DNA from: Lactococcus lactis
GTDB lineage: Bacteria > Bacillota > Bacilli > Lactobacillales > Streptococcaceae
DNA: 64,000 nucleotides
NCBI RefSeq assembly: GCF_029023865.1
Contig: NZ_CP118969.1
Location: forward strand, 1,612,001 to 1,676,000
Direction: 5' to 3'
Positions 1 through 64,000 of the stretch are shown here, piece after piece. The translations under genes and the position numbers were made by a program. The notes beneath the pieces are model-generated. The model was given only the letters and a program-made list of their open reading frames with translations, ran no database searches and was not told the origin of the DNA. Position 1 is the stretch's first letter, and each line of letters begins with the position of its first letter.

Positions 1-770
1 ACATTTCCAAAGTTAAAACTTGTTTTAAAAACCTTAGGGAATGCCGTCAAAATTTGACCATAATGTCTAATTAAAACACGTGGACTTTTGAGTTTGCTAA
101 CGACTGCCATCACTACTTCTTGCTGACGTGCAAAAGCTTTTTTAGTATCTCCAGCATTTAACAAAGTAAAATATGCTGCCACTTCCTCTGCTTTATTTAA
201 AGCAACTGTCCCTTGAGGAAATTTAAATCCTTGTGCCGAAAATTCATTAGCATTTTGAATGGATACGCCACCAATCGCTTGAACTAATTCTCCCATTTGA
301 TCGAAATTCATTCCTACAAATTTATTAATTTTAACCTGAAGTAGTTTTTCCATTTCTTTAATAACCGCAGCTTCTCCCTTAGAATTATAGAGAGTTAATA
401 AGGTTTGTTTGTCTGGAAGTATGGCACTTGTAGAAAGATTGATAACGGTTGTTTGTTGTAAACGAGGGTTTGTTGCTGCCAAATTTGCCGACACCAATAC
501 ATCTTTCCCATCAATTTTACTTATTCCAAGAATTGCCGTCGTAAATGGCTCTTTCTTTTTTAAGGAAATAGAGGTCATTTGCGTTGGCGGATTCACATAA
601 GCCTTCGTTACGGCTGTTTTCAAATCAAAATAAACTTTTCCACCAACAGCTCCTAAAATTATGATAAAAAACAAAAGTACAAATAAAAATATTTTTAAAA
701 CTTTTCTCTTCTTCTTTTTGTTTCCACGTTTTATTTGCCTTCCATCTTCTGCCACTCTAGATTTAACCAT
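1..770 (-). CDS. LytR-CpsA-Psr (LCP) family protein, degenerate, 3' end outside window
   Basis: Open frame from ATG at 770 (GGAG ribosome site 6-7 nt upstream) running off the window's left edge; about 256 codons are visible. The N-terminus is lysine-rich and cytoplasmic, then one membrane segment (about residues 24-45), then an extracellular LCP-like domain. LCP proteins attach teichoic acids or capsules to peptidoglycan. The fold is recognisable (AILGI, NPRLQQTTVINL, AIGGVSI, FARQQEVV), but the family's catalytic pieces are missing: the GRSD stretch after the first strand is GKDVLV, and the SIPRDT arginine motif is NLSTSA. It sits at the distal end of the teichoic acid/polysaccharide cluster, 10 bp after the TagB-like gene. 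It may be a non-catalytic partner. The family call is fairly secure, the activity is not. Confidence 0.8.
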   Translation of the reverse strand, partial: MVKSRVAEDGRQIKRGNKKKKRKVLKIFLFVLLFFIIILGAVGGKVYFDLKTAVTKAYVNPPTQMTSISLKKKEPFTTAILGISKIDGKDVLVSANLAATNPRLQQTTVINLSTSAILPDKQTLLTLYNSKGEAAVIKEMEKLLQVKINKFVGMNFDQMGELVQAIGGVSIQNANEFSAQGFKFPQGTVALNKAEEVAAYFTLLNAGDTKKAFARQQEVVMAVVSKLKSPRVLIRHYGQILTAFPKVFKTSFNFGN

Positions 771-780
771 TTTATTCTCC

Positions 781-1896
781 TTAACCTCTTATAATTGACT
801 CAATCAAATCTAAGACTCGGTCCGTTGATTTTCCATCTCTAAATTTATATATTTTATCAGTAAATAATTGCCGTTTCAAATCATCACTCTCTGTTTCACC
901 ATTAACAGCTATTATTGCTTTAATTAACTCATCTTCATTTTTAGTGACTTGCCCTGGAAATTCATTTTCATAATCAATCGTAAATCCAGGCTTATGTGAA
1001 TATGTCATTAAATCAGGACTATAAGCAATAATTGGTTTATTAAAGACCATCCAATCAATTGCAATTGCCGAATAATCTGTCACTAAAATATCTGTCACAC
1101 AAAAAAGTGAGGAAATCAACTCATCTTGAATATATAAAACATGTTCATTTTTTTCATAATTTGAATGCTGAATAAGTGGGTGACTTTTATAAATGACTAT
1201 ATAATCATTTCCAATTGCCTGATGAATCTTTTCTAAATCAATCAGTGCTTCCTTAAAATGCGTACTAATCCGTCCTCTAAATGTTGGAGCATATGTGATA
1301 ATTTTCTTTCCTTTTAAAAGAGGATATTTTCCTAGCAATCTCTGATAAGTCAAGTCAACAAAATTTTGGTCGAAAATCTTATCATTATTTGGAATTCCAG
1401 TAACAAAAACCTGATCCTCTATAACATTAAATGCACGCGCAAAAATTGGTTTTAAGAAGTCGGAGTTAACAATCGTATAGTCATAATGATTAACGATATA
1501 GTCTCGCTCCACATCATTTCCAAATTTTTTCAAAGCGCCTGTCGCATGCCACAACTGCAAAACTTTAACATTCTTACGGTGTGGAAACTTAGAAATAACA
1601 AAATTATTATAATCAATAATGACTAAACGTGAACTTTCAATCAAAAATAATTGGCGAATACAAGCATAACCATATTTTATATTTCCCCAAAGTGATGATT
1701 CAAATTTGAACAAAACTGTCCGCAATTCATATTTATTTTTTTCGTTCAACCGATCATAAATCAACTTAAAATCTTTTGATAAATTATCATGTTCTAAAGA
1801 AATAAAAGTAATCCGATTTTGTTTCACCCTAGAAATAAAGGCAAAAGGATAAAAAATCCCAAGAATTATTGTCAAAATAATTGATTTAGTTTTCAT
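781..1896 (-). CDS. CDP-glycerol glycerophosphotransferase-like protein (TagB/TagF family)
   Basis: 371 aa from the chosen ATG at 1896, which has an AGAGG ribosome site; a start 14 codons upstream is open but lies deep inside the preceding gene. One N-terminal hydrophobic segment (residues 3-18) is followed by the GT-B glycerophosphotransferase domain: VLQLWHATGALKKFG in the N-terminal half and LVTDYSAIAIDWM near residue 290, equivalent to the conserved TDYSS-D block. The family transfers glycerol-phosphate (or ribitol-phosphate) from the CDP-activated donor to lipid-linked wall polymer at the cytoplasmic membrane face. Its start overlaps the stop of the upstream paralogue by 11 bp, suggesting translational coupling. 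The exact acceptor and the polyol are not determinable here. Confidence 0.85.
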   Translation of the reverse strand: MKTKSIILTIILGIFYPFAFISRVKQNRITFISLEHDNLSKDFKLIYDRLNEKNKYELRTVLFKFESSLWGNIKYGYACIRQLFLIESSRLVIIDYNNFVISKFPHRKNVKVLQLWHATGALKKFGNDVERDYIVNHYDYTIVNSDFLKPIFARAFNVIEDQVFVTGIPNNDKIFDQNFVDLTYQRLLGKYPLLKGKKIITYAPTFRGRISTHFKEALIDLEKIHQAIGNDYIVIYKSHPLIQHSNYEKNEHVLYIQDELISSLFCVTDILVTDYSAIAIDWMVFNKPIIAYSPDLMTYSHKPGFTIDYENEFPGQVTKNEDELIKAIIAVNGETESDDLKRQLFTDKIYKFRDGKSTDRVLDLIESIIRG

Positions 1897-3073
1897 AAAA
1901 AATCCTCTTAGCAACCTTAGAACTAACATCACCATCATTCCATGAATTAAAGACTTGATTAAATGTTCTCAAACGTTCATAATCAAAAACCCCTTCTTTA
2001 AGTCTTCTCAACAATTCTTTTTCTGTTCTAATCACATCATTAGGCAGATCGTCAGGAACCTTTAAGTAAAACCCCCTTAATTCTTGCTCATATTGTTCAA
2101 AGTCATACATATAAAAATAAATTGGACGGTTTAAATTCGCATAATCAAAAAATACACTAGAATAATCTGTAATTAGAACATCACTCATTAAATAAGCATC
2201 ATTAATATCCGCACTTGCTGCCATAAGATACACAAAATCACTCAAATCATTCGGAACCTGATAAACATTAGAAATCAAATAATGAGGTTTAAACAAAATA
2301 ACTGTGTCATCACCTAAGTGATTCTTCCACTTATAAAAATCAACAGCCAATTCAAATCTATATCCTTTTATTCCAAAAGAATCATCACGCCAAGTTGGAG
2401 CATAGAGAACAACTTTTTTATCAATTGGCAAACCATAGCGCTGTTTTAGTTCCATACATTTACTAGAATCAACATTTACCAAACAATCAACCCTCGGATA
2501 CCCAACTTCCAATAGTTTCTCTTTATCTAAATTAAAAGCGCTAGTAAAAGCTTGACTTGAAAAAGGATTAGGCGAAATCAAATAATCCCAATGCCGACTA
2601 TCTTCGTCATAACTCCTAAGCATCTGCTGATAAGATAAACGACTTCGATAATAAGTAATACCATTATCTAAAATATCATGTCCCAAACGTTTCAAAGGCG
2701 TTCCATGCCAAGTTTGTAAATAAACCTGCTCCCCCTTTTTATGATAATAAGGAGCCATTTTTGAATTAAATACCCAATACTTTGCTTTGGAAAGTAAATA
2801 ATAATAACTAAATGAGTTAAATTTAACTACCTTAGCCCTATTAACGGACCGTTTTACTTTAAAAGCCCAGACAAAATGATAACTAGCAAATTCCTCATGA
2901 TCTCTTAAATATTCAAAAAGATATCTTGGATTATCTGAATAAGCCTTTCCATTAAAAGAAGCGAAAATAACCAATTTATCATCTGTTTTTACAAATTTCC
3001 CTAAAATCAAAAGGAAAAGAGATAACATTTTTCTAAGTATTAATAATCGCATTTTGACTAATAAATTTAGCAT
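1886..3073 (-). CDS. CDP-glycerol glycerophosphotransferase (TagF/TagB-like)
   Basis: 395 aa. Conserved blocks are QTWHGTPLKRLGHD (about residues 120-133), a VLYAPTWRDD strand (about 223), FKPH (about 263) and LITDYSSVFFDYA (about 302-314). These are the substrate and phosphate-binding signatures of teichoic acid glycerophosphotransferases. It is paralogous to the next gene downstream, and a TagD-like CDP-glycerol-forming gene lies just upstream, so the cluster appears able to supply its own donor. The protein is much shorter than the Bacillus TagF polymerase and closer to TagB size, so it may be a primase or a single-unit transferase rather than a long-chain polymerase. That assignment is inference from length. 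Confidence 0.87.
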   Translation of the reverse strand: MLNLLVKMRLLILRKMLSLFLLILGKFVKTDDKLVIFASFNGKAYSDNPRYLFEYLRDHEEFASYHFVWAFKVKRSVNRAKVVKFNSFSYYYLLSKAKYWVFNSKMAPYYHKKGEQVYLQTWHGTPLKRLGHDILDNGITYYRSRLSYQQMLRSYDEDSRHWDYLISPNPFSSQAFTSAFNLDKEKLLEVGYPRVDCLVNVDSSKCMELKQRYGLPIDKKVVLYAPTWRDDSFGIKGYRFELAVDFYKWKNHLGDDTVILFKPHYLISNVYQVPNDLSDFVYLMAASADINDAYLMSDVLITDYSSVFFDYANLNRPIYFYMYDFEQYEQELRGFYLKVPDDLPNDVIRTEKELLRRLKEGVFDYERLRTFNQVFNSWNDGDVSSKVAKRIFYEN

Positions 3074-3093
3074 TTTTCCCCTTTCAAATGATT

Positions 3094-3525
3094 TTAGCTC
3101 ATTTGTTTTCGAATAATTTTTATCAACTCTTTAATTGATAAATTTGTTAAAAACGAATCTGAAATTTCATTAATAATTTCTTGACACTTTTTCAAATCCT
3201 TTTCTTTACGCAAAGCTTTTAAAATTTGATTAAGATCACCATCTTCCGGTTTACCTACAATTTTTAAAGAATTGGCAAGCGCTAATTTTGAAAGAATAAT
3301 CACGTTTGCTCCATTTGGTAAAATCACTTCTTTAATAAACTTTTTCTTATGCAATCGATAGATATCATCTTCGACTTTAACGTATAACACATCACTGACA
3401 TCTGGCTTAGGATAATTTGATTTTTGTTTTTTTATCAAATTTTCAAGTTGCAAAAATATTTTGATTAGTTTAGTTGGATTTCCTAAAAAAGAAAATTTAG
3501 AAAAAATCAGACTTAAATCGCTCAT
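3094..3525 (-). CDS. Uncharacterised 143-aa protein in teichoic acid cluster
   Basis: I do not recognise a family. The protein is soluble and lysine-rich with no signal peptide or membrane segment. It has a short beta-rich centre (DVLYVKVEDDIYRLHKKKF, VILPNGANVIILSK) and a helical C-terminus. It lies between the TagD-like gene (36 bp gap) and the first glycerophosphotransferase (20 bp gap), in the same direction, so it is almost certainly co-transcribed with them. A role connected with glycerol-phosphate transfer is guessed from position only. Intact start, ordinary base composition for the cluster. Confidence 0.6.
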   Translation of the reverse strand: MSDLSLIFSKFSFLGNPTKLIKIFLQLENLIKKQKSNYPKPDVSDVLYVKVEDDIYRLHKKKFIKEVILPNGANVIILSKLALANSLKIVGKPEDGDLNQILKALRKEKDLKKCQEIINEISDSFLTNLSIKELIKIIRKQMS

Positions 3526-3561
3526 AAACTCATTTTCTATTAATTAGCTCTTACCACTTAT

Positions 3562-4001
3562 TCATTTGGTAGTATTATCACTGCTTTCCTTTTTTGAATA
3601 AAGTTTTCCAATTTCCTTTTTTATATTTGAAGAAGAAACTTTACCACGTGGAAAATACATAATTTTTAAATTAGGAAATTCTTCTTTTAGAAAATCAAAT
3701 TTCCCTTTCCAGTCATCACCCATCGCAAAAACATCAACATCAAACATATCAATATAAAGGCTCTTATCATCCCAAAATTGCTCTGGAACTACCAAATCCA
3801 CATAGCGAATTGATTCTAAAACGTACTTTCTTGTATCATAATCTTGAAAGAACTTATTGCCCTTTTCGCCATTAAATTCATCTGTCGAAAGCATCACAAT
3901 CAACTTACTGCCCAGATTTTTAGCATTTCGTAACATATTGACATGACTCTCATGTAAAATATCAAAAGTTCCCGCAACTAAGACTATTTTTCTTTATCCA
4001 T
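3562..4001 (-). pseudogene. tagD: Glycerol-3-phosphate cytidylyltransferase (tagD-like), frameshifted near the start
   Basis: TagD makes CDP-glycerol from CTP and glycerol-3-phosphate. The body is clear: R-K-YVLESIRYVDLVVPE, then FAMGDDWKGKFDFLKE, both hallmarks of TagD. The natural N-terminus lies in another frame. From ATG at 4001 the reading is MDKEK then TAG, while the next frame reads IVLVAGTFDILHESH and joins the body without a break. One extra A in the five-A run (T run 3987-3991 on the + strand) restores about 146 codons. The only intact frame, from ATG at 3936, lacks the nucleotide-binding GTFD and first His motif. The usual HxGH reads HESH, so both histidines remain but glycine is serine. 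This is either a real null allele or an assembly error. Confidence 0.8.
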
Positions 4002-4052
4002 GTTTATCTCTCTTTTTATTTAAACTTTGTCTATAATAATTTTTGAAAAGAT

Positions 4053-5231
4053 TTAACTTTTCAAAGATAATGACAAATTCCGATAACGAAAATGTCCTGC
4101 CCCAACCATATGTGGCCCTAATTCCAAATATTTCCCTTTGCATTTTAATTCAATATTAATATGTTTCCATTTTCCAGAACTTAGATTTTCAAGTTTGGCA
4201 GAGTAAATCTTGCTCTCTTTAATATTCCTAGTCACTTTATCATCATAAGTCCAAACGTAGAAAAATGCATCGTTTAAGTGAAGAGCAAAGAGATTTTCGA
4301 CCCAAACTTCCATAGACAATACAAATTTATGCACTGAATTTTCATCATTTGAGATTTGAACCGGCGAACTATGCAAAATCGTAAAGCCCTCCATTGTTTC
4401 CCGATTAATCTCTAAAATCCTATTATTAACAAAGTATTCTCCAGAATCATCTTGCCAATATTTTTTTCCTTCACTGAAATCAGCATTACTGATTAAATTA
4501 TAACTAAAAGAAGTTTCTGAAATCTCTTTTGTTTTTTCAATTTTATTTTTGGGTTGAGAAAAATGTTCTAATTGATTAATCTTAAAATTTCCAAAGACAT
4601 ATTGATAAAGTTCTAGGAGGCTATCATTAATGACTGGAATACCGATTTTTTGAGCATATTCATTAAATCTTTGCCAAACTTGGCTGGCATTATTTTTTCT
4701 TTTTGTTTCTTCTAAAAAATTAATTGTATTAACTAAAACGAGTGTTTTTGGTAAAAAGCGTTGAGTAAATTCAATGAATCTATTGAGAGATTGGCACCAA
4801 ATAGAAGAATAAGCCAAAAATTCTTGAACAGATTGATTTGAGCTCATTTGCCTTTTAATTTTAATATCAGATAAAGGATAAGCCCCTTTTAGCTTTTTAA
4901 AACTATTTGTTAAAAAGCTTCCTTCTTGAGTTTCAATCACACCGTTAAAAACGTCTCCATAGAAATCTAATATTAAAATATCCGGCTGCACCGCAATTAA
5001 AGCACTCAAACTATCTTTGTCTAACTCATCTAACATTTGCCGAGCATCATCAAGACTTAATTCTTTATCCAACTTTCTATAATCATACTCAACTGCCTTT
5101 GACATTAAGGAAATAAAAGATAAATTTTTTCGATAAAGTACAATTTCAAAATCCTCTTCACTTTTTTGTTTATTCTTATCGAACAGTTCTCGCGATAAAT
5201 TTGAACCAATAATAGCAACCCGCTTTTTCAT
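4053..5231 (-). CDS. DUF6270-like polysaccharide cluster protein
   Basis: 392 aa. The N-terminus RVAIIGSNLSRELF, followed by ILILDFYGDVFNGV and an SFLTNSFKK segment, resembles the DUF6270 proteins found in capsule and teichoic acid loci; the GSxxSR start suggests an SGNH-hydrolase-like fold. The C-terminal third (from about residue 245, NLISNADFSEGKKYW) looks like a beta-sandwich carbohydrate-binding module, ending with a buried-strand pattern typical of such domains. No signal peptide or membrane helix, so it probably acts in the cytoplasm on a lipid-linked precursor. Stop and start spacing to its neighbours is about 50-100 bp. The substrate is unknown; family naming is from memory of the motif pattern. 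Confidence 0.6.
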   Translation of the reverse strand: MKKRVAIIGSNLSRELFDKNKQKSEEDFEIVLYRKNLSFISLMSKAVEYDYRKLDKELSLDDARQMLDELDKDSLSALIAVQPDILILDFYGDVFNGVIETQEGSFLTNSFKKLKGAYPLSDIKIKRQMSSNQSVQEFLAYSSIWCQSLNRFIEFTQRFLPKTLVLVNTINFLEETKRKNNASQVWQRFNEYAQKIGIPVINDSLLELYQYVFGNFKINQLEHFSQPKNKIEKTKEISETSFSYNLISNADFSEGKKYWQDDSGEYFVNNRILEINRETMEGFTILHSSPVQISNDENSVHKFVLSMEVWVENLFALHLNDAFFYVWTYDDKVTRNIKESKIYSAKLENLSSGKWKHINIELKCKGKYLELGPHMVGAGHFRYRNLSLSLKS

Positions 5232-5335
5232 CCTTAATTTCTTCCTTTTTCTAAATCATTCATCATCTCTTTACACATTCACTTCTCTTCAATGATTTCG
5301 AAAACCACTGATGTCTCACGATGCTTATTAACTTT

Positions 5336-6343
5336 TTATTTTGTTACTTTTGGAATATGGCCCTCTTCCCACAAAAATGACAATTCATAGAGTTGACGAC
5401 TGCTTTTTGTTTTATTAACACCATTAATCCAACCATGCAAAAGTAAAGTTTCTACATCATTTTTTCCTTGTACAAGCTCTGCACCTCCAGGCCCCACAAT
5501 TTGATTTTTCAATAATGCAGTTGTAGCCAAAGCCCCTTGATAATGATAAGGTCCTGATAATTTTTTACTTATTGCATATCCAGTAAAATAATCGGCAGTC
5601 GCATATGAACCTGCTGAAAATAACAAAACATAAGTTCCGTCAGGTGCTTGGGTCAAATAAGGCGCTTCGATCGTTAATACAGTTCCTGATTTTCCATTAT
5701 CATCCGGATTTTTAACCTCTGTATTTGTCAAAAGCCTTGCTGCTTTCCCTGTAACCACCAAACCATTTTTACTTATTTTCTGAAGCCATAAGGAACTTGT
5801 TTTACCAATTGCATTCCCATCATTTTTATAGAGAAGATAGTTCTGCCCATCGCTATCCTGAAAAAGATCTGGATCAATAAGTCCCCCCGCATTATCATCT
5901 GTTACTACGGGCTTTTCGTCCGCCTTAAAAGGCCCTTGTGGATTATTTGCCAAAGCCAGTCCAATAGAACGTTTTTTCGATTTCTTATCAATAACTGAGA
6001 AGTAAAGTAAATAACGTTTGCTCACTTGACTGATGTGAGGCGCCCAGATACTCCCTTGCGCCCAGACTGGTAAATTTGGCAACGCCTCTCCAACAATCTG
6101 ATAATTCCCCCCTGACTTTGACTTTGCAAGTGGAATATTAAAACCATCTGTCGATGTCGCATAAGCATAGTAAGTTCCTTGTTTATAAATACCTGTTGGA
6201 TCTGGAAAATTATCTGTCGCAAGATTGACTGGTTCCTCTTGTTCATGTGTAAAAAAGAAACCAATTAGAAACAATAATCCCAAAACCAGCACAATACGTG
6301 TGATAATTTTTAAAATTTTCATTTTATTTGATGAAGTAAGCAT
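5336..6343 (-). CDS. Membrane-anchored GH43-type glycoside hydrolase
   Basis: 335 aa. One N-terminal membrane segment (about residues 12-28) is followed by a five-bladed propeller pattern of family 43. The three expected acids are visible: base Asp in NFPDPTGIY (about 47), pKa-modulating Asp in LIDPDLFQD (about 155) and proton donor Glu in TIEAPYLTQ (about 225). GH43 enzymes remove arabinofuranosyl, xylosyl or galactofuranosyl-type residues. It lies in a cluster with glf and a galactofuranosyltransferase, so a furanoside in the surface polymer is a reasonable substrate guess. Its start overlaps the stop of the SGNH gene by one base, indicating coupled expression. Outward-facing trimming enzyme is the likely role. 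Confidence 0.82.
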   Translation of the reverse strand: MLTSSNKMKILKIITRIVLVLGLLFLIGFFFTHEQEEPVNLATDNFPDPTGIYKQGTYYAYATSTDGFNIPLAKSKSGGNYQIVGEALPNLPVWAQGSIWAPHISQVSKRYLLYFSVIDKKSKKRSIGLALANNPQGPFKADEKPVVTDDNAGGLIDPDLFQDSDGQNYLLYKNDGNAIGKTSSLWLQKISKNGLVVTGKAARLLTNTEVKNPDDNGKSGTVLTIEAPYLTQAPDGTYVLLFSAGSYATADYFTGYAISKKLSGPYHYQGALATTALLKNQIVGPGGAELVQGKNDVETLLLHGWINGVNKTKSSRQLYELSFLWEEGHIPKVTK

Positions 6344-7629
6344 TATTTAAACAGACTCAGGTTAACCGCATCTCCCATCGCCTTATAACCAGCATTATTT
6401 GGGTGCAGGTGATCGCCACTATCATAAATCGGATTAAGTTCTTCCGAATTACCAGAGGTCGCTAATACTTTAGCAAAATCAACTGTTCCATCAAATGCAC
6501 CACTCGTTAAAATCCAATGATTTACTTTTTGACGAACTTTATCTTTTTTCGCTGTCCAAGTAGGATACCCTTTAAAAGGGGGAAGTGTTCCAGCAATAAT
6601 CTGTACTCCCGATATATGTGCTTGATTGATTATTTTCTTATAACCCTCAATAATCTTATTAGCAGAAGCCCCAGTATTGATATCATTAATCCCTTCTAAA
6701 AGGAGAATATCCTTGAGTCCAGGGCGATTGAAAACATCTCTATCAAGCCGTGATAAGGCAGATTGCCCAAAATAAGCATTTTTTGCCACATTCGTCGGTG
6801 AATCTGTTAAAACTTGATTTCCTGTAATCCCCTCATTGACAAGACTCCATTCATTACCATTTTGCGAATTTAATCTATTCATCAGAGTATCTGTATATCT
6901 TCCCTCATTCGTAGAGTAAAAACCATCTGTAAGCGAATCTCCCAGTGCAACAATAGTTTTTGTCGCCCCTCCCTCAGAAGCTTGCACATCAATGCTATCA
7001 ATAAACCACCAACCTGGCGTATCAATCCAACCTTTTGTATCTGGAGATCTTGTTTTCTTTGTTCCTATAGTAATATAAGACGTTTCATTTGCCAACCAAT
7101 GTCCCGTTTGTTCAATTGCCTTTGGAGTGTAGAAAGTCACAGCGAGGCGTGTTCTAGCAGGAACAGTTAGCTTAATTGTGTCGCTTAGCAATTCCTTTCC
7201 TTGGGAAATCGTTGTTGTCGACTTTCCATTAAAAGTTATTGGTACACTTTGACCAATGACATTTCCTTTTGCGTCCGCAATAGCAATATAAGCATCTTCG
7301 ACTTGCAAATCAGAATCACCAAAAGCATTTGTAAAGTTGACGCGGAGGCTATCACCTGCAACGGTTGTCACGAGCATATTTCGGATGGTCCCAGTATATT
7401 TATGATTTCCCATATCAACAGGCGAAGCCGCCCAAGTAGATACCCAAGAACTAGTCTTATCATGTTTCACTGCATTGAGCGAGGTAACTTTACCAGAAGG
7501 TACTGACGAATGAATTTTTTCATAAGCCAGCAGACCAATGAGTACCACTATGACGACAAGAATCAGTCCAAACCCAAATTTAAAAATTCTTGGTTGCCGA
7601 CTTTTTCTTTTTCTTACTCTATTATTCAT
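6343..7629 (-). CDS. Membrane-anchored SGNH/GDSL hydrolase
   Basis: 428 aa. A positively charged N-terminus and one membrane segment (about residues 19-40) put the enzyme outside the cell. An N-terminal beta domain (about 60-215) precedes the SGNH core: block I ALGDSLTDGF, block II GITGNQ, block III EGINDI and block V DHLHPNNAGY with catalytic Asp/His. The family hydrolyses acyl esters, so removal or exchange of O-acetyl groups on the surface polysaccharide is the likely activity. It overlaps glf by 8 bp and the GH43 gene by 1 bp, giving a tight glf-SGNH-GH43 unit. Rhamnogalacturonan acetylesterase-like members share this layout. Confidence 0.83.
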   Translation of the reverse strand: MNNRVRKRKSRQPRIFKFGFGLILVVIVVLIGLLAYEKIHSSVPSGKVTSLNAVKHDKTSSWVSTWAASPVDMGNHKYTGTIRNMLVTTVAGDSLRVNFTNAFGDSDLQVEDAYIAIADAKGNVIGQSVPITFNGKSTTTISQGKELLSDTIKLTVPARTRLAVTFYTPKAIEQTGHWLANETSYITIGTKKTRSPDTKGWIDTPGWWFIDSIDVQASEGGATKTIVALGDSLTDGFYSTNEGRYTDTLMNRLNSQNGNEWSLVNEGITGNQVLTDSPTNVAKNAYFGQSALSRLDRDVFNRPGLKDILLLEGINDINTGASANKIIEGYKKIINQAHISGVQIIAGTLPPFKGYPTWTAKKDKVRQKVNHWILTSGAFDGTVDFAKVLATSGNSEELNPIYDSGDHLHPNNAGYKAMGDAVNLSLFK

Positions 7630-8752
7630 TGAACTCTTTCTCCACTGCCTTTAGTGCTGCACCAAATACTTGGTCCATATCATAATATTGATAATTTCCA
7701 AGACGACCACCAAAGATAACATTTTTAAGATTATTTGATTCTTTGCGATATTTTTTGAAAAGCTCTGAGTTCTTTTCATCATTTACTGGATAATAGGCTT
7801 CTTTACTTCTATCCCAATCCTGTGGAAATTCTTTACTGATGATTGATTTTCCATCATCTGCATGATTGTCAAAATGTCGCCATTCCATGACACGGGTATA
7901 AGGCGTTTCAGCATCCGTATAGTTAATGACTGCATTACCTTGAACATTGTCAGACTCATGTACTTCACTCTCAAAACGGACAGAACGATATTCCAACTCA
8001 CCATATTTATAGTCAAAGAATGCGTCAATCATCCCTGTATAAATAGTTTTGGGAAATTCTGACAGATAAGTTTCTTTATTCGCCATGAAGTCGGTATTGA
8101 CTTGAACATCTATCAAATCTGACGCAAGCAATTTGTCAAAAATCGCAGTGTATCCGTCAACTGGCACACCTTGATAGCGATGATTGAAATAATTATTATC
8201 AAAGGTATAACGCACAGGCAATCGCCCAATGATAAAGGCAGGGAGTTCTGTTGCCTTGCGTCCCCATTGTTTCTCTGTGTAGCCTTTGATGAGTTTGCTA
8301 TAAATATCCGTCCCAATCAATGAAATCGCTTGTTCTTCCAAATTTTTTGGTGCGCCTGAAATCCCAGCAGTAACTTTTTGCTCCGCAATTTTTGCAGCTG
8401 CCTCCCCAGGTGTTTTAACGCCCCACATCTGATAAAAAGTGTTCATATTGAAAGGTAAATTATAGAGCTCACCTTTGTAGTTAGCGACGACTTGATTGAT
8501 GTAACCATTAAATTCAGTAAATTGATTAACATAATCCCAAACCTCTTTGTTATCGGTATGAAAGATATGTGCACCGAAATCATGGACATTAATACCATTT
8601 TCCTTGTGCGTGTACATATTTCCACCAATGTGCGCACGTTTTTCAATAATGAGCGAACGTTTACCACGTTTGGCAGCTTCATAAGCAAAGATTGAGCCAT
8701 AAGGACCGCTCCCGACGATAAGATAATCATAATTTTTTGTATTATATTTCAT
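7622..8752 (-). CDS. glf: UDP-galactopyranose mutase
   Basis: 376 aa, normal length for Glf. N-terminal FAD-binding Rossmann motif VGSGPYGSIFAYEAAKRGK (about residues 13-31), then IIEKRAHIGGNMYTH and the HDFGAHIFHTD block. In the middle are NLPFNMNTFYQMWG and GYTEKQWG, and near the C-terminus GGRLGNYQYYDMDQV. All are characteristic of bacterial Glf, a flavoenzyme converting UDP-galactopyranose to UDP-galactofuranose in the cytoplasm. A GlfT2-like transferase is encoded in the same cluster (14984-17389), so the polymer almost certainly contains galactofuranose. The start ATG has a weak GGAG-type site. Confidence 0.96.
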   Translation of the reverse strand: MKYNTKNYDYLIVGSGPYGSIFAYEAAKRGKRSLIIEKRAHIGGNMYTHKENGINVHDFGAHIFHTDNKEVWDYVNQFTEFNGYINQVVANYKGELYNLPFNMNTFYQMWGVKTPGEAAAKIAEQKVTAGISGAPKNLEEQAISLIGTDIYSKLIKGYTEKQWGRKATELPAFIIGRLPVRYTFDNNYFNHRYQGVPVDGYTAIFDKLLASDLIDVQVNTDFMANKETYLSEFPKTIYTGMIDAFFDYKYGELEYRSVRFESEVHESDNVQGNAVINYTDAETPYTRVMEWRHFDNHADDGKSIISKEFPQDWDRSKEAYYPVNDEKNSELFKKYRKESNNLKNVIFGGRLGNYQYYDMDQVFGAALKAVEKEFNE

Positions 8753-8771
8753 TATTTTTCTCCATAATCCT

Positions 8772-9194
8772 TTATTTACGCGTAAAGATTACAATTTTTC
8801 CTTTATATTTTGTTGTATCAAGTCGTGTAAGTGAGTAGTTAGTATCTTTTTTTACCACAGCATAACTTGCTGCTATTTTCCCGTTTTGCATAAATTGTAT
8901 TTTATTATTACTTGCTGACTTCAATATGTAAGTACGCTTGGGATTATTATCAGCCACCGCCGTGTTACCGTCAATTTTTAACGTTTTCCACTCCCATGGC
9001 GCATTAACAGTGTACTCCCCTGAAGCTATCATTGTCTGGACTACTTGTCTCGTTTGAGTTGTCTGTACTTTATCTCTGGCAGTGTTCGGATGTAGCTTTC
9101 TTACAAAATAGATGCTCCCTCCAATAACTAAAGCTAAAACAACGATAATAATCGGGATAAATATTTTTTTACTATTTTTATTTTTTCTTTGCAT
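8772..9194 (-). CDS. Small membrane-anchored extracellular protein, unknown
   Basis: 140 aa. A Lys/Arg-rich N-terminus and one membrane helix (about residues 11-30) are followed by an external domain of about 105 residues with strand-rich text (GEYTVNAPWEWKTLKIDGN, RTYILKSASNNKIQFM, IAASYAVVKKDTNYSL). I recognise no family. It sits between glf and a glycosyltransferase gene in the same direction with gaps of about 20 bp, so it belongs to the cluster transcript. It could be a small modulator or binding protein for the exported polymer; that is positional inference only. Confidence 0.6.
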   Translation of the reverse strand: MQRKNKNSKKIFIPIIIVVLALVIGGSIYFVRKLHPNTARDKVQTTQTRQVVQTMIASGEYTVNAPWEWKTLKIDGNTAVADNNPKRTYILKSASNNKIQFMQNGKIAASYAVVKKDTNYSLTRLDTTKYKGKIVIFTRK

Positions 9195-9219
9195 AGTATC
9201 CGTTTATTTCCCTCACTTT

Positions 9220-10377
9220 TTATTTTAAATTTTTAAGTTGCTCTTGTAACTGTGAAATAGCTTTTTTGTATTTTCCTAGCAGCACCTGATTTCTAAAAGC
9301 TCTTTTACTAAACACTTGCATTTCAATCAAGTTTAGAACTTCTGAAACTGTAAATTCTCCAAATTCAAACGATCGAATTGATTTGATGATTTTTGGTAAA
9401 ACATTTGAAATAGAAAAATTTTCAATCATTTCCTTGCGTTTACTCGTATGAAAATCCACGGCGGACTGATAGCCTGTGAATAATTCTTCTACAATCTCCT
9501 TACCACTTTTTTTCTTTCTTGGAGTAAATGCCCACTCGTTCCCCCTTTTTCTTCCTGAAAAATTATTTTGACGATTTTCATCAAAATTTTCCTCTGTCAG
9601 ATAACCATCTCCAGAGAAATGATCATAAACATAAACAGGAATCCCTTCACATAAATAATATTGAACAGTTTTTCCTATTGTAATAACCACATCAAACTGT
9701 GCCAAAAATTCCGGTTCAATCAACTTATAATCATTTTTCAACCATCCTAATTGAGTGATAAGAACACCACTTTCTTCTAGTATTTCTTTGGCTTCATCAA
9801 GTTCTTTTGGGAGATGGTTACTTACCATTAAAATTCTTTTTAAGTTTTTTCGGCGTTCATGGATGTAAATTCCGAATTTTACAGGGGCAGGATTTTCAAA
9901 AAGTTCTGGGTTAAGTTTTTCATTGAAAAATGGTTTTTGAACACCTAAAGCCTCTTTAGAAACAAATAGATTCATACTTGCTAACCTTTCTTCCAAAAAA
10001 AGGGATATAGGAAATTCGTCTGGTGCTATAAATTTCAAAGACGAGAGATGTGCAAATAGAAAAACTGGGCTTGTTTTCCCTTTGAGTCCTCTTAAATTAT
10101 CCATAATAAATCGAGGTAAGCACTGTGAATTACTCCAAATATAATCAAAATCTTGTGCTTTAAAATTTGAATGCTCAATAAATTTTATTCCTTTACTCTG
10201 GGCAATCTTTTCCATAGGACTACCAATGTAGTAAGAATAAAGCCTAACTTCTGCCCCTTCATCTTGTAAATATTCAGCAAGTTCAAGAGAAAGAATTGTT
10301 GACCCAATTATTTCTGAAAACATAGGCTGACAAATCAACCATTTTTGACCCTTAAAGTCACTAGTAGTATCTTCCAT
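9220..10377 (-). CDS. Glycosyltransferase, GT-B fold (GT4-like)
   Basis: 385 aa. The start reads GQKWLICQPMFSEIIGSTILSLELAEYLQDEGAEVRLYS in overlapping pieces, the usual first Rossmann fold of GT-B enzymes with an ELAEYL helix. In the second domain, ILMVSNHLPKELDEAKEIL and VVITIGKTVQYYLCEGIPVYVYDHFSGDGYL give the donor-binding region; ethe expected E-x7-E is only partly met. A lysine-rich segment (GRKRGNEWAFTPRKKKSGKE) and a coiled C-terminus follow. Probably adds one sugar to the repeat unit in the cytoplasm. Lies 18 bp after the epimerase gene. Sugar specificity is unknown. Confidence 0.68.
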   Translation of the reverse strand: MEDTTSDFKGQKWLICQPMFSEIIGSTILSLELAEYLQDEGAEVRLYSYYIGSPMEKIAQSKGIKFIEHSNFKAQDFDYIWSNSQCLPRFIMDNLRGLKGKTSPVFLFAHLSSLKFIAPDEFPISLFLEERLASMNLFVSKEALGVQKPFFNEKLNPELFENPAPVKFGIYIHERRKNLKRILMVSNHLPKELDEAKEILEESGVLITQLGWLKNDYKLIEPEFLAQFDVVITIGKTVQYYLCEGIPVYVYDHFSGDGYLTEENFDENRQNNFSGRKRGNEWAFTPRKKKSGKEIVEELFTGYQSAVDFHTSKRKEMIENFSISNVLPKIIKSIRSFEFGEFTVSEVLNLIEMQVFSKRAFRNQVLLGKYKKAISQLQEQLKNLK

Positions 10378-10395
10378 AATAATCTAACTTCGTTT

Positions 10396-11862
10396 CTACT
10401 TTTTTAATTGCATCTCTTTAATGAAAAAGCTAGTTTGAATTGTAAAATCCGTTGCCGTCAAAGAAAAATCTGTTAAATTGTCAGTAGCAGCTACAAACTC
10501 AATATCAAACTGATTAGCTCCAACCTTTAATTGAAGGGGTGTGAATCTTTGTATACCTATCCCATAATGATGAACAAATGGTGTAAAAGTTGTTGCTACA
10601 TCCGAATCAATCTTTAATGATAAAGTGTATATTTTCCCTTTTTTAAGATAATCTGTTGGATCAAGTTCAAAATTTATCCATCGGTTATCCATAATTGGCC
10701 CATCACAAGGGCGTGAAGTTCGAGTAAGTTTAACGCCCTCTTCAAATTGTTTGGCACTCCAATAGTCATTAATCACTCGTATACGAAATTGTTCCATCGT
10801 GATTTTTTCTCTGAACAATGCATTTTTTCGAATACTTTCAAATTGTATTCTCATCGTTTCTGGAATAAAAGCCAAATCAGTCAAACTTCCCGTAAGAGCA
10901 TCGAACTTTGCTTGATATACTGCAGCATTGCCGTTGAATTGAAAATTTTTAATATTGGAAGCTTGAAAAGCTTCTGTCAATCCTGATTTCAAATCATGAA
11001 AATCATCATTTGATAATCCTGTCACGCTTAGAATTTTCTCGTTTAAAAATTTTTTTCTGCGGAAACGATCGACAATCCTTCCGTCTTGATAGTCAATGCT
11101 TTCAATATACTCTTCGTCAGAAACAAGATCAATTTTCATATCAAAGACCTGATTGTAAACATCAGCCATTTGTCCCCAACTCATCGTTTCTGTTGTTGTA
11201 TGAAAAGCTTGAGCGAACGCTCTTTTTTTCCCAATCAATCTTTCAAGCATGAGCGCAACATCTCGACCATATGCAATATTATTTTCGATATTCCACATGC
11301 TTCGAGGTAAAGCTGTCAAAACTCCACGAACAGCACGAACCACGTCGAAGTTATCTCCCGCAAACCATTGAATTCTATTTTTTCCATAAGTCATAGCGGG
11401 TCTTATGATTGTCCAATTTTTTAGTTCTGATTTTCGCAAGATATTCTCTTGAAAACCTTTATTAATACCATATCTATCCACACGATACTCTGGATATTTA
11501 TCCAAAACATCAACTTTCAAGGCAGTATCCTCAGTCAGAATACCATCTTCATGTGCGTAAGCCCGATAGGAAGAAAAGTAAAAATACTGTGTTGTCAAAG
11601 AAAGAAGTTTTTGATACACCTTCTCAAATTCTTGATTGGAATACATCATAAAATCAAAAATAGCATCAAATTTTTCATTTTCAACTTCTGAAAAAAGCCA
11701 GTTTGTATTTTTAGCGTTTCCAATCAAATATTTCAAATTTTGATGATAACTATCACGTTGACTTCTGGACGTAATCCAAACTTCATAATTTTTATCAAGG
11801 AGTAGCGGGGTCAGGTACATACCCATAGCCCCTGTACCACCCATTAACAGGATTTTTTTCAT
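10396..11862 (-). CDS. NAD-dependent epimerase/dehydratase with C-terminal beta domain
   Basis: 488 aa. The N-terminal 300 residues form an extended short-chain dehydrogenase: cofactor loop GGTGAMGMYL (residues 8-17), DFMMYS, YFSSYRAYA and a YGINKG catalytic Tyr-x3-Lys near residue 132. The reaction is probably modification of a nucleotide sugar. A C-terminal region from about residue 355 (SRPCDGPIMDNRWINFELD, YTLSLKIDSDV) looks like a beta-sandwich, resembling the C-terminal extension of the DUF6270-like protein at 4053. The start overlaps the upstream fusion gene by 4 bp (ATGA type), suggesting the two enzymes act together. Confidence 0.78.
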   Translation of the reverse strand: MKKILLMGGTGAMGMYLTPLLLDKNYEVWITSRSQRDSYHQNLKYLIGNAKNTNWLFSEVENEKFDAIFDFMMYSNQEFEKVYQKLLSLTTQYFYFSSYRAYAHEDGILTEDTALKVDVLDKYPEYRVDRYGINKGFQENILRKSELKNWTIIRPAMTYGKNRIQWFAGDNFDVVRAVRGVLTALPRSMWNIENNIAYGRDVALMLERLIGKKRAFAQAFHTTTETMSWGQMADVYNQVFDMKIDLVSDEEYIESIDYQDGRIVDRFRRKKFLNEKILSVTGLSNDDFHDLKSGLTEAFQASNIKNFQFNGNAAVYQAKFDALTGSLTDLAFIPETMRIQFESIRKNALFREKITMEQFRIRVINDYWSAKQFEEGVKLTRTSRPCDGPIMDNRWINFELDPTDYLKKGKIYTLSLKIDSDVATTFTPFVHHYGIGIQRFTPLQLKVGANQFDIEFVAATDNLTDFSLTATDFTIQTSFFIKEMQLKK

Positions 11863-14800
11863 AGAAAGACCTCAAAGAAAATAGGCCCCTCATCATTCGA
11901 TGTAAAACGTTTTAACCCTTCATCAAATCCTTCTTTATCATGTGAAGCAATGTAGTCAAAGCCAAGTGATTTAACCCAGCCTTCAGCAACAGTATTGTGT
12001 GTAGCCGCTGAACCTTTTGCTTCATAGTGACGAAGTAGTTGTGAACCACTGTTGTTGACCATCATGATTCTGATGTTTTTCTTTAATTTTTTATTCCAAA
12101 GTGAATTCATATCGTAGAAGAAACTAACATCACCAATCAATAAAAATTTAAGTCTTTCTGAAGTATCCGCTGCAACTTGTCCCATATAAGCAGAAGCTGA
12201 ACCATCAATTCCATTTGTTCCCATATTTAAGAAAACTTCTAAATCTTTGCCAGGAACAGTATTTTCAGAATGTGTTAACATAAATGCTGAACCAACTCCA
12301 ATATGGAATAATGAACCTTCAGGCATCTTTTCCATTAATTGTTGCGTTGCATAATGATTATTATAATTTTCATGAATAGTGGCCGGATATTTTTTGACTT
12401 CTTCTTTCCAAGAATTCAAATATTGCTCATCATTTATATGGTTTTCAGCTTTATTAGAAAAATATTCAAAGAACCAATCTGGGTTGGTTTCCAAAATTGA
12501 AGTCAAATGGAAAAATAAATCTTTGAATTTTCCATCCGCAGCGATTCTCCAATGTCTTACACTCATTGGTGCACCTCGAAGTTTAAAGTTAATTGGATGA
12601 TTCATAACATTTTTACCACCGACAGAAAGCACAATGTCTGGAAGGAGTTTTTCATTAAATTGTCTTTGTGTCATTCGTTGCAAAGTATTAAACGGATAAA
12701 CTACTTTATCACCTTGAATATTTGACAACCAATCTGCTAAGATCACAACATTATAACGTGAGGCAAACTTTTCAATATTTGATTTTTGCGTGTTTGTAGG
12801 TTTGTAATCTTGACCATAGACCAACAAAATCTTGCGAGTTTTCAATAACGTTTGAACATAATCTTCCCAACGCGCCAAACTGTCTTGTTTTGTAACCCGC
12901 AAAACATGCTTCATTCTTGGTAATTCATAAGAGGCATGAATCGGTGCCATATTTGGTAAAATATCAAATGACAAGTTAATGTGAATCGGTCCCGTTCCAT
13001 TGTGACGTGCTTCCAAGATTGCTTCCGAAATCAAGCGATTTGTATACCAATCTGTTCGTCCTTCTTTCGTTACAGGTAGGTTCACTGATTTTTTAATCAT
13101 TGGTTCAAAAATATTCGCTTGCTCAATTGTTTGATCTTCCCCTATTTCATGAAACTCGGGGTAGCGGTCTGCTGTAATAACAATCAGTGGCAAATCCATA
13201 TAATAAGCTTCGGTAACTGCTGGTGCCAGATTTGATACCGCCGTTCCGCTCGTTACCATAATCACAACGGGTTCTTTTGTCTTATTTGCTAATCCAAGCG
13301 CATAATATCCTGCACTGCGTTCATCAATCACATAATGAATATCAAAAAAATCTCTATGATTCTCAAATGCACGAACCAAAACAACATCACGTCCACCAGG
13401 AGCCATCACAACGTGCTTGATACCATAAGCTTTCAAACGTGAAAGCAAAATTTTTGTTTTATAAAAATCAGGATTTGAATTATCCCGTTTGATAGCTGCC
13501 GGAACACTTTCTAAGACATGATGAACTGCTTTATTTGGAATAAATTCACCAACAATACGAAAATCATCTGCACGATATCCTTCATTCAGATTATCCCAAA
13601 CGGTTGTTTCTTGGTTACTTTCTCCATAAAAAATCAAGCGATTCTCTTCAAGTTTCCAGCTTTTTTCGTTTATTGGATTAGTCCCTGATAACGTTCCATC
13701 GGCATTAAACCCTACATCTTGGCGAAGAGTTTCACCATGTTGCCCTTGGCGATAAAATACAAATTTATTGGTCAAAAGTACATTACGCAATGAAAGTTTA
13801 ACCGATTTCAAATTATCAAAATTACGTTTCATTGTCGCACCTGGTAAAATTTTATCAGTAGCTTTATCAACAGATAGTGCCTTTTCTAACCAATTATAAG
13901 ATTTTTCACGTTCAATTTTAAGATTTGCATTTCCATCTGTAAAGTCAATTACTTTCGAAACATTTATATTTGCATTAATGTCTTCAGCTGTATTCTCAGG
14001 ATAAATGCGACGTGTATCTCCAAGTTTGAATAAGGTCATCAAACTTGCAAAACGATTGGCTCCGCGAATTGTGTTGTAGAAAACAGAAAATGGTTTTTGA
14101 GCAATGTATGAGAAGCATGAACCATGGAAACTGTCAGTTACAACATATTCGGCATTTTTATATGCATATAAAAAATTTTCAGGACGAATATCATCAATCA
14201 CCTCATAACGTTCAGAATTAAAAATTGAACGTGCATAATTAATGCGGGGACCATTTGCATCTGTGAAAACCACAATTTTATTAAAACCAAGTTTATCAGC
14301 TACTGCTTCAATGTTGCGTTTTTTATCTTCATCAGGATCTAAGATAAATGCTAACATATATTCTTCTTCAAAGTTGATCGTGGCTTCATCAGCCAATTTC
14401 CAATATTCCTTAGGATCAATAAGGAAAACAGGGTCAACCACTTGTGGTGCATCAATATCTAAATTTTCTTTAAAATATGAAATTCCATCCGATTCTCTCA
14501 TTGAGACCCAATCAAAGCGACTCAAATTTTGACGTTCAACTTGCTCAAAATCTTCTCCAAAATGCTCAGAAGAAAATTTTGGACGACTAAAGTTTCCGAT
14601 TGAAGTTCCATAAGCAATGCGTTTTTTATCATCCGCTGTAAAGTTCAAAAATAAATCATCATTGATACGACCTATGTACGGATTCCACAATTGATCCGAA
14701 CCTACAACAAAGGTATCTGCTAATTCATTATATTTCTCATTTTCTAAGAAATGTTCTTGTTCAGTATAAGCGTAATTTTGACGACGAGCAAATGTCATTC

Positions 14801-14980
14801 CTGGTGCATCATTAGGCAATTTATGACGTTTGGATACCCCATACTTTCATTAACCATCAAAGTTGAATAATCCAAGTTTTCAATTGCTTTTTTCAATGCA
14901 TAATAAGTCAACATTGAACCATAATTACTATTGTGCCACCACCCTAATATCGCAACATCATATTTTTTATTATTTTTCAT
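11859..14980 (-). pseudogene. Polysaccharide pyruvyltransferase fused to MenD-like thiamine-diphosphate enzyme, frameshifted
   Basis: A G-run error near the start splits one gene of about 1040 codons. The first 60 codons (ATG at 14980: DVAILGWWHNSNYGSMLTYYALKK) end at TGA, and the other frame carries on from KRHKLPNDAPG. Adding one G to the run after ATG (C run at about 14837-14840, + strand) rejoins them. The N-terminal third is a polysaccharide pyruvyltransferase: FVVGSDQLWN, YGTSIGNF, VTDSFHGSCFSYI. A linker (DGTLSGTNPINEKSW) leads to about 560 residues like MenD: DERSAGYYALGLA with catalytic Glu, TSGTAVSN, and the diphosphate motif GDVSFFYDMNSLW to MMVNNSG. The fusion suggests one protein that processes and attaches a 2-oxo acid-derived group to the polymer. 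Without the repair, the downstream frame could start at TTG 14819 and keep the TPP half intact. Confidence 0.8.
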
Positions 14981-14983
14981 GTT

Positions 14984-17389
14984 TTATCCTTTTTGTTGTT
15001 CCAAGTAATCATTCCAGAAATCTTGCGAATGGAATGTTTTTGCATATTGACGATATTGTTCTGTTATTTCTTTTCCAGATTTGCTAAATTTAGTTGAGAT
15101 TTCTTGATAACGTTTTTTAACCGACTCATATTTTTGCTGATTACGTTCACGAATCACATATTTTTTATTGTATGTGTCATAAACAACGACCCGTTTACGC
15201 ATAAATTGCTTCCCTGGATTTTCAAGTATTTCTTGATTAACGATAGCAACATTTTCCAGTTTATCGTCGTCAGCATTAAAAGCAATTTCTGGCAAACCAT
15301 GCCCATTATCCGTTTTGATAAACAAATCTAAATCTGCTGGATTTAATAGCCAATAGTCATCAACTGTGTGAAGATTACATTTGATTTCTTTAGGGATATC
15401 ATCTGAAAAGATTTCATTTTTCTTTCCTTCACGTATTATTGGTTCAATTCCTTTAAGGCTGAATAGATGTTCGGGTCCTTTAAGGAAATCATCCAAGGCA
15501 TCCAAGACTTGATCTGCTGCACCATAGTTAAACATACGGATTTCTTTTTTATACAATTCAATAGATGTTTCAAAAAAATCAACTTCTTTGATAAAGTCAT
15601 TTACAGCTTGGTCAATGATTGTATTGCGAACTACAAGATAATTTTCAAGTGCTTTTGATTTTTTAGTATAAAATGGCAAGTGCCAAACCGCTAATCCATT
15701 CAACGTGATAATTTTTGCTTTATTACGTATCGAAAATTCTACATCGTCACCACGATAAAAGATTGGTAATGACATTGAATTTTCGTGAATATATTTTATC
15801 GGAACAGTACAATACCACCAAGCTCCATATTCATTATCAACTGGATACTCGATATCATTTCTCATCACGTGATGTAAATTACGAAGGTCATAATTATCTT
15901 TTACTGGCATATAAACTGTATTTTTATTTTTTGTAATAAATCCTGTATCTTCATATTGAGTGATTCCATCAAGGCTATCCAACATTGCTCCCTCAATGAA
16001 ATAATCTTTGTATTCTTCCTTAACAAGTCTCAGAAGCGCAAAGACCCGTTTGAACGATTCGGGTAATACTTCAATATCATCATCCATGAAAATCACATGC
16101 GTTGGATGATATTCTCCATTTTTCTGAAGATTAAGGGTTTCAATCATACCACGAGAGAAGCCTCCAGCACCACCAACATTTGGATTTCCATAAACCCGAA
16201 TGAATTCGTTATTAATATGCTCGGCATCTAATGTCCGTCCATTGTCTACAACGTTGATGAACAAATGCCCTTCTCCGAGCTGGTTCAATCCTGTTGATTT
16301 ATTTTCAAAATCAATGATTTTTTCTTTGATATTGCTAAGATTTTTTAGGATATATTTTTCTTTTTGAAAAGTTGTCGTATTGATGACGATATCAACGGGA
16401 CTAGTTTTAGACACACTTGTGTACCATCCAGCATCATGAATTTCTGCATTACCAATTACTGTAAATCCAATCATCGCATTTTTGATGTTTGTTGTTACAG
16501 GTAGTATAAGTTCTGTGACTTTATCAAAATTAAAATTGTATCGTGTGATTGAATTAGTAATTCGAGAATTTCCAGATTGAAAATTCATGACATTGCGAGC
16601 AAACACATCATCAACATCTGATTGATGAAGTTCTTCAAATACCGACTCAATCCCCTTTTCTTGTATATTCTTATCATTGTAGGTCAAATAATTTTGAATC
16701 ACTTCAAGTTCAAATTGTCCTTTTACAGAAAGTTTCAAGAAAAATTCATTTGCCGTTGTATATTTAGTCCATTTAGACAATGAAAGGCTATTAATATAAG
16801 TATTAAAATCACTATATCCGTCAACAATATTGAAATTTCCAAAGCTTACGACTTCATCACCACGATAGAACAATTCACGTTTTTGCCCTTTTTCATCTGA
16901 CGACTGCGGAAAAACAATATTTTGAATACGAAATTCATTCTTAATTTCTGTTAAATATTCGCTTTCAGTTGCTTTAATTTTGATTTTTTCATTATTATCT
17001 TTGACCGCCTTGTCAAACTTATATACCATTCGTGATTGTTTTATTAACTCAAACTTCACATCATCCCATTTTGTTGACTGACCTTTAATAAAATCCAAAT
17101 TGCCAGATGATAAATCAAACTTACTAGTTACATTTCCCTTAATATCTGAAATTTCAAGTGTCGTTTGATAAACGTTCCATGAGTATTCATTATCATCTTG
17201 ATATCCTGTGATTTTGAAATCTTCACCCAACGTAAAATCATTCGTAAAAACAGATTGATTAGGTTTACCAAATGAAAAACGTGTCCCAATAAGTTGGCTA
17301 CTCAGCTCTTTGTTGTATACTTTTGTTTTTGTATTTGGTGATTTCACCGTTCTTTTTACTACTTTTTTGATTCGATTTGGAACTTTCAT
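14984..17389 (-). CDS. GlfT2-like galactofuranosyltransferase
   Basis: 801 aa. An N-terminal beta-rich domain (about 40-310) precedes a GT-A domain with a GNPNVGGAGGFSRGM donor loop (401-415) and the metal-binding HVIFMDDDIEV (DDD at 436-438), then EYGAWWYCTVPIKYI and FYRGDDVEFSIR, with a His-Leu-Pro-Phe (WHLPFY) site. This order is that of mycobacterial GlfT2, which polymerises galactofuranose from UDP-Galf. The glf gene downstream supplies the donor. A C-terminal helical domain follows (from about 600). It lies 4 bp upstream of the pyruvyltransferase fusion and 2 bp after its upstream neighbour. Whether it adds one or many Galf units cannot be told. Confidence 0.87.
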   Translation of the reverse strand: MKVPNRIKKVVKRTVKSPNTKTKVYNKELSSQLIGTRFSFGKPNQSVFTNDFTLGEDFKITGYQDDNEYSWNVYQTTLEISDIKGNVTSKFDLSSGNLDFIKGQSTKWDDVKFELIKQSRMVYKFDKAVKDNNEKIKIKATESEYLTEIKNEFRIQNIVFPQSSDEKGQKRELFYRGDEVVSFGNFNIVDGYSDFNTYINSLSLSKWTKYTTANEFFLKLSVKGQFELEVIQNYLTYNDKNIQEKGIESVFEELHQSDVDDVFARNVMNFQSGNSRITNSITRYNFNFDKVTELILPVTTNIKNAMIGFTVIGNAEIHDAGWYTSVSKTSPVDIVINTTTFQKEKYILKNLSNIKEKIIDFENKSTGLNQLGEGHLFINVVDNGRTLDAEHINNEFIRVYGNPNVGGAGGFSRGMIETLNLQKNGEYHPTHVIFMDDDIEVLPESFKRVFALLRLVKEEYKDYFIEGAMLDSLDGITQYEDTGFITKNKNTVYMPVKDNYDLRNLHHVMRNDIEYPVDNEYGAWWYCTVPIKYIHENSMSLPIFYRGDDVEFSIRNKAKIITLNGLAVWHLPFYTKKSKALENYLVVRNTIIDQAVNDFIKEVDFFETSIELYKKEIRMFNYGAADQVLDALDDFLKGPEHLFSLKGIEPIIREGKKNEIFSDDIPKEIKCNLHTVDDYWLLNPADLDLFIKTDNGHGLPEIAFNADDDKLENVAIVNQEILENPGKQFMRKRVVVYDTYNKKYVIRERNQQKYESVKKRYQEISTKFSKSGKEITEQYRQYAKTFHSQDFWNDYLEQQKG

Positions 17390-17390
17390 T

Positions 17391-18689
17391 TTACTTTTTT
17401 TTTATTATTTTTATTGATTTTATGGTGAGTTTTTCGTTACTTTTCCAAAATAATGCATTGAATCCTAAATATTGGACTTGTTTTTTAGGAGAAAATTTGA
17501 TGTTCTTGTCAACTTTGATCTCCTCAAATATGATATTATCATGAAAATAAACAAATTGTTTCTGTAATTCGTCAGTTTGAATGTTGATTTTATACTGATC
17601 ATTCACATTCATTGGACTTTTGAGCATAAAATTTAACAATACATTCTCTTCTCCAATTTGATTTGAGTTTCTTTGAATTATAAGTCCTTCACAGGTCAAA
17701 TGCAAATCGAAATAAGCTGAATTCCATGGAAGGAAGGCATCCCAATCATCCGTATTGATCAAGTATTGATTTTGTTCCACTATGATGTCCGTTTCATAAA
17801 GCATTTCGTTTATAATTGACAATTGCAAGGGGATTGTTTTTCCGATAACAATCGCATGGCTAAGAAATAAATCGGTCATGTAAGGATTGCTCATTTGCAG
17901 ATTCATCACAGTCACTTTTGACAAGTTAAGTTGCTTAATAAAAGGATATGTGATGAATGCTGAATCTGACGTCAAGATTTTGATTTTATTGGGTTTCAGA
18001 GCAGTATTTTCCAATAATCGATTGATTTTGGGAGCAAAGTTATAATCTACTAAGTCAAACATATGTTGCATATCTTTAACTTCTACCCAAGCGCGGCGAT
18101 CAATCACTGGGTCTGCAGCAAGGACCTTATAATTACCTAAAAGCCCGTGATATAATGCACCTGTTGCCCCACGTGAATTTCCATAACAAACGATATTATC
18201 TGTTATAATGTCGTGCTCCTGTGCGATTTTTTTTATGAGTTGTTGAATTTTCTCTTCAAAATCAGGGAAATTTTTGGTGCTTTGGTAATAGGATCCTGAA
18301 ATTAAATTACTATCCGCAATCCTTAAAATATAAGTATTTTTCGCAACTGAACCTGATAATGAATCCCAATGTGAATTTCCAAAAGTTCTCAATTTGGTAT
18401 CTGTTGCATTCATCTTATCAGCCGGCATGAAGAACACAATCAACTTATTAGTCAAATATTGTTCGTTTTCCAATGGTTTTTCGAGAAAATAATGAACTCC
18501 ATTAAATTTTGACATACCTAAATCAGCTACTTCCCAGCTTTGTACGCTGTATTTGTGATTTTTGTAACCAACTATAGTTTTGTTATCCAAAGCTATTTTT
18601 TTTAACGCTTCGTAATAGTCCCAATTTTCAAGAAAGGTATCCATGCTTTTTAAATCTTTTTCTGGTAAAACTTGAAAATATTCAGTCAT
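17391..18689 (-). CDS. Alpha/beta-hydrolase-fold polysaccharide biosynthesis protein (XcbB/CpsF- or Asp2-like)
   Basis: 432 aa from ATG at 18689, chosen because AAAGGG lies 8 nt upstream; an alternative GTG is at 18698. The centre holds a nucleophile elbow IVCYGNSRGATGALYHGLLG (about 175-195) with Ser in GNSRG, the layout of serine hydrolases and of Asp2/XcbB-type proteins in glycosylation and capsule loci. The C-terminal 120 residues are beta-rich. No signal peptide, so it acts in the cytoplasm. It overlaps the preceding gene by 8 bp. Possible roles are acetyl transfer or a scaffold for the transferases. The family name is tentative; the fold is more secure. Confidence 0.62.
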   Translation of the reverse strand: MTEYFQVLPEKDLKSMDTFLENWDYYEALKKIALDNKTIVGYKNHKYSVQSWEVADLGMSKFNGVHYFLEKPLENEQYLTNKLIVFFMPADKMNATDTKLRTFGNSHWDSLSGSVAKNTYILRIADSNLISGSYYQSTKNFPDFEEKIQQLIKKIAQEHDIITDNIVCYGNSRGATGALYHGLLGNYKVLAADPVIDRRAWVEVKDMQHMFDLVDYNFAPKINRLLENTALKPNKIKILTSDSAFITYPFIKQLNLSKVTVMNLQMSNPYMTDLFLSHAIVIGKTIPLQLSIINEMLYETDIIVEQNQYLINTDDWDAFLPWNSAYFDLHLTCEGLIIQRNSNQIGEENVLLNFMLKSPMNVNDQYKINIQTDELQKQFVYFHDNIIFEEIKVDKNIKFSPKKQVQYLGFNALFWKSNEKLTIKSIKIIKKK

Positions 18690-19668
18690 TATCTTCACCC
18701 TTTTTCAAAAAATTACGATACGTACTTTCATTAATCCACGATTCTTCAAGTACTTTATAGCTAGATTTTAACCAGCTATTTTCGACAGTATTGAAGAATT
18801 TTTTACTCTCATATTCACCATTTAAAAGTGGAAATTTTGCTTTCGATTGTACATGAAGCTTTCGATTGATTAAAATTCCTGCATTTGATGTGAAGGTGAA
18901 TTCGATAAACTGTTCTGGAATCAACCTTAGGCCACTATAAAATGGATAGAATTGCTTGTATAATTTGAAACTCGTCCGTTTCACCAGTATATCGTAAGTT
19001 CCGATTTCAAGTCCAAAAACATAATCTTCTTCAAATTTCAAGCGTTCAAATCTATCAAATTTTGCAACGATTTCTGCTTTATTTTTACCAAATGTGATAG
19101 AAGTATCAGTAGCTGAAATACGTTGGATTTTCAAATTATTCATATTGACCAAAAATGGTTGAATTTTTTCAGAAATATTCAGCTGATTTTCATCCCATTC
19201 AATGGTATATGTCACAAAAAGTTCTTGATTGATTCTCGTCAAATCTGATAATTCAACATTTAGCGGTAATCGTCGGTCATAAGTATCCAATATGAATTTT
19301 GGTACAAATTTGATACCTAAACTTCCAAAATCATCCAAGATTCCAATTTTATGCAAGTCATTTTTTTTGATTTTTCCTAAATCATAAAAGCGTTCAAATC
19401 GCAACTTTTCTTCATGATTTTTCACTATAATGTGCTGGATGATTTCACCTTTTTTACCCGTCAAGTGGTAAATCAAGTAAGCTTCAAAATCTTTTTCAAA
19501 TACTTTGATTATAAGATTTCTTCCATCAAATTGAATATTTTTATCTTGAATTTCTACATTTTCAAAATAAAGTTTTTCAAGCTCTACAGGATTTTCAAAT
19601 TCAATAGAGAGTGATTCAGGAGAGAATTTGAAAGATTTAACATATAAAATATCAATTATTTTTTTCAT
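18682..19668 (-). CDS. Uncharacterised beta-rich protein of polysaccharide cluster
   Basis: 328 aa, no signal peptide or membrane segment. Strand-rich throughout (SLSIEFENPVELEKLYFENV, LIIKVFEKDFEAYLIYHL, FVLGLEIGTYDILVKR-type segments). The pattern resembles the beta-sandwich tail of the 726-aa glycosyltransferase encoded just upstream, so this may be a detached copy of that accessory domain. I recognise no named family. It is squeezed between genes with a 1 bp gap upstream and an 8 bp overlap downstream, so it is translated with them. Confidence 0.55.
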   Translation of the reverse strand: MKKIIDILYVKSFKFSPESLSIEFENPVELEKLYFENVEIQDKNIQFDGRNLIIKVFEKDFEAYLIYHLTGKKGEIIQHIIVKNHEEKLRFERFYDLGKIKKNDLHKIGILDDFGSLGIKFVPKFILDTYDRRLPLNVELSDLTRINQELFVTYTIEWDENQLNISEKIQPFLVNMNNLKIQRISATDTSITFGKNKAEIVAKFDRFERLKFEEDYVFGLEIGTYDILVKRTSFKLYKQFYPFYSGLRLIPEQFIEFTFTSNAGILINRKLHVQSKAKFPLLNGEYESKKFFNTVENSWLKSSYKVLEESWINESTYRNFLKKGEDND

Positions 19669-19669
19669 G

Positions 19670-21850
19670 TTAACCCCTCCTCAAAATATTTCCAATTAAC
19701 TTAGTTTTTGGTATTTCTTTTTTACTTAAATTTGATGTAAAAGTGACATATTCTGGTTTTTCAGTTATGAAATCACCACTTTCAGTTATGAATCTCGGAG
19801 TTCCTTTTTGGTCAAATGTCATATTTTTAATGAGAATTGTTTTTCCTCGAAGTAAATGTTTTTTGCGTGAATTCTTTTCGAATTCAGTCTTTCCGTAGGA
19901 ATAGATATTTTTCAAAACCACTACTTCAATTGGCTCTGTAATTCGCTCAAATGCCGAACTTTCAAAGTAGACAGAACCTGCCGAGGTTGTAATCAGAACT
20001 TCATTATGCTGATTGAACCAAAGGTTTGTTACTGTTAAAACCCTTCCTTTTTTGAGAAAAAGTGCTGTACTCGATGCTTCATTATAAATTTTAACAGGCT
20101 TTATCAGTCGGTAAATCCCAGCTTTGAAGGCATATTTCGAAGCTTTTTTTTGGTCAAAATTTCTTGGAAATTGAATCATTCCGATTTTGTAATTGTACTC
20201 AGATATTTTGGTTTGATTTTCTAAAATAAAATCAAAGCTCCCATCATTAGTTAAGTTAGTTGATACCTTCACAAACTTACCTAAATTTTTTTCATCAAAA
20301 GTTTTAAATGATAAGATTTGTTGATCATTTATAACAGGCTTATAAAGATTTAAAACACCATTTTGATCCGTAATCAAGGTTTCAGAACCACAATAAATTT
20401 GCAGATGGTCAATTGCAATCAGATATTCCAAGTGGTCTTCCAAAATCACATAAGCTGTATAAATTCCAGACTTGAACTTGTCGTAATCAGTACGTGAAAT
20501 TTTTACTTTATAACGATCATTCGAGACATGCTCAGCATTAACTCTGAAAATATGATTCAATGCTTCAGGGTTTCGAAATTCAATATATTTCAATGGTTTC
20601 GGTATAAAATAGTCAAAAGAAATCACTATTTGTTTATCATCAACAGAAGCTTCTACTCCTTTAATTACTGGATAATTGACCTTTGGTAAACTCTTATCAC
20701 CTGATACAAAATAATAGTATTTCTCAACTTTAATCAACGATTTATACTGTTTAGGTAAAGTATTCCAAGCTACAAATTTCAACAACTTTTCATATTCTTC
20801 AGTTTGCAAGAAATCCCAAATATAATCGTAAACATCCAAACTAAAATATTCAGATGGATTAAAATCAAGATTTCTCAAATAATTATCCAACATATTTTTT
20901 AACTGCTCGATACTTCCCAAATTCAATCCAAAAGCCGTATCCCACCGTAATGTAAAATCAATTAAAATCCATTCTAATCGTCGTGTGAAAAACTTTTGAA
21001 AATCCTCAGAATGTTCATATTTGGATAACAGATAAGAAAGGTTTCGTAACCATGATCTTAAGAAGGTCTCATTGATGTTTTTGGAAAGCGAAATATTGTC
21101 ATCATCACGATTGACATACGTTGTAATATCTGTGATTTGTGAAATTCGCCCAGAAATTTTAAGGATTTGATAGAAAAAATCCACATCATCTGCGACACGC
21201 TGATCAATAAAATGTAAATTTTGTACTTTGATTAGCTCATTTCGAATCATAATTCCTTGTGGTCCGAGCCAATTATAAAAATCATATGGTAAATCTAAAA
21301 TTGGACGATGAATCGCTTTTTTCTCAATATAAGCCGGCGACATGAGCTCAATTTTTCCATTTTTACTTCGAACAACACCGCCAAAAGCAATATTATCACC
21401 AGACTTTTCCAATACGTTATACATATTTTCAAGTCCATCCAACGCATACCAATCATCCGCATCAAGAACCACTAAATATTTTCCGCGTGCATGCAATAAA
21501 CCAATATTACGTGGACCATGTGCACCACCAGTATTTTTATCCAGCAGATAAATCTCTATATTGGGATATTCTATAATGAAAGGTTTGATTTTAGATAGTG
21601 AGTCATCGGTCGAACGGTCATCGCAAAATAATATTTGTAGATGATTAATACCAATCGTCTGGTTTACTAATGAATCCATCATCCTTTCCAAATAATCTGA
21701 ATTATTGAAGTTTGCGATAATAACCGAAATTTTTGGCTCTGGATTGATTTTTTCTGAGCATTCAATCGTCACAGATGGTAAGTTTTTCTTCCAAGAAAAA
21801 TCTGTTAAATCATAGTTAAATTGCTGAAATTCTTCTGTCGGATTGCTCAT
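19670..21850 (-). CDS. GT2 family glycosyltransferase with beta-rich C-terminal extension
   Basis: 726 aa. GT-A domain at residues 40-260: ISVIIANFNNSDYLERMM, FCDDRSTDDS, TGGAHGPRNIGL, and the metal site LDADDWY (DADD at 130-133). LGPQGIMIR and VADDVDFFYQ complete the acceptor side. A helical region follows, and from about 400 a 320-residue beta-rich extension with repeated strands (FVKVSTNLTNDGSFDFILEN) that may bind polymer. It is a clear paralogue of the next upstream gene, probably from a tandem duplication; the extra C-terminal part is the main difference. It overlaps that gene by 4 bp. Probable role is building the repeat unit in the cytoplasm; sugar unknown. Confidence 0.85.
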   Translation of the reverse strand: MSNPTEEFQQFNYDLTDFSWKKNLPSVTIECSEKINPEPKISVIIANFNNSDYLERMMDSLVNQTIGINHLQILFCDDRSTDDSLSKIKPFIIEYPNIEIYLLDKNTGGAHGPRNIGLLHARGKYLVVLDADDWYALDGLENMYNVLEKSGDNIAFGGVVRSKNGKIELMSPAYIEKKAIHRPILDLPYDFYNWLGPQGIMIRNELIKVQNLHFIDQRVADDVDFFYQILKISGRISQITDITTYVNRDDDNISLSKNINETFLRSWLRNLSYLLSKYEHSEDFQKFFTRRLEWILIDFTLRWDTAFGLNLGSIEQLKNMLDNYLRNLDFNPSEYFSLDVYDYIWDFLQTEEYEKLLKFVAWNTLPKQYKSLIKVEKYYYFVSGDKSLPKVNYPVIKGVEASVDDKQIVISFDYFIPKPLKYIEFRNPEALNHIFRVNAEHVSNDRYKVKISRTDYDKFKSGIYTAYVILEDHLEYLIAIDHLQIYCGSETLITDQNGVLNLYKPVINDQQILSFKTFDEKNLGKFVKVSTNLTNDGSFDFILENQTKISEYNYKIGMIQFPRNFDQKKASKYAFKAGIYRLIKPVKIYNEASSTALFLKKGRVLTVTNLWFNQHNEVLITTSAGSVYFESSAFERITEPIEVVVLKNIYSYGKTEFEKNSRKKHLLRGKTILIKNMTFDQKGTPRFITESGDFITEKPEYVTFTSNLSKKEIPKTKLIGNILRRG

Positions 21851-23298
21851 AATTTCCTTTCTATCGCTTTTTGTTCAACGATTGTATCGTGATATTTATT
21901 AGTAATCACGTGCAAAGTTTTATTTTTTATCAAATCCTTGCGGTCAAATTTGACCAAATAATTCCCATTTTTTTCAAAAATTTCAAAAGGTAAAATCACA
22001 TCAAAAGGATCGTCAATCGCATGAAATTCGAACCCGTTTAAACTCTCATTACTGAAAAACTCAATTTCAAACGTTACCGTTTCATCGTCTTTAACTACCT
22101 GTTTAACAAAAGATTTAACATTAATTAGTATTTTTGGCATAAACGGAAAAACAAAATAATACAAATTATCAATTTTTTTCTGTATTTTCAAACTCTCACG
22201 ATGCGAATGCCAGTTAACAAACAGATATAAATGAAGCAATCTATTTTTCATCAAATCTGACCATGCAATTTTGCGGGCTTCAGCGCGGAAATAATTTGAT
22301 GGATAAAATCTTAAGTTAGGTAAGTAATCACCCACCATTTTTTTAAAATTTTTTAATCTACTCAATCCAAATTTATAACCGATATTTCGCCTTAATCCAA
22401 AATCTAATACTAGCCAATCTAATCGTCGCGCCAAAAATAATTCTTTTGACCTATCATTTGGTATAGTTTCATTGATAAATGCCAAAGCACGCAACCATGA
22501 AATCATGAAACTTTCGTTAATATTTTTACTCAAACTCTCATTATCAGATGCTCTATTGAGGTAAGTCGTTTTTTCAGGCAACTGTGAAATCGTTCTAGAT
22601 AGGCGAAGTGCTTGATAGAAAAAGGTCACATCATCTGCAACACGTTGATTGACAAAATGAAGATTATTTTCTAATACTAGTTTGGTTCGAAGCATAATGC
22701 CTTGCGGACCCAAAAATTCGTAAAATTCATAAGGCAAATCCTGTATTTCTCGATTTTTCTGCAAACCGTCCATATAATAAGCCTTACTTTTTGCCGATAC
22801 GTTTTTGTCATTGACCTGCACGATGCCACCAACTGCAAAATTATCCTGCGAATCATCCATCAAATTTGATAGATTTTCAAGCGCTGTCAATCCATACCAA
22901 TCATCAGCATCTAAAATCACAACATATTCACCACGAATATATTGTAATCCCAAATTTCTCGGTCCATGAGCACCACCCGTATTTTCATCAAATTGATAAT
23001 ATTCAATGCTAGAATACTTTTCCAAATAATCTAAAATTATTTCTGAGGAATTATCCGTTGATTTATCATCCACAAACAAAATTTGCAGCTTTTCAAGACC
23101 AATTGTCTGATAAATCAAAGAATCTAACATTTTTGATAAATATGGTCCATTGTTATAATTGGCAATAACGACAGAAACTTTAGGTTTTTTTACTATACGT
23201 TCAGACGTTTCCAACGTAAAGTTAGGAAGTTCGGTTTTCCATTTATCATCATTAAAATAATTAAAGGACGTAAATTCTTCTTTTAAATTTTTATACAT
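21847..23298 (-). CDS. GT2 family glycosyltransferase
   Basis: 483 aa. The catalytic domain matches its 726-aa neighbour motif for motif: VSVVIANYNNGPYLSKM, FVDDKSTDNS, TGGAHGPRNLGLQ, VILDADDWYG, FLGPQGIMLR and VADDVTFFYQ. The C-terminal 120 residues form a short beta region (VTFEIEFFSNESLNGFEF) instead of the long extension of the paralogue. The start overlaps the exporter permease gene by 8 bp. Together the two enzymes probably add related sugars in successive steps. No membrane helix, so it acts on lipid-linked substrate from the cytoplasm. Confidence 0.85.
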   Translation of the reverse strand: MYKNLKEEFTSFNYFNDDKWKTELPNFTLETSERIVKKPKVSVVIANYNNGPYLSKMLDSLIYQTIGLEKLQILFVDDKSTDNSSEIILDYLEKYSSIEYYQFDENTGGAHGPRNLGLQYIRGEYVVILDADDWYGLTALENLSNLMDDSQDNFAVGGIVQVNDKNVSAKSKAYYMDGLQKNREIQDLPYEFYEFLGPQGIMLRTKLVLENNLHFVNQRVADDVTFFYQALRLSRTISQLPEKTTYLNRASDNESLSKNINESFMISWLRALAFINETIPNDRSKELFLARRLDWLVLDFGLRRNIGYKFGLSRLKNFKKMVGDYLPNLRFYPSNYFRAEARKIAWSDLMKNRLLHLYLFVNWHSHRESLKIQKKIDNLYYFVFPFMPKILINVKSFVKQVVKDDETVTFEIEFFSNESLNGFEFHAIDDPFDVILPFEIFEKNGNYLVKFDRKDLIKNKTLHVITNKYHDTIVEQKAIERKL

Positions 23299-24100
23299 AA
23301 TCCATAAATTGATTTCTTAATTTCATGTGCAAATGACTTGCAACAGTTAAAAGCCCTAGTGTGAAGCACCAAAAGACGAGTGTATAGCCTGGTTTATCCC
23401 AAAACCAAGCACGATGAAAAATAGAATCACGAATTCTTTCCATACAATAAATAAAGGGATTAACAAGCAAAGCTTGACGAATTGGCATTGGCAAAGCATC
23501 CATTATTGTTAAATCAATAGCACCGCCAGAAACATAAAGTGCAAAACGAAATATGTAATTAATAATATGTGAAAAATCTCTAAAAATTACTACAAGTGTT
23601 GAAAACAATAAAGAAAATGCCAATGTTACCATAAAAAGGGCAAGGATATAATAAGGAAGTTGCAAATAGTACAATGTTGGATAATAGCCACGATAAATAG
23701 CAACCAAAGCCCCTACAATTCCCATTCCAAATAAATTTTCAAAATTTTTAAACATTTCAATAGTGGGTAGAACACTCAACGGAAATTTTGCTTTACTAAA
23801 CAAAGAAATTTGAGCTTGGACACTATTTGATCCCATCATAATTGATGATGAATAAAAAAACCAAACTCCAAGTCCTATGACTAACCAAGGAGCTGGAGGA
23901 ATATTACTCGCTACTTTTCGATGGAACATTACAATAAATACAAAATAATAAATCAATGCTCTAACCATAGGATCGATGAATTCCCACAACGAACCAAGTT
24001 TGTTACCTAAAGCTATTCCTTTATTATGATAGCGTGATATCCGCCAAGTAATCGGCAAATTTACAATCTGCTCTTTCAGATATTGATATAAATCTTTCAA
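23291..24100 (-). CDS. tagG: ABC-2 type polysaccharide/teichoic acid exporter, permease (TagG-like)
   Basis: 269 aa with six predicted membrane segments (about 33-52, 65-85, 117-135, 145-170, 178-196, 235-252), the size and topology of TagG/RfbA-type permeases. The text LGSLWEFIDPMVRALIYYFVF near the start and VNPFIYCMERIRDSIFHRAW before the last helix are typical of the family. It exports the finished lipid-linked polymer across the membrane with the ATPase encoded immediately upstream (2 bp gap). Gene symbol is by analogy with Bacillus. Confidence 0.9.
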   Translation of the reverse strand: MKDLYQYLKEQIVNLPITWRISRYHNKGIALGNKLGSLWEFIDPMVRALIYYFVFIVMFHRKVASNIPPAPWLVIGLGVWFFYSSSIMMGSNSVQAQISLFSKAKFPLSVLPTIEMFKNFENLFGMGIVGALVAIYRGYYPTLYYLQLPYYILALFMVTLAFSLLFSTLVVIFRDFSHIINYIFRFALYVSGGAIDLTIMDALPMPIRQALLVNPFIYCMERIRDSIFHRAWFWDKPGYTLVFWCFTLGLLTVASHLHMKLRNQFMDYV

Positions 24101-24102
24101 TT

Positions 24103-25530
24103 TTATTGTCCCTCTGTCGTTGTAGTATTTGCTGTAGTGGTTTTATCTGTGGTTTGACTTTTTGGAATTTTAAGTACCTCTCCTGTATAAATCGTATTGC
24201 CCGATACATTTGGATTCGATGCCTGTAACGCTTCAAGAGTAATTCCCTCTGCTATGGCAATTCCTTCCAAGGTATCACCTTCTTGAACTATATATGTTGA
24301 GGTAATTGTCACATCGGACGTACTTTTGGGGGGAGTTTCCGTTGTTTCAGAGGTCGCTGCCTTCTCTGAAATGTTTGGTTGCTCAGTTGTTGTTGTTTCG
24401 GAAGCATTTTCTCGTGTTTTTTCTGTTTTAACAGCTAATTCCGAATCAATCATCTCAGAAAATGATGTATTTGTACTAAAAGCTTGATGTCGGAAAAAAT
24501 AAACAGGATCTGCCAAGGCTTTTGGAGATTGGGCGCTACTAGTGTAGTACAATGCACCTAGGATACAAATTGTTGCAAGCACAATCAAAAGACCCTTTGA
24601 AAAAATAGAGAGCTTATTATTCTTGATACTATTTAATTGTTCATCAATTTTAGTACGAATTGTACGTGAGGTTGCCTCACCATGTTCGTCAACTATTTCC
24701 TCTCGAAGTTGTTCAACTGTATAAGTCAACTGTTCATCACGTACGCGATGTTTATATTCATCTTGTTCTTCTGGTTTCAGATGGATAAACCATTGAACAA
24801 AGTTGATGTATTGAGGAAGTACTTCTTTTGTTGGACCGTAGGCTTTAACTTCACCATAATGTAACCATAGTACCTTATCACACCATTTTTCAATTGCCAC
24901 CATATCGTGAGAAATAAGTAGAATTGTTTTACCTTGTTCACGAAATTCAAACATTTTATCTGCTGACTTTTGTCCAAAGGTTCCATCGCCGACCGAAAGC
25001 ACTTCATCTATAATAAGAATATCTGGATCTTGATAAGCAGCAATTGAAAAGCTTAATTTAGCTCTCATACCAGAAGAGTAAGTTTTTAAGGGTTGATCAA
25101 TAAATGGTCCGAGTTCTGAAAAACTAATAATATCGTCAAGCTTATCCGCTATCTCTTTTTTAGTCATTCCCATCATAAGACCAACTACATGAATATTTTC
25201 TCTTCCTGTAAGGTTTGGGATAAGACCTGTTCCCAGAGCAATAATGCTAACCTCTCCATTAACTTCTAATGTTCCAGTTGTAGGAGTCATTGATTCACTG
25301 ATTAAAGTTGAAATTGTTGATTTTCCAGAACCGTTGAGTCCTATGATTCCAATAGTTTCACCATCATGGACTTCAAAGCTTACATTTCTTAAAGCCCAAA
25401 ATTCTTGTCCTTTATTTCGATTTAAGCCAAATAAAGTCTTCATCTTATTGCTTGTTGTCTCAAGCATTTCAAACCTTTTGGTTAAATTGGTTGCTTTTAC
25501 CTTTATATTTTTACTTTCACTATTTATCAT
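24103..25530 (-). CDS. tagH: ABC-2 exporter ATPase with membrane helix and LysM domain (TagH-like)
   Basis: 475 aa. The ATPase has Walker A GLNGSGKST (64-72), signature YSSGMRAKL (about 155), Walker B ILIIDEVLSVGD and the switch His in LLISHD. Beyond it are a charged linker, one membrane helix (about 313-331), a Ser/Thr-rich external stretch and a C-terminal LysM module (YIVQEGDTLEGIAIAEGITL to TIYTGEVLKIP). TagH of Bacillus also has a long C-terminal extension, but a LysM on the outside would tie the exporter to peptidoglycan at the site of polymer attachment. Forms the transporter with the permease 2 bp downstream. Confidence 0.92.
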   Translation of the reverse strand: MINSESKNIKVKATNLTKRFEMLETTSNKMKTLFGLNRNKGQEFWALRNVSFEVHDGETIGIIGLNGSGKSTISTLISESMTPTTGTLEVNGEVSIIALGTGLIPNLTGRENIHVVGLMMGMTKKEIADKLDDIISFSELGPFIDQPLKTYSSGMRAKLSFSIAAYQDPDILIIDEVLSVGDGTFGQKSADKMFEFREQGKTILLISHDMVAIEKWCDKVLWLHYGEVKAYGPTKEVLPQYINFVQWFIHLKPEEQDEYKHRVRDEQLTYTVEQLREEIVDEHGEATSRTIRTKIDEQLNSIKNNKLSIFSKGLLIVLATICILGALYYTSSAQSPKALADPVYFFRHQAFSTNTSFSEMIDSELAVKTEKTRENASETTTTEQPNISEKAATSETTETPPKSTSDVTITSTYIVQEGDTLEGIAIAEGITLEALQASNPNVSGNTIYTGEVLKIPKSQTTDKTTTANTTTTEGQ

Positions 25531-25597
25531 TTACTTCTAGTTCCCAATCTACTTTATCCAGTCAATAACTAAACTATTTAACCGTTCTTAAGTTTTA

Positions 25598-26506
25598 TTA
25601 TTTCAAAACAATATAGTCATTTACTGACCGATTATCTTGACTCGCATAAATCATTTGCCCATTCAATGACATTTGACTGGATCCTCCTCCATCCATTACT
25701 ATTACGTTTTCTAAATGAAGTGACTGAAGCTCCGACATAATCGCTTGGTACCCTGTACTGGTGTCTGAGATGATTAAATAGATGTTATTATTTTTATCAT
25801 TCCCTAAAAAAGAATGAATTTCCCAATTCACTGTTCCGTCACTAGGTAAACTTTTACCATCTTTTATCAAGATTGAACCAAAGCTAAAGCTCGTCTCAGC
25901 ACCATTTTTCAAAATTTTACTTGCTGGCGTTGATGAATCATATACCTTCACTGAACCATCTTTGTTAAAAACAAAAGCATTTTTGGCTCTTTTATCGGAA
26001 TTCCAATCTTTAAATAACTTTCCATTGTTAATTTGAAATCCTGTAACTTTACCTGTACTCATATTAAAACCCGAAGCGTTCATAATTAAACTGTTGGGAT
26101 ATTTACTTACAACTTCTGACATACTCATCACGGGACTATCGGCAGAGGTTGCTGTCTTCAATATTTGTGGACTGTGAGCTTTATAAATTTTGAAGCTTCC
26201 AGTTGAGAGATCTGTAAATTTATCTGAATATCCTTGAGATTTTACGTTTCCCCAACCTGCTTCTCCAGTATTTTCCACACTTATTGTTGCTTCAGATTGG
26301 CTTTTAGAGCTTTCAGTTGTGCTTGAACTTGGAGAACTATATCCATTTGATTTTGACGTTTTTATTACCCTTTGCTCTGTTGATGCTGATAGAGGAATAG
26401 CAGTAGTTTTGTCATAAAAATATTTACCTACGCCAACTGATAATAAAAGCAAAATGATAATGAGTGGTATAATTATTAGTTTCTTGGATAAAGATTTTTT
26501 TACCAT
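25598..26506 (-). CDS. Membrane-anchored phosphodiester glycosidase-like (NAGPA domain) protein
   Basis: 302 aa. Membrane anchor at about residues 9-27, a Ser-rich spacer (45-75), then the NAGPA fold: NSLIMNASGFNM, GFQINNGKL, and the family hallmark VIVMDGGGSSQMSLNG near the C-terminus. In the family this domain cleaves the GlcNAc-1-phosphodiester of mannose-6-phosphate tags; bacterial relatives occur in exopolysaccharide loci (EpsL-like) and may act on phosphodiester-linked surface glycans. It is the first gene after the cluster promoter and precedes the exporter by 67 bp. An extracellular role on a glycerol-phosphate polymer fits but is inferred. Confidence 0.82.
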   Translation of the reverse strand: MVKKSLSKKLIIIPLIIILLLLSVGVGKYFYDKTTAIPLSASTEQRVIKTSKSNGYSSPSSSTTESSKSQSEATISVENTGEAGWGNVKSQGYSDKFTDLSTGSFKIYKAHSPQILKTATSADSPVMSMSEVVSKYPNSLIMNASGFNMSTGKVTGFQINNGKLFKDWNSDKRAKNAFVFNKDGSVKVYDSSTPASKILKNGAETSFSFGSILIKDGKSLPSDGTVNWEIHSFLGNDKNNNIYLIISDTSTGYQAIMSELQSLHLENVIVMDGGGSSQMSLNGQMIYASQDNRSVNDYIVLK

Positions 26507-26561
26507 TCGTCCCTCTTTCTTCTATAGTAAATAAAAACTTAACTATAACTAAATCCTTTTA

Positions 26562-26590
26562 ATTATATTACTACAATTTTTAAATGTCTA
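26562..26590 (-). promoter_or_regulatory. Candidate promoter of the polysaccharide cluster
   Basis: Minus-strand -35 TAGACA (26585-26590) and -10 TATAAT (26562-26567) with a 17-nt spacer, about 55 nt upstream of the 25598-26506 gene. It is the only good promoter found before the 26-kb colinear block; internal promoters were not excluded. Confidence 0.6.
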
Positions 26591-26735
26591 TTAATGATTA
26601 AAATATTAACCCGAAACATATCTAATACATCTCAGGGTTATCGTTTTGTTATCTTCTGAAGGATATTTTGTGATGTATAAAAATCAGACTCTTTTTATTT
26701 ATAAATTGTATTATTAGTTTCATTTATTGTCAAGA

Positions 26736-26772
26736 AAAATAACGCAAAGTAACTTTCTTTGCGTTATTTATA
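26736..26772 (-). terminator. Hairpin downstream of the DUF4811 gene, first of a pair
   Basis: A 12-bp perfect stem (26738-26749 with 26757-26768) around a 7-nt loop. It follows the second hairpin below and lies between the efflux operon and the polysaccharide cluster promoter. The stem is flanked by A and T runs, so either strand could use it. Confidence 0.55.
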
Positions 26773-26793
26773 TTCACTTAACTTTAACGTAAT

Positions 26794-26827
26794 AAAAAGA
26801 CCTCAAATAATTTTGAAGTCTTTTTAT
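26794..26827 (-). terminator. Rho-independent terminator of the efflux operon
   Basis: Near-perfect inverted repeat (AAAAAGACCTCAAA with TTTGAAGTCTTTTT) just after the stop codon of the DUF4811 gene, with a T run on the minus strand. Confidence 0.75.
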
Positions 26828-26830
26828 TAT

Positions 26831-27550
26831 TTATTCAGTAATTCCAAGAAGTTGCTTAATTTGTTTTACTTGCATTTTAGCATATTCTGTTGGATTTGAT
26901 TTTTGAAGTGCAGCAAGTTGAGCCGCCTTTTGTGGATCAGCTTTAAGTTGAGCTTCCATTTGTTTTTGCATTGCTGGAGCTTCTTGACTCAATTTTTTTA
27001 CTTGATCTTGAGTCAAAACTAACCATGTATCTTTAGGTACTGAAACAACTGAATTTTGTTTAACTAATTCATTTTGTTCACCACCTACACTAAATAGTAA
27101 TTTATAAAAGTCAGATGACCAAACGCGTCTTGTCGTTTTAGTCGTAACTGTTGCTTTAGTATAATCCACTAATTTATAAGTCGCTGATTTTTTAACAGCT
27201 TCTGAAATGTGTTTTACATCAGGTTTAAAATTAGTGTCGGCTTTTTCCGATTTTTCATTATTTCGGTAAACAAAGACATAATTATCAGTGTTTTTACCGA
27301 TTTCTGCTTTAATCATCATTCCATAAGGAGCTGATTTATCTCCAGCAGTATAAATTTGGTGAGTAGTTGAAGTTGTTACTTCTTTCATTCCCCAGTTATC
27401 TCTGATATGCATAGTTAGCATGGCCACAGAACCAGCTAATAAGAGAAAGGAAATTCCACCAACTAACCAATGAGCGATTGTGTTTTTTATAAACATGAAA
27501 CCAAAGAAAGTTCCAATCATAAACACTACCAATAATAATATAATTAGCAT
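26831..27550 (-). CDS. DUF4811 membrane protein
   Basis: 239 aa. Two membrane segments (about 1-18 and 27-50), then an extracytoplasmic domain with a helical, Gln/Lys-rich C-terminus (MQKQMEAQLKADPQKAAQLA) that can form a coiled coil. This architecture, placed directly after a DHA2-family efflux gene, matches DUF4811 proteins of lactic acid bacteria. It overlaps the stop of the pump gene by one base, so the two are translated together; an accessory role in efflux is likely but unproved. Confidence 0.75.
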   Translation of the reverse strand: MLIILLLVVFMIGTFFGFMFIKNTIAHWLVGGISFLLLAGSVAMLTMHIRDNWGMKEVTTSTTHQIYTAGDKSAPYGMMIKAEIGKNTDNYVFVYRNNEKSEKADTNFKPDVKHISEAVKKSATYKLVDYTKATVTTKTTRRVWSSDFYKLLFSVGGEQNELVKQNSVVSVPKDTWLVLTQDQVKKLSQEAPAMQKQMEAQLKADPQKAAQLAALQKSNPTEYAKMQVKQIKQLLGITE

Positions 27551-29094
27551 TATTTATTTTCTCCTTTCAAATCTTGTTCTTCAACAGGGACACCAGAAAT
27601 CATTCGACCACTCTTCAAGAAGAGAGCAACTCCGATACCAATAATGGCAAAGACGAGTCCAATTGCGAATGAAGCGTGGTAACCTTGTAACATTGCTTCG
27701 ATTGCTTTATTTGCAAATTGCAATGGATTTGTTGATTTTAATGATGAAGCAGGCATATTGTTAGTAATTACATTTTGAGCGACTGAAGAAAGGAGGGCAA
27801 CAACAACTGATGACGCGACTTGACGCGCTGTATTGTTTGAAGCTGTTGCTTGAGCGACTTCATTAACTGGAACTGCATTCATGGCACTAGTTGTTAATGG
27901 CATCATTACCATACCAACACCAACCATACGTAATCCATAAAGAAGAGTAACAAAGTGGTCAGGAGTCGTAGCTGTAAAGAACATAAATGGTATAGTTCCC
28001 AGTGCTAAAACGAGGAAACCAATCACCGCAAGACGTTTTGAACCAATTCGGTCATAAACTCCACCAGCAAGTGGGGCAACAACAGCCATCATTAATGACC
28101 CAGGTAAGAGAACCAAACCTGAATTAAAGGCAGAAAGTCCATGAACATCTTGAAGGTAAAGAGGAAGCATCATTTCAACACCCATCATTGCCATTGTACT
28201 TAAAGCAAGTGCAAGAGTTACCAAAGTAAACTGTCTAATTTTAAAGACGCGAATATCAAGGAATGGATCGTCCATTTTAAGTTGACGTAAACCAAAGAGG
28301 AAGATAATAATCAACCCTCCAACAATTGGGGCGATAACGGTATTAAATTTGCCCCATCCGTCAGTTGCAACATTAGTAAATCCCCAAAGGAAAGCATCAA
28401 AACCAACAACTGAAAGTAAAACTGACAAGAAGTCTAATTTCATTGGACGGTTCGGAATAACATCACGCATAGCAAAGATTGAAATAAGGAAAACAACTCC
28501 GACAACAATCATTGGAATAAGGAAAATTGTTCTCCAACTTGCTGCAAATGTCCAAAAGATAAGGTTAAATTTATGAGTAATTAACCAACCTGCAAATGTT
28601 GGACCTAAGGCTGGCGCAAGGACAAGAACAACTCCGGCAACCCCCATGATTGCTCCCATTTGTTTAGCTGGAAACATGTTAACAAGGGCAACTTGCATCA
28701 AAGGCATTGTAATCCCAACTGCAATAGCTTGCAGAATCCGACCTGCTAGGAAAACCCACCAGCTTGATGTTGGAGCCGAGTAAGCAACAAACATTCCGAT
28801 AAATAAAATTGCGTATGCTGTAACGTAAAGCCAACGTGTAGGGAATTTTGTTGCTAAATATGCTGAAATAGGAACCATAATCCCATTGGCTAATAAAAAC
28901 CATGTTGTTGCTTGTTGTGCTGTTGACATGGAGATGTTGAAGTCATTCATCAATGTTGGAATTGCTGTCCCGAGTGATGTTTGCATCAACATGGCTCCAA
29001 ATGTACCAACCAGAATCAAAATAAGCATTCCGATTCGGCTATAATGTTTACCATGTATATCTAAATGGTAATCTTTTTCGTATGTATCAGGCAT
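27550..29094 (-). CDS. DHA2 family multidrug efflux MFS transporter (EmrB/QacA type)
   Basis: 514 aa with about 14 hydrophobic segments, the DHA2 layout. Visible motifs are LGTAIPTLMNDFNIS (helix 1 with the family D/N region), LAGRILQAIAVGITMPLM (motif C-like region before) and VLAPALGPTFAGWLI (motif C, the antiporter signature). It exports drugs or toxic compounds using the proton gradient. It overlaps the MarR regulator gene by 8 bp and the DUF4811 gene by 1 bp, forming a three-gene operon under MarR-type control. Related lactococcal pumps such as LmrB share this family; substrate is not predicted here. Confidence 0.92.
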   Translation of the reverse strand: MPDTYEKDYHLDIHGKHYSRIGMLILILVGTFGAMLMQTSLGTAIPTLMNDFNISMSTAQQATTWFLLANGIMVPISAYLATKFPTRWLYVTAYAILFIGMFVAYSAPTSSWWVFLAGRILQAIAVGITMPLMQVALVNMFPAKQMGAIMGVAGVVLVLAPALGPTFAGWLITHKFNLIFWTFAASWRTIFLIPMIVVGVVFLISIFAMRDVIPNRPMKLDFLSVLLSVVGFDAFLWGFTNVATDGWGKFNTVIAPIVGGLIIIFLFGLRQLKMDDPFLDIRVFKIRQFTLVTLALALSTMAMMGVEMMLPLYLQDVHGLSAFNSGLVLLPGSLMMAVVAPLAGGVYDRIGSKRLAVIGFLVLALGTIPFMFFTATTPDHFVTLLYGLRMVGVGMVMMPLTTSAMNAVPVNEVAQATASNNTARQVASSVVVALLSSVAQNVITNNMPASSLKSTNPLQFANKAIEAMLQGYHASFAIGLVFAIIGIGVALFLKSGRMISGVPVEEQDLKGENK

Positions 29095-29557
29095 TTTTTT
29101 CCTCCTCTTTTTCTTTATCTTCTTTAGCTAGCTTCATTCCAATTTCTAAAAATAATTTGAAATTTTCAATGAAACTTTCTGTTCGTTCTTCACCCATTTC
29201 TTCAAAAACGCGTGCTAAATTTGAGCAAGCTTCTACTCGAATCTCTTCTGCAACATGACGTCCTTTATCAGTAATGGCTACTAAAATTTTTCGACGGTCT
29301 GTTCTTGAAATCTCACGGGTAACTAAATTTTTACTCTCAAGATTATTCAAGATTGTCGCAATTCTTGCAGTACTTGTATGCGTAAATTTTGCAATCTTAC
29401 TTGGAACAATTTGCTTACCAGCTTCCTTATAAAGATAGCCCAATACCAAATGCTCCCCTTGGGAGTAGGTATTAAAGCGGTGCATCATCTCTGCTTTTCC
29501 TCTTTTGATAACAGTTGTGAGGAAAACCTCCGCTGCCTTATTGTAATCCATTTTCAC
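29087..29557 (-). CDS. MarR family transcriptional regulator
   Basis: 156 aa, typical MarR size. A winged helix is visible: KIAKFTHTSTARIATILNNLESKNLVTREISRTDRRKILVAITDKGR in overlapping pieces, with recognition helix around residues 60-75 and the Asp-Arg-Arg wing. Helical dimerisation ends flank it. First gene of the efflux operon, with a palindrome overlapping its transcription start region, so it probably represses itself and the pump until a ligand binds. Confidence 0.9.
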   Translation of the reverse strand: MKMDYNKAAEVFLTTVIKRGKAEMMHRFNTYSQGEHLVLGYLYKEAGKQIVPSKIAKFTHTSTARIATILNNLESKNLVTREISRTDRRKILVAITDKGRHVAEEIRVEACSNLARVFEEMGEERTESFIENFKLFLEIGMKLAKEDKEKEEEKNA

Positions 29558-29580
29558 TCCTCCCTAACGGTGGTATTTAC

Positions 29581-29623
29581 TAACGACGTTAACTATTATA
29601 ATCCGTTCACTATCTTTTGTCAA
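29581..29623 (-). promoter_or_regulatory. Promoter and MarR operator of the efflux operon
   Basis: Minus-strand -35 TTGACA (29618-29623), 17-nt spacer, -10 TATAAT (29595-29600): a consensus promoter. Immediately downstream is the inverted repeat TAACG-N-CGTTA (29581-29591), and a second partial copy (CTAACGG) follows nearer the gene. Position over the start site fits repression by the MarR protein. Confidence 0.75.
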
Positions 29624-29652
29624 GAATAAAAATTTTAGTTTTTAATTTTTTA

Positions 29653-29697
29653 AAAAAATAAAAAAACCTATTCCAAAATAGGCTTTTTTATTTTTAA
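29653..29697 (-). terminator. Terminator of the lipoprotein gene
   Basis: Inverted repeat AAGCCTATT/AATAGG with a long minus-strand T run immediately after the stop of the 29700-30353 gene; A-rich on the other side, so it may work both ways. Confidence 0.8.
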
Positions 29698-29699
29698 AA

Positions 29700-30353
29700 T
29701 TATCCAACAATTCGTGCGAAGGCATTTTTTAATTCATTATTTTCTGTTTCTTTTAGATATAAATAATTATTTGTATTTCCTTGATTTTGTGCGGTATAAA
29801 GCACCATGGGATTTCCTGATTTAATAACAAAGAGATAAACATGATTAACACCAGAGTTTTTCTCATTCATATCTGAATAAACATCAACTAATTGATATCC
29901 TCCTGAATCTTCTCCTGTTTCTGACCATTTTAATTCGATAGGCTGATTATTTATTGCTGCTTTCCAAGTTGAATTATTATCTATAACTGACCAAGGAATA
30001 GAGAGACCATATAAATTAAGATTGTGATTAGGATCATACTGACTGTAAGATTGTCCCATTTCTATCCCCCAAGCTGACATAAACTCTGCAAGACGTTGAT
30101 TTTTCTCTGGGTTCCATTTTCTTATTTGTGTAGAAGTTGAGGGAGAAATTGATTTTTCTATTGATGAAGAGGACTCTTTAGTAATACTTGATGACTGGGT
30201 AGTACTCGAAGTGCTCTCAGTTATTGAAGAGCTTCGTGAGCTTTGGCTACTTTTAGAACTTTCTTTTGTTGTTTGAGAATTTTGTTTTGAACTACAGGCT
30301 GACATTCCAAGTGTTGCTACTAAAAAAATTGCAACAAGATATATTTTTTTCAT
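29700..30353 (-). CDS. DUF4767-type lipoprotein
   Basis: 217 aa. Signal peptide with lipobox GMSAC (Cys near residue 20), a Ser/Thr-rich linker (22-75), then a C-terminal domain beginning KWNPEKNQRLAEFMSAWG and containing MGQSYSQYDP, the opening typical of DUF4767 lipoproteins in lactic acid bacteria. Attached to the outer face of the membrane. Function of the domain is unknown. Monocistronic, with its own terminator. Confidence 0.8.
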   Translation of the reverse strand: MKKIYLVAIFLVATLGMSACSSKQNSQTTKESSKSSQSSRSSSITESTSSTTQSSSITKESSSSIEKSISPSTSTQIRKWNPEKNQRLAEFMSAWGIEMGQSYSQYDPNHNLNLYGLSIPWSVIDNNSTWKAAINNQPIELKWSETGEDSGGYQLVDVYSDMNEKNSGVNHVYLFVIKSGNPMVLYTAQNQGNTNNYLYLKETENNELKNAFARIVG

Positions 30354-30426
30354 CTTTTCTTCTCCTAACTACAATTTTACTTCAAAAGTAATTAAAAAAC
30401 TACTAATATCATTAAACGAACTAAAT

Positions 30427-30473
30427 AAAAATAAGAGTCCCATACTTTATTCAAATAGAAACTCTTATTATAG
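30427..30473 (-). terminator. Terminator of the methyltransferase gene
   Basis: AATAAGAGT and ACTCTTATT arms separated by a long loop, followed by a T-rich run on the minus strand, 12 nt after the stop codon. Confidence 0.65.
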
Positions 30474-30484
30474 TTACTTTATGA

Positions 30485-31222
30485 CTATGATTTTTTATTT
30501 CTTGTAGAAATAAGCAACATCATTGGACGTCTCATCTCATTTTTCATTTCTTCAAGCTCTCTCATTTCTATAGGAGGTTTGGGTTCAATTACATTAGTAA
30601 GTTCAAAACCAGAACTTAACAAAGAATTTATATAGCCTGTTAATGTCCGATGATACTTAATAATTGGCTCACCTAAGAAATTGACTTCACGTTTTCCTTC
30701 ATAATAATAATTATCAACTGGAAAATGAAGAATTTTACCCTCTGCATCATAACACCAATATTGTTTCCCTGATGAGGTATAGAGAGGATGTTCAACAGAG
30801 AAAATAAATTCACCATTCTTTTTAAGACACTTTGAAATTTTGCAAACCAGGTCTTCAAAATTTGAAATGTAGTGAAAAGCTAATGAACTAAACACAACAT
30901 CAAAAGTATCTGCAGGAAAGTTAATATCCTCTATTGCGGATTGTTGATAGGTAATTTTTTTATCATTATTAATATCAAGAGCAACTTCAAGCATCTTGTG
31001 TGAAAGGTCTATTCCTACTACTTCTTTAGCTCCATGATTGACTGCATATTTACAGTGCCATCCACATCCACACCCTAAATCCAAAACTTTTTTATCCTGA
31101 AAATTTGGGAGTAGTTTTTCTAATTCAGACCATTCACCAGCGGCCTTCAATCCCTTTTGGGACCTTGACATTGATGCATAATTTTTGAAAAAACGTTCAT
31201 TATCATATTTATTTTGTTTCAT
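30485..31222 (-). CDS. Class I SAM-dependent methyltransferase
   Basis: 245 aa. Motif I VLDLGCGCGWHCKYA (about residues 44-58), motif II VVGIDLSHKMLEVA, and DVVFSSLAFHYI for motif IV/V: a UbiE/BioC-like small-molecule methyltransferase. The C-terminal half carries an aromatic-rich insert (YWCYDAEGKILHFPVDNYYYEGK). Substrate is unknown. Single gene between gyrB and the lipoprotein gene. Its ribosome site is embedded in a hairpin with an overlapping leader peptide, listed separately, so expression may be induced at the translation level. Confidence 0.88.
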   Translation of the reverse strand: MKQNKYDNERFFKNYASMSRSQKGLKAAGEWSELEKLLPNFQDKKVLDLGCGCGWHCKYAVNHGAKEVVGIDLSHKMLEVALDINNDKKITYQQSAIEDINFPADTFDVVFSSLAFHYISNFEDLVCKISKCLKKNGEFIFSVEHPLYTSSGKQYWCYDAEGKILHFPVDNYYYEGKREVNFLGEPIIKYHRTLTGYINSLLSSGFELTNVIEPKPPIEMRELEEMKNEMRRPMMLLISTRNKKS

Positions 31223-31273
31223 TTTTTATTCTCCATGTAAATATAGTTCATCATTTTATAAATATTTACATGG
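31219..31273 (-). promoter_or_regulatory. Hairpin leader with 11-codon peptide overlapping the methyltransferase start
   Basis: Perfect 12-bp inverted repeat (31262-31273 with 31233-31244, loop 17 nt). The 3' arm contains part of the GGAG ribosome site of the methyltransferase. A short ORF (ATG 31254, MMNYIYMENKK, stop 31219) starts in the loop, runs through the 3' arm and ends overlapping the gene's ATG in an ATGA. Translating it would open the hairpin. Confidence 0.5.
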
Positions 31274-31417
31274 AAACTACAATTTTTTGAGCAATAATTC
31301 CTTTGTTCATCTATCTTCTTTCATATTCGATTAATTATTTTTTATGTATTTTATAGTCATATTCTATCATAAGCACTTTAAATAATCATTAAGTAGATAA
31401 ATAAATACATCTTAATA

Positions 31418-31444
31418 ATAAAAAGTAGGAGAACCTACTTTTCT
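31418..31444 (-). terminator. Terminator overlapping the end of the small gene after gyrB
   Basis: AAAAGTAGG-TTCT-CCTACTTTTT on the minus strand; the first arm includes the TAG stop of the small gene, and the T run follows directly. Confidence 0.75.
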
Positions 31445-31624
31445 TTATCTTCAACTTCTTTGAGCGCTTTTGAAGCCTCACTAAACAGCTCCTCAGCTTT
31501 ACTTGTGGTCTTTTTCAAAGGTATCTTGAATTCCTGTTTGCGTACCAACTGTTGCATTTCGGAGTGCTTCATCTTCAAGTTCCTTCATTTGCTCATTGCT
31601 TAATTTGGGGTTTATTTCAGGCAT
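31435..31624 (-). pseudogene. Small 60-codon gene downstream of gyrB, frameshifted
   Basis: Starts at ATG 31624 with a very strong ribosome site (AGAAGGAGGTGG). The first frame encodes MPEINPKLSNEQMKELEDEA followed by LRNATVGTQTGIQDTFEKD and stops. The next frame continues KTTSKAEELFSEASKALKEV and ends at TAG 31435. Removing one A from the five-A run near 31518 joins them into a 62-residue helical, highly charged protein. I know no family for it. The excellent ribosome site and terminator show that it is, or was, a real gene; it lies about 105 bp after gyrB. Confidence 0.6.
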
Positions 31625-31687
31625 AATCCACCTCCTTCTTGACTTCATTATATTACACTTTTCGATAAAGCGCTAACATTTCGTTCA

Positions 31688-31724
31688 ATAAAAAAACAAC
31701 TCAAACAAAAATGAGTTGTTTTTA
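31688..31724 (-). terminator. Terminator of gyrB
   Basis: AACAACTCA and TGAGTTGTT arms with a T run on the minus strand, 6 nt after the gyrB stop codon. Confidence 0.85.
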
Positions 31725-31729
31725 CTATA

Positions 31730-33685
31730 TTATGCATCAATTGTCGAGTACTGAGCATTATTTTCGATAAATTCACGACGAGGTTCAACTCTGTCTCCCA
31801 TGAGCATATCAAAGATTTTGTCAGCTTCTGCTGCGTCTTCAACAGATACACGTGCCATTAAACGGTGCTCAGGATCCATTGTTGTATCCCAAAGTTGATG
31901 GTCATCCATTTCCCCTAAACCTTTATAACGTTGTACAGTAGGCTTTGTTCTTCCTTGTGCCCAACGTGCTAAAGCTTCTTGTAAATCTTTTTCTTGATTT
32001 TCACCTGGTTGAATGTATTCTTTTGTTTCTGAACCAACTTTGATACCGTAAATTGGTGGCTGAGCAATATAAACATACCCTGCTTCAACAACTGGGCGCA
32101 TATAACGGTAGAAGAGTGTTAGTAAAAGCGTACGGATGTGTGCTCCGTCGACATCGGCATCGGTCATGATAACAAGTTTGTGATAACGTGCTTTCGACAA
32201 ATCATAATCTGCTCCAAAACCAGTTCCCATTGCAGTGAATAGAGAACGAATTTCTTCATTGGCCAAAATTTTATCCATCGTTGCTTTTTCCACATTCAAA
32301 ATCTTACCACGAATAGGTAAAATTGCTTGGAATTCACGATTACGTCCTGATTTAGCCGAACCTCCAGCCGAATCTCCTTCGACGATGAATAATTCTGTTT
32401 GTTCTGGATTATTTGATGAACAGTCAGCTAATTTACCAGGAAGGTTGGAAATTTCAAGCCCTGATTTTTTACGTGTCACTTCACGCGCACGTTTTGCTGC
32501 AATCCTTGCTTTACTTGCCAAAATCCCTTTTTCAACGATTTTACGAGCAACTTGTGGATTTTCTAACATAAATGTTGTCAAAGCTTCCGCAAAGAGTTTG
32601 TTAACAATTCCTGTTACTTCTGAGTTCCCAAGTTTTGTTTTGGTTTGCCCTTCAAATTGTGGATTAGGATGCTTAACCGAAATAACTGCTGTCAATCCTT
32701 CGCGGACATCATCCCCAGTTAAATTATCTTCGTTTTCTTTAAGAATTTTATTTTGTTTTGCGTAATTATTAATAACACGAGTAAGGGCTGTTCTAAAACC
32801 TTGCTCATGTGTTCCACCTTCATGAGTGTTGATGTTGTTAGCAAAGGACATCACTACTGAATGATAAGTATCAGTATATTGCATTGCTACTTCAACAGCA
32901 ATTCCATCCATTTCACCTTCAGTAAAAATTGCTGGTTCAAAAATGACTGTCTTATTTTCATTTAAATATTCAACATAAGACTGAATTCCACCTTCATAAT
33001 GGAAGTGAACTTCATTTTTTTCATTTCCTTCACGTTTGTCTGTTAAGGAAATGCGAAGACCGCGATTCAAAAAGGCTAACTCACGAACACGTGTTGCAAG
33101 CTTATCAAAATCAAATTCAACAGTTTCTGTAAAAATTTCTGGGTCTGGTACAAAGTGAACAGTTGTCCCTCTACGGTCAGTTTCACCAATAATTTTTAAA
33201 TCATCTCCAACGAGACCACGATGATATTCTTGATAATATTTTTGGCCATCTTTATGAACAGTAACATCTAGTACTGTTGACAAAGCATTAACAACAGATG
33301 AACCAACACCGTGCAATCCACCAGAAACTTTATAGCCGCCTCCACCAAATTTACCTCCAGCATGCAACACTGTGAAGACTGTTTCCACGGCTGGACGACC
33401 CGTTTTTTCTTGAATATCAACCGGAATTCCACGTCCATCATCAACAACAGTAATTGAATTATCAGGCTCAATAAAAACCTCAATATGGCTTGCAAATCCT
33501 GCAAGTGCTTCATCAATTGAATTGTCAACAATTTCCCAGACTAAATGGTGCAAACCTTCTTTTGAGGTTGAACCAATATACATCCCTGGACGCATACGTA
33601 CTGCTTCAAGACCTTCAAGTACTTGAATTTGACTGGCGTCATATTCGTCTGCAAGCATTTCTAAATTTTTATTTTCTTCGTTCAA
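31730..33685 (-). CDS. gyrB: DNA gyrase subunit B
   Basis: 651 aa, normal GyrB length. GHKL ATPase: [20 protein letters not shown] and [14 protein letters not shown]; transducer domain; [23 protein letters not shown] around residue 430 with [11 protein letters not shown] carrying the metal-binding Asp pair; C-terminal [10 protein letters not shown]. It forms the A2B2 gyrase with GyrA and supercoils DNA using ATP. The start is TTG at 33685 (GAGAG 6 nt upstream); an out-of-frame ATG 10-12 nt upstream opens a nine-codon ORF overlapping the start. gyrA is not adjacent. An extended -10 (TGGTATAAT) lies about 35-40 nt upstream. Confidence 0.97.
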
Positions 33686-33779
33686 AGTTAACTCTCATTT
33701 CTATGAAAAACTTACTACTATTATACCATAAATCAGCGATTTTAGCTCTAGTGCATGGTATTTTGTCACTCAAACTTGT

Positions 33780-33817
33780 AAAAAAAATAAGCAATTTTGA
33801 CTAAAAATCTGCTTATC
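33780..33817 (-). terminator. Terminator of the HAD phosphatase gene
   Basis: ATAAGCA and TGCTTAT arms followed by seven or more T on the minus strand, between the HAD gene and gyrB. Confidence 0.7.
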
Positions 33818-33837
33818 ATTAATTCATTTTTTTAAGA

Positions 33838-34485
33838 TTACAAAATAATCTCTGTCAGCTGATGAATAATGTGAGTTGGCTTGCTATTAAGCGAACCATC
33901 ACTTACAGTGTTAATCGCTTGTCCTGACAGAGTTGAATCTGTTGAGCTATCAAAATAAATTGTTGATATCCCAGCAGCATTTCCTGCTTCAATATCTAAA
34001 GGACGATCGCCAATCATCACTGTCTTCTTTGGATTGAGTTTATATTTATTTAACAAATAGTTAATTGATTCTGGTGCTGGTTTTCGTTTGAAGCCATTAT
34101 CAGACGTGACAACCTCTGTAAAATATGAATCAATTTCAGCTGCTGACAGAATTGTCAGAACTTGATGATTGCGATGTGAAATCATAAAATTCTTATTTCC
34201 TTTTACTGATAGGTCTGTCAGTACTTTTTTAGCACCGGAAAAGAGAATTGGTTTTTCTAATTCCTCTGCTTCTAGCTTTTTGTATTCTTCCAAAAAGCCT
34301 GGCAAATCACTGGCATATTTTTCAACAGCGTAAGCCGTTGAAACTTTTAGCGCATCATATACATCAGTGCGCAAAACAACACGCTCTGCCATTGACCAAA
34401 GCGTTGCAGCAAATGCATGACTAGAACTTTCATAATTGTCCAATAAAGTTCCGCCTAAATCCCAGATATAATTTTCGTAGTCCAT
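33838..34485 (-). CDS. HAD superfamily hydrolase (phosphoglycolate phosphatase-like)
   Basis: 215 aa from ATG at 34485. HAD motif I is WDLGGTLLDNY near the N-terminus (nucleophile Asp, with the second Asp position replaced by Gly), motif II ISHRNHQ, motif III Lys in KRKPAPE and motif IV IGDRPLDIEAGNAAG. The DLGGT form, instead of DxDGT, is found in some members and lowers certainty that it is a classical phosphatase. No ribosome site exists; an extended -10 lies 6 nt before the ATG, so the mRNA may be leaderless. Four copies of the CTGTCAG/CTGACAG word fall in this short gene. Confidence 0.85.
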   Translation of the reverse strand: MDYENYIWDLGGTLLDNYESSSHAFAATLWSMAERVVLRTDVYDALKVSTAYAVEKYASDLPGFLEEYKKLEAEELEKPILFSGAKKVLTDLSVKGNKNFMISHRNHQVLTILSAAEIDSYFTEVVTSDNGFKRKPAPESINYLLNKYKLNPKKTVMIGDRPLDIEAGNAAGISTIYFDSSTDSTLSGQAINTVSDGSLNSKPTHIIHQLTEIIL

Positions 34486-34491
34486 GTTAAT

Positions 34492-34500
34492 ATTATAACA
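34492..34500 (-). promoter_or_regulatory. Extended -10 promoter giving a probable leaderless mRNA (HAD gene)
   Basis: TGTTATAAT on the minus strand, with TATAAT ending 6 nt before the ATG at 34485. Start of transcription would fall at or next to the A of ATG. No AGGAGG-like sequence is present in front of this ATG. Confidence 0.5.
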
Positions 34501-34538
34501 CACTTTAGTAGCTAACATTTTGTCAGAAATGGATATTT

Positions 34539-35630
34539 TTAGTTTGCTTTCAAAATTTTAACTGGAAATTTTTTACCTTTAAATTGATTCTGAGTTAGTT
34601 CCATCTGTGCTGTTAAATAATTCTTTAAAAGTGGTTTTTTTATACTCGTTAATGTAATTTTTTGAAGTTGATTTTTCTTAACATATCTACTGAAATCAAA
34701 GGTTTGTTTCCACCAAGTTGGATGACTTGCAGCTACAATTGCAAAATTTTCTCCCGTTAATAATTGATGATCATAATATTTTCTCTCAATATCATTGAAA
34801 TAATCCTCTGAATAGTAACTAAGCTCTCTCATAGCTCTGTCAGTAACAATACTCGCTTCTTGTTTTTTTTCAAAAGTTGAAGTTTCAAAGGCAAATTGTA
34901 CATTATTTGTTTTTGAATCTACAACATAATAAACTTGATTATCCACTAAACTGTAGGTTTCTTTAATTTTATCTTTAAATATTAAACCTCCCAGAGCAAT
35001 AATAAAAAATACAGCATAAAGTAGAATCCTTTTCCAAGGATTTAATTTTCTTGCTCTAGTGGCCTCATCAATTTTTTCAAAAGGATTTTCTGTAAATAAA
35101 TCCCTTTGTTCAAAACCACTCTGTTTTAACCATACTTCTTCACAAATAATAGAAAGTTCATTAATATCCATAGATATGATAGAGCCCTGTATCGACAATA
35201 CAATTTTTAAATTGTGACCTGGGTCAAAATAATTTTGATAAAACTTTAGCCGTTTATACCAAATTTTCTTTTCAATATAGACAGGATTAAATGAAGTTTG
35301 TTCACAAATATATAGTACACCTGAACGAACATACATTCCTCGGATGTCTCTCCACTCAATCTTAACTTCACGAAATAATAGCCGTAATTGAATTCCTTCT
35401 TCGTTGATGATGACCAACTTTCGTCGAGAATGATTGATGAGAAATATCAAAAAATATATAAGTAATAGTCCAATTAATAAACTTAAAATAATATGGCGCA
35501 AACTTTCAGAATTGATAGATTCCTGAATAAAAAAATTCTCGAAAAAAGACAAAAATATAAAAATTGACCAAAGAAATGCTAACTTCCAAACGTCTGTTTT
35601 AAGTTCCAATGGTAAATAATACTCTTCCAT
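34539..35630 (-). CDS. Membrane protein of unknown function with PH-like domain
   Basis: 363 aa. Two N-terminal membrane helices (about 17-33 and 46-66), a cytoplasmic strand-rich domain (KLVIINEEGIQLRLLFREVKIEWRDIRGMYV) resembling bacterial PH domains, a third helix near 205-222, and an extracytoplasmic C-terminal domain. No family is recognised beyond this. Preceded by a terminator of the EamA gene and a small gap, so probably transcribed alone. The ribosome site is GGAG-like (AGGAGAGAATTTTT). Confidence 0.65.
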   Translation of the reverse strand: MEEYYLPLELKTDVWKLAFLWSIFIFLSFFENFFIQESINSESLRHIILSLLIGLLLIYFLIFLINHSRRKLVIINEEGIQLRLLFREVKIEWRDIRGMYVRSGVLYICEQTSFNPVYIEKKIWYKRLKFYQNYFDPGHNLKIVLSIQGSIISMDINELSIICEEVWLKQSGFEQRDLFTENPFEKIDEATRARKLNPWKRILLYAVFFIIALGGLIFKDKIKETYSLVDNQVYYVVDSKTNNVQFAFETSTFEKKQEASIVTDRAMRELSYYSEDYFNDIERKYYDHQLLTGENFAIVAASHPTWWKQTFDFSRYVKKNQLQKITLTSIKKPLLKNYLTAQMELTQNQFKGKKFPVKILKAN

Positions 35631-35678
35631 AAAAATTCTCTCCTAATAAAAATATTATATCAGAATTTTCTAATAAAA

Positions 35679-35712
35679 CAGTTTTAAAAAAAGAAACCCC
35701 TAGGTTTCTTTT
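35679..35712 (-). terminator. Terminator of the EamA transporter gene
   Basis: AAAGAAACC-TAGG-GGTTTCTTTTTTT on the minus strand, beginning at the stop codon of the gene. Confidence 0.8.
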
Positions 35713-36610
35713 AAGCTTGTTCTGATTTCGATAGAAGAATAACAGAAACGATGACCATAACAATTCCTAGTAATTCAAGTGGGGTTAATTTCAAGCCAAA
35801 TAATGGAATACTTAAAAAAACAGAAGTCAATGGTTCAGTAGCTGTTGCAACTGAAACAACAAGCGGTGAAATCAATTGAAAGGCTCTTAAAAGCAATAAA
35901 AAAGCCAGTGCTGTTCCAACAATAGAAATTGTTAAAACATAAAAAATTGACAAGGGTTCAATTCGAAAATCAATACGCCAAACTGGATAGAAGATATTAC
36001 AGGCAATCCCCGCAAGCATCATTCCCCAACCTGTCATATTAAGTGCGCCATATTTATCTAATAATGGCCGAGGGATGATTGAATAAATAACAACAGCTAC
36101 ACCAGCGAGAAGGCCTGTTACAAGAGCTAGGGGACTGATTGATAAATGTTTGATATTTCCGTCCGTAATCAACAAAAAAACACCTATCATTGCTAAAATG
36201 ACGAATAAGACCGATTTGGGTTTTGGGACTTGACGTTGAAAAATGAGTAAATAAAGCATAATAAAAACGGGTGCTGTATATTGTAAAATTGTCGCTGTAG
36301 CACTATTTGAAAGTTGAATGGCCACATAATAAAAATATTGAACAGAAAATACCCCACCAAAAACATACAAAAAGAGGGTTGGCATATTCTTTTTTGATTT
36401 CCAGACATCAAAAAAACGCTTATGGTCTCGCGAAAAAGACATGGCCAATAAAATAACACCAGCAATCGTTAAACGTGTTGATGTAATCCAAAGCGGGCTA
36501 CCATGATAATCACGGAAAAAAAGCTGACCAAAAATGCCAGAAATTCCCCACATACAACCGGCAACTACTGCATAAAGTGTGCCTTTAAAAATTTGTTTTT
36601 TTACATTCAT
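35711..36610 (-). CDS. EamA/DMT family transporter
   Basis: 299 aa from ATG at 36610; an in-frame ATG 11 codons earlier would lie inside the promoter. About ten hydrophobic helices in two EamA repeats; GCMWGISGIFGQLF opens repeat one and PLTSVFLSIPLFGLKLTPLELLG ends repeat two. The drug/metabolite family exports amino acids or metabolites; substrate is unknown. No ribosome site precedes the ATG, and an extended -10 ends 6 nt before it, suggesting a leaderless mRNA. Own terminator downstream. Confidence 0.9.
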   Translation of the reverse strand: MNVKKQIFKGTLYAVVAGCMWGISGIFGQLFFRDYHGSPLWITSTRLTIAGVILLAMSFSRDHKRFFDVWKSKKNMPTLFLYVFGGVFSVQYFYYVAIQLSNSATATILQYTAPVFIMLYLLIFQRQVPKPKSVLFVILAMIGVFLLITDGNIKHLSISPLALVTGLLAGVAVVIYSIIPRPLLDKYGALNMTGWGMMLAGIACNIFYPVWRIDFRIEPLSIFYVLTISIVGTALAFLLLLRAFQLISPLVVSVATATEPLTSVFLSIPLFGLKLTPLELLGIVMVIVSVILLSKSEQA

Positions 36611-36616
36611 TTTTAT

Positions 36617-36625
36617 ATTATACCA
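36617..36625 (-). promoter_or_regulatory. Extended -10 promoter giving a probable leaderless mRNA (EamA gene)
   Basis: TGGTATAAT on the minus strand; TATAAT ends 6 nt before the ATG at 36610, with no ribosome site between. The region farther upstream (36643-36897) holds no gene that I can support. Confidence 0.5.
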
Positions 36626-36897
36626 TACATCAAGAGGGTTCATTAGGGTTCAATCATCATTATATTTTTATATATTACGTTCTCGATTATTAGTGAGTTT
36701 AAGACATAATGGAGTTAAAAGAATAGCTTAATATTTTATCAAACAAGGAGTGTGTATCTTAAAGATTAGCAGAAAATTTGTTAAATCTTTACATTATTTT
36801 ACTATCAATATGGCTCCAAACTTTTATATTTACTTGAACCACTTCATGCGAGAGGCGATATAGTCCCAACTATTTTATTTCCTTAATCAGTTAATTT

Positions 36898-36936
36898 TGT
36901 AAAAAAAAAACATTTTATATAAAATGTTTTTTTGGT
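36898..36936 (-). terminator. Terminator of mleP
   Basis: AACATTTTATATAAAATGTT palindrome followed by a ten-base T run on the minus strand, 5 nt after the gene's stop. Confidence 0.85.
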
Positions 36937-36940
36937 TATT

Positions 36941-38218
36941 TTAATAAAAGAATCGGATAAGAATTCCACCGAAGATAAGAACAATTGCACCACAGAGTCT
37001 ATTAGCCATCTGTGCAAAAGCAATCATTTCCATTCTATCTGATGCAGACAAGACAGCAATGTTACCTGTTCCACCCATAGAATTATTGATCATCCCTGCA
37101 CCAATGGCAGTTTCGACTGGATAAAGGCCAAAGAGGTGAGCCAAGAACCAACTAGCAAGTCCCATTACAACAACACTTGTCAAGCAAAGTACAACAAATT
37201 GCCATGTAAATGCTGAAGCAAGAGTATTCAAGTCAATCAAAGCAAGACCAATACCTGCCAAAACAGCATGAGTAAGGTTTGTCATAATCACTTGGTTAAA
37301 CATTACAACAGATTCTTCTAAATCTTTAGGAACAGTATTTGTTGCTTTCAAGATAAATACAATAATAATCATAAATGCATATTGATGAATATTAGGGAAG
37401 AATTTGTTCAAGATGTCACCAGCCATCAAAAGAGCAAAGGCAAAGAGCATTCCTGTTCCGATTTGTTGAGCATCTAATTTTATTTTAGGTTTAGCCAACT
37501 CTTCTTTAGTTGCTGCAACAAGAGTCCCATGTCCATTATATTTAGATTTGTTGAATACTTTAGCGATAGATAAGGCACCAATAATCGCAAGAATATTACC
37601 AAAAGTAACTGCTGGAGCAAGTTGAGAGAAGATAGCTGCTTGGTTTCCATGAGCCAATCCGGCTGCATAGATTTGAGAGAGTGGAGTAATTCCGGCTCCC
37701 ATACCACCTGACATCATTGGCATAGAAACATACATTACAGAATCAGCAAATCCATTACCAATAAGCATTCCTACAAGACCTACTGAGAAGAAACCAATAA
37801 CCATAGTGATTAAAGCAATCGGAATAAATTTCTTGGAAGCTTTAACCAAAAGATTTCTGTTCATTCCTAAAATAGATCCACAGATAAGTGCAGCTATATA
37901 AAAATCAAGAAATCCAAATTTCCCTCCCATAAAATTGGAAACTGCTCCAATAACATTTGAAGGAACAATGTGGAAAAAAGATAATAGAGTAGCACCAATT
38001 AAAGTGAAAACAGATCCCCCACCTAAGTATGAATTCATAATAGGGAGTTTTTCTCCTATGAAGTATAATAGGTGACCTAATGTTACAAGTAGGAGAGTTA
38101 ACCCTACCATATCAAGTGGAAGTTTTCCTAATAGTGTTACAACTATGATGACAGCTACGAAAAAGGCATATAAGGGAAGACTAATTCCCGATATTTTCGT
38201 TTCTTTAAGTTTTTTCAT
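36941..38218 (-). CDS. mleP: Malate permease, 2-hydroxycarboxylate (citrate/malate:Na+/H+) transporter family
   Basis: 425 aa with about eleven hydrophobic segments. The two GGxG re-entrant motifs of the 2-HCT family are visible: MMSGGMGAGITPLSQIYA (about 177-194) and NNSMGGTGNIAVLSA (about 390-404), the latter with the substrate-binding Arg-region downstream (ANRLCG). It exchanges malate for lactate during malolactic fermentation. Lies 14 bp after mleS in one operon, which identifies malate rather than citrate as the likely substrate. Confidence 0.93.
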   Translation of the reverse strand: MKKLKETKISGISLPLYAFFVAVIIVVTLLGKLPLDMVGLTLLLVTLGHLLYFIGEKLPIMNSYLGGGSVFTLIGATLLSFFHIVPSNVIGAVSNFMGGKFGFLDFYIAALICGSILGMNRNLLVKASKKFIPIALITMVIGFFSVGLVGMLIGNGFADSVMYVSMPMMSGGMGAGITPLSQIYAAGLAHGNQAAIFSQLAPAVTFGNILAIIGALSIAKVFNKSKYNGHGTLVAATKEELAKPKIKLDAQQIGTGMLFAFALLMAGDILNKFFPNIHQYAFMIIIVFILKATNTVPKDLEESVVMFNQVIMTNLTHAVLAGIGLALIDLNTLASAFTWQFVVLCLTSVVVMGLASWFLAHLFGLYPVETAIGAGMINNSMGGTGNIAVLSASDRMEMIAFAQMANRLCGAIVLIFGGILIRFFY

Positions 38219-38232
38219 TTAAGATATTCCCC

Positions 38233-39855
38233 TTAGTACTCTGGATACCATTTAAGATCACGAACTGCTTTAGCCATATCAGTTTCTTTAGATTCAGTAA
38301 GACCTTGTTCTTGAGCTTTCTTAGCAACTGCTTCTGCAACTTTAATTGATACATCAGCAACAAATTCAAATGGAGGAAGAACAGGAGCACCTGGTTTACC
38401 TGGATCTACTAAACCGCTCAATGAATGTGCAGCTGCACCGATCATTTCATCTGTCAAAAGTTTTGCTTCAGATGCCAACATCCCTAAGCCCAAACCTGGG
38501 TAGATAAGTGAGTTGTTTGCTTGACCAATTTGATAATCAACACCTTTGTAGTTGATTGTTCCTGAAGGAACACCAGTAGCGACAAAAGCTTTTCCATCAG
38601 ACCACTCAATAACTTGTTCAGCTGTAGCTTCCATTTTTTTAGTTGGATTTGAGATAGGGAAGATTACTGGGCGTTCTGTATTAGCACACATTGCTTCAAC
38701 AACTTCTTTTGTAAAGGCACCTGGATTAGTTGAAGTTCCTACTAAAATAGTTGGTTTTACTGTCTTAACAACGTTAAGAAGGTCAGTCATATCTCCAGCA
38801 TCTTTATAATCAGCACGTTTTTTAGCAAATGGTTTTTGAGCTGGTGTAAGGTCTTCCATATCATCAAAAAGTAAACCTTGTTGATCAATCATGAAGAAAT
38901 GTTTGTAAGCTTCTTCTTCAGAAAGACCTTCACTAACCATTTCAGCATGAACACGACCAGCAATCCCTGCACCGGCTGAACCACCACCATAGCAAAGGTA
39001 TACTTGATCAGTTAATTTTTCACCTGTAATGTCAAGTGATCCGAAAATACCACCTAAAACAACAATACCAGTTCCTTGAATGTCATCATTAAATGTTGGG
39101 ATTTTTGTTTTGTAGTTATTTAAAATTGTTGCAGCATTTGAACGTCCGAAATCTTCCCAGTGAAGGTACAATTTAGGGAAAATTGATTCTGCAGTTTCTA
39201 CAAATTGATCGACGAAACTGTAGTATTGGTCACCGTAAATACGTTCTTGATGGTTTCCAAGATACAAATGATCTTCTAAAAGTTCTTTTCTATTTGTTCC
39301 TGCATCAATAACAACTGGAAGTACAGACGCTGGATCAATACCTGCTGCGGCTGTATAAATCATTAATTTACCAACTGAGATATCAACACCTTGAGTTCCC
39401 CAATCTCCGATACCAAGGATTCCTTCAGCATCAGTTACAACAATAAGACGAATTTCTCTGTCACCTGCTGCATTTTTTAATGTTTCAGTAATGTTTTCAG
39501 GGTGGTTAATATCAAGATAAGCAGCATATTGTGGATCTACGAACAAATGACTGTAGTTTTCAATTGTATCAGCAATTGTTGGATCATAAACAACTGGATT
39601 AAATTCTACAATATGTTTGTTAAATAAGTAGTAAAACAAAGTACGGTTTGTATTAAAAATTTCCATCAAGAAATGACGTTTTTCTAAATCAGATGGTTTT
39701 GTCAAATATTGTTCGTAAGTTTGTTCAGCTTGTTCTTCAATTGTTTGAACAGTTGGTGGAAGAAGACCAATCAACCCCAATTCTTGACGTTCTTTCATAG
39801 TAAAAGCTGTTCCTTTATTTAAAAAAGGATTGTTTAAAATTTCATGTGCACGCAT
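38233..39855 (-). CDS. mleS: Malolactic enzyme
   Basis: 540 aa, matching malolactic enzyme length. Landmarks: [13 protein letters not shown] (141-153), metal-binding WEDFG (233-237) and FNDDIQGTG (255-263), NAD loop [11 protein letters not shown] (290-300) and [11 protein letters not shown]. It decarboxylates L-malate to L-lactate with NAD and manganese as cofactors; malic enzymes share the fold, but the pairing with mleP and the sequence text favour malolactic enzyme. Excellent ribosome site (GGAGG) 9-10 nt before ATG. No LysR-type mleR gene lies alongside. Confidence 0.94.
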
Positions 39856-39899
39856 CGTACAACCTCCATAAAAATTATAATTAATGTTATTACTTTATT

Positions 39900-39977
39900 A
39901 CTATAAACTTCTTTTATCGTTATAGTCAAATCCTTTGGTGTTGATAAATTTTATTTATAACGCATAAATAATGTCAA
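39900..39977 (-). promoter_or_regulatory. Candidate promoters of mleS-mleP
   Basis: Two possible minus-strand promoters: TTGACA (39972-39977) with TAAAAT (39948-39953), and TTGACT (39924-39929) with TATAGT (39900-39905), both with 18-nt spacers. The rest of the 416-bp gap (39856-40271) shows only AT-rich sequence and the ABC-F terminator. Confidence 0.4.
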
Positions 39978-40231
39978 TGTTTATCTAAAAGGCTTGATAT
40001 AAAAATAGATGATATTAATCAAAGAAATAATACTAATAATTAGCTTATAACTATTAAATGATGAACTGTTCTTCTCCTATTACTATTCCTAATTTATCAG
40101 GCTTTCAAACAATTTAAGATTAAGATTTTTTGTCAATGGTGGTTGTGTATCTAAAGTATACATTTTTTTAAATAAAAACAAAATTGTGCGCTTTGCTTTA
40201 TTCATATTTTCTATTATATGAAAGTATTCTA

Positions 40232-40262
40232 AAAAAGTAGAGTAAAATCACTCTACTTTTAT
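40232..40262 (-). terminator. Terminator of the ABC-F gene
   Basis: AAAAGTAGAGTG and CACTCTACTTTT-type arms (AAGTAGAGTGATTTTACTCTACTT on the minus strand, written in two arms of about 10 bp) with a T run; 10 nt after the stop codon. Confidence 0.8.
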
Positions 40263-40271
40263 TTTTTAAAT

Positions 40272-41813
40272 TTATGTATCTTTTAGGTTAATAATTTGAT
40301 TAGAAATTTTTTCAACAAAAGCTTGATCATGTTCGACCAGAAGCATTGTTGGATGATAAGTTTCTAGAAGTTGAATTATTTGTTCACGATTAAACACGTC
40401 AAGATAATTAAGCGGCTCATCCCAGAGATAAAGCTCTGCTTCTTGTGATAAACTACGAGCTAATTCAACCTTTTTTTGTTGTCCTTGACTCATCGTTTCT
40501 ATCTTTTGGCTAAATTGCTTGCGCTCCATCCCCAGTTTTCTGAGATTAGCTAAAAATAATTCATAATCTAATTGATATTCGGTAGCAAAGTCTTTCAGAT
40601 AACCACGATTATCATAAATCTGACGAACAAATGATAGCCTTATCCCCTGGGGAAATTGAACAAATCCACTGTGCTCACCAGAAAAATCACGAGATAAATA
40701 TTTAATAATACTTGATTTCCCTTGACCATTTGGTCCGACAATTGCTGCAATCTCTCCCACTTTCAAAGAAAAATCAATCGGCTGGAAAAGTAATTTTTCG
40801 GTAAATCCAAGAGAAAAATTTTCAAACTGAATCAGTCTTTTATGATGTGAAGGTTGAAAATTCATGATAAGAGGTTCAGTTTTTTCGATATTTTTGAGTA
40901 ATTTCTCTTTATTCTCAACTTCCTGTCCCATTCGTTTTTCAATTGATTTTGCTCGTTGATTCTGTTTTTTGGCAACTTTTTTATCCACAAAGGTTGCTCC
41001 GGCAACATTTTCTCGTTGATTAGACCAATCTCTTTTTTCTAACGAAGTCTTTTTCAGTCTTGAAATATCTTTACGTAATTTTTCATCTTCAGCAAGTTCA
41101 AAGTCATCACGCAACTGTTTCTCTCGTTCATAGGTTGAGAAATTTCCCTGATAGAGAACTATTTGCTGACGTTCAATTGCCAAGGTGTGGTCACAGACTT
41201 CGTCAAGAAAATTTCGGTCATGTGATACAACGATAAATCCTGATTTCTTTTGAAGATAGTCAGCAACTATTTTTCTGCTTTCCATATCCAAATGATTTGT
41301 TGGTTCATCAATTAGTGGAAAATTGTCCTCATCTAAAAATAAAATTGCCAAGAGACACTTGGTTTGTTCCCCACCCGATAAACTTCCAAAAGGACGCCAA
41401 AGAATTTCTAAATCAACTTTCAATAAAGATAATTCACGTTCTAATTTCCATTGTTCAAATTCGGCTAATTCATTTAGCACATAATAAGTTAATTGTGAAT
41501 TTCTGTCAGTAATTTTTACTGACAGACTTTCTACAGAATATTTATCAGCAGTATTTTGTTTTTTAGATTTATCTTTATCATTAAAATCTTCTTCTGTCAG
41601 TAATTGGGGGAAGTAAACAAAGTTTTTGTCAGTAATTATCGAGCTGTCAGTAGTTATTTTACCTTGTAGTAAGTTTAAAAGGGTTGATTTTCCACGGCCA
41701 TTTCGCCCTACTAATCCTAATTTCCAACGGTCATCAATATTTATTTGGGCATGATTGAAAATCAGATTATCCCCGTAGCCAAAGGTTAAGTCTTTAAATT
41801 CAATATTTGACAT
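40272..41813 (-). CDS. ABC-F family ATPase, probably ribosome-protection type
   Basis: 513 aa with two ABC domains and no membrane segment. Walker A GLVGRNGRGKST (33-44) and GPNGQGKSS; signatures LSGGEQTK and MSQGQQKK; Walker B LFLDEDNFPLIDEPTNHLD and LYLWDEPLNYLD. A charged inter-domain linker (about 215-300) is the region that enters the ribosome in antibiotic-protecting members (Lsa/Msr/VmlR). An insert of about 30 residues (roughly 75-107) is encoded by DNA containing a 23-bp palindromic repeat. It lies behind a small basic ORF and a leader with a terminator hairpin, the usual setting of drug-inducible ABC-F genes. Resistance spectrum is not predictable. Confidence 0.88.
   Translation of the reverse strand: MSNIEFKDLTFGYGDNLIFNHAQINIDDRWKLGLVGRNGRGKSTLLNLLQGKITTDSSIITDKNFVYFPQLLTEEDFNDKDKSKKQNTADKYSVESLSVKITDRNSQLTYYVLNELAEFEQWKLERELSLLKVDLEILWRPFGSLSGGEQTKCLLAILFLDEDNFPLIDEPTNHLDMESRKIVADYLQKKSGFIVVSHDRNFLDEVCDHTLAIERQQIVLYQGNFSTYEREKQLRDDFELAEDEKLRKDISRLKKTSLEKRDWSNQRENVAGATFVDKKVAKKQNQRAKSIEKRMGQEVENKEKLLKNIEKTEPLIMNFQPSHHKRLIQFENFSLGFTEKLLFQPIDFSLKVGEIAAIVGPNGQGKSSIIKYLSRDFSGEHSGFVQFPQGIRLSFVRQIYDNRGYLKDFATEYQLDYELFLANLRKLGMERKQFSQKIETMSQGQQKKVELARSLSQEAELYLWDEPLNYLDVFNREQIIQLLETYHPTMLLVEHDQAFVEKISNQIINLKDT
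41503..41525. repeat. 23-bp palindromic repeat inside the ABC-F coding sequence
   Basis: CTGTCAGTAA-N3-TTACTGACAG. The same 23 bases occur at 47572-47594 between genes. In the ABC-F frame it encodes about residues 97-104 (SVKITDRN) of an apparent insertion. Single arms also occur at about 41596 and 41643 in the same gene. Confidence 0.8.
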
Positions 41814-41898
41814 TTAATTCTCCTCTCATTTGTGAGAATTAAGAAATCTAATTTGAGTAGAAAAACTCAGAGTGAGTTCCTCTGAATGTACATAAATC

Positions 41899-42060
41899 TC
41901 AAATTCCCGCTTTTCTTGGAGAATTAATTTTTGCTCCGTGTTGATTTTGCTTGGTTGCTTTTACTGCTGTCATCCCATTAGTATTTTTCCCAGCAAATTG
42001 CGGTTTATTCTTCTTAATTTGTTCTAGTTTAGCTTGCATTTCTTTTTGTTTTTGATTCAT
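41899..42060 (-). CDS. Small basic protein upstream of the ABC-F gene
   Basis: 53 aa, too short for ordinary gene tracks. ATG at 42060 with a clear GGAG site 7 nt upstream. The sequence is hydrophilic, starting MNQKQKEMQAKLEQIKKNK (a helix) and ending in a Lys/Arg-rich tail (HGAKINSPRKAGI). I know no family; the composition suggests RNA or ribosome contact. It lies between the leader terminator and the ABC-F gene (85 bp gap), so both should be under the same attenuation. The 85-bp gap contains a GAGAATTAA-type inverted repeat near the ABC-F ribosome site. Confidence 0.6.
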   Translation of the reverse strand: MNQKQKEMQAKLEQIKKNKPQFAGKNTNGMTAVKATKQNQHGAKINSPRKAGI

Positions 42061-42083
42061 TATTTTCTCCTTAAATTAAAAAA

Positions 42084-42250
42084 CTCTTTTCACAACTTAG
42101 GTGAAAAGAGCTTTAAAAGATACAAATTCTGACAAATTGCCCAATCTGTAAACATAATAAAAGTCTATTCTCTCTAAGTTATGAAGACAACAAAAACACT
42201 CGATTTTTACGAATATTTTTAAAGTTCAAAACTTAGATTTTCAATAGACC
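42084..42250 (-). promoter_or_regulatory. Attenuator-like leader RNA of the ABC-F operon
   Basis: On the minus strand a 5' segment (42250-42230: GTCTATT and CTAAGTT) can pair with a middle segment (42180-42161: AACTTAG and AATAGAC). A terminator follows: CTCTTTTCAC/GTGAAAAGAG (42084-42110, 10-bp perfect stem, 7-nt loop, six T). Its loop again contains CTAAGTT, so the middle AACTTAG can pair with either side. A 21-codon ORF (ATG 42155, stop 42090) runs into the terminator stem. Confidence 0.6.
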
Positions 42251-42275
42251 TTACCTCGTTCATTTATTTAAGACA

Positions 42276-42305
42276 ATTATAGCACAAAATAAAATAAACT
42301 GTCAA
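42276..42305 (-). promoter_or_regulatory. Promoter of the ABC-F operon
   Basis: Minus-strand -35 TTGACA (42300-42305), 18-nt spacer, -10 TATAAT (42276-42281). The -35 lies in the 3' arm of the butA terminator. Transcription would begin about 208 nt before the small ORF, covering the attenuator. Confidence 0.75.
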
Positions 42306-42325
42306 GATAAAAACTTGACAGTTCA
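42297..42325 (-). terminator. Terminator of the butB-butA operon
   Basis: AACTGTCAAG and CTTGACAGTT, a 10-bp perfect stem with a 7-nt loop, then T-rich sequence on the minus strand. It follows the butA stop by about 10 nt. Confidence 0.8.
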
Positions 42326-42333
42326 TTTTTAGA

Positions 42334-43107
<774 letters not shown>

Positions 43108-43120
43108 TTATTTAATTATT

Positions 43121-44191
43121 TTATAAACCTTTACCAGTGGGTGAAACTAAAATTTTAACAGCTGTTTCATTATGATGAATCAGCGTATCGAATCCTTTAT
43201 CAATCAAATCATCCAAACCGATTTTAGCTGTGATGAATTGGTCCAATTTTATTTTACCTGTTGATACTAAATCAATTGTTTTTGGATGAGTGTTATTATA
43301 AGCAATCGTTCCTAAAAGGTTAGCTTCTTTGATTACTAATTTTGCCATATCAACACTAGCAGGCTTGCCCCAAATTGCAACAATGACAACTGTTCCACCC
43401 ATACGAATCGCATCTAGACAAGCGTCAAATCCCGGTTGGACAGAGGTACATTCAAAGGCTGCGTCCACTCCTTTTTCATTAATTTCATGAACTTTAGCTT
43501 GAATGTCATCTTCAATTGGATTGAAGAAATAATCAGCAACTTGTGCTTCTTGTGCTTTTTTACGACGAAGTCCACTAGGTTCACTGATGATAACAGTATG
43601 TCCTTGCGCTTTTGCAACGGCAGCAGTTAATAGTCCAATTGGTTCAGCACCAACAACTAATACCGTACTCTTTTCACTTAAATTTGCTCGTTCAACAGCG
43701 TGATAGCCGACTGATAGTGGCTCAATTAGAGCAGCTTCATCCAATGGTAAGTTATCAGGAATTTTGTGAACCCAACGTTCATCAACAGAATTTTTTTCAG
43801 CCAAACCTCCACCATTTCCGCCCAAACCAATAAAGTTTGAGCCTTCTGAGAGGTTATAATGTCCAGTTTCACTTGTATCAGTCCCTTCGGGAACGATATA
43901 AGGTTCGACAACGACATGGTCACCTACTTTAAGTCCGCTTACTCCTTCACCTATAAAATTTACAACCCCAGACATTTCATGTCCAAGAGTGACTGGTGGT
44001 ACTTCTCCAGTAATTGGATTAGGATGTTCTGCTGACGGACAAAAAATTGGGCCATCTAAAAATTCATGAAGATCTGTTCCACAAATTCCACACCAAGCCA
44101 CATCAATGCCAACTTGGCCAGCTTTTACTATTGGTTCATTAATTTCATCAACGCGGATGTCCCCGCGGTCGTAAAAACGTGCTGCGCGCAT
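43121..44191 (-). CDS. butB: 2,3-butanediol dehydrogenase, zinc-dependent MDR family
   Basis: 356 aa from ATG at 44191, picked because GAGGAGG lies 8 nt upstream; a frame extension 14 codons upstream lacks a site. Catalytic zinc ligands WCGICGTDLHE (about 37-47) and GHEMSGVV (about 72), then VVVEPY; cofactor loop VLVVGAEPIGLLTAAVAKAQG has Ala-Glu-Pro in the GxGxxG position. Structural-zinc cysteines of some family members are lacking, as in other butanediol dehydrogenases. It interconverts acetoin and 2,3-butanediol. First gene of butB-butA. Confidence 0.92.
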   Translation of the reverse strand: MRAARFYDRGDIRVDEINEPIVKAGQVGIDVAWCGICGTDLHEFLDGPIFCPSAEHPNPITGEVPPVTLGHEMSGVVNFIGEGVSGLKVGDHVVVEPYIVPEGTDTSETGHYNLSEGSNFIGLGGNGGGLAEKNSVDERWVHKIPDNLPLDEAALIEPLSVGYHAVERANLSEKSTVLVVGAEPIGLLTAAVAKAQGHTVIISEPSGLRRKKAQEAQVADYFFNPIEDDIQAKVHEINEKGVDAAFECTSVQPGFDACLDAIRMGGTVVIVAIWGKPASVDMAKLVIKEANLLGTIAYNNTHPKTIDLVSTGKIKLDQFITAKIGLDDLIDKGFDTLIHHNETAVKILVSPTGKGL

Positions 44192-44305
44192 AAAAACGCC
44201 TCCTCTATATAGGATGGTTGTCGTTTCAGGCAATCAATTAAATTTAGTATTTGAGATTTCTCTCACGAGTTTATTCTATCATTATTTCTAATAATTTACA
44301 AAAAT

Positions 44306-44319
44306 TTAAAGCGTTTTCT
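44306..44319 (-). promoter_or_regulatory. Weak CcpA (cre)-like site upstream of butB
   Basis: AGAAAACGCTTTAA on the minus strand fits the cre pattern TGNAANCGNNNNCA with two mismatches (first and thirteenth bases). It lies about 115 bp before butB. Plausible for a carbon-overflow operon but not strong. Confidence 0.3.
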
Positions 44320-44358
44320 TCCTTGGTATATATAGACTTTTAAATATTTTATCGTAAT

Positions 44359-44394
44359 AAAAAAGCTACTGAATTTTCTGTCAGTAACTTTTAC
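44359..44394 (-). terminator. Terminator of rodA
   Basis: AAAGTTACTGA and TCAGTAGCTTTTTT arms on the minus strand, with the CTGACAG word in the loop side, 22 nt after the rodA stop. Confidence 0.7.
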
Positions 44395-44415
44395 TTTTTG
44401 TATTCTTATTAATTG

Positions 44416-45660
44416 TTAATGTCTATTTCTTCGACGATTTTTTCGACTATCACCCTTAACTGGAATTTGTCTTTGTTCCTTGACAAATTCTGGTAATTGA
44501 TTATATTTCATTGATAAAACGAGCCCTAAGCCGATGATATTTGCCATTAAGGCCGATCCCCCTTGAGAAATGAAGGGTAGGGGAATACCTGTTAAAGGAA
44601 CAACACCAATCGCTGCTCCAATATTTTCAAAGACATGGAAGAGAATCATCATAATAATACCCGTTGAAATATAGGTATAAAACTGATTATTTGATTTGAA
44701 AGTTACTCGAATCATTCGATAAATCAGCATAAAGTAAAGGAAAATCAAAAAGGCTGATCCAACAAATCCGAAATCTTCAGCAATGACAGTGAAAATCATA
44801 TCTGATTCTCGAACGGGAACATTGACATTAGCTACACCAATTCCTTTACCCCAAAGACCACCAACACCAACTGAAATCAATGAGCGTGCTTGTTGAAGAC
44901 TGAAAGTCTGAGAATATTCAAAAGGATGTAACCATGCGATAAAACGATTGACCTGATACTGAGCAAAACTGGTACTTTCAAGAAATTTTTGTCCTTCTGG
45001 TGAAGCAACTAGAGCAACAATTCCTACAGCTACTGCTGCTACGAAAAGAAAAGCTGGCGCAAGTATTTTCCAAGAAATACCAGCAACTAAAATAATTCCA
45101 GCAAAGATAGCTGCAAAGACCAAGAAAGTTCCGAAGTCTTTTTGAAAGACTGATAAAATGGCAACTGGGATTGTTTCAAGTATCAGAAGTCCGATTAAGC
45201 GGAAATCATCTTTGAGTACTCGTTTTTTTAGATTATTTTGGAAGGTAACCACAATCCTAGCCGAAAATAAAATATAGGAAAGTTTCATAAACTCCGACGG
45301 TTGAAAAAGATTTCGTCCTCCAAAAGCGAGCCAGTTTTTTGCACCTGTTGAAGCATAGGTTGCTTTATCGTAGAAAAAGATCGGTAGAACCATTAATATA
45401 AGACCTAATAGGTAAAAAAATGGTGTTAAATTCCATAAAAACCTTGAATCCATATGCATGACAATTAAAGCAACAAAGAGTCCGACAATAACCCAAGTTC
45501 CTTGTTGAACAACTAGATTCGTTGCTTGTGTGGGGTGGTCATGACTTACTGCAACATAAAGTGCGTAAAGACCAATCAATATTAACATAAAGGCTGGTAA
45601 AATTAGCCCATAATCAATTCGTGAATCAAATGTAAATCTATTTGCTTTCTTGTTTTTCAA
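44416..45660 (-). CDS. rodA: RodA/FtsW family SEDS peptidoglycan polymerase (RodA-like)
   Basis: 414 aa with about ten membrane helices. SEDS hallmarks are GGRNLFQPSEFMKLSYILF (with the invariant P-x-E-x-x-K), KDFGTFLVFAAIF (catalytic Asp in the fourth loop region) and GGLWGKGIG, VRESDMIFTVIAEDFGFVG and PLPFISQGGSALMANIIGLGLVLS. RodA polymerises glycan strands during peripheral or elongation growth with a class B PBP. Start is TTG at 45660 with GGAG 7 nt upstream. A second SEDS gene lies at 52666. The choice of RodA over FtsW rests on its stand-alone position and lysine/arginine-rich tail. Confidence 0.88.
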   Translation of the reverse strand: MKNKKANRFTFDSRIDYGLILPAFMLILIGLYALYVAVSHDHPTQATNLVVQQGTWVIVGLFVALIVMHMDSRFLWNLTPFFYLLGLILMVLPIFFYDKATYASTGAKNWLAFGGRNLFQPSEFMKLSYILFSARIVVTFQNNLKKRVLKDDFRLIGLLILETIPVAILSVFQKDFGTFLVFAAIFAGIILVAGISWKILAPAFLFVAAVAVGIVALVASPEGQKFLESTSFAQYQVNRFIAWLHPFEYSQTFSLQQARSLISVGVGGLWGKGIGVANVNVPVRESDMIFTVIAEDFGFVGSAFLIFLYFMLIYRMIRVTFKSNNQFYTYISTGIIMMILFHVFENIGAAIGVVPLTGIPLPFISQGGSALMANIIGLGLVLSMKYNQLPEFVKEQRQIPVKGDSRKNRRRNRH

Positions 45661-45852
45661 AACTAGCTCCAGTCAGTTTAATCTTGTTTTGGCAATTCAT
45701 TTGGGGCAATTTGCTATCACTTAGTTCTAACTTTTGCTTCAAATTTACAAAAACAATTTTATTATTGAGGTGACTTCTGTTTAAAATCATAAATCCATTC
45801 TATTATACAATTTTTTTGGATGATTTGGGCATTCTTTCTCAAAAATTCCAAT

Positions 45853-45884
45853 AAAAAAACACTGAAAGCACTTTCAGCATTTTA
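45853..45884 (-). terminator. Terminator of the DedA-like gene
   Basis: GCTGAAAG and CTTTCAGT arms with seven T after it on the minus strand, overlapping the stop codon region. Confidence 0.8.
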
Positions 45885-46487
45885 TAAAATGTGCCCAAGA
45901 AGGTCTCCTCCAAAAATCAGAAGATAAGAATAGAGGAGAATTGGCAATGGTTTACATAATAAGATACTCCAAGTGAAGAATTTCCAACTCATTTTTGTTT
46001 GACTTGCTATTAAAACAAGGGCATCATCTGGGGCAATAGGAGATAAAATGAGGAGCGCGAAAACAATATTAAAGCGTTTTTGCCCCTTATCCAACCAAGC
46101 CATGTATTTATTATATGTTTTTTCTTTGACAAAAGTTTTGGCTAATGAAGAACCATATTTTTTACCAAAGTGAAAAAGTAAAAAAGAGCCCGCAACAATT
46201 CCAAAGTAATTATAAATAAAACCCCAAACTGGTCCAAAAATCATGACCCCTGCTGCCATTGTAATCCCACCTGGTATGATTGGAACAATGACTTGCAAAA
46301 TTTGCATACAAAGGAAGATTAATGGTCCTAAAAAACGATGTGCCACAATCAATTGTTGTAAGACTGCTTGATTTTGAAATGCACCTAGGCGCCATAAATA
46401 AATGCCACCAACAATTGTCGCAACAAAGCCAAGAATAGTAATTAAATTAAAAACTCGTTTGATATATCTTAATACGTTATCATTCAA
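45882..46487 (-). CDS. TVP38/TMEM64-DedA (VTT domain) membrane protein
   Basis: 201 aa with about five membrane segments. VTT-domain text: LQVIVPIIPGGITMAAGVMIFGPVWGFIYNYFGIVAGSFLLFHFGKKYG in overlapping pieces, with the conserved Phe-Gly-Pro and Gly-Arg-like GKKYG. The family moves phospholipids or undecaprenyl-phosphate across the membrane in studied members. Start TTG at 46487 overlaps the stop of the S1 gene (TTGA), with GAGGA 7 nt upstream, so it is coupled to it. Confidence 0.85.
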   Translation of the reverse strand: MNDNVLRYIKRVFNLITILGFVATIVGGIYLWRLGAFQNQAVLQQLIVAHRFLGPLIFLCMQILQVIVPIIPGGITMAAGVMIFGPVWGFIYNYFGIVAGSFLLFHFGKKYGSSLAKTFVKEKTYNKYMAWLDKGQKRFNIVFALLILSPIAPDDALVLIASQTKMSWKFFTWSILLCKPLPILLYSYLLIFGGDLLGHIL

Positions 46488-46915
46488 AGAAAATCCTCAC
46501 TTTGGGCATTTTTTTTGGCTTTAAGGTAGGCTTCATTTTCTTCAATCCAACCTGGCAAATAATTAGCAAGGGTTTTAAAGCCAATTTTATCCCGAGAATC
46601 AGTAAAATGTTTTTTTCGGTAAATATGGTGAACTTGCGGATTTTTTTCCAGACTGCGAATTGACAGGCTAATTTTGCCATTATATTCGTCAATATCAATA
46701 ATTTGTGCCATCACTTTTTGGCCAATTTTAGCAATATCATGAATACTTTTGACATAACCAGATTGAATTTCAGAAATATGAATCAATCCTTTTTGTTCAA
46801 TTTTTTCTTTATTTGATGAATTATCCAGGTAAAATTTTACAAATGCACCATAATCTTGCATTCCAATAATTTCAACCTCAACAATATCACCGATTTTAGG
46901 ACTTTTCTTCTCCAT
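46484..46915 (-). CDS. S1-domain RNA-binding protein (CvfD/YabR/GSP13-like)
   Basis: 143 aa from ATG at 46915, two bases after the ppiB stop; no good ribosome site of its own, so re-initiation after ppiB is likely. One S1 OB-fold (residues 7-80): GDIVEVEIIGMQDYGAFVKF, KGLIHISEIQSGYVKSI, GQKVMAQIIDIDEYNGKISLSIRSL. The C-terminal part (FKTLANYLPGWIEENEAYLK) is the short conserved tail of CvfD-type general stress proteins that bind ribosomes or mRNA. Overlaps the membrane protein gene by 4 bp. Confidence 0.87.
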   Translation of the reverse strand: MEKKSPKIGDIVEVEIIGMQDYGAFVKFYLDNSSNKEKIEQKGLIHISEIQSGYVKSIHDIAKIGQKVMAQIIDIDEYNGKISLSIRSLEKNPQVHHIYRKKHFTDSRDKIGFKTLANYLPGWIEENEAYLKAKKNAQSEDFL

Positions 46916-46916
46916 A

Positions 46917-47507
46917 TTATGGCTCGATAATCTCAACTGATTCAATAACGACATCATCGACTGGTTTATCTTGCGCACCTACACGAACAGCGGCAATTTC
47001 ATCGAGAACTTTATAGCTTTCTTCATCAACCAATTGACCAAAGACAGTGTGACGGCCATCAAGATGAGGAGTTCCACCGCCAGTATATGTTTCAGCTACT
47101 TCTTCAGGCCACCCTCCTTGGATAAGTGAATCTTTAGGATAAGGCAAGTTTTTATTTTGAACAATGAAAAATTGACTTCCGTTTGTATTAGATCCAGCAT
47201 TGGCCATTGACAAAGCTCCCCGAAGATTAAAGAGGTCCATTGAGAACTCATCTTCAAATTTTTCTCCGTAGATTGAAGAACCTCCCATCCCAGTTCCTGT
47301 TGGGTCTCCTCCTTGAACCATGAAATCTTTGATGATACGGTGGAAAATTACTCCATCATAATAACCCTCTTTGCTAAGTTCAATAAAGTTTTTTACGGTT
47401 TTTGGAGTAAGACTATCAAATAATTTTACAGTCATTTTTCCATGATTTGTATTGATAATTGCTGTAGTACCTTTGTAGTTTTCAAGTTCAAGTTGTGGGT
47501 AAGTCAT
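46917..47507 (-). CDS. ppiB: Cyclophilin-type peptidyl-prolyl cis-trans isomerase
   Basis: 196 aa. Cyclophilin core: [26 protein letters not shown] (about 47-72, active-site Arg/Phe/Gln), [18 protein letters not shown] (about 101-118) and [21 protein letters not shown] 20-residue insertion ([23 protein letters not shown]) is typical of the streptococcal/lactococcal form. No signal peptide, so cytoplasmic. No ribosome site directly before the ATG; a GGAAGG lies about 33 nt upstream. Head of a ppiB-S1-VTT operon. Confidence 0.93.
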
Positions 47508-47571
47508 ATTTTTTAGTTAGTATTTTTATTTCTAAAAATACCTTCCTTTCTTTTTATAAATTAATAAATTT

Positions 47572-47594
47572 CTGTCAGTAATTTTTACTGACAG
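47572..47594. repeat. 23-bp palindromic repeat, intergenic copy
   Basis: CTGTCAGTAA-N3-TTACTGACAG, identical to the copy at 41503-41525 in the ABC-F gene. Here it follows the Cof-type phosphatase gene (stop at 47610) and can act as that gene's terminator stem, though the T run is weak. Confidence 0.8.
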
Positions 47595-47609
47595 TTTTTA
47601 CTGATAGCT

Positions 47610-48416
47610 TTAATCAATAATTTTTAAGGCTTGTAAGGCTTTTAGAATTCCATCATTTTCAACAGAATCAGTAATGTAATCTGCTTTTTCTAAAATTTCA
47701 AGATGTGAAACCTTCATAGCTACTGACAGACCGGCAAAATCAAAGAGTTCACGGTCATTAAGTCCATCACCAAAGTTCATCATGTTCTCAGCTTTCAGAC
47801 CAAGTTCTTGTAAAACTTTTTGACAGCCGATTGCTTTAGAACCTTCCATTGGAACAATATCTGAACTGTTTGGATGCCAACGAACCAAACGAATTTTATC
47901 GGACAAAGCTTCTGGTAATTCTAATTGGTCATCATGGTCAGAAATTGTCAACATTTGATAAATTTCATTTGTTTTATAATAATTGGGATTTTCTTCCAAT
48001 TCCGAATAAACTGGACCAATTGCATCACTAGCAATTTTATCCCATTTTGAAATTTTCAAACTATCCGCAGCTACAAAAGAATATCCACTTTGTTCATTTT
48101 TCAGCCAAGTGATAATTTCTTCAATTAATTCCTTAGAAAAAGTATTTTTATATAATACTTCTCCTGTTTGTGCATTTTCAACATAGGCACCATTGATTGC
48201 TACATAGAAATCTGGTTTTAATGCCCTAACTTCTGGAACAACTCCGAAAAGATTTCTTCCCGTTGCAATTCCTGTCATAATTCCTTTTTCACGAAGTTTA
48301 TAAAAAACTTCAGTAATTGATTCAGGCATGAAAGCTGAATCTTTGACCCTCAAAGTATCATCAATATCAAAAAAAATGATTTTTATTTTTTGGGCTTTTT
48401 CTAATATTTTTTCCAT
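47610..48416 (-). CDS. Cof-type HAD hydrolase (HAD-IIB)
   Basis: 268 aa. Motif I FFDIDDTLRVKDSAFMP near residue 15 (nucleophile and acid Asp), motif II GIATGRN, C2 cap domain at about 85-185, and motif IV NFGDGLNDRELFDFAGLSVAM. Members dephosphorylate sugar phosphates, nucleotides or flavins; the substrate here is unknown. Single gene between ppiB and the envelope-stress operon, with a 71-bp gap on the upstream side. Confidence 0.9.
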   Translation of the reverse strand: MEKILEKAQKIKIIFFDIDDTLRVKDSAFMPESITEVFYKLREKGIMTGIATGRNLFGVVPEVRALKPDFYVAINGAYVENAQTGEVLYKNTFSKELIEEIITWLKNEQSGYSFVAADSLKISKWDKIASDAIGPVYSELEENPNYYKTNEIYQMLTISDHDDQLELPEALSDKIRLVRWHPNSSDIVPMEGSKAIGCQKVLQELGLKAENMMNFGDGLNDRELFDFAGLSVAMKVSHLEILEKADYITDSVENDGILKALQALKIID

Positions 48417-48486
48417 CTTTTTTTCACTTTAATTTTATTTGTACAAACTTAATTATATCATATTTCTAACTTGTTTTTCCTCAGGT

Positions 48487-49116
48487 TTAAACTAAGTGAT
48501 GTTGAATGGCATAAATTGTTGCTTGAGTTCGGTCTGACACTTCAAGCTTATTAAAAATATTAGAAACATGAGTTTTGACTGTTTTTAAACTGATAAAAAG
48601 TTCATCAGCAATTTCTTGATTAGAAAGTCCCGTCGCAAGTACTTTTAATACTTCTAATTCTCTTTTTGATAAATCATCATATAATTCATGTTTTCGATGT
48701 TTTTGTTGAGCAATCTTTTCCTTGACAGCATCGGAAAGGACATCTTCTCCATTGGCAACTTTTCTGATTGCAGATGCGATATCAGCGGCTTGTGATGTTT
48801 TAAGAATATAACCTTTAGCTCCAGCAGCTAAAGCCGGAAAAACTTTTTCGTCATCAATAAAACTCGTTAGAATTAAAATTTTTCGTTCTGGATTTTTAGC
48901 TAAAATCTTTTGCGTTGCTCCAATTCCATCAAGTCGATCCATCACTAAATCCATGAGAATAACATCAGGGTCAAGCATTTCAGTTTTTAAAAAGCCTGAC
49001 TCGCCATCGGCAGCTTCACCAACCACTTCGATATCGGGTTGAATATTCATGAAACTTGATAAACCTAGTCGCACCATCTGGTGGTCATCAACAATTAAAA
49101 GTTTAATTTTTTCCAT
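48487..49116 (-). CDS. cesR: NarL/LiaR-type response regulator (CesR-like)
   Basis: 209 aa. Receiver domain with DD at 10-11, phospho-acceptor Asp56 in [10 protein letters not shown], and Lys in GYILKTS; LuxR-type helix-turn-helix near the end ([40 protein letters not shown] in overlapping pieces). With the kinase and LiaF-like protein encoded upstream, this is the three-component envelope-stress system of Firmicutes, known in Lactococcus as CesSR. It activates cell-wall stress genes after lipid II or membrane damage and probably its own operon, given the box at 50805-50817. Confidence 0.88.
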
Positions 49117-49143
49117 TTTGTTCTTTCTAAATACGCATCATTT

Positions 49144-50142
49144 TTAAAGGCTCGGCTTCGCCTTAGGTATAATGATTTCAACAGTTGTCCCCGCACCTGG
49201 TGCCGAGATTACTTTGGCATCTCCGCCGATTAATAAAGCACGTTCTTTGATATTGGCTAAACCGTAACTGGCCGTCTTATCACTAGTAGAAACATCAAAA
49301 CCAACTCCATCATCAGCAATTTTCAAGAAAATGTTTCCAAGTGATTCTCTTAAAGAAACTTCAATGTGCTCGGCTTGCGAATGACGCAAAGTATTCGATA
49401 AAATCTCTTGAGCCATTCGAAATAAATTGTCCTCAACATTACTCGTCGCTTCAATGTCAGCCAATTTAACTGTAATATTTGCTGAAATTTTCGCTTGGAG
49501 CTCGTCTGTCAGTGCTGACAGACCTTCTGCTAGACTCTTACCATCTAATTCTACTGGTCTAAGATGTAGTAAGAGTGCTCGCATTTCATTTTGTGCAGAA
49601 TGGAGCACTTTTAAAACCAATTGTGTCTGTGTTTCGATTTGTTCTTTAGTCAAATTTTGTGTCGAACCAGCAACAGAAGATAAAATCATTGTCGCTGCAA
49701 AAAGTTCTTGACTGACAGAATCATGAAGTTCCCGTGAAATTCTTTTACGCTCTAATTCAATAATTTCAGCTTTGTCAGCAGATTTTTGCTTAGATAATTC
49801 TTGGAGTTCAGCTGACATATTCATAATTTTATCATGAACAGCTTGTAATTCAGGAGATTCAGGTTGTTGATTTTCTTCTAAAAGTTTAATATCATCTTGA
49901 AATTTTTGTTGAATAGCCATATTTTCAATATGATTAAAAAGGGTAAAAATCAGCGCAAGTAATCCTGCAACTGATATAAATATCCATAAACCATAGAAAT
50001 TATCTCGAAGTTCCCTAATAATATTAGCGGTATTTAGTCCCCCTAAAGGTTGACCACTATTCATCATTATAAATAGAAGAAGATACATAATAAGGATGAT
50101 ACTAAAAACTGCTAAAAAGGTTGTGAAAAGTGATTTTTTCAT
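49144..50142 (-). CDS. cesS: LiaS/CesS-type sensor histidine kinase
   Basis: 332 aa. Two membrane helices (about 6-27 and 50-70) with a very short external loop, the layout of intramembrane-sensing kinases. A coiled linker leads to the HisKA_3 domain RKRISRELHDSVSQELFAA (phospho-His140) and an HATPase domain (MAQEILSNTLRHSQA, ADDGVGFD, SYGLANIKERA). It phosphorylates CesR and is thought to be inhibited by the LiaF-like protein. Start ATG overlaps the upstream stop (ATGA) with GAGGTG ahead. Confidence 0.9.
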   Translation of the reverse strand: MKKSLFTTFLAVFSIILIMYLLLFIMMNSGQPLGGLNTANIIRELRDNFYGLWIFISVAGLLALIFTLFNHIENMAIQQKFQDDIKLLEENQQPESPELQAVHDKIMNMSAELQELSKQKSADKAEIIELERKRISRELHDSVSQELFAATMILSSVAGSTQNLTKEQIETQTQLVLKVLHSAQNEMRALLLHLRPVELDGKSLAEGLSALTDELQAKISANITVKLADIEATSNVEDNLFRMAQEILSNTLRHSQAEHIEVSLRESLGNIFLKIADDGVGFDVSTSDKTASYGLANIKERALLIGGDAKVISAPGAGTTVEIIIPKAKPSL

Positions 50143-50768
50143 CCTCTAATCACCTCAATATTTCCTGAATCAACACGGATATTGATTTTAATTCGTTTTT
50201 CCGCCTGATCTAAATTTTCACTAAAATAACGAACATTTCCCGCATTAATTTGTGCTGCCTCATTGAAAATCTTTACAAGCCCAGCATTTGTTGTTAAATC
50301 AAGCGAAACTCCTACATCCTCAGGAACAATAATTTTTGTATTACCTGTCATTTTTTTAATAGAAAGACTATTTCCCGAAGGTTTAAAAGTAACATCATCA
50401 AGATCAATGATATCATTTTGATTTTCATTCATGATTGACTCAGATTCATCTTGAGAAATATCTTCGTAAGAAAAATTTCTTACTCCTCCTTCTCGTGGAT
50501 TATTTTTCCAAAAAACGATGCAAGCAATCGTAGGGAAGATAATTGCTAACCAGAACCATCCAACTGTGAAGAGAATCATTACCGATATTGCCCAAAAAAT
50601 GAAACTGATGATACGTAATACACGCGCACGCGAACGAGTCGCCAAGATAGTAAAGAGAATAGCTAAAGCTAGAACTACCCACATACGCGGTGTACTAATC
50701 ACATGAAAAATCAATCCTAATACAATAAAAATTTCTATAATAAAGATTGCTTTCAATTTTTTATTCAT
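50139..50768 (-). CDS. liaF: LiaF-like membrane regulator of the CesSR system
   Basis: 209 aa. Four short membrane helices in the first 90 residues and a C-terminal cell-wall-active-antibiotic-response domain (GNSLSIKKMTGNTKIIVPEDV, LDLTTNAGLVKIFN), typical of LiaF/YvqF. In relatives it keeps the kinase off in unstressed cells. First gene of liaF-cesS-cesR. The ATG has no ribosome site; the -10 ends 6 nt upstream, so the operon mRNA is probably leaderless. Confidence 0.85.
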   Translation of the reverse strand: MNKKLKAIFIIEIFIVLGLIFHVISTPRMWVVLALAILFTILATRSRARVLRIISFIFWAISVMILFTVGWFWLAIIFPTIACIVFWKNNPREGGVRNFSYEDISQDESESIMNENQNDIIDLDDVTFKPSGNSLSIKKMTGNTKIIVPEDVGVSLDLTTNAGLVKIFNEAAQINAGNVRYFSENLDQAEKRIKINIRVDSGNIEVIRG

Positions 50769-50774
50769 AAATCT

Positions 50775-50817
50775 ATTGTACCAAAAAAAAGCTTACTTTT
50801 TCTCGGACTTAAGACTT
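50775..50817 (-). promoter_or_regulatory. LiaF-CesSR operon promoter with LiaR/CesR-like box
   Basis: Minus-strand -10 TACAAT (50775-50780) preceded by TG-G (extended -10), ending 6 nt before the ATG at 50768. No -35 consensus. The sequence AAGTCTTAAGTCC (50805-50817) resembles LiaR/CesR boxes and is centred about 43 nt before the predicted start, the position of an activator site. Confidence 0.6.
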
Positions 50818-50933
50818 AAATTTTACTTAAGCAAGATAGAGAAAAAATACTCCATTCATTAAGACGAAGTATTCTTTAAATTACATAATAAAAATATTTT
50901 TATCATATCCCATAAAATTTTTCAAAAAGATTT

Positions 50934-51203
50934 CTACCAGCTTGACTTCTTAACCCCTGGAATCTTACCTTCATGCGCCAATTTTCTAAAATTAACTCGT
51001 GACATACCAAATTTTCGCATGTAGGCTCTGGGTCTTCCGTCAATTCGATCTCGCATTTTCATTCGATTGGGATGAGAATCTTTAGGCAGTTTTCGGAGAG
51101 CTTCATAATTTTTTTCTTTCTTAAGTTCCTGTCTAAGCTCTTGATATTGAGCAACTAATTTTTGTTGCTTTTTAAATTTAGCAATTTTTGATTTCTTCGC
51201 CAA
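50934..51203 (-). CDS. rpsN: 30S ribosomal protein S14, zinc-independent (C-minus) form
   Basis: 89 aa, the length of the alternative S14; the zinc form has 61 residues and two CxxC pairs, none of which is present here. The C-terminus [39 protein letters not shown] is typical S14. It replaces the zinc S14 in ribosomes when zinc is short, freeing metal. The start is TTG at 51203 with AAAGGA about 8 nt upstream. Its promoter carries two AdcR/ZitR-type boxes, which explains when it is made. Single gene. Confidence 0.95.
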
Positions 51204-51231
51204 AATATTATCCTTTCATTTATTAATTTAG

Positions 51232-51279
51232 TTAACCAGTTAAGTATATCCTATAAATAAAACAATGTCAACTGGTTAA
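51232..51279 (-). promoter_or_regulatory. Zinc-repressor (AdcR/ZitR) boxes flanking the rpsN promoter
   Basis: Minus-strand promoter: -35 TTGACA (51266-51271), 17-nt spacer, -10 TATACT (51243-51248). A perfect TTAACYRGTTAA box lies directly downstream of the -10 (51232-51243) and a one-mismatch copy overlaps the -35 (51268-51279). AdcR/ZitR bound with zinc would cover both promoter ends. Confidence 0.85.
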
Positions 51280-51300
51280 CATTATTTTATTTTCTCTATT

Positions 51301-52599
51301 TTAATTAGCGACTAAAGCTCCTCCTTGACTTGAAACATAGTCTTGAGCATTCTCCTTATTTATTTTTACCAGACTCCCTTTAGTATCCACTCCATAAGTT
51401 TCACTTTTTTCACCTTTGATAGTTACCGTCGCAGAAGGCATATAATATTGGTCAGTTTCACTTCCAAAATAGTTTTCATAAGTAATGACACTTTGATCAA
51501 GCTTATCAGTGACAGACTCATCATTTGCTTGTCTCATTATATTTTGAATAGCCAAATCCACATTTTCTGGTATGAATTCATAACTTCCACCATCCACCAT
51601 TTGACTTACCCCTTGATATTGAATAGAAACTACCTTGTTAAGACAATCTTTATAAGCCATAAGTGCGGTCAAATTAGCAAGATTTATCGAAATGTTCGTT
51701 TTAAAATCTGATGAAATATCATTAAAAAATGATTAATATTTAAAAACACTATTAAGACTAAGCATCTTGTTCATTAATTCAGTCATAACTTCTCGTTGAT
51801 GAGCGGCGCGTCCATAATTCCCATTAGCTAACGTATCTCTATCTCGGGCAAAAACTAAAGCTTGTTCTCCGTTGATGAGCTGCTTAGGATTTCCTGAAAG
51901 ATAAGGAACATAAGCTTTATATTCAGGTTCTGTATTTGAGATATAAATCGCTCCACTATCTACAGTTTTATCTGAACCAGGCAAAGTTATTTTACCTGAA
52001 TCAGTCCCTTGATAGACATCTGAGCCATTTGTATCATTGACAACTTCTACTCCTCCAACGTCATTCACAAGATTTACTAAACCGTCCATATTAACAATCA
52101 TAAAATTATTAAGATTCAGCCCTACTTGATTACCAATCGTTTTCATGGCATAAGTGACAGCAGATGATAACCCACCATTATTAAATCCTAAAGGATAAGC
52201 AGCATTAATTTTTTGAGTAGATTGAATTTTTCCAGATGCATCTTCAATATTCGTCATCGTATCTCGTTCCACTGAAATAATAGTGGTTGTTTTTGTCCGA
52301 GGATTCAATGTTAAAATAATTTGAGAATCTGAATTTCCATTCCATGAATCTGCACCACCCCGACTATTATCACCAGTATCCACTCCCATAAGCAAAATAG
52401 TTAGTGGTTTTTTTGCAGATATACTAGAACTTTTTATTTTTGTATTTACATGAGTTTTCGTTAATGTTTTCTCTGCTTGAACATAGATAACCGCACTAAC
52501 TGCCACGACTAAAATAACAAAAAGGGACATAAAACGAACAAAATATACTTTTTTAGACCTTTTTATTTTTTTCTTTTGTCTAATTTCTTTTCTTTTCAT
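51301..52599 (-). pseudogene. lytR: LytR (LCP family) with internal stop codon
   Basis: The first 288 codons (ATG 52599) hold a membrane anchor (about 24-44) and a full LCP domain: ILLMGVDTGD, GNSDSQIILTLNP, SVERDTM, NFMIVNMDGLVNLVNDVGGV and VFARDRD...NYGRAAHQREV. The frame then meets TAA (51733-51735) and continues unbroken for 144 more codons (SFFNDISSDFKTNISINLAN, then LTALMAYKDCLNKVVSIQYQ) to 51301. Without the stop it would be a 432-residue LytR of normal length. CAA to TAA is the simplest change. The catalytic domain remains, so a shortened product could still work. LCP proteins attach wall polymers to peptidoglycan. It follows the FtsW gene by 66 bp. Confidence 0.85.
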
Positions 52600-52665
52600 A
52601 TCAAGAATACTTCTTTCTTTTATTAAAAATTATAACTTACTTAAACTCTTTAATTTTTCGTCAGC

Positions 52666-53829
52666 CTAGCTATTCAAAACCAGTCCTACTGCCAAAGTTG
52701 AAATTAAAAATGATGATCCACCTTGTGATAAAAAGGGAAAGGTGACACCTGTTTCTGGAACCAAACCAATTGCTCCACCTAAATTGACAAAAACTTGTAT
52801 CAACAAAAAAGATGAACAACCAATTGAAATCATTGAATTAAATGGATCTTTTGCCCGCATCCCCACCAAAAGCATTCGGGTAATCATGAAAAAAATGACA
52901 GCTAGGATTATAATTCCACCAATGATTCCCAATTCTTCTACTATTACTGAAAATATAAAATCTGTATGAGCTTCAGGCAAAAATCCTTGTTTTTCAATCG
53001 AATTCCCCAGCCCTCTTCCAAACCAGCCACCATCTACAATCGCATAATATGAATTAGCAAGTTGATGACCCGAAGAAGCCAAGTCAGTAAAAGGATTAAC
53101 AAATGCTTTAAATCGAGCATTAATATAAGATCCTGGAATCAAATCGCCTCCACTGATAAAAAGAAAGAGCAAAAAACTAAGACTAATCGTAAGCAACATC
53201 TTCCCATAACCTGAAAACCATCGCCAAGAAATTCCACTTGCACCAATCATTATCAAGGCTAAGAGCCCAATAATTGCTGTATTTCCTAAATTAGGCATAC
53301 TGAGTTCCACTATCATTAGTAAGATAATCGGAAATCGCCATCCCCCTACAACTTTTTTTATGAGATTGTTACCCTTAAAAATTGCTTGAATATCATTTTT
53401 CTCAATCTCTTCTTGTCTGTTAGAAAAGATAGAAGCAAGAAACCAAACTGTAAAAAGTTTTGCAAATTCAACCGGCTGAATAGTTCCAATCCCTGGTAAG
53501 GGAATCCATCCATGCGCTCCATTCGCTGATGTATTAGGACCCACCCTTGAATAAATCATCAGCAAGATAATAATTAGAAAAATTATTTTTAAAATCTTTT
53601 CATTTTTTATAATTCTCAATTTTACTCGATAAATAATAATTAAAGCCACAAAACTTATAATTATAAAGACTCCTTGAGAAATTGCCAATCGATAAGGAGA
53701 TAGTCCTCGGTTAATTTGATAGGGGACAGTTGCTGAAAACACCATGAGTAAGCCAACAGCTGAAAGAATCAAATAAGGAATCAAAATAGATAAATCTAAA
53801 AAACTATTTTTTGTAATTTTTTTATCCAT
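52666..53829 (-). CDS. ftsW: FtsW/RodA family SEDS protein (FtsW-like), end clipped by stop codon
   Basis: 387 aa with about ten membrane helices. SEDS motifs: GIGTIQPVEFAKLFTVWFL (P-x-E-x-x-K), ELSMPNLGNTAIIGLLALI (with Asn in place of the usual Asp), GGWFGRGLGNS, AHTDFIFSVIVEELGIIGG and GVTFPFLSQGGSSFL. It polymerises septal peptidoglycan. The frame stops at TAG (52666) right after GLVLNS, but 11 in-frame sense codons follow (ADEKLKSLSKL, stop 52630), which look like the usual hydrophilic tail. Loss of the tail may have little effect. Forms a pair with lytR, downstream of the M-box and two tiny ORFs. The catalytic-Asp position seems altered, which deserves alignment. Confidence 0.85.
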   Translation of the reverse strand: MDKKITKNSFLDLSILIPYLILSAVGLLMVFSATVPYQINRGLSPYRLAISQGVFIIISFVALIIIYRVKLRIIKNEKILKIIFLIIILLMIYSRVGPNTSANGAHGWIPLPGIGTIQPVEFAKLFTVWFLASIFSNRQEEIEKNDIQAIFKGNNLIKKVVGGWRFPIILLMIVELSMPNLGNTAIIGLLALIMIGASGISWRWFSGYGKMLLTISLSFLLFLFISGGDLIPGSYINARFKAFVNPFTDLASSGHQLANSYYAIVDGGWFGRGLGNSIEKQGFLPEAHTDFIFSVIVEELGIIGGIIILAVIFFMITRMLLVGMRAKDPFNSMISIGCSSFLLIQVFVNLGGAIGLVPETGVTFPFLSQGGSSFLISTLAVGLVLNS

Positions 53830-53956
53830 AAATGAATCCCCCTTCGTTAATTTTCCAAATGAACGAAAAGAGTATTTCTAGTTGCAAATCAATGAATAAC
53901 TTTTTCTTTCTTATTTTTTTATTTTTTATTGTTGTATGAATTAATATTTTTGTCAT
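53822..53956 (-). CDS. Possible 44-codon ORF coupled to ftsW
   Basis: ATG at 53956 with GAGG about 10 nt upstream; stop TAA at 53822 overlaps the first codons of ftsW. The product is very basic at first (KNKKIRKKK) then hydrophobic (LFIDLQLEILFSFIWKI), which could be a small membrane peptide. Overlap with the next start favours translation coupling, but no homologue is known to me and codon content is AT-biased enough to arise by chance. Confidence 0.3.
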   Translation of the reverse strand: MTKILIHTTIKNKKIRKKKLFIDLQLEILFSFIWKINEGGFIYG

Positions 53957-54018
53957 CGGCTTGTACCTCAATTTCTGATTTATAGTAGATTTTGATTGTA
54001 CAGCTCCAACTCAGAGAA

Positions 54019-54117
54019 CTAGATTAGATTGAAGTGATAAAAATGCTTGTCCACTTTTAAGCTATCTTTCTTCCTATAACTCTCAGGGTCTGAGCCACTG
54101 TTATTCTGTGCTTCCAT
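54019..54117 (-). CDS. Small 32-aa protein directly after the M-box riboswitch
   Basis: ATG at 54117 with an outstanding ribosome site (AGGAGGTGGTG, 5-8 nt upstream) just after the riboswitch terminator. The product starts MEAQNNSGSDPESYRKKDSL and ends VDKHFYHFNLI; hydrophilic with a short aromatic tail. I recognise no family. Its position and ribosome site make it the first gene controlled by the magnesium sensor. It may be a true small protein or the remnant of a longer gene such as a magnesium transporter. A longer frame reaching back into the terminator is not credible. Confidence 0.6.
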   Translation of the reverse strand: MEAQNNSGSDPESYRKKDSLKVDKHFYHFNLI

Positions 54118-54134
54118 TTTCACCACCTCCTTTT

Positions 54135-54171
54135 TTATAAAAAAATTGCCTACGTCGGTTGAACGTAGACA
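54135..54171 (-). terminator. Riboswitch-controlled terminator after the M-box
   Basis: GTCTACGT/ACGTAGGC stem (54148-54170) followed by seven T on the minus strand, located between the aptamer and the ribosome site of the 32-aa ORF. In M-box control this hairpin forms when magnesium is bound. Confidence 0.8.
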
Positions 54172-54220
54172 AGGTATGATTTCAAAAAGATACACTATCA
54201 AGTGAACTAAAGTACCAAGT

Positions 54221-54366
54221 ATCGTTCAAGCTTTAGCTCCGCAGGGCGATGTTGTTGCACTATTTCACGCCTTCTTTTTTCGACGTGAACTGTTGGCCCT
54301 CTCATCGTGTCTCCACGACTCTGCGGCAGCAACCCGTATCCCTGTGGTAGCCTCACCTACCGATGG
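54221..54366 (-). ncRNA. M-box magnesium riboswitch (ykoK leader type)
   Basis: The minus strand carries the M-box conserved blocks in order and spacing: GGTAGGTGAGGCTACC, GGGATACG, GCTGCC, GGGCCAACAG, TGCAACA and GAGCTAAAGCTTGAACGAT; P1 closes through ATCG with CGAT. High magnesium compacts this aptamer and favours the downstream terminator. The usual targets are mgtE, corA or mgtA; none follows. Instead come two tiny ORFs, ftsW and lytR. Confidence 0.9.
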
Positions 54367-54427
54367 TTAGAAAATCTCTAACCAAAATTGCTTAAATTAA
54401 ATTTTCAAAATATTCCTAAGCAAAAAA

Positions 54428-54456
54428 ATCATAACACGACCTATACTTTTAGTCAA
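54428..54456 (-). promoter_or_regulatory. Promoter of the M-box transcript
   Basis: Minus-strand -35 TTGACT (54451-54456), 17-nt spacer, -10 TATGAT (54428-54433), about 60 nt before the aptamer. Upstream sequence to 54630 is AT-rich with no gene. Confidence 0.75.
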
Positions 54457-54630
54457 ATAACAAATGTATTACCTAAATTAAATGTTTTTTTATTGGATTA
54501 AACCTCTTGTTATGACTAAATTTTTTAGAAATTAGAACTAAGACAAAAATATTATTTTTTAAAATAAAATACCAAAGATTAAAATATACAGACAAAAAGC
54601 TTATAATTGAATAATGAATTTCGTTAATAA

Positions 54631-54673
54631 ATAAAAAACTCCCTGTCAATGCTGACTAAGGAGTTTTTTATTA
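54631..54673 (-). terminator. Terminator of the SufT-like gene
   Basis: AAAAAACTCC and GGAGTTTTTT arms with a 20-nt loop, T run on the minus strand, 4 nt after the stop. Confidence 0.8.
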
Positions 54674-54676
54674 TAT

Positions 54677-55009
54677 TTATCGAATTCCCAAAGCAATACG
54701 GGCATAACGACTCATTTTATCAACTGTCCATGCTGGATACCAAACCAAGTTCACCTTGATTTCACCAACTTCTGGCACTTCTTTCAAAGCATCATGAATT
54801 TGTTCAGTCAAAAGGTCCGCCAAAGGGCAACCCATTGTTGTCAATGTCATTTTAATTTCTGTAAATCCGTTATCTTCAAAGCTAATTTCATAAACTAATC
54901 CGAGGTTGATAATATCAATCCCAAGCTCTGGGTCAATGACGTTTTCAAGGGCAGAGAGAATTTTGTCCTTGATTTCATTCACTTGCTCTTCTGTGTATTT
55001 ATCTGCCAT
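54677..55009 (-). CDS. MIP18/DUF59 family protein (SufT/PaaD-like Fe-S assembly factor)
   Basis: 110 aa. Family text: ALENVIDPELGIDIINLGLVYEI (acidic Asp-Pro-Glu loop), then TEIKMTLTTMGCPLADLLTEQI with the conserved Thr-x-x-Gly-Cys-Pro cysteine near residue 66. Such proteins help mature iron-sulfur clusters. Monocistronic with a GGAG site and its own terminator. Neighbours give no further hint. Confidence 0.9.
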   Translation of the reverse strand: MADKYTEEQVNEIKDKILSALENVIDPELGIDIINLGLVYEISFEDNGFTEIKMTLTTMGCPLADLLTEQIHDALKEVPEVGEIKVNLVWYPAWTVDKMSRYARIALGIR

Positions 55010-55139
55010 TTTATCTCCTTAGGCTGTCATAAAAAGCAAAACTTTAAAAGTTGAACGAATGTGCTTTCTAGGACAAATCCAAATTGTCAAATTCTTTTTA
55101 CAGCTTTATTTTACCAAATTTATTTTAAAATTTCTAGAT

Positions 55140-55194
55140 AAAAAATTACTGACAGAAAAAATTTATTCATAAAATTTTCTGTCAGTAATTTATT
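55140..55194 (-). terminator. Terminator of the YhgE/Pip gene built from the CTGTCAGTAA word
   Basis: Arms AAATTACTGACAGAAAA and its complement, about 17 bp, separated by about 18 nt, with a T run. The arms contain the dispersed palindromic word in inverted orientation. Confidence 0.75.
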
Positions 55195-57465
55195 TTATGC
55201 AAAACGCGAGAATTTCTTGAAGAAACTCAACATGAAAGTAAAGAGAGCGATAATAACCACAAATAGAATTGCTTCTGGTAAAATTGCTCCATTCAAACCA
55301 ATGGTTTCACGTAACATTTTTAAACCATAAGTCATTGGTAACCAAGGACTGATGACTTGATATATTTTAGGCGCAAGTTGTAAGGGGTAAGTTCCTGCAC
55401 TCGTCGCCAGTTGTAGAACTAAGACTACAATCATAAGGAATTCACCAATCTTACCTAGAGCCGTTAAGAAGAAAGTATTGATTGCCATGTAAGCGAAGCT
55501 GATTAAAAGTACTGACAACAACATTTCCCACAAATGATTTGGTCTCAATCCAAGAAGAGCAACTGCTCCCCAGACGATGATTCCTTGTAAAAGTGCTACC
55601 AAACCATTTGTACCAATTTTCGCCAACATAAATTCGCGACCAGATTTCCATTTTTCACCTGAGAAACCAATTCCAATCACAACATTTGTCGCAAGGGCAC
55701 CAATAAAGAGAGCAACATTAATCATGTATGGTGTCATTCCTGCACCATTTTCTGGTACATTGTCATGGTCAGTATGTTTAAGTTTCAACGGTGCAGCTAC
55801 TTTTTTAGCATTTTCATTAGAATTATTAGTTGCTGAGAGAGTATCATCTGCTTTGGTTAACGCTGTTGACAAGTTATTAGCCCCTGTATTTAGCGTGCCC
55901 AAACCACTTGTTAAACTTGAACCTCCATTTGCCAATTGTTGTGAACCAGAGGAAATTTGTTGAGCACCCCCTGCCAATTGATTTGAACCTGAAGTTAAAG
56001 TTGAACCATTCGCTTGTAATTGTGACAATCCAGAAACTAATTGCATTGTCCCGCTTTGTAAATCTTTTGATTTACTTGCTAATTGTTGAGCGCCAGCGTT
56101 TGCTTGATTAACTCCGTCAGCATATTGGGCAAAACCAGGTGTGACTTGATTTGCTAGGGCACTATTTACGTCAGAAAGCCCTGTTGACAATTGTGAAATT
56201 ATGGCATTTGCACCAGGAAGAGCAACATTAGAATTTTGGACAAGTTCTTTGGTTTGATTTTGAATTCCCATCAATTGATTGCCCACATCAGTTAAACTAT
56301 CCGCAACTGAAGTCATACTTGTTTGAATAGGAGATAAAGTTGACTGAGCAGAGTTTAAAATAGCTGCATTTAGTTCGTTTTGTTGGTCAGTTTTCAAACT
56401 ATTATAAGCCTTTGTTTGAGCCATCGCTTTGATTTGATTAGGAACAATATCACTTAATATCGTTTGCGTATCTTCTAAACTTTTTTTCACAGAAGCTAAA
56501 TCATTTTTCACGGAATCTGCTGAACCCGTATCATTAGCACCATTTTGGATAGCATTATTTAAATCAGTCAGGCCATTTTGAAGCTGGCTAATTTGAGCCT
56601 GTTGTTCTGCTGACAAAGCTGTTTTTTGTGTCAATTCTGTTAAACCTGCTGACAGCTCTTTTGATTTATCAGCCAGTGTTTGTGTACCTGCTGCCAATTG
56701 TTGCGTTCCACTGACAAATTGGTCAGCACCAGAAGAAAGTTGTTGTCCCCCATTGGCAGCTTGATTCACTCCTGATACATATTTATTTAAGCCTGAATTC
56801 AAATTATTTGCGCCGTCAGTGAAAGTTAAACTTGATGAAGATAAAGTATTCAAATTACTACTTAATTCTTTTGAACCATTCAATGCTGACGAAGTTCCAT
56901 CAGCCAATTTATTTGAACCGTCAGAAGTTTCTTTCATTCCTGACTTCATATCACCAAGCTTAGCGAAAATTTCTTTGGTGTAAGTCTCTGTGATATTTTT
57001 TGAAACCTCTGATTTCAGCTGATTCATCGCACTTTCGCTCATTTTTGATGAAATATAGTTATGACCACGTGTCGTTTGATAATCTAACTGAACCGTTTTT
57101 GGTTTCTTATTCATTAAGGTTGTTGCATTTTCTGAAAAGTTTTCTGGAAAAGTGATAACCATGTAATAATCACCTTTTTTTATCCCTTTAGAAGCTTTAT
57201 CCTCCGAAACAAAATGATAATCTAAATCCTTTGATTTTTTCATTTCAGCAATGACATCATCACCAAGTTTGAATTTTTTTCCGTTCAATTCAGACGTCTT
57301 GTCCAAATTTACAACCGCTACTGGTAAGTCATTCAATTTACCGTAAGGATCCCACATAGAACCTAAGAAAATATAGTTATAAATTGCTGGTACAAGTGCC
57401 AAAGCGATAATAACAATAATAAAAAATTTGTGCTTTAAAATGGCTTGCCATTCTTTTTTTAACAT
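55195..57465 (-). CDS. YhgE/Pip domain membrane protein (ABC-2-like)
   Basis: 756 aa from ATG at 57465 (GGGGAAAAG upstream). One N-terminal membrane helix (about 12-30), a large external region, then five or six helices from about residue 590. The outer region is a long series of Gly/Ser/Asn heptad-like repeats (DGSNKLADGTSSALNGSKEL, QLSSGADQFVSGTQQLAAGT) that should form a stalk. This is the Pip/YhgE layout; in Lactococcus, Pip family proteins are receptors for c2-type phages, and others are linked to ESX-like secretion. It is divergent from a TetR regulator that probably represses it. Confidence 0.88.
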   Translation of the reverse strand: MLKKEWQAILKHKFFIIVIIALALVPAIYNYIFLGSMWDPYGKLNDLPVAVVNLDKTSELNGKKFKLGDDVIAEMKKSKDLDYHFVSEDKASKGIKKGDYYMVITFPENFSENATTLMNKKPKTVQLDYQTTRGHNYISSKMSESAMNQLKSEVSKNITETYTKEIFAKLGDMKSGMKETSDGSNKLADGTSSALNGSKELSSNLNTLSSSSLTFTDGANNLNSGLNKYVSGVNQAANGGQQLSSGADQFVSGTQQLAAGTQTLADKSKELSAGLTELTQKTALSAEQQAQISQLQNGLTDLNNAIQNGANDTGSADSVKNDLASVKKSLEDTQTILSDIVPNQIKAMAQTKAYNSLKTDQQNELNAAILNSAQSTLSPIQTSMTSVADSLTDVGNQLMGIQNQTKELVQNSNVALPGANAIISQLSTGLSDVNSALANQVTPGFAQYADGVNQANAGAQQLASKSKDLQSGTMQLVSGLSQLQANGSTLTSGSNQLAGGAQQISSGSQQLANGGSSLTSGLGTLNTGANNLSTALTKADDTLSATNNSNENAKKVAAPLKLKHTDHDNVPENGAGMTPYMINVALFIGALATNVVIGIGFSGEKWKSGREFMLAKIGTNGLVALLQGIIVWGAVALLGLRPNHLWEMLLSVLLISFAYMAINTFFLTALGKIGEFLMIVVLVLQLATSAGTYPLQLAPKIYQVISPWLPMTYGLKMLRETIGLNGAILPEAILFVVIIALFTFMLSFFKKFSRFA

Positions 57466-57483
57466 CTTTTCCCCTTTCTTTAT

Positions 57484-57543
57484 GGACAACACGTCCAAAA
57501 ACTGTTACAATACGTATTATAAACTTTTTAGAAAATTTGACAA
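57484..57543 (-). promoter_or_regulatory. Promoter and TetR-type operator of the YhgE/Pip gene
   Basis: Minus-strand -35 TTGTCA (57538-57543), 16-nt spacer, -10 TATAAT (57516-57521), then the inverted repeat GGAC-N5-GTCC (57484-57496) over the early transcribed region. Related half-sites (TGGACA...TGTCTA at about 57563-57585 and GGAC-N4-GTCC around the TetR ribosome site near 57610) suggest one repressor covering both genes. Confidence 0.55.
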
Positions 57544-57630
57544 TTATTATCCATTCAGTTTTGGACATATTTTTAAATTTGTCTAAATGAAGCACTTACA
57601 TTCTAAAAAGGACGGAGGTCCCCCCTTTAA

Positions 57631-58164
57631 ATGTCTAATGACAGCAGAAAAGATCGTACAAAACTTCAATTACGAGATGCCATGATTCAACTTTTAGGCG
57701 AGAAATCTTTTGACCAAATTTCAACGACTGAACTTGTGAAATTAGCTAAAGTTAGTCGTAGTAGTTTTTATACTCATTATCAAGATAAATATGACATGAT
57801 TGAAGCCTATCAACGTCGACTTTTTGAGACTATTCAATATGTCTTTGAAAAAAATAACGGAAATATTCATGCAACAATGCTTGAAACTTTTGAATTTCTA
57901 AAAGGAAATCAAATATATGCCGCTCTTCTTTCGGAAAATGGTAGCAAAGAAATCCACCAGTTTATGTTGCAAAAACTCAAAGAACTTATTCAAAGTTCCT
58001 TTTTCCCTCAGTCTAAACATCTTAAATTAGGAAAATTAGGGGAAATTTATGCGACAACCTACTATGCTAATGCTATTTTTGGAACTACTCAATCATGGAT
58101 TCGTCGAAAACAAAAGGAAACACCTACTCAAATTGCTAATCTATTAGTTGAGCTCATAAATTAA
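57631..58164 (+). CDS. TetR/AcrR family transcriptional regulator
   Basis: 177 aa, one of the few plus-strand genes. N-terminal helix-turn-helix: LRDAMIQLLGEKSFDQISTT then ELVKLAKVSRSSFYTHYQDKYDMI (recognition helix around 35-48). The C-terminal ligand domain is like the TetR-C_33 group found beside YhgE/Pip genes. Divergent from that gene with inverted repeats between them, so it very likely represses both. Ribosome site GGAGG 13 nt before ATG. Confidence 0.9.
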   Translation: MSNDSRKDRTKLQLRDAMIQLLGEKSFDQISTTELVKLAKVSRSSFYTHYQDKYDMIEAYQRRLFETIQYVFEKNNGNIHATMLETFEFLKGNQIYAALLSENGSKEIHQFMLQKLKELIQSSFFPQSKHLKLGKLGEIYATTYYANAIFGTTQSWIRRKQKETPTQIANLLVELIN

Positions 58165-58200
58165 AAAAAACGGTTCTTTTAGAAGAATCGTTTTTTTTAA
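58164..58200. terminator. Bidirectional terminator between the TetR and HU-like genes
   Basis: AAAAAAAACGGTTCTT and AAGAATCGTTTTTTTT arms; A and T runs on both sides serve the plus-strand TetR gene and the converging HU-like gene. Confidence 0.85.
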
Positions 58201-58233
58201 TTCTATTTGGAAAATAATAGCCATTAACAGGTG

Positions 58234-58581
58234 TTAATCATGATGTTGAACTTCCAAAATCATATTGCTCAATGTTTCAATCACCATATCTTCATCAGAT
58301 AGTTCTTGTTTCGTAGCCAATTTTAAAGCTTTTTCAGCTCTAAATACCGGAATATTTTGTTCGCCTACTAAAATTTTTTCTCTTGAATGAACATCATGAC
58401 TGACTCTGGCTGCACGTTTACGAACCTCAAAAGTTCCAAAATTTGAAATATGTACGGGAGTCCCTTCAGAAATATAGTAAGTGATTGCCTCGACAAAGGC
58501 ATTGATTGCCTTTGCTGCATTTACTTTTGAAAGTTCTGTACGGTCTGCTACATAATCAATTAACTCCTGTTTCGACGCCAT
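58234..58581 (-). CDS. HU-like DNA-binding protein with C-terminal extension
   Basis: 115 aa, about 25 longer than standard HU. Core: KQELIDYVADRTELSKVNAA, HISNFGTFEVRKRAARV (strand turn), then an arm in which the usual NPRTGE reads DVHSREKI, and VPVFRAEKALK-type end. The extra C-terminus (QELSDEDMVIETLSNMILEV) is acidic. It probably binds or bends DNA, though the altered arm may change specificity. The main lactococcal HU (hllA) is expected elsewhere. Ribosome site GAGGA 9 nt upstream. Confidence 0.85.
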   Translation of the reverse strand: MASKQELIDYVADRTELSKVNAAKAINAFVEAITYYISEGTPVHISNFGTFEVRKRAARVSHDVHSREKILVGEQNIPVFRAEKALKLATKQELSDEDMVIETLSNMILEVQHHD

Positions 58582-58669
58582 TAACTCATTCCTCTTATTT
58601 TCTACATTCCCCTATCATCCTTTTCTTCACTAACTCTAGTGAATTCTTTTGTCATCATATAAATCTTCA

Positions 58670-58701
58670 TAAAAAATCCTAGCTTACGCCAAGATTTTTT
58701 G
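58670..58701 (-). terminator. Terminator of the universal stress gene
   Basis: AAAAAATCTTGG and CTAGGATTTTTT arms on the minus strand starting just after the stop codon. Confidence 0.75.
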
Positions 58702-58702
58702 G

Positions 58703-59128
58703 TTATTTTACAACCATAACATTGCAAGGCGCATGATTAACAACATAACTTGTCGTCGAACCTACTAGCATCCTGTCTAATAATCCCTTACCATTTGAAC
58801 CGACTACAATCAAATCCAATTCAAATTGCTTTGCAAAATTAATGATTTCTTTCTTTGGATTTCCTGTAAAGGCATGGACTTCAAACTCAACTTCATCATT
58901 AATCAGAACCTCAACTTCAGCAATAATTTCTTTAGATTCTGTTTCTAAATCATCCAAATTAATTGCCAAGGCATACGGAGTTCCCCGAAGTCTTGTTTCG
59001 TCTTTAACATGTAAAACAAATAATGAAGTTTTATTTCTTTTGGCAATGGCGACTGCTTCGTGAATTGCTTCTTTCGATTGGTCAGAGCCATCAACTGCAA
59101 CTAAAATTTTCTTGTATTCATCTCTCAT
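58703..59128 (-). CDS. Universal stress protein, UspA family
   Basis: 141 aa. ILVAVDGSDQSKEAIHEAV at the N-terminus, DLIVVGSNGKGLLDRMLVGSTTSYVVNHAPCNVMVVK (in overlapping pieces) at the end, giving the ATP-binding G-x2-G-x9-G-S/T pattern (GSNGKGLLDRMLVGST). Cytoplasmic nucleotide-binding stress protein; precise role unknown. Single gene with AGGAGG-like site. Confidence 0.92.
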   Translation of the reverse strand: MRDEYKKILVAVDGSDQSKEAIHEAVAIAKRNKTSLFVLHVKDETRLRGTPYALAINLDDLETESKEIIAEVEVLINDEVEFEVHAFTGNPKKEIINFAKQFELDLIVVGSNGKGLLDRMLVGSTTSYVVNHAPCNVMVVK

Positions 59129-59286
59129 TGTAAACGCCTCCTTTACTATATTCTATGATAAAATATTTAAGAAGTCCAACTAAACACTCACTATATTTTT
59201 AGAAGAAACGTTTATTTTTAAGACTTTTTTTCCAATTTTACTTAGAAGTAAAAATATAATTTTATGAAAATATTAAATCACTTTTT

Positions 59287-59362
59287 TTGATATTCTGATT
59301 TCTTTATGCTACAATTTAGTTAGAATTTCGTTATGAACCAATTTGGTTCCCTTTCGTATAAT
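59287..59362 (+). promoter_or_regulatory. Two promoters and a palindrome upstream of the HicB-like gene
   Basis: Distal: TTGATA (59287-59292), 17-nt spacer, TACAAT (59310-59315) with TG extension. Proximal: -10 TATAAT (59357-59362) whose -35 region is covered by a perfect 15-bp inverted repeat GAACCAA-T-TTGGTTC (about 59335-59349), a likely operator. Confidence 0.6.
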
Positions 59363-59385
59363 AAATAAAGAAAGGAGAATGCACT

Positions 59386-59541
59386 ATGACATTCACTAAC
59401 AAAAATAAATTTTTCCAATATACAGTAACTCTAGATACTTCTCATAATATCTTCAGAGCATCACTTGTAAATGATTCAAATATTTATGGTGCTGGAGATA
59501 CTATTGAAGAAGCTGTACAAAACTTAGAACAATTAGTTTAA
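59386..59541 (+). CDS. HicB-like 51-aa protein, solitary
   Basis: Too short for ordinary tracks. ATG at 59386 with AAAGGAGA 7 nt upstream. The product FQYTVTLDTSHNIFRASLVN, then GAGDTIEEAVQNLEQLV, matches the strand-strand-helix core of HicB antitoxins (G-D-T-x-E-E-A). The DNA-binding C-terminal part of HicB is absent and there is no HicA toxin gene next to it. It is followed by a seven-codon ORF with its own ribosome site (59551-59574) and a terminator hairpin. Role unknown; a single-domain HicB relative is the best reading. Confidence 0.65.
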   Translation: MTFTNKNKFFQYTVTLDTSHNIFRASLVNDSNIYGAGDTIEEAVQNLEQLV

Positions 59542-59574
59542 GGAGAAAAAAATGGGCGAGTATCCCAATCGATA

Positions 59575-59612
59575 AAGGCATCTACTTTAATTTTGAGAGT
59601 AGGTGCTTTTGT
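59575..59612 (+). terminator. Terminator after the HicB-like gene
   Basis: GCATCTACT and AGTAGGTGC arms with T-rich sequence following on the plus strand. Confidence 0.75.
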
Positions 59613-59625
59613 TATACTTTAAATA

Positions 59626-59655
59626 AAAAAAGTTGCTCAATGAGCAACTCCCTTT
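59626..59655 (-). terminator. Terminator of pnuC
   Basis: AGTTGCTC-ATT-GAGCAACT palindrome followed by seven T on the minus strand, directly after the stop codon. Confidence 0.85.
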
Positions 59656-60387
59656 TTAGTTTCTCTCAGTTACTACTTCTCCACTTGCCTTCTTGTCATT
59701 CTTCCAAATAGAAAAGAATTTTCCATATAAAGAAGTAACCAAATAGAAAGTAATAGTTAGAAGCATTGCTAAAGAACTTGCAGAATAGCCATCCATAAGT
59801 GCTGTTGCCCATAAAATAATCATGACCACATCAGATAAGAGCCAAAGTGAGTAACTATCCCCATAACCTCTAACAACCAAGATTGAAGCCGCAGCTCCAA
59901 TAATTAAAGTAATAGCATCCCATAAAGGATTGGTGTCTCCAAGTTTTGTATAAATGACTGTAATTGGCCACCAAAGAACCAACATACTGCTGATTGTCAA
60001 AATCCATCCTTTTGTCTTCATGAATTTGACCCCATTTTCAATTCGATGTCCCCAAGTTTTCCAAGTGAAAATCAATGGCAAGTCAATCAGCAAAACAAAA
60101 ACAATTTGATCTAAAACAGAGGCATAGTGACCAGCAGTCCAGTTAATATAGATATAACCAAAAGCACTAATCAGCCCCAAAAGACCATTAATTGGTTTTC
60201 CAATCATCATGTAAACTGTACATGCCGACCCCATTAAGGTAGCAATCAAAGTGATAATTGATAAGACCGTAATTGTTGACGTTAAAAAGAAAGCCAACTG
60301 TACTCCTATGATAAACGAAAGCATGATGCTTCCGGCTGTATTAATTGATTTTAGCTCATCTTTGAGCCATTTGAGATAATTTTTCAT
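59656..60387 (-). CDS. pnuC: PnuC-family nicotinamide riboside/vitamin transporter
   Basis: 243 aa from ATG at 60387; TTG and ATG codons up to four positions earlier are possible, but GGGGATGAG fits best as ribosome site for this ATG. About seven membrane helices and PnuC text: NGLLGLISAFGYIYINWTAGHYA, and DLPLIFTWKTWGHR with the conserved Trp pair. It takes up nicotinamide riboside by facilitated diffusion for NAD synthesis. The promoter has an extended -10 (TGATATAAT) and a direct repeat (GGACGTT, TGACGTT) just downstream that may be an operator. Confidence 0.88.
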   Translation of the reverse strand: MKNYLKWLKDELKSINTAGSIMLSFIIGVQLAFFLTSTITVLSIITLIATLMGSACTVYMMIGKPINGLLGLISAFGYIYINWTAGHYASVLDQIVFVLLIDLPLIFTWKTWGHRIENGVKFMKTKGWILTISSMLVLWWPITVIYTKLGDTNPLWDAITLIIGAAASILVVRGYGDSYSLWLLSDVVMIILWATALMDGYSASSLAMLLTITFYLVTSLYGKFFSIWKNDKKASGEVVTERN

Positions 60388-60554
60388 TCTCATCCCCAAT
60401 CTAAGAACGTCAAAAAACGTCCACTAAAAATTATATCACGAATAAAAAATTGTCAGACGCTTCCAAATATATTCTTTAGTTTTTTTTTGAGACCAATCAT
60501 TATCAATTTTGTTCCATAAAAATTTTATTTATCTCTAATAAAGTTGCATAAATA

Positions 60555-60582
60555 AAAAAGCCGATATTCATCGGCCTTTTCG
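60555..60582 (-). terminator. Terminator of the HdeD gene
   Basis: AGGCCGAT and ATCGGCTT arms with T run on the minus strand, 4 nt after the stop codon. Confidence 0.85.
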
Positions 60583-60585
60583 TTT

Positions 60586-61122
60586 CTATTTATCCCATCT
60601 GTAATAGTGAATCATTTTGATGAACCCAACAATTAAAAATTCGATTCCAAGAAGTAACCACAAAGTTACCCCTCCCCAAAGCGGAGAAAATACTAAAGTA
60701 AAACCAGCAATGATACTAATTACACTTAAGAAAATCCCCCAAAATTTACTATTGAAATTAGTCAAAACTGTAAGAGTTACAATTCCATCTACAATCCAAC
60801 TAATCCCTACAAAAATACCAATAAGGACAAAAAGGGATTCTGCGGCTGCATTCAAATCTGAAAAAACAAAAATTCCTGCAAATAGGTAGATAAATCCCAA
60901 CAAGAGATGAGAAATTCTCCAGAAATTTCCTTTTTCTTCACTTCTTTTGACTAGATTTGCTCCAATATAAATGACACCCATAATTACGAGTGCTACCCCT
61001 ACAAGAGCGGCGACAATAGCTGCTGTTTTTGTAGGTAAGAATAATATCAATAAACCAATAATAATTGAAATTATCCCACTAAATCCGACTCCGCGTCGAA
61101 GTTTTTCAAAATCTGTTAACAT
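60586..61122 (-). CDS. HdeD family (DUF308) membrane protein
   Basis: 178 aa with six membrane helices in three repeated pairs (for example GISIIIGLLILFLPTKTAAIVA, LLGFIYLFAGIFVFSDLNAA), the layout of HdeD, an acid-stress membrane protein in enterobacteria. Function in lactococci is unknown. Single gene with a GGAGG-like site (TTTGGAGGTAAAG). The 225-bp gap upstream holds the terminator of the next operon and no gene. Confidence 0.85.
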   Translation of the reverse strand: MLTDFEKLRRGVGFSGIISIIIGLLILFLPTKTAAIVAALVGVALVIMGVIYIGANLVKRSEEKGNFWRISHLLLGFIYLFAGIFVFSDLNAAAESLFVLIGIFVGISWIVDGIVTLTVLTNFNSKFWGIFLSVISIIAGFTLVFSPLWGGVTLWLLLGIEFLIVGFIKMIHYYRWDK

Positions 61123-61273
61123 AACTTTACCTCCAAAAAATGTTCTTCAATTCTCATTTAATTATAACATAATGAATACAATATTTTATTTATGATGATT
61201 AAAAATTACGCTTAGTTGTCTTTATACAAGTCATTATTTTTATTATTAGTCTTCTTAAAAAAAGTTAATTCAA

Positions 61274-61297
61274 AAAAAGGAGTACTTTAACTCCTCA
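61274..61297 (-). terminator. Terminator of the PgaC/PgaD-like operon
   Basis: AGGAGTTA and GTACTCCT arms with seven T on the minus strand, about 50 nt after the stop. Confidence 0.7.
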
Positions 61298-61347
61298 AAA
61301 ATTTTCAAATGATAAGATATAAAATCAAACTTTTATCGTTAGTAATT

Positions 61348-62677
61348 TCAATTATCTTTTTTATTTGTCACTTTTATCCCTTTACGCTCCGGACTTTTCC
61401 AGGTTCCAGACCCTAAACCTAGAATAGTTTTTACTGCTGGAATAAAAGTCGTTACAATGGTTAATGCATTCATTACCCAGTAAAAAAGCATATAAAGTGG
61501 AGCAAATAATAGATATTTTACTTTTCTTCCACGGTCATCAACTATTAATGAAGCGACTAATTGAAAAGTTCCCGAAATCATTTCAAAGCAAACAAAGAGA
61601 AAGGCCATCGTTAACATGTGATAAATCCGTTCTAAGTTTCCGGTAATGGCAAATTGAAATAAAGACCAGATAAAAATTGCTGACGAAATCCAGAAAAAGA
61701 ATGACCAGATAATGCTGAAACTTTGGTCAATAAACATAATTGTTCGACCAACGTTGTCAAAAGGGTGTAAAAATACTTTTTTAAAATTAGTCAACCAAAC
61801 CTCTGTTCCACCTTTGGCCCACCGTTTCCTTTGACGATAGAGCATTTTCAGAGATTCTGGAACCTCCATAAAGAACATAATACGAGGCGCAAACAATGAT
61901 AACCAACCGTCCATTTGATGATCCCAAGCAATACTAATATCTTCTGTAGCTCTATCTTGTCGAAACAAACCTACATCAATTAAGGCATCTTTTCGATACA
62001 TCGTATTTGCACCACTGTAGGCATAAATACTCCCTAGCACACCAAGTTGAGTCCGTTTAATAATTCCTACAATACTAGAAAATTCAACTGTTTGAGATTT
62101 CGCAATCAATTTTGCACGATTCTGAACATCCATATTAGCTGTTACTGCTGAGATGTTAGTAGAATCTTGTCGAATAAAATAATTGATATAGCGATTTAAA
62201 GAGTCAGGTTCTGGAACAGTATCTGCATCGTTGCTTAAAACTAGTTCTCCTTTTGCAAATCCTAAACCAATATTAAAGGCATGCGCTTTTCCTTTATTTT
62301 TTTTCAATTCTAATCACGCGCAATTTATCATATTTTTCTTGTAATTCTTTTAAAATTTCGGGAGTTCTATCAGTTGAACCATCATCAGTAACTAGAACCT
62401 CATAATTTTCATAATTAATTTTTGTCATTAAATAATTAAGTGTATCTTCAATGACTATTTCTTCATTATGAGCTGGAAGCATTATAGTAACAAAAGGTTC
62501 AACTTCTACTGGAATATCATCCCAATTCTTTTGCTTATATTTGAACAAAAAGCTATAACATAAGACTCCAATAAACCAGGCGAATCCGCCTAAAATTGGG
62601 TAAGTAATTAACACCAGAAATATCAGTGTCAGAATAAAGTCAACAATGCCATTTCCCGTTTGAACAAAACTAATCAT
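61348..62677 (-). pseudogene. Processive GT2 glycosyltransferase (PgaC/IcaA-like), frameshifted
   Basis: One enzyme of about 443 codons split in two frames. ATG 62677 gives membrane helices (about 10-40), MLPAHNEEIV and TDDGSTDRTPEI, then stops after RVIRIEKK. The other frame continues NKGKAHAFNIGLGFAKGELV, SNDADT, ATEDISIAWDH and the processive signature QRKRWAKG, followed by four more membrane helices. The break lies in an eight-A run (T run 62297-62304); seven A would restore the frame. This is the synthase of poly-N-acetylglucosamine or a similar exopolysaccharide. As written, catalytic parts are separated, so it is inactive unless the run slips. Confidence 0.85.
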
Positions 62678-63179
62678 TGTTTTCTCCCTTCTGATAAAGC
62701 TTTTTCACAAAATCTGTTTCCAAATTTTGCTCTTCTTTGACCGAATAAAAACAAACATTATGGCGAAAATCTTTTGTGCCAAATCGTTCATCATAAGCTT
62801 GATTAATTAACTTTCGTCTTACATCGACACGTTCAGCATCGTACTGCTTTTCTTTTTGTAGAAAATGTTTAAAACGATAATTATTCCAAAAAGTTAGGAT
62901 AATATACAAGATAGATAGGAAAATAAAAGATATAAAAAGAAAAATGAAAAGAAATAAAAGTGTAGATTTTTCTTCTCTATAAATTATGATATGATCAAAA
63001 CGTGCTCGATTTGGAAAAACAAAAGGAAAGATAATCCATAAAAATGGAATGATAACACCACACCATCCTAAAAGAGCAATTATAGTTTGAAAAATTTTAC
63101 TCCCATAATGGCCTTTTTCAAAATAAGGGTCATAGACTAAAGATTTCTTTGCTTCTTCTCGACTGATATTTTTTTTCAT
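62670..63179 (-). CDS. PgaD/IcaD-like membrane partner of the GT2 synthase
   Basis: 169 aa. Two membrane helix pairs (about 30-55 and 70-95), cytoplasmic basic C-terminal tail (KHFLQKEKQYDAERVDVRRK). Gene order and topology match the small partner proteins PgaD/IcaD that help the synthase, though sequence identity is not obvious to me. It overlaps the synthase gene by 8 bp. The region upstream (63180-63440) holds an imperfect hairpin near 63290-63325, a GTACT/AGTAC repeat and no gene. Confidence 0.6.
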   Translation of the reverse strand: MKKNISREEAKKSLVYDPYFEKGHYGSKIFQTIIALLGWCGVIIPFLWIIFPFVFPNRARFDHIIIYREEKSTLLFLFIFLFISFIFLSILYIILTFWNNYRFKHFLQKEKQYDAERVDVRRKLINQAYDERFGTKDFRHNVCFYSVKEEQNLETDFVKKLYQKGENND

Positions 63180-63440
63180 TTCAGTCCTTTCTGATCTTTT
63201 TTAATTGCACTGTACTCCATAAAGTACATTTAAACAATTATCGCATTTTTTTTCCTTAAAATCCATCACCAATGTCATTATTTAACTACAAAAAAAGTCG
63301 TCTTGATAAATTACCAAACGGCTCTTATTATTCAACTTCTTCTATTTTAAATTATGAACTACTTCATTAACCTAGCACAGTAGATTCAATAAAACAATAT
63401 CCTTAAATCTTTGAGCATAACCATAAATCTTTCCAAATAA

Positions 63441-63466
63441 AAAACCGCTCAATAGAGCGGTTAAAC
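63441..63466 (-). terminator. Terminator of rplS
   Basis: AACCGCTC-TATT-GAGCGGTT followed by T run on the minus strand, 10 nt after the rplS stop. Confidence 0.88.
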
Positions 63467-63475
63467 TGGTGTATC

Positions 63476-63820
63476 TTAACGACGACGTTCAGCGATACGA
63501 GCTTTTTTACCTGTGAGTGCACGGAGGTAGTAAAGTTTCGCACGACGTACTTTACCGTGACGGATAACTTCGATTTGTTCAACACGTGGAGTGTGAACTG
63601 GGAAGATACGTTCTACACCAACACCGTTTGAAATTTTACGAACAGTGTAAGTTTCGTTAATTCCTGAGTTTTTACGAGCGATAACAACGCCTTCGAACAT
63701 TTGGATACGTTCGCGAGTTCCTTCGACAACTTTTGCGTGAACACGTACAGTGTCACCAGGACGGAAGTCAGGAATATCAGTGCGGAGTTGCGCAGCGTTG
63801 ATAGATTCGATAAGGTTCAT
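63476..63820 (-). CDS. rplS: 50S ribosomal protein L19
   Basis: 114 aa from ATG at 63820, with GAGGAG directly upstream; a longer frame into the leader is not used. Text: [56 protein letters not shown] and [17 protein letters not shown], all typical of L19, which lies at the 30S-50S interface. Single gene with its own promoter, structured leader and terminator. Confidence 0.97.
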
Positions 63821-63826
63821 TTTTTT

Positions 63827-63885
63827 CTCCTCTTGCCCATCATTAAGCAGCATCTAGCAAATTAAGCTCAGCGGATGAACAGTTT
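63827..63885 (-). ncRNA. Likely L19 leader RNA (autoregulatory)
   Basis: The untranslated region has pairing segments (TTCATCC with GATGGGC-type, AGCTTAA with TTAAGC-type) ending just before the rplS ribosome site, as in Firmicute L19 leaders that respond to the protein. Assignment rests on position and visible helices. Confidence 0.5.
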
Positions 63886-63912
63886 TATTAGTATGCAAAA
63901 ACATACTCAATA

Positions 63913-63941
63913 AGTATAACAGATTATCCATCCTTTGACAA
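63913..63941 (-). promoter_or_regulatory. Promoter of rplS
   Basis: Minus-strand -35 TTGTCA (63936-63941), 17-nt spacer, -10 TATACT (63913-63918). Confidence 0.8.
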
Positions 63942-63960
63942 GTTCTTATTTTTAGTTTTA

Positions 63961-64000
63961 TCAGTAACCAATTTGTTCAATATCAACTTCAGACTGATTA
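63961..64000 (-). CDS. Possible 3' end of an unidentified gene
   Basis: At the window edge the minus strand has an open frame reading NQSEVDIEQIGY then TGA (63961-63963), plausible as a protein C-terminus directly upstream of the rplS promoter. Only 12 codons are visible, so identity cannot be given. Confidence 0.3.
   Translation of the reverse strand, partial: NQSEVDIEQIGY

Follow-up and report, generated by a model that had tools for sequence, protein, structure and literature searches.

Lactyl and dihydroxypentanoyl ethers both occur on bacterial surface sugars; for example, Klebsiella K22, K37 and K66 carry 1-carboxyethyl ethers. To our knowledge, the only established route to such glycan ethers is the one leading to muramic acid, and we know of no biosynthesis for the dihydroxypentanoic acid ether of surface sugars. 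In the muramic acid route, MurB reduces an enolpyruvyl ether, the one substrate type established for this enzyme as far as we know. In yersiniose branching, the ThDP carboligase YerE is followed by the SDR YerF, which reduces the ketone that YerE has formed.

Characterised polysaccharide pyruvyltransferases (PSTs) of family PF04230 such as CsaB and Pvg1p are ketal-forming and contain an R-L-H motif (R306-H308 in CsaB and R337-H339 in Pvg1p; PMC10435577). In Klebsiella K8, K22, K37 and K66, pyruvyltransferase genes are present and pyruvate ketals are absent (PMC4616057). In addition, 2,4-dihydroxypentanoic acid 2-ethers are known from the O31 antigen of Providencia alcalifaciens (PMC10609480). 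A literature search of open-licence papers found no assignment of genes for dihydroxypentanoic ethers and no described PST-ThDP fusion.

A pyruvyltransferase fused to a MenD-like domain

The window (the whole stretch of 64,000 nucleotides of Lactococcus lactis DNA that was analysed) contains a single minus-strand reading frame (11859..14819, 986 aa) that spans both a pyruvyltransferase and a MenD-like domain, with matches to PF04230 and TIGR00173, bearing out the fusion proposed in the first-pass annotation. The features of this frame and of the surrounding wall-polymer cluster are as follows.

781-1938 and 1886-3073, minus strand: two CDP-glycerol glycerophosphotransferases (PF04464)
3562-3936, minus strand: TagD-like cytidylyltransferase (PF01467)
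7622..8752, minus strand: UDP-galactopyranose mutase, glf (PF03275, E 2e-81)
10396..11862, minus strand: extended SDR ("epimerase") with a C-terminal domain (Pfam PF01370), overlapping the fusion by 4 bp
11859..13460, minus strand: MenD-like ThDP carboligase half (TIGR00173, ThDP motifs, residue alignment)
13461..13829, minus strand: linker, roughly 120 aa long and containing a short beta-rich segment, between the PF04230 and MenD-like halves
13830..14819, minus strand: polysaccharide pyruvyltransferase half, GT-B fold, with TDSFHG at the PEP site (Pfam PF04230)
14795..14980, minus strand: opening 61 aa of the pyruvyltransferase domain, in a frame differing from the rest through one frame change in the L. 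lactis copy
14984..17389, minus strand: GlfT2-like galactofuranosyltransferase (weak Pfam GlfT2 matches)
17391..18698, minus strand: XcbB/CpsF family capsule protein (NF033892, E 4.7e-84)
19670-21850 and 21847-23298 (together 19670..23298), minus strand: two GT2 glycosyltransferases (domain matches)
23291-24100, minus strand: TagG-like permease of a wall-teichoic-type ABC exporter
24103-25530, minus strand: TagH-like ATPase of the same exporter, with a LysM domain (Pfam ABC_tran, LysM)

Within the 986-aa protein, PF04230 matches residues 33-249 (E 2.2e-24; 87.3 bits against a gathering score of 25.3), TPP_enzyme_N matches residues 456-553 (Pfam, E 1.1e-19), and TIGR00173 (menD) matches residues 456-881 (E 2.5e-82; 277.4 bits against a cut-off of 244.2). 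A PDB sequence search with the PST half gave no useful match. AlphaFold models of the whole fusion from five sequences were poor (pLDDT 52) and were set aside; the PST half alone was modelled well, reaching pLDDT 93 for the Lactococcus insecticola homologue, with top Foldseek matches of GT-B type.

The 61-aa N-terminal piece shares 69% and 57% identity with the N-terminal ends of the L. insecticola homologues, and the frame-changed L. lactis copy may be inactive. An origin of the fusion as a one-strain accident is ruled out by uninterrupted homologues elsewhere, foremost a 1,038-aa protein, 61% identical along its length, encoded by a comparable cluster of L. insecticola. Further fusions were found in Enterococcus sp. 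BWB1-3 (943 aa) and in several Clostridia, among them Pseudoruminococcus massiliensis (925 aa) and an uncultured Ruminiclostridium (921 and 929 aa), so that uninterrupted versions exist in at least four genomes beyond L. lactis. These relatives were recovered by a contig search with the PST alignment, whereas the full protein as query returned none. The linker recurs in an unfused L. insecticola paralogue. In L. insecticola and Enterococcus, glf genes 80-81% identical to that of L. lactis adjoin the fusion and the clusters include the TagG/TagH-like exporter pair; genes similar to the GlfT2-like one adjoin the sister fusions described below.

For MenD-like genes of this type, all 16 readable neighbourhoods contain a PST, either fused or nearby; this link is built in for loci obtained from the PST search, and nine of the ten loci obtained with a MenD-like profile also have a PST, the remaining one being ended by its contig. 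Fifteen of the 16 likewise have an NAD(P) carbonyl reductase, fused or nearby. These reductases belong to four folds without relation to one another (extended SDR, classical SDR, zinc ADH and aldo-keto reductase), and in genome G963 the aldo-keto reductase is fused to the MenD-like domain itself. The first-pass annotation had regarded separate, unlinked halves in related genomes as evidence against a functional fusion. The halves are indeed separate in R. albus and in G524, G483, G558, G713, G766, G954 and G939, but they are neighbours within one cluster, which supports a joint function. The same annotation had described the overlapping neighbour as an epimerase. The 4-bp overlap stands, and the protein, of Rossmann type, is better taken as a predicted ketone reductase. 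It has a Gly-rich NAD(P) motif (GGTGAMG) and a YxxxK motif (YGINK), and homologues of it adjoin MenD-like genes in other genomes.

Active-site residues and partners of the two halves

Like MenD (EC 2.2.1.9), to whose fold family it belongs, the MenD-like half has the catalytic Glu (Glu55, in DERSAG), the GD...NN diphosphate (Mg/ThDP) motif, Gln118, Arg33 and Arg107, and Stetter-type chemistry is expected of it. It differs from MenD in its fusion to PF04230, its wall-polymer setting, its separate clade and the substitution of Arg395, Arg413, Lys292 and Phe475 (E. coli numbering). In MenD, Arg395 and Arg413 (Arg409 and Arg428 in B. subtilis) bind 2-oxoglutarate, and Arg33 and Arg107 bind the acceptor, isochorismate (PMC2914249). 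The former two are Met/Met in the L. lactis protein; across the sample, Arg413 is lost in 15 of 17 MenD-likes and Arg395 in five of six PST fusions, L. lactis included. Both acceptor arginines are kept in L. lactis and throughout the fusion-like group (11/11), and in R. albus-type MenD-likes they are gone as well. The Lys292 and Arg293 columns shift slightly between the smaller and larger alignments, with Lys292 absent from every MenD-like in both. Loss of the 2-oxoglutarate residues together with retention of the acceptor arginines suggests that the donor is pyruvate rather than 2-oxoglutarate.

The pyruvyltransferase half shares with CsaB, Pvg1p and WcaK the PF04230 domain, the GT-B fold and, where PEP is bound, a His that does not vary. 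However, the Arg of ketal-type enzymes, two residues ahead of this His, is absent: the L. lactis protein has S-F-H in place of R-L-H, Ser occupies the R-x-H position in all 41 clade members, and WcaK has TRLH at the corresponding site. The clade is further set apart by its fusion to redox or ThDP partners and by its proposed product, an enolpyruvyl ether rather than the ketal made by the known enzymes.

Close relatives of the PST half have a flavoprotein as their fusion partner instead, namely MurB, nitroreductase or FrhB. A MenD-like, MurB, nitroreductase or FrhB partner accompanies the PST at 68 of the 80 nearest loci (52 fused, 16 within 2.5 kb). PST-MurB fusions were found in Paracoccus aestuarii and Demequina, with MurB halves that are 56% identical and have the FAD domain, MurB_C, R159, S229 and E325; Demequina also possesses a second, ordinary murB. 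Plasmids from Levilactobacillus brevis (PST-flippase-murB) and Novosphingobium carry a MurB-family gene next to a pyruvyltransferase gene, the L. brevis protein having Thr at position 229. Comparison of the L. brevis arrangement with the order PST-flippase-MenD-like-SDR in R. albus and G954 indicates that MurB occupies the MenD-like/SDR slot. The PST-MurB combination is rare: apart from that of Demequina, no case was found among 297 sampled genomes of its class. The FrhB-PST pair of K. aerogenes was not found in the E. coli genomes searched. Since MurB acts on enolpyruvyl ethers, we infer that the PST clade makes them, and the occurrence of MurB, nitroreductase and FrhB in sister fusions suggests that the intermediate common to these systems is an enolpyruvyl ether.

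Proposed chemistry and alternative readings

On balance, we favour a reading in which the fusion and the SDR form a three-step module that makes a branched hydroxy-acid ether on a wall-polymer sugar, probably near a galactofuranose, with pyruvate as donor. The PF04230 domain would move the enolpyruvyl group of PEP onto one hydroxyl of the sugar, so that an enol ether rather than a ketal is formed. Using ThDP, the MenD-like domain would decarboxylate a small 2-oxo acid, with pyruvate the likeliest, and direct the acyl anion at the enolpyruvyl CH2. This 1,4-addition of Stetter type, with an unsaturated carboxylate as acceptor as in MenD, would yield a 2-O-glycosyl-4-oxopentanoate. The SDR would then reduce the ketone with NAD(P)H to the 2,4-dihydroxypentanoic acid 2-ether. 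With pyruvate as donor, this predicted product is exactly the ether of the P. alcalifaciens O31 antigen, of which the literature search found the structure only. An enolpyruvyl- or 2-oxo-acid-derived substituent on the galactofuranose/glycerol-phosphate polymer had been envisaged in the first-pass annotation; that idea gains support here and becomes more specific through the residues, the reductase and the sister fusions.

The proposed pathway resembles the MurA/MurB route to UDP-MurNAc in forming an enolpyruvyl ether from PEP and directing a nucleophile onto its CH2, and MurB itself is a partner in sister fusions. It differs in its transferase, a GT-B protein of PF04230 instead of MurA, and in its nucleophile, a ThDP acyl anion instead of hydride. 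In the sister fusions, simple reduction of the enolpyruvyl ether by MurB, nitroreductase or FrhB would yield a lactyl (1-carboxyethyl) ether. More tentatively, the S-x-H clade of PF04230 as a whole may make enolpyruvyl ethers of surface glycans, the partner setting the product: lactyl with a flavoprotein, 2,4-dihydroxypentanoic ether with a MenD-like protein plus ketoreductase. If true, this would constitute a general route, unassigned until now, by which glycan acid ethers of two kinds are made, account for FrhB and nitroreductase genes in capsule clusters, extend glycan chemistry by a reaction that forms a carbon-carbon bond on an enolpyruvyl ether, and cause a large part of a family annotated as ketal-forming to be re-read. 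The proposal makes crisp predictions for strains with known polymer structure. Because a ketal and an enol ether both add +70.005 to a sugar, mass spectrometry alone could not distinguish them.

A division of labour in which each half has a substrate molecule of its own, the PST forming an ordinary pyruvate ketal and the MenD-like half and SDR a branched nucleotide sugar, appears unlikely. Such a division would follow the logic of YerE/YerF, in which a ThDP carboligase likewise precedes an SDR acting on the resulting ketone, although the reaction of YerE is a 1,2-addition with a keto nucleotide sugar as acceptor and that of the L. lactis protein would be a 1,4-addition with an enolpyruvyl ether as acceptor. 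It would also agree with the ketal-forming activity of CsaB and Pvg1p (PMC10435577) and with the 5,6-pyruvyl-galactofuranose of Klebsiella K12 (PMC4616057). However, it leaves unexplained the fusion, the presence of a PST in 16/16 MenD-like neighbourhoods, and the MurB, nitroreductase and FrhB fusions of related PSTs; a Pfam scan of 781-30353 revealed neither a sugar 4,6-dehydratase nor CDP-sugar genes, and MenD-type Stetter specificity with the kept acceptor arginines favours an unsaturated carboxylate acceptor.

A menaquinone role for the MenD-like half, or an artefact of fusion in a decaying cluster, is highly improbable, even with a TIGR00173 score above the cut-off and the frame change in the L. 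lactis copy. The first-pass annotation had raised the possibility that this half is the strain's only MenD, but a complete menF-D-H-B-E-C operon lies elsewhere, and its MenD scores 469.5 bits on TIGR00173. Moreover, menB is absent from five module-bearing genomes (L. insecticola, Enterococcus sp. BWB1-3, G558, G619 and G620), and the 17 sampled surface-polymer MenD-likes form one clade (100/99) separate from six menaquinone MenDs; together with the operon, these observations led us to reject the menaquinone role, and the uninterrupted fusions in other genomes speak against an artefact. As a negative control, the MenD-like profile recovered two ordinary menaquinone MenDs only, in men contexts, from 369 genomes of the Halomonas class, and reached no Providencia-type cluster there. 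Within the favoured three-step scheme, use of 2-oxoglutarate or another 2-oxo acid, leading to a longer acid such as a succinyl-extended ether, seems distinctly unlikely in L. lactis: MenD does use 2-oxoglutarate, but Arg413, the main residue binding it (PMC2914249), is replaced in L. lactis and most relatives, as is Arg395 in most PST fusions. Two of the 17 MenD-likes, from Ruminiclostridium L069 and G963, retain both arginines, and the donor may thus vary across the clade.

Organization and recurrence of the fusion

The fusion of a polysaccharide pyruvyltransferase (PST, PF04230) with a MenD-like ThDP enzyme is a real, recurring protein. In the window, it is represented by the following features:

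11859-14819, minus strand: fusion ORF of 986 aa; residues 33-249 match PF04230, and a linker joins them to a complete MenD-like ThDP enzyme (about residues 454-986)
14795-14980: 61-aa N-terminal piece of the fusion, in a different frame
10396-11862: extended-SDR gene (predicted ketone reductase), overlapping the 3' end of the fusion by 4 bp

The window copy, with its one frame change, may lack activity or contain a sequencing error. The genome has 2.59 Mb, and its contig C3 resembles Lactococcus plasmids at 84-94%. In L. insecticola, the homologue is uninterrupted (1,038 aa, 61% identical across its whole length), and its cluster resembles that of the window in content: SDR and glf follow downstream, and a PST paralogue that is not fused lies upstream. 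The genes are arranged likewise in Enterococcus sp. BWB1-3, where the fusion has 943 aa, and further PST/MenD-like fusions were detected in uncultured Ruminiclostridium (two) and Pseudoruminococcus massiliensis (one). A literature search of open-licence papers found none on this pairing.

Surrounding the fusion and SDR genes are XcbB/CpsF and GT2 enzymes, together with glf, a GlfT2-like transferase, CDP-glycerol transferases, and a TagGH-type exporter; this gene content bears out the galactofuranose (Galf)/glycerol-phosphate wall-polymer cluster proposed by the first-pass annotation. A TagD-like gene (3562-3936, minus strand) also contains a frame change near its start, with GTFDILHESH right behind the stop in one frame and the start codon in another. 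Two cluster genes are therefore interrupted, through either sequencing indels or cluster decay. The cluster proteins at 8772-9194, 9220-10377, and 18682-19668 lack any Pfam match; homologues of the first and third occur in the L. insecticola cluster.

The MenD-like half and its neighbourhoods

Identity of the fusion half with the menaquinone MenD was rejected on the basis of a separate men operon, menB-less genomes, and phylogeny. The window strain carries menF-D-H-B-E-C as a canonical operon at about 1.83 Mb on contig C1; the MenD encoded there shares about 24% identity with the fusion half. No menB is present in L. insecticola, the Enterococcus, G558, G619, or G620, all of which carry the module. 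In addition, a tree grouped 17 MenD-like proteins of surface-polymer settings into a single clade (support 100/99) that excluded six menaquinone MenDs. The fusion-like group retains the catalytic Glu, the ThDP motif, Gln118, and acceptor arginines 33 and 107 (E. coli numbering), with Arg413 replaced in 15 of the 17 MenD-like proteins and Arg395 in five of six PST fusions. In Bacillus subtilis MenD, the equivalents of these residues serve chiefly in 2-oxoglutarate binding (Arg428, E. coli 413), contact both substrates (Arg409, E. coli 395), or recognize isochorismate (Arg32 and Arg106, E. coli 33 and 107) (PMC2914249). The lost and retained arginines therefore predict a smaller donor and a still carboxylated acceptor.

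Gene neighbourhoods of the MenD-like proteins (G and L numbers, other genomes and loci examined; TPP, MenD-like gene)
Fused to PST: window, L. insecticola, Enterococcus, Ruminiclostridium (two), Pseudoruminococcus
Separate genes, one cluster:
R. albus: PST, flippase, TPP, SDR
G524: PST, TPP, SDR
G483: PST, TPP, classical SDR
G558: PST, TPP; no reductase seen
L104: aldo-keto reductase adjoining TPP; PST about 3 kb upstream
G713: PST, SDR, TPP
G766: PST, flippase, TPP, SDR
G954: PST, flippase, TPP, SDR
G939: SDR, TPP, PST
G963 (L171:1711-7365): aldo-keto reductase fused to MenD-like domain (1,046 aa), beside FrhB-PST fusion

PST occurs in all 16 readable neighbourhoods (G698, interrupted by a contig end, was left out), a link that is independent evidence only for loci found with the MenD-like profile, as six others were found through PST; among the ten profile loci, PST is present in nine, the tenth being truncated at a contig end. 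Fifteen of the 16 neighbourhoods also contain an NAD(P) carbonyl reductase, in four unrelated folds, and a zinc ADH adjoins the Ruminiclostridium and Pseudoruminococcus fusions. Such interchangeable folds would be expected if these enzymes reduce a ketone that the ThDP enzyme has formed. In G963, the same functions are joined differently.

Predicted product of the PST half and proposed pathway

Among the 80 loci nearest to the PST half, the fused partner is FrhB in 35, nitroreductase in 12, MenD-like in four, and MurB in one; FrhB or nitroreductase lies within 2.5 kb in 16 more, and 12 have no partner. PST-MurB fusions that keep the MurB catalytic residues were found in Paracoccus aestuarii (pAES7) and Demequina, the latter also having an ordinary murB. 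MurB-family genes also accompany PST on plasmids of Levilactobacillus brevis (order PST-flippase-murB) and Novosphingobium; the encoded proteins carry substitutions at 229 or 325. Since MurB reduces enolpyruvyl ethers by adding hydride at the CH2, the simplest substrate common to the swapped partners would be an O-enolpyruvyl sugar that the PST half produces. The predicted structure of the L. insecticola PST half is GT-B-like (pLDDT 93). At the PEP site, the PST clade has S-F-H (Ser in 41/41, alignment position 286), whereas the motif in CsaB, Pvg1p, and E. coli WcaK is R-L-H; Ser in place of the PEP-contacting Arg of ketal-forming enzymes is possibly a marker of product type.

In the proposed pathway, the PST half would convert a sugar hydroxyl and PEP to an O-enolpyruvyl sugar, a ThDP-bound acetaldehyde anion derived from pyruvate would add to the enolpyruvyl CH2 to give 2-O-glycosyl-4-oxopentanoate, and the SDR would reduce this to 2-O-glycosyl-2,4-dihydroxypentanoate. 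The conserved glf and GlfT2-like neighbours suggest Galf as the acceptor sugar.

Klebsiella K22, K37, and K66 carry 1-carboxyethyl (lactyl) ethers. In K8 and these three types, pyruvyltransferase genes are present without a pyruvate ketal, and two nitroreductases and one F420-hydrogenase gene occur among the 79 Klebsiella cps loci (PMC4616057), which hints at independent support for the enolpyruvyl route. The product predicted for the PST/MenD-like/SDR module corresponds to the 2-ether of 2,4-dihydroxypentanoic acid that decorates mannose in the O-antigen of Providencia alcalifaciens O31 (PMC10609480).

Other PST architectures

In Demequina NBRC 110053 (L057:9857-14223), the ORF directly after the PST-MurB fusion combines the same linker domain with a nitroreductase, placing two alternative flavin partners side by side. 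Very large PST proteins of 1,335-1,673 aa (L065:9989-15010, L091:8891-13888, and L099:1-4008) contain additional FrhB, hexapeptide, and two SDR domains, or a citrate-lyase-ligase C-terminal and an epimerase domain, possibly representing whole pathways on a single chain. Enterococcus phage Efs 1-1-1 (OR846590.1, 113019-114095) also encodes a PST, 42% identical to the PST clade.
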